This document shows, one piece after another, positions 1 to 22,378 of a DNA stretch of 22,378 nucleotides. Under the pieces are notes generated by a model. The model did no database searches. It was not told the origin of the DNA and saw nothing but the letters and a program-made list of their open reading frames with translations. Position 1 is the stretch's first letter. Each line of letters starts with the position of its first letter. Origin of the DNA: a virus; IMG/VR virus record IMGVR_UViG_3300000477_000010, positions 1 to 22,378 of that record; one strand, 5' to 3'. Made by a program: the position numbers and the translations under genes.

Positions 1-21
1 AAGGCTGTTTGTGATAGAATG

Positions 22-84
22 TTCTGAGTTGTTAGAAGGTTCCGAAAGTTATGAGTTTGCTGAGTTTTCAGAAAATTAAGAGGG
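22..84. repeat. 9-bp degenerate tandem array (left edge)
   Basis: Seven consecutive 9-mers fit without an indel: TTCTGAGTT, GTTAGAAGG, TTCCGAAAG, TTATGAGTT, TGCTGAGTT, TTCAGAAAA, TTAAGAGGG. Read in the frame open from the window edge (base 2) to the TAA at 77-79 the array encodes a Ser-Glu-X tripeptide repeat, so it could be the end of a repeat protein that starts outside the window. No independent coding evidence is visible. Confidence 0.7.
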
Positions 85-96
85 TAGACACTTAGT

Positions 97-303
97 TTAC
101 CGAAAATTGAGAACTGTCTGTTAATTCGGAAGGTGTCTCGTGTTCGTAATCGTCCGTGGGTTCGGACTTGTCCGCGAGTTGAGAACTGTCTGTTAATTCG
201 GAAGGTTCGGGATTGTCTGAACTTTCGGTAAATTCGCCCCGTTCGGAGTGTTGGGAGGGTTCAGCACCTTTCGAAAGTTACGAGTTGTCCGAAAATTGGG
301 GTA
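97..303. repeat. 9-bp degenerate tandem array, 23 units
   Basis: From 97 to 303 the sequence divides into 23 successive 9-mers with no insertion or deletion; typical units are ATTCGGAAG, GTTCGGACT, TGTCCGCGA, GTTCGGGAT, TTTCGGTAA and GTTCGGAGT (consensus about GTTCGGAAN). A block of about three units starting TTGAGAACTGTC occurs at 107-134 and again, identically over 28 bases, at 179-206, exactly 72 bp (8 units) later. In the Ser-Glu-X frame there is a TAA (148-150) and a TGA, so this array is not one intact gene. Confidence 0.85.
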
Positions 304-327
304 CAGAATTTTCTGACAATTACAAAC

Positions 328-347
328 AATCTTCGATTGGCGGATTC
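328..347 (+). promoter_or_regulatory. Shared upstream element of cassette 1 promoter
   Basis: AATCTTCGATTGGCGGATTC lies 11 bp upstream of the -35 box. A near-identical 20-mer (differences confined to the middle) lies at 2267-2286, 21 bp upstream of the -35 of the second cassette. The 10-bp difference in distance keeps the element on the same face of the helix. It is probably an operator or activator site; the factor is unknown. Confidence 0.5.
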
Positions 348-358
348 AAGTTTACCCC

Positions 359-387
359 TTGATTTTGAACGTCTTTTATTATATAAT
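359..387 (+). promoter_or_regulatory. sigma70/sigA promoter of cassette 1
   Basis: TTGATT (359-364), 17-bp spacer, TATAAT (382-387), in AT-rich DNA. Transcription would start near 394 and run through the 19-bp repeat leader into the 59-aa ORF and the first HTH gene, ending at the terminator at 1347-1396. Spacing and hexamers match the bacterial housekeeping consensus well. Confidence 0.7.
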
Positions 388-423
388 TATTATAGACGAT
401 AGAACGAAATATACTAATAACTT

Positions 424-575
424 AGAAATCTTCGACAAACTTATAAATCTTCTAAAGCTTATACAATCTTTAGAATCTTATATAAGATTCAGAATTATCT
501 CGAACCTTGACAACTTTATACAATCTTCTACTAAATTCAGAAGACTATCGTCCTTTCCGAATCTTGTCGAATATT
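424..575. repeat. 19-bp degenerate tandem array, 8 units
   Basis: Eight successive 19-mers fit with no indel, beginning AGAAATCTTCGACAAACTT at 424. Most units have AATCTT or a one- or two-base variant at positions 4-9 and a second AACTT/AGCTTA-like word near positions 14-18, so each unit is a pair of about 9.5-bp half-units. The array fills the untranslated leader between promoter 359-387 and the 59-aa ORF. A 79-codon frame spans this stretch but begins inside the -35 box and is low-complexity, so I treat it as a by-product of the repeat. Confidence 0.8.
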
Positions 576-594
576 CTGAAAAGGGGGTGAAATT

Positions 595-774
595 GTGAAA
601 CGTCAGAAAATTATAGACGAAACGTTAATTAAGCTAATACGTAGCTTTCTGAATCATGTCGAAGTAATAGAAAATTCGAGCGTATTAGCAGAATTGGACG
701 ATTTCGAAAATTCTGATCAGCTTTACGAAGATTTTATAAATGTTCAGAAACATATACTAGATTCAGAAAAATAG
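595..774 (+). CDS. Small acidic hypothetical protein (59 aa), cassette 1
   Basis: GTG start at 595 is preceded by AAAGGGGGTG at 581-590 with a 4-base gap. The frame runs 59 codons to TAG at 772-774. The product is helical-looking, with an N-terminal basic stretch (KRQKIIDETLIKLIRSFLNH) and an acidic second half ending VQKHILDSEK; no signal peptide, membrane segment or known domain is recognised. It is the first gene behind promoter 359-387 and is followed, after another 19-bp repeat leader, by the HTH gene at 959. Codon use is very AT-rich (ATA, TTA, GAA). Cassette 2 also has a gene of about this size (57 aa) but it lies after its HTH gene, and the two proteins share no clear similarity. The strong ribosome site is the main support for it being real. 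Confidence 0.55.
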   Translation: MKRQKIIDETLIKLIRSFLNHVEVIENSSVLAELDDFENSDQLYEDFINVQKHILDSEK

Positions 775-794
775 ATAAGCTTATATAAAATTAA

Positions 795-945
795 GAATCT
801 TGTATAGAATTTAGAATCTTGTCGAATACTACGTAAAGGGGGTGATATATGAATACTATCTAATATTAAGAATCTTGTCGACAATTCTGAATCTTGGCGA
901 ACCTTCAGAAACTTGTAGATAATGGCGAATAAAACTACGATTCGA
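795..945. repeat. 19-bp degenerate tandem array in HTH1 leader
   Basis: Two units at 795-813 and 814-832 (GAATCTTGTATAGAATTTA, GAATCTTGTCGAATACTAC) and, after a Shine-Dalgarno-like interruption, five more at 851-869, 870-888, 889-907, 908-926 and 927-945, all starting GAAT or GAAA. The unit is the same as in 424-575 and 1281-1375, in a register that starts on GAAT. Confidence 0.8.
835..863 (+). promoter_or_regulatory. Strong ribosome site with a 4-codon ORF
   Basis: AAAGGGGGTG (835-844) is followed 4 bases later by ATG AAT ACT ATC TAA (849-863). It is either a leader minigene or a decayed gene start. It sits about 115 bp before the HTH1 ATG. The cassette 2 leader has AAAAGGGGGTGG at 2421-2432, about 110 bp before the HTH2 ATG and also without an ORF, so the signal has been kept in both paralogous leaders. 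Confidence 0.45.
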
Positions 946-958
946 AAGGACGATAATA

Positions 959-1264
959 ATGTCTAAGATTAATAAGAGTCAGAAAATGAGAGAGATATTT
1001 GAAAATAACGAAGATATAACTATAAAAGAAATAGCTGACGAAGTTGAAGTACGCTATGCTTTCGCTTATCAAGTAATAAGACGATATTGTGACAAAAACG
1101 AATTAGAGATGCCAACAGAAAATACCGAAAATACTAAAAAAGAGCGAATTATAGAACTATATGAAGAAGGCTATAGTATCGCTGATTGCTCAAAAGAAGT
1201 TGATACTAACTATTCGTACGCTTGGAAAGTCGTTGACGATTATAGAAAGTCTAAAGAATCGTAA
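959..1264 (+). CDS. Tandem helix-turn-helix DNA-binding protein, copy 1 (101 aa)
   Basis: The small protein is made of two HTH-like repeats. Repeat 1 (about residues 6-43) has KEIADEVEVRYAFAYQVIRRY and repeat 2 (about 62-97) has ADCSKEVDTNYSYAWKVVDDY; the shared pattern is Y-[FY/S]-A-[YW]-[QK]-V-[IV]-x-x-Y at the end of each recognition helix. The IA-x-x-(L/V)-G-V-x-Y arrangement is typical of small phage and bacterial HTH regulators of the resolvase/sigma-like fold. The start is the ATG at 959 behind GAAAGGA at 941-947. By hand alignment the paralogue at 2538 is roughly 60-65% identical. This copy uses AT-rich codons (AGA, ATA, GAA) while copy 2 uses CGG, CCG and CGA. Repeat arrays flank the gene on both sides and a terminator follows. 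I infer, without proof, that it binds these repeats and acts as a regulator or segregation/origin-binding factor. Confidence 0.75.
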   Translation: MSKINKSQKMREIFENNEDITIKEIADEVEVRYAFAYQVIRRYCDKNELEMPTENTENTKKERIIELYEEGYSIADCSKEVDTNYSYAWKVVDDYRKSKES

Positions 1265-1280
1265 TAGACGATAGTCTTCT

Positions 1281-1375
1281 GAATACTAGATAATATTCTG
1301 AATACTAGATAATATTCAGAATATTAGCTAATAGTAAGAATCTTGTCGAAGTTGAGGAATCTTGTAGAAGATTCC
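1281..1375. repeat. 19-bp tandem array, 5 units, after HTH1
   Basis: Five exact 19-base frames start at 1281, 1300, 1319, 1338 and 1357. The first two differ only at the last base (GAATACTAGATAATATTCT / ...TTCA), and the later ones drift to GAATCTTGTCGAAGTTGAG and GAATCTTGTAGAAGATTCC. The last two units form the two arms of the terminator hairpin that ends the cassette. Confidence 0.9.
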
Positions 1376-1396
1376 TTGACTTCGGCATTTTTCTTT
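1347..1396 (+). terminator. Intrinsic terminator of cassette 1
   Basis: The left arm at 1347-1363 (CGAAGTTGAGGAATCTT) pairs over 17 bp with 1368-1384 (AAGATTCCTTGACTTCG), with two G-U wobbles and a GTAG loop. A T-tract (TTTTTCTTT, 1388-1396) follows. It lies about 80 bp after the HTH1 stop codon. The hairpin is assembled from 19-bp repeat units. Confidence 0.8.
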
Positions 1397-1434
1397 ATTA
1401 TCGGAAAATTCACCACAGTTGGTGGGTGGCGCGT

Positions 1435-1599
1435 TTCGGAACGTTCAGAATTTTCGGCTAGTTCGAAGTTTTCGGTAGGTTCGGAGTTTTCAGAATATTC
1501 GGGACCAACTAAAACAGTTGAAATTGTTTTGGAGTTTTCCGAAGGTTCGGAGTACACACAATTTTCAGAAAATTCGTACTTCTCGAAAGGTTCGGTATC
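1435..1599. repeat. 9-bp tandem array, palindromic core TTCNGAA
   Basis: Eight units at 1435-1506 (TTCGGAACG, TTCAGAATT, TTCGGCTAG, TTCGAAGTT, TTCGGTAGG, TTCGGAGTT, TTCAGAATA, TTCGGGACC) and seven at 1537-1599 are in exact 9-base register, separated by about 30 bp that do not fit. Because TTCNGAA is self-complementary, both strands are open and encode Ser-Glu-X tripeptide repeats (+ strand to 1639, - strand 1557-1324). Neither frame has a convincing ribosome site, and the + frame starts inside the terminator hairpin region, so I call repeat rather than gene. Confidence 0.85.
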
Positions 1600-1740
1600 T
1601 TTGTATCCCCACCTAAGTCTCGAGGTTTGGGACGGGTAATTGATGGGGAATACTGATTTATCTAAATTTTCGGTAAATTCGGTGTTTACGTAACGTTTAG
1701 AAAATTCGGTGACGTGACGCTACCCGTTTTATTACCAACT

Positions 1741-1869
1741 AACTAGGTTGGTTATATTTCCGGGCTGCTAATATTAATAACTTACTAGGTTGGTTATTGA
1801 AAAGGGCTGGGAGTTTTCGGAATATTCAGCTCCACCCGGCGAATATTAATTACTTACTAGGTTGGTTAT
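1741..1869. repeat. Three copies of CTAGGTTGGTTAT element
   Basis: Copies end at 1755, 1797 and 1869. The second and third share 28 bases (1770-1797 and 1842-1869), starting AATATTAAT(A/T)ACTTACTAG, with one mismatch, 72 bp apart. The first copy is preceded by ACCAAC, giving a small inverted repeat ACCAAC-N-GTTGGT. Each copy is followed by a GGGC(C)TG island. Function unknown. Confidence 0.75.
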
Positions 1870-2086
1870 TTGTCGGGCCTGGACGTTTGTAGAATATTCG
1901 GAATCTTTCGCCGCCCGGGACTGTGAATATTCAGAATCTTTCACTCCCCACGTTCCCCACCCGGTGTAGGTGGCGAACTAATTCTATTCTTTTGGGCTAA
2001 GCTTCCGCAATTTTCATAACTTTCGGTAAATTCGGTAAGTACGTCATCTGAGTCACCGAGTATTCCTCGAGGGATACGTAATCAAC

Positions 2087-2110
2087 GCGGTTTACGCGAG
2101 ATTAAGCCTC
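2087..2110. repeat. GCGGTTTACGCG-GATTAAGC repeat family
   Basis: A related 23-24 base element occurs at 2087-2110, 3345-3367 and 3470-3493 with core G(C/T)GGTTTA, then CGCG or GGAG, then (A/G)GATTA(A)GC followed by a C-rich end. The copies at 2087 and 3470 differ at only a few positions. All lie in gene-free DNA. Function unknown. Confidence 0.65.
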
Positions 2111-2266
2111 GGGGGGACTACGAATACCACGTTTTGGGACGTTTGAACTATTCGGAGTTTTCGGAAAATTCGCGGGACGGGCTGCTAATACCACGCGGTG
2201 GCGGCGGGAAAGTTAGGTTTGAGCGCGCTCAGCTCTGTCGGACGGAATCTTCGGAATCTTTAACGA

Positions 2267-2286
2267 AATCTTCCAATGGCGGATTC
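2267..2286 (+). promoter_or_regulatory. Shared upstream element of cassette 2 promoter
   Basis: AATCTTCCAATGGCGGATTC matches the element at 328-347 at all but a few central bases. It is 21 bp from the -35 box here and 11 bp there, a one-turn difference. Confidence 0.5.
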
Positions 2287-2307
2287 GCTATTTCGGGCAG
2301 AAACCTC

Positions 2308-2336
2308 TTGCAATCGGGGCTTGCTTATTATATAAT
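2308..2336 (+). promoter_or_regulatory. sigma70/sigA promoter of cassette 2
   Basis: TTGCAA (2308-2313), 17-bp spacer, TATAAT (2331-2336) followed by ATAAATA. The same TATAATATAAATA string is used in the late promoter at 3770. It drives the second HTH gene and the 57-aa ORF, ending at terminator 3182-3239. Confidence 0.75.
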
Positions 2337-2342
2337 ATAAAT

Positions 2343-2537
2343 AACATCAAAAAAGCCCCACCACGGACATTGACAACCACATAGCGGTTTGGGCGGGTTT
2401 ACAACCCCAACCGGAACAACGAAAAGGGGGTGGTAATAACCTAGCGCCGGGAATGTTATGAAAATTGGATTGAATTCGGTGGGTTGTACAACATTCCGAA
2501 CCTTGGCGAAAATAACAAACGAAAGGTGATAACCACA
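2343..2537 (+). other. Long structured leader of cassette 2
   Basis: About 195 nt separate the promoter from the HTH2 start. It contains a potential hairpin (GGGTT-TAC-AACCC enclosed by CGGTT/AACCG, about 2383-2412), an orphan ribosome site AAAAGGGGGTGG (2421-2432) with no following ORF, and GAACCTTGGCGAA near 2500, which is the same word found in the 19-bp array of cassette 1 (about 889-902). The two leaders are therefore related in layout despite different base composition. Confidence 0.5.
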
Positions 2538-2864
2538 ATGTCTAAAGTTAATAAAAGTCAACAAATGCGGGATCTTTTCGTTGAAAATCCGGAAAAAGAT
2601 ATTTCCGAAATCGCCGACGACGTTGGTGTCCGATATGCATTCGCTTACCAAGTTATCCGAAGATTCGTCGACAAACGGGAAGATATGGAAATGCCGACCA
2701 AACGGAACAATGGGGAACCGTCGAAAAAAGATAAGATGATCCAAATGTACGAAGATGGCGCGTCAATTGCCGATTGTGCCAAAGCGGTCGATACGAATTA
2801 TAGCTACGCTTGGAAAACGATCGACGATTACCGGAAAAAACAACAATCCGAAGATACCGAATAA
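2538..2864 (+). CDS. Tandem helix-turn-helix DNA-binding protein, copy 2 (108 aa)
   Basis: The start is the ATG at 2538, behind GAAAGGTGAT with about 8 bases of spacing; a longer frame from 2484 has no ribosome site. Like copy 1 it has two HTH-like repeats: SEIADDVGVRYAFAYQVIRRF (about residues 23-43) and IADCAKAVDTNYSYAWKTID (about 77-96). The stretches VRYAFAYQVIRR and VDTNYSYAWK are identical in both copies, so the presumed recognition helices, and likely the DNA site, are conserved. The linker (KRNNGEPSKK) and the C-terminus (KKQQSEDTE) differ. It is the first gene of cassette 2. It may be a transcription regulator of both cassettes, or a binder of the 9/19-bp arrays; the sequence alone does not decide. 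Codon use is clearly richer in GC than in copy 1. Confidence 0.75.
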   Translation: MSKVNKSQQMRDLFVENPEKDISEIADDVGVRYAFAYQVIRRFVDKREDMEMPTKRNNGEPSKKDKMIQMYEDGASIADCAKAVDTNYSYAWKTIDDYRKKQQSEDTE

Positions 2865-2899
2865 CGGGGCTTACGGAAGATTCCGAACATTGTACAATC

Positions 2900-2925
2900 G
2901 GGGTGGGGGATTCGTCCCCCATCCC
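2900..2925 (+). other. Strong hairpin with TTCG tetraloop
   Basis: GGGGTGGGGGA (2900-2910) pairs with TCCCCCATCCC (2915-2925) over 11 bp (one G-U) around a TTCG loop. No T-tract follows on either strand, so it is not a classical terminator. Placed between HTH2 and the 57-aa gene, it may protect or separate the two parts of the transcript. Confidence 0.6.
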
Positions 2926-2998
2926 ACAATTACAAATCTTCGCGAACATTCATCACATTCGCGATGATTACCACAATTACAAATAGGGGGTTGTTCAT

Positions 2999-3172
2999 GT
3001 GAATCGTAAATATTTCGTTCCGTTCGATATTACCCCAATACCGGAAGACGTGTTATTGGACCTTGTTCGGGAATATATGGACGACGAAGATGATTTCCGG
3101 AAGTTCGAAGACGACTTTGATAAATTGGCTTCGGAATACGCGCGAAAGAACGGTTACATGGAAGAAGTCTGA
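2999..3172 (+). CDS. Small acidic hypothetical protein (57 aa), cassette 2
   Basis: GTG at 2999 is preceded by AGGGGGTTG at about 2985-2993. An ATG at 2997 is out of frame and runs straight into TGA. The frame gives 57 aa ending at TGA 3170-3172. The protein has a run of acidic residues (EYMDDEDDFRKFEDDFDKLA) and looks like one or two amphipathic helices. No domain is recognised. It is the last gene of cassette 2, just before the terminator. Overlapping frames on both strands here are shadows. Confidence 0.55.
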   Translation: MNRKYFVPFDITPIPEDVLLDLVREYMDDEDDFRKFEDDFDKLASEYARKNGYMEEV

Positions 3173-3181
3173 AAATTCGAT

Positions 3182-3239
3182 ACCGTTGCGGGAATTCCGT
3201 ACCATGGGAAATGGTCGGTCCCGCGGCGGTTTTCTTTTT
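3182..3239 (+). terminator. Intrinsic terminator of cassette 2
   Basis: The outer stem ACCGTTGCGGGA (3182-3193) pairs with TCCCGCGGCGGT (3219-3230), 12 bp with two G-U pairs. The inner stem is ACCAT-GGGAA-ATGGT extended by CCG/CGG. It is followed directly by TTTCTTTTTG (3231-3240). It begins 9 bp after the stop codon of the 57-aa gene. Confidence 0.85.
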
Positions 3240-3670
3240 GTTATGAATTTTCGGAAGATTTGGCAAACCATTAGAAAAGAATTAAGGCTAAAGCTGTCGC
3301 CATTTTCGGAAAGTTGTGAATTCTATATAAGGATTGTAGGCCTCGCGGTTTAGGAGGGATTAGCGCCCGCGGGACTGCCCTATCCGGAAGGTTGGAAAAG
3401 GTCTGAGGTTGTGGAAATTTGTGAAGTATCGGAAAATTGTCTGTGCCGGAGTCAATAATTCTAACCAGAGTGGTTTACGCGGGATTAAGCGCCGGTGGTT
3501 GTGGAAATTTGTGAAGTATCGGAAGGTTTGGTAAGTGAGTTTCCTGAGTCATATGAATTTTCGGGAAATCATCTCAAGGCCCCGGGAGACTCCGAAACTT
3601 TCTGAATTTTCTGAAAATCACCTCGAGCGCCCGGGGGACACAGGAATATCAGAGACACATCGAGGTGTTG
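3240..3670. repeat. Gene-free direct-repeat spacer before late promoter
   Basis: No supported gene is present. A 28-base block starting GGTTGTGGAAATTTGTG is identical at 3407-3434 and 3497-3524, 90 bp (10 x 9) apart. A 37-base block starting TGAATTTTC and ending CCGGG(A/G)GAC is repeated imperfectly at 3554-3590 and 3603-3639. Two copies of the GGTTTA...GATTA(A)GCGCC element are at 3345 and 3470. The 9-bp TTCGGAA periodicity is still visible in pieces (e.g. 3517-3560). Confidence 0.7.
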
Positions 3671-3709
3671 GAGGGGTACAGAGGAAGTTTTTGAACCCTC
3701 TGTAACCTC
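3671..3709. other. Hairpin upstream of late promoter
   Basis: TACAGAGG (3677-3684) pairs with CCTCTGTA (3697-3704), and GAGG (3671-3674) with CCTC (3706-3709) across a small internal loop. T-rich DNA follows, including a tandem TCTTGTTATA at 3708-3717 and 3718-3727. It may act as a weak terminator shielding the late promoter, or the T-rich part as an UP-like element. Confidence 0.4.
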
Positions 3710-3746
3710 TTGTTATATCTTGTTATATTTCTTTGCATTTCTGTAC

Positions 3747-3775
3747 TTGCTATTCTGTGGATTATCTTGTATAAT
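3747..3775 (+). promoter_or_regulatory. Late (structural operon) promoter
   Basis: TTGCTA (3747-3752), 17-bp spacer, TATAAT (3770-3775). The predicted start near 3782 gives a short leader to the small terminase gene. The shared upstream element of the two HTH cassettes is absent, so this promoter is probably regulated differently. Confidence 0.7.
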
Positions 3776-3825
3776 ATAAATAGAAGCAGAAAGAGATATT
3801 CCCCTGCGGGAGGAGGTGCTCAGTG

Positions 3826-4788
3826 ATGGTCGACGGAAGTGAAACTTATGTAGGAAACGACACGGAGGATGCAGGATTTACCAAAGCGGTTTTGGAGGAT
3901 CTTGCGGAGAATATCAATAAGCTACGTTCGAATATCCCGGTTAATGAGCATATAGGATACCCGTCGGCATTACTGGACCCTACAGTTGTCGCAGAGGAGG
4001 TTCTATGTCTGCCACCGGGTAGAATGCAGGAACGTTCTAACCTTCCAGCTAACAAGGAAACTGCACTGGAGATTCTCCAGGAGGCAGCCATCCCGTTAGA
4101 TCTCAGCGAGGGTTATCCCACGGTAAACGGTTTACCCGTCTGGGAACGATTGGCGGGTGAGATTCTCACGTACTTTAAGATGTTCAAGTTCTACCGTGAT
4201 CTTCCCTTACACGGGTACAGGCGAGCCATCTACCGTGTAGCGGAGACTTTCGAAACTCAACCGTATAAGGTGAACGCGATCAAGGATATCTACCAGTGGG
4301 ATGTCCGAATTAAGGCGTTTGACGAGTTTCGGGAGGTTCAGCAGGAGGTTCAGAGAAACCACTACATTCAGGATATGGAAAGTGAGCATCGTGAGGCGGC
4401 TCAGGACCTCTTCGCCACGTGTATGAAGTATTTCCATGAGAATCTGGAGATGCTCGACCAGAAGACCGCGCTGAAATGGGCAGAGATGGCTGTGGAGTTG
4501 GAGCGCCTATCACTGGGCCTCGATCCCAAAAAGCCCGACACAGAGAATGTTCCTGAGAATATCCAGCAGACCCTGATACAGGTAAATGAGGCAGGTCCGG
4601 GGTCTTCCGTTGCAGACCATGAGGAACGTAACCGGATGCAGAACATCATGGATATCCTGAATGATGCAGGGGTTGTGGATGTTCCTGTGGATGACGATGA
4701 GAATGACTCGGAGGATTCTGGTGATAACGATGTTTCGGGGTCTAACCGTTTGGATAATATAGATGGTACAGGTGATTCTAATGAATGA
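3826..4788 (+). CDS. terS: Terminase small subunit
   Basis: It would recognise phage DNA and load the large terminase for packaging. The core, at about residues 118-170, has the sequence pattern of terminase small subunits: RDLPLHGYRRAIYRVAETF followed by IKDIYQWDVRIKAFDEF, a helix-turn-helix-like region with the conserved W-x-W/R-A-x-x-D feature. A helical oligomerisation region follows (about 180-235). The last 40 residues are an acidic low-complexity tail (DDDENDSEDSGDND). At about 320 aa it is longer than many TerS proteins because of N- and C-terminal extensions. AGGAGGTG (3811-3818) is 7 bases before ATG 3826; GTG 3823 just upstream is the alternative start. The gene overlaps the next by 8 bases (ATGAATGA), consistent with TerS-TerL coupling. 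Confidence 0.8.
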   Translation: MVDGSETYVGNDTEDAGFTKAVLEDLAENINKLRSNIPVNEHIGYPSALLDPTVVAEEVLCLPPGRMQERSNLPANKETALEILQEAAIPLDLSEGYPTVNGLPVWERLAGEILTYFKMFKFYRDLPLHGYRRAIYRVAETFETQPYKVNAIKDIYQWDVRIKAFDEFREVQQEVQRNHYIQDMESEHREAAQDLFATCMKYFHENLEMLDQKTALKWAEMAVELERLSLGLDPKKPDTENVPENIQQTLIQVNEAGPGSSVADHEERNRMQNIMDILNDAGVVDVPVDDDENDSEDSGDNDVSGSNRLDNIDGTGDSNE

Positions 4789-6184
4789 GCCCACTATACA
4801 GCCCGTTAGCGAACAGCTAAGACACCAACGTGATAGTGGGCGTTTTGTTATTAAAGATTTGGAGCTCCCACAGCTCAATGAGCTGCAGGAGGCGCTGACC
4901 CCCAAACTTACTAAGTTCATCCCTCACCAGCCTTTTCCGAAACAGGCCGCTTTCTTGTTGCTCCCTCACCGAGAAGCATTTTACGGAGGTTCGGCTGGTG
5001 GCGGGAAGAGTGATGCCCTTCTGATGGGAGCTCTCCAATATGTAGATATTCCTGGATACTCCGCCATCCTGTTTCGTAAGACTCACGCGGAGTTGAAACT
5101 GGCAGGAGCACTCATGTTTCGAGCTAAGGAGTGGCTGACATCGTATATCGACAGTAAGGAAGTTCACTGGTCTGAACAGGATAAGGTGTTCACATTTCCG
5201 AGTGGAGCAACCGTGGCTTTTGGGTATCTGGAGAATGACCGAGATATGTACAGGTATCAGTCCGCGGAGTTCCAGTATATAGGGTTCGATGAACTTACAC
5301 ACTTCAAGGAGCGTCACTACACGTACCTCTTCAGTAGGTTGAGGAGACTCCAAGGTGTGAATATTCCGTTGAGGGTTCGATCTGCCAGTAACCCAGGAGG
5401 TACAGGACATGATTGGGTGAAGGAGAGATTCCTGATAGAGGGACCGGATGAAGGTAGGATCTTCGTTCCCGCGACCCTGGATGATAATATTCACCTGGAT
5501 CGTGAAGAGTATGTGCAATCCCTCCAGGAGCTCGACCCTGTAAGACGGGAGCAGCTACTGAATGGTGATTGGGATGTCAGACCGCAAGGCACCATGTTCC
5601 AGCGTGAATGGTTTGAAATTGTTCAGGATACACCAGCTTACGCCGCCCATGTACGGTACTGGGATCTGGCAGCCACCGAGCAGAGTGATACTAATCGCGA
5701 TCCTGACTGGACTGTAGGGGTTCTGATCTCCATGAGTGAGGGTACGTACTTCATTGAGGATGTTAGGAGAGTACGGAAGAGTGCAGCAGGGGTGGAGGCT
5801 CTTGTTAAGCAGACTGCTCAGCTGGACGGTACAGGTGTATCCATATGGATTGAACAGGAGCCCGGTTCAGCAGGGAAGAGTATTGTCAGTCACTACCAGC
5901 GGAATGTATTACCGCAGTTTAATGTGAAAGGGGATAAGGTTACAGGCTCCAAGGTCATCCGTGCGAATCCTCTGAGCGGGGCCGCGGAAGCAGGTAACGT
6001 CAGAATAGTTCGAGGATCGTGGAATAAGGCGTTTCTGGATGAGATTGAGCTGTTCCCTGAAGGAAACCATGATGATCAGGTAGACGCAGCGAGCGGCGCT
6101 TATAATAAAGTAGGTGAGAGTGGGATAAGCAGGATAGAACCCGAGGGAATGGAGTTACTGCGGAACGCACGGTTGTACAGTTGA
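4781..6184 (+). CDS. terL: Terminase large subunit
   Basis: This is the packaging ATPase and headful nuclease. Counting from ATG 4781 (467 aa), the Walker A motif is GGSAGGGKS at 69-77, the Walker B motif is YIGFDEL at 167-172 with the catalytic Glu, and the coupling motif SASNPGG is at 201-207. The C-terminal RNase H-like nuclease has WDLA with Asp 295, IEQE around Glu 358, and GNHDDQVDA with Asp 431/432/435. Length and motif order fit the family. The start is set by AGGTGA ending 7 bases before the ATG and by the overlap with the small subunit stop; the frame could be read from 4763, but that has no better site. Confidence 0.95.
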   Translation: MNEPTIQPVSEQLRHQRDSGRFVIKDLELPQLNELQEALTPKLTKFIPHQPFPKQAAFLLLPHREAFYGGSAGGGKSDALLMGALQYVDIPGYSAILFRKTHAELKLAGALMFRAKEWLTSYIDSKEVHWSEQDKVFTFPSGATVAFGYLENDRDMYRYQSAEFQYIGFDELTHFKERHYTYLFSRLRRLQGVNIPLRVRSASNPGGTGHDWVKERFLIEGPDEGRIFVPATLDDNIHLDREEYVQSLQELDPVRREQLLNGDWDVRPQGTMFQREWFEIVQDTPAYAAHVRYWDLAATEQSDTNRDPDWTVGVLISMSEGTYFIEDVRRVRKSAAGVEALVKQTAQLDGTGVSIWIEQEPGSAGKSIVSHYQRNVLPQFNVKGDKVTGSKVIRANPLSGAAEAGNVRIVRGSWNKAFLDEIELFPEGNHDDQVDAASGAYNKVGESGISRIEPEGMELLRNARLYS

Positions 6185-6199
6185 GAGGAGGTGTATGCT

Positions 6200-6553
6200 A
6201 TGAGGAAACTTTTGGTATTGGTACTGGTGTGTGCACTTATCCTCGGTACTGGGGCGATGGTTGTAGGAGCTGAGTCGAGTGAAGAAGGTGCGCTCCCCAT
6301 CAGCGGTGCAGTCACCTTTGAGTATGATACCGCAGTAGGTGCGATACTCGGTGACCTGAATGTGTACTACCCTGTAGGATCACTGAAGATTGGTGCGCAG
6401 TATCCTTTTGTTACTGCTAGTGGACTAACTAACCCTGTGGATGTGTACAGCCTTTACACCGAGCTGGAAATTGACGAGGGTTTTTCTGTATATATCAGTG
6501 AGGTCAGGCATGATACGTTGGAACCGGTGTTTGGAGTTGCTGTTGAGTTTTAA
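6200..6553 (+). CDS. Small exported beta-rich protein, outer-membrane-like
   Basis: A 117-aa protein starts at ATG 6200, 6 bases after GAGGAGGTG. Residues 1-24 (MRKLLVLVLVCALILGTGAM, then VVGA) form a clear signal peptide with a likely signal peptidase I site after GA. The mature part of about 93 aa alternates polar and hydrophobic residues in about six strands (AVTFEYDTA, LNVYYPV, SLKIGAQYPF, VYSLYTELEI, FSVYISEV, VFGVAVEF) and ends in Phe, as outer-membrane beta-barrel proteins recognised by BamA do. Six strands are fewer than a monomeric barrel needs, so it could oligomerise or be periplasmic. An export gene between terminase and portal is unusual and suggests a moron: superinfection exclusion or surface alteration. 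If truly outer-membrane, the host is diderm. The exact function is unknown. Confidence 0.65.
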   Translation: MRKLLVLVLVCALILGTGAMVVGAESSEEGALPISGAVTFEYDTAVGAILGDLNVYYPVGSLKIGAQYPFVTASGLTNPVDVYSLYTELEIDEGFSVYISEVRHDTLEPVFGVAVEF

Positions 6554-6570
6554 TCGACCGCGAGTGTCTA

Positions 6571-6627
6571 CCCCGCGCGCGCGTCTATATTTGAATCAAT
6601 GCTGCGCATATTATTTTCCTCATGGTA
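6571..6627 (+). repeat. Three-copy boundary element, copy A
   Basis: CCCCGCGCGCGCG, then TCAATGCTGCGC (6596-6607) and CTCATGGTA (6619-6627). The same components occur at 16085-16131 and 21462-21510. Here the ATG of CTCATGGTA opens a 10-codon frame (6622-6654) ending in the TGA that overlaps the portal ribosome site, which could couple translation to the portal gene. Confidence 0.55.
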
Positions 6628-6658
6628 CTAACGACGTCTTTAGGTAGGAGGTGATGAG

Positions 6659-8203
6659 GTGTTTGACCGCATACGGGATGTTCTCGGAGAGCTGCGAGGA
6701 TGGCGCCCGATCTTGCGCACGAGTAGAAGGAACTTAGCGGAGTACACGTTACACAGTAAGAAAAGAGTTGACCCAGAGCTGGCTCGCCAGTTGTACTACA
6801 ATGAAAATGATGAGTACAAGCTGGGTGGGGCTTTTCCTAAACCGATAATCAACGCAGTAGTCGGTTTTATGGGAGTACCTGAGTTTGATGTGCCTGGAGA
6901 TATGGCGGCGGAGGAGGTCTTGAAAGACTTCGCGGGCAGACATTATGAGGTGATGCAGAGAACGCACCGGGACGCCATTCGGGACGGCAGATGTTACGTA
7001 CGTCTAACCCGTGAGTATGTCGAGGATGACATCCTGTACCCCGAACGGGATGTTGTGATAAATTATCACATTCTCCCAGATGAGAGTGTGGTGGAGGTTA
7101 CCAAGGATCCTGTGACTCAGAAACCCGTGGAGTATGTTATTGAAACTCAACACACCGTGGAAGGTAGAACAGCTACAGTAACACAGATAATCACACCGGA
7201 CAGTATTGAGGTGACAGGTTCAAGTGGCCTTCCAGACGGTCTTAGTGGTGTGTATGAACAGCCCTGGGGATTCATTCCTATTGTACCATTCACGAATGAG
7301 GATGAAGCTTACACAGATGAACCTCGGAGCGACCTGGAAGGTGTTGAGCCGTACATTAAGGCGTATCATGACGTATTCAAACACGCCATCCAGGGGAGTA
7401 AGTTACATTCCACTCCGAGATTGAAACTTCATGTGAAGGACCTCGCTGCTTTTCTGAGGAATAACTTCGGTGTAGCGGACCCGAAGGAGTTCATCCGCAA
7501 GGAGAAGAAGATAAACCTCCAGGATAAGGATCTACTCATATTTACCCAGGAGGATGAGGATGCACAGTTTGTAGAAGCTCAAAGCGCTACAGGGAATGCG
7601 GAGGCACTTCTACACCTCATATTCTACTGTATAGTGGAACACTCCGAGACACCTGAGTTCTGTTTCGGCGCGCACCTCCCTGCGAACTACGCGAGTGTGA
7701 AGGAGCAGATCCCTGTACTGATTCGGCGTGTAGGAAGGAAGAGGGCAGGATTTGATACATCCTGGTCGACTCTAGGAAGATATGTACTGGCGATGACCGC
7801 GTTGGCTGAGGTACGTTCATTCGATACTCATGAGGTGCAACTACAGTGGGACGAGATAGATCCACGTGATAAGAGTGATAAAGCTCAGGAGCTCACCAGG
7901 GTAGTATCGGCACTCACTGCCGCAATTGACCGCAACATCGTGAGTAGACAGAGTGCGGTGGATTACCTTGGTACGTTGGTAGACACTATGCGGCCATATG
8001 AGGTTGAGGATGCTGAAGGTGAATGGGACAGGATTCGCCGGGACATCGAACAGTTGGATAATCTGATACAGGATGTTGGAGATAATGGTGTACCGGTTAC
8101 TGAGATGAATACGGGTGAACTGAATGATGTGGATGTAGAGCGGGTATTGGCTGAGGCGGCGCGGAAGCGAGGTGTAGGATATGAATACCAAAACACAGAG
8201 TAG
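6659..8203 (+). CDS. Portal protein
   Basis: Forms the dodecameric portal ring at the packaging vertex. At 514 aa it is a usual portal length. The N-terminal region has YKLGGAFPKPIINAVVGFMG (about residues 53-73), the typical segment before the portal wing, followed by helical stretches and RPYEVEDAEGEWDRIRRDIE near the C-terminus. The overall pattern is like the SPP1 gp6/A118 group, recognised by pattern and by position directly after the terminase. GTG start at 6659, 5 bases after AGGAGGTG; a lone ATG in the spacer (6654) is out of frame. Its 3' end overlaps the next gene by 23 bases. Confidence 0.8.
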   Translation: MFDRIRDVLGELRGWRPILRTSRRNLAEYTLHSKKRVDPELARQLYYNENDEYKLGGAFPKPIINAVVGFMGVPEFDVPGDMAAEEVLKDFAGRHYEVMQRTHRDAIRDGRCYVRLTREYVEDDILYPERDVVINYHILPDESVVEVTKDPVTQKPVEYVIETQHTVEGRTATVTQIITPDSIEVTGSSGLPDGLSGVYEQPWGFIPIVPFTNEDEAYTDEPRSDLEGVEPYIKAYHDVFKHAIQGSKLHSTPRLKLHVKDLAAFLRNNFGVADPKEFIRKEKKINLQDKDLLIFTQEDEDAQFVEAQSATGNAEALLHLIFYCIVEHSETPEFCFGAHLPANYASVKEQIPVLIRRVGRKRAGFDTSWSTLGRYVLAMTALAEVRSFDTHEVQLQWDEIDPRDKSDKAQELTRVVSALTAAIDRNIVSRQSAVDYLGTLVDTMRPYEVEDAEGEWDRIRRDIEQLDNLIQDVGDNGVPVTEMNTGELNDVDVERVLAEAARKRGVGYEYQNTE

Positions 8204-10070
8204 TATGAGTATAACGAACGGTGCAGCACGTAACGCCACGGTACAGGCGGGAGAGATTTCACAGGGTCCTGTGGTTGGTGAGGTACGTGCGGATTTAGGT
8301 AGGGAAGATATCCCTTTGTCAGACTCCGCAGCTGCGGCTGTTGAGGTACTAACAGAGGGTGATGATAATCCCTGCTGGGTCACAGTGGAGATTCTGGAAG
8401 GTCCTGGAAATCACGGGAACTACAAACGCGGTGCGATCCGTGATATCGTAAGCGGTGTGAATGAGAGTGAGCCGATGGGTCACCTAGGACACAGGAAACC
8501 GAAGGATCTACCATTCGAGTTCCCGGATCCTACAACTCACTGGTTTGCAGCTGAGATGGTCAACAAGCAGGACACTGATGGGAATCCGCGGGCAGCTGCG
8601 GTTATTTATGGTTTGATTGATAAGGCGTTTCCTGACCTCCGTCGATGGGTGAAAGCTCGGAGAATTAAGGAGGTGAGTATATACGGGAAGCCGAGGTATG
8701 AGGCAGGTACACGGAATGTGGTAGGTTACGACCTGATCAGTATTGACTGGACTCCTCGGGAACGAAGTGGAATGGAAACTAACCTGTTGTGGACCTCCGA
8801 GATGTCGTGGACATCAGAGGTGAGGGGTGATTACGTGGATCCGACTGATGTGGTAGATGACCTGGTTGCAGGTGAATATGATGGGAGTCTTGATGAGGCA
8901 ATGAACCTGGTTGTTCGTGGAGTACAGGAGAAGTGGGCGGAGACCCCAAACTATGTTCGCCCTTATCGCATCTTCCCGGAGTATGTTATTGTGAAGTATG
9001 ACAACTACAGAGAGAATGCACAGGGCCTGTGGAAAGTCCCTTATGAGCTTGTGGAAGAGGATGGGGAAAAGGACCGTGTGGAGTTCGGAGACGCGGTTGA
9101 AGTGGTAGAACACAGGACCTACGAAGAGGTTACGGGTGATGATGGAGACGCAGATATGGGTGCTGAGATAGACGCACAACACACGTCGGAGGTGAGTGAA
9201 CTGCAGAACCAAACGGTTGAGGAGAAGTTGGCGGATGTTCGGGCAGCGGTTGCTAAGGGTGAATGTTCTCTCTGTGATATAGTTAAGGAACTCGGTATTA
9301 CCGGTGAGATGGTGCTTAATGCACTGAAAGATGACGAGCGCATCTCCACACTGAAGAATGCAGCGGAGATTGGTAAGAAGCTCTCCAAGAAGCTGGATAT
9401 CACTGAGGAAATGGAACTCGACGAGGCACTCGACCTCGCTGGTGAGATGGCTGATCTGTACTACAGTACCAATGATGAGGGTGAGGGTGAGGTCAACACC
9501 GATGAGGCAGAGGGTGACGGTGAAGAGGTAGATGGTGAACAGGAAGAGGTTGAGGAAGAGGTAGAGGTCAGAGGAGAGGTAGGGGAAGAGGACGTCGAGG
9601 GTGTAGATGGTGAAGGAGATGGCTCGGAAGAAGAGGGTGCGAAGGGTGAACAGGAAGATAACTCTGACACTGATGGAGGATCCAGTGGCGAGGGCGAAGA
9701 CCCTGAGGAAGGCTCGGATGCTTCTGGAGAACAGGAAGAGTCACAGGAAGATGAAGGAGAAACTGGAGAAACTGAGAAAGGTGCAGAGGTCGAAGGAGAA
9801 CAGGATGCGACCGGTGAGGTAGATGTGTCGGACCTTATTGCACGGAGAGTTAACGGTGAACAGGCGCAGAAGTTGGTGGAGAGGGTGCTACAGGTTGAGG
9901 ATGGGGCACCTGAGGATGTAGTGGTAGGAGAGATTGAGAATCTCCTGGAAGATGATGAGATTCGGAGTATGATCTCCAAGCTACACACCGACGGACCTGT
10001 TATTAAAGGAGATAAAGGTACTAAGAGCGGCAAGTTCCGTTCTGGTAGAGTGAGAACCGTTCGGATATAG
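8181..10070 (+). CDS. Prohead protease-scaffold fusion
   Basis: At 629 aa it is probably a capsid maturation protease joined to a scaffold. The N-terminal domain has GHLGH (residues 100-104), FPDPTTHWFAAEM (114-126), KEVSIYG with Ser 166, and DLISIDWTP (184-192). This His-then-Ser arrangement followed by an (I/L)SIDW strand matches the layout of HK97-like (S78-type) prohead proteases, but I cannot confirm the catalytic triad. Residues about 345-425 form helices. Residues about 430-560 are an extreme acidic low-complexity tract (Glu/Asp/Gly/Ser). The final 30 residues become basic (KGDKGTKSGKFRSGRVRTVR), as in capsid-binding scaffold tails. Start ATG 8181 follows GAGGTG and lies inside the portal 3' end; ATG 8205 is possible. 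The position between portal and capsid supports the assignment. Confidence 0.65.
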   Translation: MNTKTQSSMSITNGAARNATVQAGEISQGPVVGEVRADLGREDIPLSDSAAAAVEVLTEGDDNPCWVTVEILEGPGNHGNYKRGAIRDIVSGVNESEPMGHLGHRKPKDLPFEFPDPTTHWFAAEMVNKQDTDGNPRAAAVIYGLIDKAFPDLRRWVKARRIKEVSIYGKPRYEAGTRNVVGYDLISIDWTPRERSGMETNLLWTSEMSWTSEVRGDYVDPTDVVDDLVAGEYDGSLDEAMNLVVRGVQEKWAETPNYVRPYRIFPEYVIVKYDNYRENAQGLWKVPYELVEEDGEKDRVEFGDAVEVVEHRTYEEVTGDDGDADMGAEIDAQHTSEVSELQNQTVEEKLADVRAAVAKGECSLCDIVKELGITGEMVLNALKDDERISTLKNAAEIGKKLSKKLDITEEMELDEALDLAGEMADLYYSTNDEGEGEVNTDEAEGDGEEVDGEQEEVEEEVEVRGEVGEEDVEGVDGEGDGSEEEGAKGEQEDNSDTDGGSSGEGEDPEEGSDASGEQEESQEDEGETGETEKGAEVEGEQDATGEVDVSDLIARRVNGEQAQKLVERVLQVEDGAPEDVVVGEIENLLEDDEIRSMISKLHTDGPVIKGDKGTKSGKFRSGRVRTVRI

Positions 10071-10155
10071 ATTAGGACTGAACATGTGCGGTTGTAAGTA
10101 ATAACAGAAGCAACAGTAGAAGTCTGAGAGTGTTAAGTTCATAGGGGGTGCCTCA

Positions 10156-10905
10156 ATGAGTACTGATCTGTATGCGGGTCAACGATACAACTTCGTGGAC
10201 TCCACTGAGTACATGCACACGAGACCAGAAGTGGGTGAGTGGGATGCGATAGCAGTAACCATCCCAGAGGGAATGGAAGTGAAGGCGACTGAACCTGTAC
10301 TCATACAGGGATTTTTTGGTTTTGCATTACAGGACTCCTGTGAGGACGAGGAAGATACGATTGGAGTCCAAATGAAACCTGCTGAGTACGAGGTGGGAGA
10401 AGATCATATCAACACCTCCCAGGATTTCAAGAAGGGCAAAGATGTGTACTGGGACACCGCTAACAAGAGGTTGACTGAGTCCTCGGCACGTTGGGTTAAT
10501 GACATTTCGTATTCTTCTTCGGCGGGTACCATGCAGAGTAACTTGGAGACTGCCCTGGATGCTTTAGGGTTTGCGGATAAGTACTCCATCAGTGAGGTTG
10601 GCGAGGTTTACACCATCGAGTTTGACATTTGTGTAGGAGAAACTCGACTGGTTGCGGACTTCGATGGTTTGAGTATCTCTGGTGAAGTGTCCTTAGAGCG
10701 TACCCAGAACTTCGATCCTGATGAAGAGGAAGAGGAGATTTGGGAACTCGACATTGGCGATGCTACCGACAACGACTTCGCACTCGGTGTGGACTGTTTG
10801 TGGGTAGGTAAGGTAAGTGTTAAGAAGGACGATGACAATGTAGTTTGGTTCTTGCTGGCGAGCTTCAGTTACCAGCCCACACCTGTGGAGACTACTGAAG
10901 ACTAA
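10156..10905 (+). CDS. Capsid decoration-type protein, copy 1
   Basis: 249 aa, start ATG 10156 after AGGGGGTG. The two ends resemble small phage decoration proteins of the DUF2190 type: an N-terminal beta part with GKDVYWDTANKRLTES (95-110), and a C-terminal part with LGVDCLWVGKVSV then DNVVWFLLASF (209-237). Between them, about residues 123-190, sits an inserted domain with TMQSNLETALDALG followed by VYTIEFDICVGETRLVADFD. This pattern (Leu-rich helix, then Y-T-I-x-F and a beta strand pair) resembles a beta-sandwich module found in several phage virion proteins. It ends with an acidic tail (VETTED). The next gene is a paralogue with about two thirds identical residues. It probably binds the outer capsid; family names are from memory of pattern, not a search. 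Confidence 0.65.
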   Translation: MSTDLYAGQRYNFVDSTEYMHTRPEVGEWDAIAVTIPEGMEVKATEPVLIQGFFGFALQDSCEDEEDTIGVQMKPAEYEVGEDHINTSQDFKKGKDVYWDTANKRLTESSARWVNDISYSSSAGTMQSNLETALDALGFADKYSISEVGEVYTIEFDICVGETRLVADFDGLSISGEVSLERTQNFDPDEEEEEIWELDIGDATDNDFALGVDCLWVGKVSVKKDDDNVVWFLLASFSYQPTPVETTED

Positions 10906-10953
10906 ACAGTAAGAGCCGTGAAGCACTACATGGCTTAGGCAAGTATGGAATCG

Positions 10954-10984
10954 AGTAAGAGTAAAACTATGTAAGAGTAAAACT
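10954..10984. repeat. 17-bp repeat, 2 copies, in gene junction
   Basis: AGTAAGAGTAAAACT occurs at 10954-10968 and, less its first base, at 10971-10984, just before the ribosome site of the second decoration gene. Confidence 0.6.
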
Positions 10985-11008
10985 GAGTAAGTGGCAGGAG
11001 GTGCCAAA

Positions 11009-11758
11009 ATGAGTACGGATCTGTATGCCGGTCAGAGGATTAACGTGGTAGACTCCACGGAGCATATGCATACGCGTCCTGAGGTTGGCGAATGGGACGC
11101 CATTGCGGTAACTGTTCCCGAGGGGACTGCTATCACTGCAACTGAGCCGGCGCTGATACAAGGCTTTTTCGGGTTCGCTCTGCAGGACTCGTGTGAGGAT
11201 GACAAGGACACCATCGGGTTGCAGATGAAGCCCGCTGAGTATGAAGTTGGAGAAGATCAGATCGATGATAGTAAGGACTTCCTAAAAGGTGAAGATGTAT
11301 ACTGGGATCAGGGCAACAAGGAACTGACTACTGAATCGGCACTGTGGGAGACAGCAATTGATCATAGCGACACTCCCGCAACCATGATCAGTAACTTGGA
11401 AACGGCACTTGACGCTCTTGGGTTTGAGGATCAGTACGAGATTGACGAAGAAAACGAAGTGTACACTATCACTTTCGATATCAGCGCGGGTGAGACGCGT
11501 CTGATAGCGGATCTCGACGGCCTCTCGGTCACCGGTGAAGTTACCTTTGAACGTACCCAGGATTATGACCCAGATGAAGGAGACGAAGAGATCTGGGTAC
11601 TCGACATGGACGACGGTACTGGTGGAGACTTCGATCTTGGTGTAGATCCCTTATGGGTTGGAGTTGTCAGTGTTGAGAAGGATGACGATAACGTAGTTTG
11701 GTTCTTGCTCGCGTCCTTCACCGAACAGCCTGTTACCTCAGAGTACAGCGCAACCTGA
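11009..11758 (+). CDS. Capsid decoration-type protein, copy 2
   Basis: 249 aa, ATG 11009 after AGGAGGTG with 5-base spacing; the frame from 10991 includes the ribosome site and is not preferred. It is a tandem duplicate of the preceding gene with the same architecture: N-terminal MSTDLYAGQR and MHTRPEVGEWDAIAVT are nearly unchanged, GEDVYWDQGNKELT is at 95-108, the inserted domain (about 123-190) has SNLETALDALGF and VYTITFDISAGETRL, and the C-terminal segment has DNVVWFLLASF. Differences cluster in the inserted domain and the C-terminus (PVTSEYSAT), and two Cys of copy 1 are lost (ICV to ISA, VDC to VDP). Retention of both copies suggests two distinct positions on the capsid or different ligands. 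Confidence 0.65.
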   Translation: MSTDLYAGQRINVVDSTEHMHTRPEVGEWDAIAVTVPEGTAITATEPALIQGFFGFALQDSCEDDKDTIGLQMKPAEYEVGEDQIDDSKDFLKGEDVYWDQGNKELTTESALWETAIDHSDTPATMISNLETALDALGFEDQYEIDEENEVYTITFDISAGETRLIADLDGLSVTGEVTFERTQDYDPDEGDEEIWVLDMDDGTGGDFDLGVDPLWVGVVSVEKDDDNVVWFLLASFTEQPVTSEYSAT

Positions 11759-11768
11759 TAAACACTCC

Positions 11769-11897
11769 AACTGAGTACTGCAACTAGGTACTGCGGCTGA
11801 GTACCCCAGTTAAGTACCCCAGTTAAGTACCTCAATTGATGAAGGCGGTAATTGATGCAGGTGGTAATTGATGAAGGCGGTAATTGATGCAAGTGGT
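11769..11897. repeat. Compound minisatellite: 13-bp x5 then 16-bp x4
   Basis: 13-mers at 11769, 11782, 11795, 11808 and 11821 (AACTGAGTACTGC, AACTAGGTACTGC, GGCTGAGTACCCC, AGTTAAGTACCCC, AGTTAAGTACCTC) lead directly into 16-mers at 11834, 11850, 11866 and 11882 (AATTGATGAAGGCGGT alternating with AATTGATGCAGGTGGT or GCAAGTGGT). The array fills the gap before the capsid gene. Alternation in the 16-mers shows a 32-bp higher-order duplication. Confidence 0.95.
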
Positions 11898-11925
11898 ATA
11901 GGATAATATTTCGGAGGTGACCAAT

Positions 11926-12966
11926 GTGAGTGTTCGTGTATGGAGTATAGATAACATCAAGGAGCAGCGGAAACAGCGTAAGATTGAGGAGGAAATCCCG
12001 TTTACGGTTGCGGGTGAGCAACGATCCGTAACAAAGACAATGGTGAACGGCGAGATGCAGATGCCAGAGGTTACCAAGCCTCTTGGCGAGCTAATGACCA
12101 CCGACTCCGATATGGTAGAACTGATGGAGAAGGTAGTTCTGGATGTTGAGTTGGGTAGGGAACGAGTACCCACGGTATATGGGGCAATTTATGACCGTAT
12201 CGTAGATGCTAACTTCCCGAGGGTCTTGGAAGCTAAGTGGGCTCTGGAAGGTCTGGTAGTCTTCTTGGAACGTCTTGAAGGTGGAGACGTCAAGATGGGT
12301 ACCGTCGCAGCCGAAGAGGGTCCCATTGCTAAGATCCGTAACTGGGCTGCAGGTTTTGAGTACACAGAGGAGATGCTCCTGTATGACCACACCTTTGACA
12401 TGGAGATGTTGAACCGTGCATTTGGTGAAGCATACAACGCGCTCCTGAACCACATCCACCTGCACCCGATCATCGACGTCAACTACACGGGGGATAATCA
12501 GACATCTCCGCAGGGCGAGAACGGTGAGCCCTTCTCCGTGCAGCTGGCGAAGACTATCAAGCAGGGTCAGAAGGATGCAGCCAATCACCGCAGGCCCGCA
12601 GATACCCTGTTACTCTCGCGGAAGTATGAAGTGGATCTTGAGGATGCAATGGAACGTCAGTGGTATGATGGCACTGAATACAGGCCTCTTACAGGCCTCG
12701 ACAACATCGTCTTCTACGATGGCTGGAAGACCACTGTAGGACGTAAAGAGTACGTCTACGAGGGTTGCCCGGACAACACTGCATACCTGATCAGGTCTCA
12801 GCGAGGCTTCAAGGAACTGGTTAAGCACGGCCTGATGATTGATGGTCAGCCTGGCCCGATCCGTAGGCTGGTTGAGGAGTGTGTTGTCGGGCGGACTTAC
12901 CGCGGAATCTTCGCAGCCGTGGAAGAGAACGTCCAGGAAGTGGATATAACGGAGCAGACTGGCTAG
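11926..12966 (+). CDS. Major capsid protein
   Basis: Shell subunit, 346 aa from GTG 11926. GGAGGTGA (11913-11920) is 5 bases upstream; the ATG at 11924 runs directly into TGA, and GTG 11917 lies inside the ribosome site. The N-terminus is helical and charged (IKEQRKQRKIEEE), as in delta-like regions of HK97-fold capsids. The C-terminal half has RPADTLLLSRKYEVDLEDAM, LTGLDNIVFYDGW and GIFAAVEENVQEVDI, consistent with the P-domain and A-domain end of HK97-fold capsid proteins. Position after protease-scaffold and decoration genes and before the connectors supports the call. No separate delta cleavage site could be identified. Confidence 0.75.
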   Translation: MSVRVWSIDNIKEQRKQRKIEEEIPFTVAGEQRSVTKTMVNGEMQMPEVTKPLGELMTTDSDMVELMEKVVLDVELGRERVPTVYGAIYDRIVDANFPRVLEAKWALEGLVVFLERLEGGDVKMGTVAAEEGPIAKIRNWAAGFEYTEEMLLYDHTFDMEMLNRAFGEAYNALLNHIHLHPIIDVNYTGDNQTSPQGENGEPFSVQLAKTIKQGQKDAANHRRPADTLLLSRKYEVDLEDAMERQWYDGTEYRPLTGLDNIVFYDGWKTTVGRKEYVYEGCPDNTAYLIRSQRGFKELVKHGLMIDGQPGPIRRLVEECVVGRTYRGIFAAVEENVQEVDITEQTG

Positions 12967-13001
12967 ATATGGTTGATGTGGGTGAAAAGGAGGAGTAGGA
13001 C

Positions 13002-13376
13002 ATGAAAGTTACTAAGGAAAATAGAAAACTGCTCCGAAATCTCCTCCACGAGACTATACCGGAATACGGCGCCGTAGAGGATACACGATTTGAGGATGAT
13101 GTACTGGATCTCCTTCTGGAGGGTGCGGATAACATCTACCGTGCAGCCTCAGAGGGTTGGCTGATGAAAGCTGGAATGTACCAGGAGGAGATGCAGGATC
13201 TGAGAACAACCCGTGTCGGTATGGAGACCTACGAGATGACCCGTCTAATGGATAGATACGATTACGCTGAATCCATGTCACTACGCTACAAGGAGCGGGC
13301 AGAGCAGGGAGGGAGCCTCACAGGCACCGGTACCCTCTCAGCCCTTATGCTCAGTGCAAAGCGAGACCCCGTGTAG
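13002..13376 (+). CDS. Head-tail adaptor (connector) protein
   Basis: 124 aa, ATG 13002 after AAGGAGGAGT. An all-alpha protein: residues 27-58 (FEDDVLDLLLEGADNIYRAA, then SEGWLMKAGMYQ) match the usual adaptor helix pattern in which a long helix ends in A-A-x-x-G-W-x-x-K-A, seen in gp6/gp15-type adaptors of HK97 and SPP1. Adaptors bind under the portal and form the first ring of the connector. It follows the capsid gene, as expected. The family is assigned from pattern. Confidence 0.65.
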   Translation: MKVTKENRKLLRNLLHETIPEYGAVEDTRFEDDVLDLLLEGADNIYRAASEGWLMKAGMYQEEMQDLRTTRVGMETYEMTRLMDRYDYAESMSLRYKERAEQGGSLTGTGTLSALMLSAKRDPV

Positions 13377-13416
13377 TTCAGTCACCAGAAAGCCCTAACT
13401 GGAAGGAGGATTGCGG

Positions 13417-13857
13417 ATGACACCAGGACCCACGTCTAAGCACCAGATACCTAAACTAGTGAAGGTGCGACGAAAGATGACTAAGACCGCCATCCAGCAG
13501 GACCCGATTGAACTCGAGCTCGTCCGGACATATATGAAAGAAGGACGAGCAGGAGGATTCGATGTCAAAGTTGAAGGGTACTACCATCCAGAACAGGATG
13601 AAAACCTGGAAGCGCTGCCCTCACAGACCTTCAGGATGTATAGCTACGGTCAGTTATGGCGAGCTGACGAGACTGAGGAAGAAGGCGGCCAGGTACGTAG
13701 GTTGCTTTGGTCCTTGCTGGGAGAGTACGATGCAGATGTGCAGCGCGGTGACCGCTTCCACTACGATGACAGGTTCTTCGTCGTACTCTTCGCCCGTCCG
13801 CAGTCCACACTAGGCTACCCAGTCTCCAAACAGATCGAAATCGAACAACTGAAGTAA
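13417..13857 (+). CDS. Head closure (head-tail joining) protein
   Basis: 146 aa from ATG 13417, 7 bases after GGAAGGAGG; the upstream TTG frame is not supported. Mostly beta: DADVQRGDRFHYDDRFFVVL (about 108-127) is the G-D-x-(h)-x-x-x-(x)-x-(F/Y)-x-V motif common to head closure proteins such as SPP1 gp16 and lambda gpFII-like joiners. It would form the second connector ring beneath the adaptor. The N-terminus is basic (KHQIPKLVKVRRKMTK). Gene order and size fit. Confidence 0.6.
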   Translation: MTPGPTSKHQIPKLVKVRRKMTKTAIQQDPIELELVRTYMKEGRAGGFDVKVEGYYHPEQDENLEALPSQTFRMYSYGQLWRADETEEEGGQVRRLLWSLLGEYDADVQRGDRFHYDDRFFVVLFARPQSTLGYPVSKQIEIEQLK

Positions 13858-13864
13858 GCAGCAC

Positions 13865-13935
13865 ACTGAGCACACACACACTGAGCACACACACACTGAA
13901 CACACACACACTGAGCACACACACTGAGCACACAC
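13865..13935. repeat. 15/13-bp minisatellite in gene junction
   Basis: Three 15-mers (ACTGAGCACACACAC at 13865 and 13880, ACTGAACACACACAC at 13895) are followed by two 13-mers (ACTGAGCACACAC at 13910 and 13923), then ACTGAG joined to the ribosome site. The CA tract shrinks by one dinucleotide between the two sizes, a sign of slippage. Confidence 0.95.
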
Positions 13936-13956
13936 ACTGAGAAGGAGGTGGACGAT

Positions 13957-14679
13957 GTGGCTCTCACACAGGGAGCATACCAAGCGGCGAGGATTGGTGC
14001 GGATGTTCGTGCCGGGGTGAGTATGAGCGCCGAGCGGATTGCCAACCGTGCCACTAACAAGTTTGTAGGTAGACGCGCTGTCGGCATGGTAATGGGAGGT
14101 ACTCCCGGGGCCGGTATCATGGGAGCAACCCGTCCAGCACCATTTGCAGTAGGTGTAGGTGTCGCTGCAGGTATCATGCCTGGACGAGCAGGAATGGTTG
14201 CAGGACTGTTTAACCTCTCGCGCTCCCTGAATGACATCGACACAGTTATTTCGGGAGACCCATCTCGCCTCCTCACTCGTATGCGTAATAAGCTCGTAGG
14301 TAGAGCGCTGATAAAACGGGTTTACGCACAAGTGAAGGTTACAGGACGACGTAAGGTAGAACAGAGGCTCTTACAGTGGGAGAATACTCAGCGAACCACC
14401 ATCCGTGGACTCTCAGCCCAGTACGCTACCGCAATGGAACGACACGCCAAAATGCACGCACCTTGGCAGGACCAAACAGGACAGACACGGGCCAGCATCA
14501 CAGGTGCGGCACACGAGAACCCAGGTACTCGCTTCTTGGTTACCATAGGACATGGAGTACCCTGGGGTAAACAGCTTGAGCTGCGCAGGCACGGTGCATA
14601 TGCCATCCTGCGGCCGACACGAGACAACTTCGTCCCGGAGTTCCTGAAGGACATACAAAGGATGGCGATGCCACGATGA
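13957..14679 (+). CDS. gp10-like tail completion protein with N-terminal extension
   Basis: 240 aa from GTG 13957, 6 bases after AGGAGGTG; the ATG at 13955 is out of frame. The C-terminal half (about 125-238) has the HK97 gp10-like pattern: MHAPWQDQTGQTRASITGAA, then FLVTIGHGVPWGKQLE, then YAILRPTRDNFVPEFL. These proteins join the tail to the head. The N-terminal half is unusual: about residues 45-90 are Gly/Ala/Met-rich and hydrophobic (MVMGGTPGAGIMG, FAVGVGVAAGIMPGRAGMVA), resembling membrane-active segments. Whether the extension is structural or inserts into a membrane is unknown. It overlaps the next gene by ATGA. Confidence 0.65.
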   Translation: MALTQGAYQAARIGADVRAGVSMSAERIANRATNKFVGRRAVGMVMGGTPGAGIMGATRPAPFAVGVGVAAGIMPGRAGMVAGLFNLSRSLNDIDTVISGDPSRLLTRMRNKLVGRALIKRVYAQVKVTGRRKVEQRLLQWENTQRTTIRGLSAQYATAMERHAKMHAPWQDQTGQTRASITGAAHENPGTRFLVTIGHGVPWGKQLELRRHGAYAILRPTRDNFVPEFLKDIQRMAMPR

Positions 14680-15143
14680 CCGACAACACCGAGAACAGTA
14701 CCGAGAACAGTAACACTGAGTACCACCCACTACGAGAGGTTATTTATGAGTACTTCAAGGAACACTGTGAATCGGTACCTCGTTGGTATCAACCGTTCTT
14801 CGACTGGGAGGATGCGGCGGAGGCACTTGACGTACCAACTGTCGGTGACATTCCTAAACCGTACGGTGTAGTGGTCCTGGCCGGAGAGGATATGACCTCC
14901 GAGTTATCCGTAGGATTCCAACAACCCGTGGAGGTTTGGGTGTACTTCAGACCAGGGAATTACATCCCACTCGATAAAGCCTGTAGGGAGATTATAAAAC
15001 TCCTGAATGATAAACTGATAGAGTATGAGGGCAAGCACGTACTGATGCAGTACCAGGGAAATGTAGGGGATAGCTACGACTCCGACCTCAAAGCCATCTT
15101 CAACCGACTCGACTTCAACGTCCCACGCGTCCGCACCCGGTAG
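14676..15143 (+). CDS. Tail terminator protein
   Basis: 155 aa, ATG 14676 overlapping the previous stop (ATGA). Alpha/beta layout with a leading helix (LREVIYEYFKEH), a DIPKPYGVVVLAGED strand, a VEVWVYFRPGNYIPLDKACREI beta-alpha unit and a C-terminal LDFNVPRV strand, the usual arrangement in tail terminators (gpU/gp17/DUF3168-like). It caps the tail tube and binds the connector. The N-terminus carries a 12-bp DNA repeat (ACCGAGAACAGT at 14688 and 14700) that encodes a TENS-TENS stretch and has probably been formed by slippage. Confidence 0.55.
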   Translation: MTDNTENSTENSNTEYHPLREVIYEYFKEHCESVPRWYQPFFDWEDAAEALDVPTVGDIPKPYGVVVLAGEDMTSELSVGFQQPVEVWVYFRPGNYIPLDKACREIIKLLNDKLIEYEGKHVLMQYQGNVGDSYDSDLKAIFNRLDFNVPRVRTR

Positions 15144-15175
15144 CACTACAGCACTACAGCACTACAGCACTACAG
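15144..15175. repeat. 8-bp minisatellite, 4 exact copies
   Basis: CACTACAG is repeated four times starting directly after the tail terminator stop codon (TAG 15141-15143), followed by CACC and a 64-bp stretch without notable structure up to the tail tube ribosome site. Confidence 0.95.
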
Positions 15176-15243
15176 CACCGTGAATGGTTTGAAGAGGTAC
15201 ACCATAAATTACCAATTTAAGTTTGGGAGGGGGAAAGGTTAAT

Positions 15244-15849
15244 ATGAGTAATATAATGCCGCTTTACGGTTGCAGGTTACTTGAAATCACACCTCTAGAT
15301 CCTGATAGCGACTTCGCACCGGAGGTCGATGCAGAGCACCTCCTGGAAGTCCCTCAGGAAGCTGGGGTAGAACCTGATATTATGGAAGGTGCACGAGACG
15401 AGCTCCGCGGTGGTGATCGGCTTGTCGCGATCATCGAGGATGAAGATTACATGGTAGGTCTTGATATTACCTTCAACAATGCTGCACTGGATGCAGAGGC
15501 AATCCAGATCCTCGCAGGTGGCGGCGAGTTGATTACGGAGGGAGAAACCGATGATGTTGTCGGGTATGAGAGTCCGACAATCGAGGACCAGCACGATGGT
15601 CGTGCACCATTCCAAGCAAAGCTGTATGTAGCGCAGTATGCTGAAGGGTTCAGTGAACGCGAAGAGATCCAAGGGTACATCGAGTTCACGTTCCCATACT
15701 GTAAAGGACAGATTCCTTCAGTCTCTGCTGCAGGACAGACGTTTATGGTTCCTAGCTTTACTATAGAAGCCCGGGAACACAAGCATAGTGACCCAACTCA
15801 GGGCGCATTCAAGTTTGAAGAGGTCGAGGTTGGGGATCTCCCGGAATAG
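15244..15849 (+). CDS. Major tail tube protein
   Basis: 201 aa from ATG 15244, with GGGAGGGGG and AAAGG upstream. Beta-rich: DYMVGLDITFNNAALDAEAI followed by QILAGGGELI, then FQAKLYVAQYAEG and YIEFTFPYCKGQ, and a final FMVPSFTIEAREHK. This is a common tail tube pattern with a helix between strands that form the tube wall. Its position between terminator and chaperone genes fits. The 0-frame stops at TAG 15847; an acidic extension in the -1 frame (see 15819-15962) could be added by frameshifting. Confidence 0.7.
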   Translation: MSNIMPLYGCRLLEITPLDPDSDFAPEVDAEHLLEVPQEAGVEPDIMEGARDELRGGDRLVAIIEDEDYMVGLDITFNNAALDAEAIQILAGGGELITEGETDDVVGYESPTIEDQHDGRAPFQAKLYVAQYAEGFSEREEIQGYIEFTFPYCKGQIPSVSAAGQTFMVPSFTIEAREHKHSDPTQGAFKFEEVEVGDLPE

Positions 15850-15962
15850 ATAACCCTCAAGGAGGTTCCACGACTGAGGCTACTACTGAAGATACTGAGG
15901 AAGAACCCCTTGAGGGTAGCGAGGAAGAAGGCACCGAAGAGGTTGAGGGTAGCGAGGAGTAG
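15819..15962 (+). other. Acidic -1 frame extension of tail tube
   Basis: In the -1 frame relative to the tail tube, bases 15819 to TAG 15960-15962 are open. They cross the tail tube stop and encode a Gly-linker (DNPQGGS), then TTEATTEDTEEE and EGSEEEGTEEVEGSEE. The composition matches the acidic tails of other genes here. AAGGAGG (15859-15865) sits in the frame but no ATG, GTG or TTG follows at a suitable distance, so independent initiation is unlikely unless a rare start (ACG 15870) is used. The likely explanation is a programmed -1 frameshift near CTCCCGGAATAG. Confidence 0.4.
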
Positions 15963-16204
15963 CGAAGATAGTACCACACAAGAACCCCAAACGTATATTT
16001 CAGTGCGAGCTAGGCTGCTAGCGCCGAAAAGGGTTTCTCCGGGCCCCTGCTCGTACTAAACCCTTCCGGAGTCAGTTGCGATTCACCACCCGCGTACCTC
16101 AATGCTGCGCCAATCGATTCTTCTCATGGTAACAGCGCGCCGTACGTAATGACGCATGAGGAGGGTAGATGTGGGTGAAGCCGTAAATACCGGAGGTGTT
16201 AAAT
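15963..16204 (+). other. Gene-free stretch with hairpin and boundary element
   Basis: Contains a stem AAGGGTTT (16029-16036) / AAACCCTT (16058-16065), extended by CCG/CGG, with a 21-base loop and no T-tract. Element copy B (16085-16131) follows, then the chaperone ribosome site GGAGGTG at 16192-16198. No supported gene. The ATG in element B opens only a 7-codon frame. Confidence 0.5.
16085..16131 (+). repeat. Three-copy boundary element, copy B
   Basis: ACCACCCGCGT (16085-16095), TCAATGCTGCGC (16099-16110) and TTCTCATGGTA (16121-16131). It shares the first block with copy C and the second with copy A; all three end in CTCATGGTA. ATG GTA is followed by a 7-codon frame stopping at TAA. Confidence 0.55.
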
Positions 16205-16699
16205 ATGGTTGCGGAACGCCGTGAGGATAAGGGGAATGAGCAAGAGCCTCTGCAAGTAACGGATATGAAGACGATTGAGGAGAAGGTGCATGGAAAAGTT
16301 ATCACCATTCCTGGATGGGATGAAGAGAGTATCAACATTCGGGTTCGTAGACCATCCTTGATGGGTTTGGTTCGAGCAGGTAAGATACCAAATGAGTTGC
16401 TGAGTACGGCCCAGATGGCGGTAGAAGGGACAGAGGAGACTTTTGAACCTGGAACTGAGGAGTTTGAGCAAATGTGTGACTTGCTTTACTTGGTTGCGGA
16501 ACAGGCGGTGGTGGAACCTGATCCGGAGAAGATAGTACCACACTTAACAGATACTCAGTTAATCTTCGTACACCACTATGTGATGCAGGGTGTGAGGGGG
16601 CTAGCCAATTTTCGTCGCCAACTCGGATCAGACGGTGAAGCTGGCATCGACTTGCCGGATGTGGGGACAGAGGCCGAGCGAGGTAGTACAACTGGATGA
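16205..16699 (+). CDS. Tail assembly chaperone (gpG-like)
   Basis: 164 aa from ATG 16205, 6 bases after GGAGGTG. The VITIPGWDEESINIRVRRPS followed by LMGLVRAGKIPNELL pattern (about residues 33-65) is typical of siphophage chaperones that act on the tape measure protein. It ends at TGA 16697-16699. The next ORF overlaps in the +1 frame and completes the classical G/GT arrangement. It precedes the tape measure gene, as in lambda-like phages. Confidence 0.7.
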   Translation: MVAERREDKGNEQEPLQVTDMKTIEEKVHGKVITIPGWDEESINIRVRRPSLMGLVRAGKIPNELLSTAQMAVEGTEETFEPGTEEFEQMCDLLYLVAEQAVVEPDPEKIVPHLTDTQLIFVHHYVMQGVRGLANFRRQLGSDGEAGIDLPDVGTEAERGSTTG

Positions 16700-16931
16700 G
16701 GATCCGTATACAGAGTACTGCTTCGACGAGGCGGTTGCGTTCTCCCTCATACTCCACGAGTCGCCCTCGCCAGAAGAGTTGGACGAGATGCGCTCAAAGT
16801 TCGACTCACAAAGCTTATCTGGGAACGACGCATTCAAAGTACAGAAACAGGATGGAACTGTACAACAGTTCAACAACGCTCTCGACTTTATGACACAAGA
16901 CAAATACCAAGCGGGTAACAGTAACAAGTAA
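16605..16931 (+). CDS. Tail assembly chaperone, second frame (T-like frameshift part)
   Basis: Open in the +1 frame from 16605 to TAA 16929-16931. WGQRPSEVVQLDEDPYTEYC, then FDEAVAFSLIL, is the hallmark start of the T part of tail chaperones. There is no convincing ribosome site before GTG 16635 or ATG 16659, so it is probably made as a +1 (or -2) frameshift fusion with the 164-aa protein, within 16605-16699. Candidate slip points are TTT-C (about 16613) and GGG-A (about 16666), both permitting +1 re-pairing. The G/GT ratio governs tail assembly in lambda. Confidence 0.6.
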   Translation, partial: PIFVANSDQTVKLASTCRMWGQRPSEVVQLDEDPYTEYCFDEAVAFSLILHESPSPEELDEMRSKFDSQSLSGNDAFKVQKQDGTVQQFNNALDFMTQDKYQAGNSNK

Positions 16932-16996
16932 CTACGCATAGGTACGGAGCGCAGGTTGGTAGGACGGCACACACACACTGAGAAGGAGGTGAAGAC

Positions 16997-19900
16997 ATGA
17001 TGCAGATGCCAGGTGCTGGCGGACTGGGAGGAGCCGGTGGAGGTAACCTGGGAACCATCTGGGCAGGGTTTGGACTGGATACTAGTGCGTTGAGTAGAGG
17101 TGGTGCGGAAGCTCGAGGTGAGTTACGTGCTATTGAGAGTGAGGCGGAAGAAGCGCTTGGACGTTTAGGTTCTCGGGCTACTGAGATCGGTACTATGATG
17201 ACTATGGGTCTGACAGCACCTCTGGCGGGCTTCGCACTGGTATCGATTAACGCTGCAGCGCAGTTCGACCAGGCTATGGCAAGAGTACAGGCTGTCACGG
17301 GTGAGATGGGTCCCGAGTTTGACGAGTTACGTGATGTAGCTCGTGAGATGGGACGAGAGACGTCCTTCACGGCTACAGAAGCTGCACAGGGCCTGGAGTA
17401 CCTCGGCCGAGCCGGTTGGGAAGTCCACGACATGGTTGAAGGGACCGAGCCCATCCTGCGGCTGGCTGAGGCTACTATGACTGACCTTGGCCGTACTTCA
17501 GATATAGTCTCGGATATTATGACGGCATTCCAGATACCGGCTGAGGAGGCCGTACGTACTGTAGATGTACTGGCAGAGGTAACACGTACTGCTAACACGG
17601 ATTTAGCAGGTCTTGGAGCAACGATGGCTTATGCGGCTCCCACAGCGGCCGCGTTAGGTTTAGATATGGACGAGGTTGCTGCGGCAGCAGGTCGACTGGC
17701 TGATGCCGGTATTAAAGGTTCGCGAGCCGGTACTGCGCTGGATGCGGTCTTCAGAGATTTGAGTACCATGTCGGAGGCGGCGACTGAAGAGTTAGCAAGA
17801 TACAACATTGAGTTGCTGGATTCCGACGATAACATGAGGGATCTGACGGATATTCTGGCTGACTATGAAGCTGAATTAGATGGGGCCTCTGACGCCCACC
17901 GCACCCACGTACTACGATTAGGATTTACCGATCGTGCGTTACGTGGGTTTCAGACGCTGTTAGCTGCGGGATCGGATGAACTCCAAAGCTACACAGATAG
18001 TATCAGAGATTCCGATGGTGCCGTCGAAGAGATGGGCGACGCAATCCGGGATGATCTGCGGTACGAGCTTACCCGTTTGCGGTCAGTTATGAATAGTATT
18101 CTGATAGATGTAGGTACAGCACTCATCCCAGTTGTACGTGGTACGCTTATACCGGCTCTGGAGTCGCTGGGCGACATGTTGTCGGGATTGTCGAGCGCCT
18201 TTGCCGATCTGGATCCACCAATGCAGGGCGTGATATTAAGCTTAGGTGTGATGGTAGCGGCAATCGGTCCGGTACTGACGTTAATAGGACGATGGCTGAG
18301 GCTTAATGCTTCCCTGATTGTATCGGCAGGAGGAGTTAAGGCAGCAATCGCAGCCAAAGCTGGTGCGCTAGCAACGTTAGCTGCCACTACTCCTAAGGTA
18401 ACTTTCGCACTTGCGGCGATGGGTGCAGCATTGGCCGTACTCGGACCGCGGATACTCGGTATAGGTGAGAGTACACGCGACCTCAGTGCAGACATGGATC
18501 GTTACCTGGAACGTGGCGAACGGCTGCAGGACTTGGTAGACCGGTACGACGAGCTTACTGCGGAGACTGAACTTACGAACGAGCAGCAACAAGAGCTGCG
18601 GGACACCATGGAAGAGATAGCGCGACTCGTACCGGAAGCGGTAGAGGGTTGGGACGACCACTACGGTGCAATCGAGGTTAATATTGGTGCTGTAGAACGT
18701 TTAGCAGATGAGTACCACGAGCTGGCTGAGCGTGTAATGGAGCTCCGAATACAGGAACAGCGTGACCAATTAGCTGAGGTGGAAGCGGAGTACACTAAGG
18801 TAGAAGATCATCTGCAGGCGATTGATGATATCTACCAGGACATTAACGCAGTAATGGAAGCGCAGCGCGACAAGGTGATGACAGTTACAGAGCTTGAGGA
18901 AATACGCGAAGGACTGACGCGTGAGATTATGGATCTGTTGTACGTCTCTGCGGATAACTGGTGGGACGGCGTACGCGCAGTAAGCCAGTTTAACGAAAGA
19001 CTAATGCGCGGAGACTTGACGCTCGCGGATATCGGCTCGATGGTGTTGGATATCGGTGATCGATGGGAAGCTCTAGGAGTGGAAGTAGACGAGCAAGAAG
19101 ATCGCTTGGATCGGATGAAGGAAACTTTGTCAGAAATTCGTGGTGAGGTAGACCTCCAAGCTAAGTCTACAGAAGAGCTAAAAGAGCTTCAGGAAGAGGT
19201 CGCCCAGGCGTACGACGATGCTGCAGATCATGGACGCTTGATGTCTATGATAGCAGGACAGGTTAGTACGCTGACAGGTGAGGCTGCTGAGGAAGGTAAA
19301 GTCCTCGGCGATGTTATAATGAGTATGGTACGTTATTGGGATATGTATGAAGATGACGTGCAATCAGTTAAAGGTGAGTATGGAGAGATTTTAGACCTCG
19401 TTAGTCGTATTACAGGATGGTCAGAAGACCAGAGAATTACGATTGACGACGTCCGTGAGATTTTAAGTGAAACTGAGGGTGAGCTTACAGGTCACCTACA
19501 ACTTTATAAAGAGATTGCAGAACTGCTAGAGGATCGGTTGGAGGATAAGGAAGACGCGGTAGAGGTTGACAGAGAGCTGCTCGAACTTCAGCAGTTGATT
19601 CACGACGTACTACAGGATATGGAAGACAGACTGGACGTGTTACGTACGCGATCAGCTGCGTGGGGTGAAGACCTCGACCTCCCAGCAGAAAAGATTGAAG
19701 AGATACACCAGGCAATTGAGGAACTCATCGATGAGGGGCTTTCGCCTACACGTGTAGAGATACGCCAGTTGGTGGAGCGCATCATCGAGTTTGCTGAGGA
19801 AGTAGACGACACTGACGATGCTACGGACTTGCTGCGACAGACGTTTGATACATTAGCGGAGTCCGGAGCAAATCTAGAATCCGATGTACTGCAGTTGCTA

Positions 19901-20992
19901 ATAAAGGCGATCGGCGACGTCCGTAGGGAAGTACAGCTCCTTGATGCAGAGCTGGCTGAGCGACCGTTCACGGCGGAAATAGAACGGGAGCTGGAAGCTT
20001 TAGAGCGGTTAGAGGACACTGTCTTGGACATCGACGTGCAAGCTGAGCAGCTACGTTTACTTGAACGCGCAATACGTACCGTAGTTACTGCCGAGAACTT
20101 CGAAGAACGGCAGGGTGAGCTTCGTCGCCTGACTCAGCTGTACATCGAGCACGGAGGTACCATAGAGGATGTCGGCGAGATCGCTGATGACACAGGTGAC
20201 CGTCGTAAAGACCTCCACGAAGACTCGATGGAAATGCTTGAAGGCGAAGAGCTGCAGATGGGTGAAACGGGCAAGGCGCTCGGTGAAGGTATAGAAGAGG
20301 GCGTGGATGCTGCTGAGCTTAGTATGGAGGAAGCACTCGGAAGTCTCGACCAGTTTAGAATGGGTATTATAGCAGCAGCTGACGATATCACGATTAGCTG
20401 GGTAGAAGTTGGACGTACTCTACACACTGAGCTTTCGCGAGCATTTAGCGACATACTGCAGGACATCGAGAACGCAGAAGACGCTATGTTAAGCTTCCTG
20501 GATAGAATGGCTGCGTATATTATAGATATGTTTGCGCAGGTAGCTGCTTATCATGCACTGCAGCAGATTGCAGGATTAGCGCTCCCAGGTATGAGCTTTC
20601 CGATGTTCCAGCGTGGCGGTAAGGTTCAGGGACTCTCATCCGAGGAGCAATTAATCTATGCACACGGTCAGGAATGGGTTGTTCCTAACGAGATTATGGG
20701 TGCAATACAGGGGGCTTTAGCAAGTCCGAGCGCAGAGGAGATAGCCGCAAGACAGCAAACCCCGAACATCGACTATGACCGACTGGGTAGAGCGGTAGGA
20801 AAACACATCAACTCGGCGAGTACGACGCAGGTAGACATCCATGAGCATACAAACATCACGGCGATGGATGCTGCGAGTTTTAATGAATATGTGAAGCAGC
20901 ACCCAGACGGAGTTAAGTCAGTGATTATGGAGGATCTCCAGAGTAACAGTAGGCTGCAACAGTTAATACGTGGTTTACGGAGGAGGGGATAA
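16997..20992 (+). CDS. Tail tape measure protein
   Basis: 1331 aa, ATG 16997 after AAGGAGGTG. Residues about 90-260 contain the TP901/PhageMin-type tape measure core (AAAQFDQAMARVQAVTGEMG, then the FTATEAAQGLEYLGRAGW and TDLGRTSDIVSDIMTAF motifs). Two hydrophobic segments lie at about 408-435 and 465-485 and may cross the host membrane during DNA entry. About 490-1130 is Glu/Leu-rich and predicted coiled coil. The C-terminal region (about 1205-1235) has QRGGKVQGLSSEEQLI and AHGQEWVVPNEI, the common tape measure end. By the usual rule of about 1.5 angstrom per residue, the tail would be near 200 nm; this is an estimate. Two chaperone frames precede it. Confidence 0.9.
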   Translation: MMQMPGAGGLGGAGGGNLGTIWAGFGLDTSALSRGGAEARGELRAIESEAEEALGRLGSRATEIGTMMTMGLTAPLAGFALVSINAAAQFDQAMARVQAVTGEMGPEFDELRDVAREMGRETSFTATEAAQGLEYLGRAGWEVHDMVEGTEPILRLAEATMTDLGRTSDIVSDIMTAFQIPAEEAVRTVDVLAEVTRTANTDLAGLGATMAYAAPTAAALGLDMDEVAAAAGRLADAGIKGSRAGTALDAVFRDLSTMSEAATEELARYNIELLDSDDNMRDLTDILADYEAELDGASDAHRTHVLRLGFTDRALRGFQTLLAAGSDELQSYTDSIRDSDGAVEEMGDAIRDDLRYELTRLRSVMNSILIDVGTALIPVVRGTLIPALESLGDMLSGLSSAFADLDPPMQGVILSLGVMVAAIGPVLTLIGRWLRLNASLIVSAGGVKAAIAAKAGALATLAATTPKVTFALAAMGAALAVLGPRILGIGESTRDLSADMDRYLERGERLQDLVDRYDELTAETELTNEQQQELRDTMEEIARLVPEAVEGWDDHYGAIEVNIGAVERLADEYHELAERVMELRIQEQRDQLAEVEAEYTKVEDHLQAIDDIYQDINAVMEAQRDKVMTVTELEEIREGLTREIMDLLYVSADNWWDGVRAVSQFNERLMRGDLTLADIGSMVLDIGDRWEALGVEVDEQEDRLDRMKETLSEIRGEVDLQAKSTEELKELQEEVAQAYDDAADHGRLMSMIAGQVSTLTGEAAEEGKVLGDVIMSMVRYWDMYEDDVQSVKGEYGEILDLVSRITGWSEDQRITIDDVREILSETEGELTGHLQLYKEIAELLEDRLEDKEDAVEVDRELLELQQLIHDVLQDMEDRLDVLRTRSAAWGEDLDLPAEKIEEIHQAIEELIDEGLSPTRVEIRQLVERIIEFAEEVDDTDDATDLLRQTFDTLAESGANLESDVLQLLIKAIGDVRREVQLLDAELAERPFTAEIERELEALERLEDTVLDIDVQAEQLRLLERAIRTVVTAENFEERQGELRRLTQLYIEHGGTIEDVGEIADDTGDRRKDLHEDSMEMLEGEELQMGETGKALGEGIEEGVDAAELSMEEALGSLDQFRMGIIAAADDITISWVEVGRTLHTELSRAFSDILQDIENAEDAMLSFLDRMAAYIIDMFAQVAAYHALQQIAGLALPGMSFPMFQRGGKVQGLSSEEQLIYAHGQEWVVPNEIMGAIQGALASPSAEEIAARQQTPNIDYDRLGRAVGKHINSASTTQVDIHEHTNITAMDAASFNEYVKQHPDGVKSVIMEDLQSNSRLQQLIRGLRRRG

Positions 20993-20993
20993 T

Positions 20994-21401
20994 ATGGGTG
21001 ACTACTACAGCTCTAAAGCAGTCCAGCAACCTTTCGGAGAGCAGGAGTGGACGAAACCGGAGAGGATCTTTGAAGAGATCATAAGACACAACGTACTAAT
21101 TACGGAAATGGACGACGCCGTAACAGAACAGAGAAGGAAGAAAGGTCCCCTCCGCACTACCTGGGTACTGGAATACAGACGCGACAGAGAAGTTGGACAA
21201 GCTCTTCTAGATTTCTACCGAGAGATGGAGGGACCTCTACACAGATTTGATTGGTACCACCCTTACGACGAACCTGGGGTGGATGATCCGCGCTCAGTAC
21301 GGTTCGATGATGATATGTCTGTCGAGAATTTCATGGGTACGTACGGTGATGGACAGTCGATGACTATCCGATTGATCGAACTACGGGATGGTGACACATA
21401 A
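20994..21401 (+). CDS. Distal tail protein
   Basis: 135 aa, ATG 20994 one base after the tape measure stop; GGAGGAGGGG lies inside the 3' end of that gene. RTTWVLEYRRDREVGQALLD followed by FYREMEGPLHRFDWYHPYDEP (about 57-97) and then SVRFDDDMSVENF matches small tail tip proteins (DUF2460/gpM-like) that attach the tip complex to the tape measure end. Order after the tape measure and before a gpL-like gene mirrors lambda M-L. Confidence 0.65.
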   Translation: MGDYYSSKAVQQPFGEQEWTKPERIFEEIIRHNVLITEMDDAVTEQRRKKGPLRTTWVLEYRRDREVGQALLDFYREMEGPLHRFDWYHPYDEPGVDDPRSVRFDDDMSVENFMGTYGDGQSMTIRLIELRDGDT

Positions 21402-21412
21402 TGCTTAGCATA

Positions 21413-21460
21413 GCAACCCACACTGCAACCCACACTGCAACCTCCACTGCAACCTCCGTG
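21413..21460. repeat. 12-bp minisatellite, 4 copies
   Basis: GCAACCCACACT at 21413 and 21425, GCAACCTCCACT at 21437 and GCAACCTCCGTG at 21449, between the distal tail gene and the gpL-like gene. Confidence 0.95.
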
Positions 21461-21461
21461 G

Positions 21462-21510
21462 ACCACCCGCGTTCACCTTGCTGCGCACGCCGAGGTGTTT
21501 TCTCATGGTA
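21462..21510 (+). repeat. Three-copy boundary element, copy C
   Basis: ACCACCCGCGT (21462-21472), GCTGCGC (21480-21486) and CTCATGGTA (21502-21510). In this copy the ATG (21505) is the probable start codon of the gpL-like gene, with GAGGTG in the spacer serving as the ribosome site. Confidence 0.55.
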
Positions 21511-22344
21511 AAATACGTTGGTCCAGGTTTCGGTGAAGAAAAAGTTAAGGAAGCTAACACGCCTATAGAATTGTATATTATGTTTCTTCCACATGACTTA
21601 ACTTTATATTTAACTTCATATCCGGAAGAAGTAGAGTTCTTCGATGAAGATGGACACTCAGGACAAACTTTTGAGCCTTATGGTATAGAGCGTCAACGCG
21701 TAGAATCGCATCTGACCTCGGAGTACGATAGAGTACGTGTGACGTTCGATAATATCTTGAGGGAAATGAGCCTTTACGTAAATTCACGGTTTCTTAAAGG
21801 AAATAGGTTACTGATCTGGAAAGTGTTTAAGGATCGGCTAGAGTCGTTCGACGATAAGATTGTGATGTACGACGGTATTATGGATCACCCAGTTATCGAT
21901 CAGTACACTATGCAAGTTACTGTAATTAGTAAGCTGGAAAGGCTAGAGGAAGAGCTACCGCGGAGGTTGTACACGTACAACTGTCCTTGGACTTTCGGAG
22001 ACTCCGATACTTGCGGGGTATCGGTACCGGTAATAACAGGTACGGTAGAGGAGGTTTCTCCGGACGGATTAACTATCAACAGTTCAGCGATAGAACAAGA
22101 AACAGATTACTGGCGGTACGGAGAGATCACGATTGCTGATGAAGCACGATTCGTTCGCCACTCTGGAAATCACGAAGTAGAGGTTGATATGTACTTCTTC
22201 AGTACAGTAGAAGGTTTGGAGTTCGAGCTCCGAGCGGGATGCAGTAGGGTATACGGAGACAGTGATTTCGGGTGCGATAGATGGAACAACCAAGACTACT
22301 TCGGAGGATTCCGTTCCGTACCGAACGAAAGTGTACGTGTTTAG
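21505..22344 (+). CDS. Tail tip protein, gpL/BR0599-like with four Cys
   Basis: 279 aa from ATG 21505 (GAGGTG 8 bases upstream; the TTG at 21478 is in frame but lacks a ribosome site). The C-terminal domain has four Cys: Cys 160 (YNCPWTFGD), Cys 170 (DTCGV), Cys 246 (RAGCSRV) and Cys 257 (FGCDRWNN). This C-x-x-F-G-D-x-x-C-G...G-C-x-R...C-x-x-x-x-N pattern is the BR0599/gpL type, and lambda gpL is known to bind an iron-sulfur cluster there. The N-terminal domain is beta-rich, probably forming the hub ring at the tail tip. It follows the distal tail gene as in lambda M-L. Confidence 0.8.
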   Translation: MVKYVGPGFGEEKVKEANTPIELYIMFLPHDLTLYLTSYPEEVEFFDEDGHSGQTFEPYGIERQRVESHLTSEYDRVRVTFDNILREMSLYVNSRFLKGNRLLIWKVFKDRLESFDDKIVMYDGIMDHPVIDQYTMQVTVISKLERLEEELPRRLYTYNCPWTFGDSDTCGVSVPVITGTVEEVSPDGLTINSSAIEQETDYWRYGEITIADEARFVRHSGNHEVEVDMYFFSTVEGLEFELRAGCSRVYGDSDFGCDRWNNQDYFGGFRSVPNESVRV

Positions 22345-22367
22345 ACGTACGTAGTGAGGAGGTGAGG

Positions 22368-22378
22368 ATGTGGCTGTT
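22368..22378 (+). CDS. Start of next tail gene (partial)
   Basis: GAGGAGGTG (22355-22363) is followed by ATG 22368 and GTG 22370, in different frames. The layout is the same as at 13955/13957, where the GTG frame is the real gene, so GTG 22370 may be the start. The gene continues beyond the window, and a tail tip gene (gpK/gpI/gpJ-like) is expected here from synteny. Confidence 0.4.

Follow-up and report, generated by a model that had tools for sequence, protein, structure and literature searches.

Phase-Locked 9-bp Repeat Arrays in a Phage Genome as Candidate Operators for the Host Regulator CodY

The Locus and Its Phage

The left end of a virus sequence in IMG/VR raises the question of why DNA that holds no gene should keep a strict 9-bp rhythm. 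The record, IMGVR_UViG_3300000477_000010, has 27,089 bases and is classed as linear; the window referred to below is the whole stretch that was analysed, its positions 1 to 22,378. An initial annotation of this DNA had pointed to 23 consecutive 9-mers without indels at 97-303 and attributed their strong divergence at strict spacing to selection on spacing or to continual regeneration. The answer favoured here, with a probability of roughly 0.6 and built on sequence comparison, is that the repeats would be phage-borne operator arrays for host CodY, the nutrient-sensing master regulator of the Bacillota, coupling three phage modules to the nutrition of the host.

For the portal and capsid proteins, all matches are to phages of the Bacillota (phiCD27, BalMu-1, the BSP7/BSTP phages and Youna2), which suggests a host in that phylum, the only rank to which it is placed. 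The large terminase has a wider range of relatives, Methanobacterium phage psiM2 being its first match. Among Bacillota_A genomes, 94 of 119 have CodY. No CodY gene was found in nine virus records (the window's own, six others from IMG/VR, and Bacillus phages P59 and Troll) or in a separate check of four virus records, so the putative binder would be a protein of the host. Capsid similarity led to nine related prophages, and a capsid search in viral contigs gave no match. The initial annotation had proposed to look for the array at the same position in related phages; such conservation failed to appear, as the seven stretches around capsid-related prophages held no arrays.

A 9-bp Rhythm Confined to the Left End

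The periodicity was assessed without reference to any motif. The column information at period 9 in 97-303 is 123.8 bits, against 17.3 ± 5.0 bits in 1000 dinucleotide shuffles (z = 21), a value that none of the 1000 shuffles reached, while the periods 5, 7, 8, 10, 11, 13 and 14, which are not multiples of 3, gave no signal there. All 23 of the 9-mers keep a single phase, and the count of 23 uninterrupted units stood. In the comparison with shuffled controls that had been suggested for this peak, it came out far above them. Within the array, 107-133 is an exact 27-bp duplicate of 179-205, offset by 72 bp, or 8 units. This lends some support to the idea of continual regeneration, and the period-9 result holds when one copy is taken out.

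The rhythm belongs to the left side only, as the initial annotation had expected. The core TTCNGAA occurs 34 times in 1-3740, where 3.2 are expected, and once in 3741-22378, where 4.0 are expected. To the right of 3740, the signal at lag 9 is one member of a series at multiples of 3, of codon type. Protein coding does not explain 97-303 either, in agreement with the initial annotation. No open reading frame of at least 50 amino acids covers it, and no stop-free frame crosses the array detected at 161-295. A structured RNA was likewise rejected as the identity of the arrays, there being no match to an Rfam family in 1-4000. The 9-bp rhythm is thus a real and unusual element. No named phage element of this form was found here, in line with the initial annotation.

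The further arrays listed earlier are all present, with a correction to one of them and an extension of the whole. Seven units of TTCNGARNN lie at 22-84 (phase mean 4.7 of 6 core matches; lag-9 z 4.1). The stretch 1435-1599, reported as one array, holds two registers, phase 4 in 1435-1524 and phase 7 in 1525-1599, the latter with a perfect CodY box, AATTTTCAGAAAATT, at 1560-1574. Short arrays follow at 1660-1716 by phase analysis (previously 1672-1716), at 2005-2045 (previously 2011-2045), where a 24-mer at 2009 departs from the double CodY site at 4 positions, and at 2146-2172, and arrays or sites continue to about 3610. In 359-1400 the spacing is mainly 19 bp (9+10). The initial annotation had not included this section, the register break, the three promoters, the sites in other phages or the agreement of the unit with a known operator. 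Also in 359-1400, there are 5 copies of the 0A-box-like sequence TGTCGAA, where 0.23 would be expected, and they keep step with the 9-bp units; they could be Spo0A sites or merely variant units.

The Repeat Unit and the CodY Operator

CodY sites are 15 nt long and typically occur in pairs that overlap by 6 nt to give a 24-nt site (PMC10415144), whose consensus has been published as AATTTTCWGAAWWTTCWGAAAATT (PMC9318921). Taken together with its AA/TT arms, the unit TTCNGAANN corresponds to the CodY box AATTTTCWGAAAATT at that same 6-nt overlap, and an array step of 9 bp follows because 15-nt boxes that overlap by 6 nt advance by 9. In 1-3740, CodY-like 15-mers number 4, 10, 28 and 47 at up to 1, 2, 3 and 4 mismatches, against 0, 0.07, 0.7 and 4.1 in shuffles, and one of them is perfect; the remaining 18.6 kb has none. 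The 24-mer double site is also enriched (37 against 0.75). Within 97-303 itself, 5 15-mers have at most 4 mismatches to the box, against 0.14 in shuffles, and 6 24-mers have at most 8 mismatches to the double site, against 0.04. Enrichment is seen in all non-coding sub-blocks, and the density outside the four open reading frames of the region is twice that inside.

The match to CodY was made after seeing the data, and two controls lessen the post hoc risk without removing it. When its letters were permuted into 105 palindromes, the CodY half-site came first, with 28 sites against 6 for the next. In a panel of 16 Bacillota motifs at matched stringency, in which the CodY consensus was the one taken from published work, CodY alone was enriched. 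The rejected motifs include those of PurR, ArgR, LexA, Rex, CcpA, Fur, GlnR/TnrA, CtsR, HrcA, ComK, PerR, Zur and Spo0A.

The arrays resemble the double CodY operators of Bacillota in their TTCWGAA palindromic core, AA/TT arms, 6-nt overlap with its 9-bp step, tolerance of mismatches to AATTTTCWGAAAATT and location at sigma-A promoters (PMC10415144, PMC9318921). They differ from chromosomal CodY sites, which typically come in pairs, in running for up to 23 steps, in being phage-borne, in lying upstream of the promoter rather than on it, and in their base composition: 97-303 is GC-richer than textbook CodY sites, and the central base is G in 10 of 23 units. Set against the near-invariant T15/T15' of the shared CodY half-site, the equivalent T6, which is the best conserved position of the 97-303 units, is kept in 21 of 23 and its partner A10 in 13 of 23. 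Isolated CodY-like cores number 4-8 per locus, too few to judge the arms around isolated sites.

Promoters and Genes of the Left 3.7 kb

The left 3.7 kb is ordered as array, promoter and two small genes, then the same again, then array, promoter and terminase. On the plus strand, TTGNNN-(16-18)-TAWAAT is found only three times, and these are consensus matches rather than mapped promoters: TTGATT-17-TATAAT at 359-387, TTGCAA-17-TATAAT at 2308-2336 and TTGCTA-17-TATAAT at 3747-3775. Each of these sigma-A-like promoters stands 3' of an array, and no CodY-like box overlaps a -35 or -10 of any of the three, which sets them apart from the classical mode of repression by CodY. A box with 1 mismatch, AATTTTCTGACAATT, lies at 307-321, between the main array and the first promoter. 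Downstream of that promoter, on the plus strand, are a small acidic open reading frame of 59 amino acids (595-774), for which no family was found, and a tandem helix-turn-helix protein of 101 amino acids (959-1264; HTH_23, E 2.4e-6). CodY-like sites then recur every 19 bp at 1277-1341 by TRF, with AATATTCAGAATATT at 1311 carrying 2 mismatches.

The second promoter precedes, also on the plus strand, another tandem helix-turn-helix protein (2538-2864; HTH_23, E 2e-6) and an acidic open reading frame of 57 amino acids (2999-3172), again of no family found. The cassette of helix-turn-helix gene and small acidic frame is thus seen twice, at 595-1264 and 2538-3172, with opposite gene order and different G+C. 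Dispersed CodY-like sites at 3246-3619, among them a 24-mer at 3596-3619 with 2 mismatches to the double site, lead to the third promoter and the plus-strand genes for the small and large terminase subunits (3823-6184; phrog_6299, E 5e-11; phrog_979, E 4e-125).

Similar Sites in Other Phages

Similar sites are directly observed in other phages of the Bacillota. A scan of viral contigs found the exact 24-nt double CodY site in 17 viral loci. In Bacillus phage Troll (L203, 1548-1571) it stands 2 bp 5' of the -35 of the promoter of ssb, the gene for the single-strand DNA-binding protein, and one of the 17 loci (L183) is 92% identical to Troll over the ssb region. The double site at the ssb promoter is absent in the Troll relatives from other hosts, Goe8, Mater and P59. 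Bacillus phage P59, an isolate, has boxes of its own, 29 at up to 3 mismatches in 5.1 kb of terminal repeat. These boxes, AATATTCTGACAATT, form doublets with 9-bp steps in two clusters (L225, 2267-2796 and 4577-4924), one of which ends directly 5' of a TTGACT/TATACT promoter. A predicted minus-strand coding sequence, P59_026, overlaps one of the clusters and may be spurious. Two further loci, L188 and L196, have 21 sites each at up to 2 mismatches, and two loci of IMG/VR contig 3300009686_000008 have 47 together; such densities give a biased estimate of how frequent these phages are, because most loci were fetched by patterns that contain the motif. On inspection, a blastn match between L188 and Streptococcus phage PH15 was due to ordinary AT-rich DNA with no boxes in it.

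Across 13 array loci, the 200 bp upstream of a -35 contain 45% of sites, against 20% of random positions, and there is no enrichment downstream (20% against 22%). The P59 clusters and the Troll double site are like the window in having CodY-like boxes, 9-bp steps inside doublets and a place directly 5' of a sigma-A-like promoter. They are unlike its long uninterrupted array in that P59 has its boxes in short groups of two or three, repeated every 38-47 bp, and Troll has a single doublet. The P59 and Troll records do not describe these repeats as CodY sites, and a literature search for CodY sites in phage genomes found nothing.

There are precedents of a related kind. At the early promoters of phi29, Spo0A boxes let a host nutritional and sporulation regulator act on phage promoters, although both the regulator and the motif differ from those considered here. 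The stoperators of mycobacteriophages are likewise many copies of one operator across intergenic phage DNA; they differ in being asymmetric and bound by the phage's own repressor (PMC9283540), and they have no tandem 9-bp register.

A Possible Nutritional Switch

Crystal structures show two CodY dimers on overlapping sites in contact across the shared half-site; binding is highly cooperative, and a 1-bp insertion weakens and a 2-bp insertion abolishes the cooperativity (PMC10415144). Single sites may have at least 4 mismatches; such sites may fail alone and yet are bound in an overlapping context (PMC10415144). A phase conserved above sequence is what would be expected here, because cooperative CodY binding demands exact spacing and tolerates poor single sites. 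The proposed selection on spacing therefore fits well.

From the motif, spacing and location we infer that CodY from the host binds the arrays. Dimers would sit every 9 bp and, by extrapolation, 23 units could carry one spreading cooperative filament, for which exact spacing would matter greatly and the quality of single units would not, and which might act as a steep nutritional switch. The phage may in this way read the nutritional state of its host, because the CodY-like arrays precede three phage promoters, two with helix-turn-helix genes and the third with those for terminase. CodY would most likely repress or insulate these modules in a well-fed host and release them when nutrients fall; this direction is a guess, because the boxes stand upstream of the promoters and not on them. 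If true, the arrays would offer a direct, testable molecular link from host nutrition to phage gene expression in Bacillota, would replace an unexplained rhythm by a structural prediction, namely CodY dimers every 9 bp, and would suggest a reason for the intergenic arrays of several phages of the rumen, the gut and Bacillus. A broader and more tentative proposal, to which we give somewhat less than even odds, is that CodY operator arrays, multi-copy and phase-locked, arose independently before the promoters of diverse Bacillota phages, which would read the amino-acid/GTP status of the host through a cooperative CodY filament, with the window as the longest uninterrupted example found here.

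Other Explanations

The helix-turn-helix genes within the array region (959-1264 and 2538-2864) bring to mind an operator array for the phage's own protein, serving autoregulation, stoperator-like silencing or partition. The two paralogues are 65% identical overall and fully identical in RYAFAYQVIRR and DTNYSYAWK, the expected places of the recognition helices, and the protein is predicted as a six-helix double helix-turn-helix (pLDDT 86). A fold search with this model gave no significant match, however, and no relative was found in 50,697 phage records, including that of P59, where similar boxes are present; matches in viral contigs are short or only 30% identical. One apparent relative, in L079, turned out to be an unrelated HNH-type protein with a short tail in common. 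Since this explanation also leaves the identity of the motif with the CodY box as a coincidence, we regard it as unlikely. Much the same low standing is given to a neutral, self-propagating satellite, in which TTCNGAANN units expanded by slippage and unequal exchange without function. The exact 27-bp duplication at an 8-unit offset would suit it, as would coding Ser-Glu-X repeats built elsewhere on the same unit and clean TTCNGARWW arrays at 9 bp in Prevotella/Prevotellaceae MAGs (L162, L164, L170, L173, L176 and L182), several of them apparently intergenic. CodY was not detected in the three Prevotella assemblies searched (L162, L164 and L170), so a 9-bp repeat can arise without CodY, and for at least some such arrays an origin by slippage is possible. 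A satellite would not account for units that diverged while their phase did not, for the concentration of sites upstream of promoters, for L061 and L188, where doublets whose length is exactly the 24 nt of the double CodY site are spaced 34-35 bp apart, or for similar sites in unrelated Bacillota phages.

The array region ends just 5' of terS, and recognition by the terminase (pac/cos) or by a replication initiator was considered for that reason. It seems very improbable, as three promoters and four open reading frames are interspersed in the region and the arrays of other phages lie away from the terminase, among the small early genes of the terminal repeat in P59 and in small intergenic stretches in L006 and L061. 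Hardly credible at all is a descent from Ser-Glu-X repeats that once coded for protein. Ser-Glu-X is one possible reading of the unit, and many of the database matches are genes of this type, but a coding array is rejected for 97-303 because of the stops that leave the 161-295 array without an open frame; the core, moreover, is a palindrome that matches either strand, and promoters are interspersed. Bacterial chromosomes offer little of this kind: an exact 4-unit pattern matched only 22 times in about 85,000 genomes, mostly in Ser-Glu-X open frames and in several cases intergenically in Prevotella, which speaks against the arrays as a general chromosomal property, and a near-exact double CodY site was found in 0 of 398 Bacillota_A genomes.

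Elsewhere in the window, other short tandem repeats with periods of 13/16, 15 and 8 bp lie at 11764-11898, 13862-13937 and 15142-15178, between or at the edges of structural genes. Two tandem paralogous genes for proteins of about 250 amino acids, at 10156-10905 and 10991-11758, stand directly 5' of the capsid gene and probably encode head decoration proteins.
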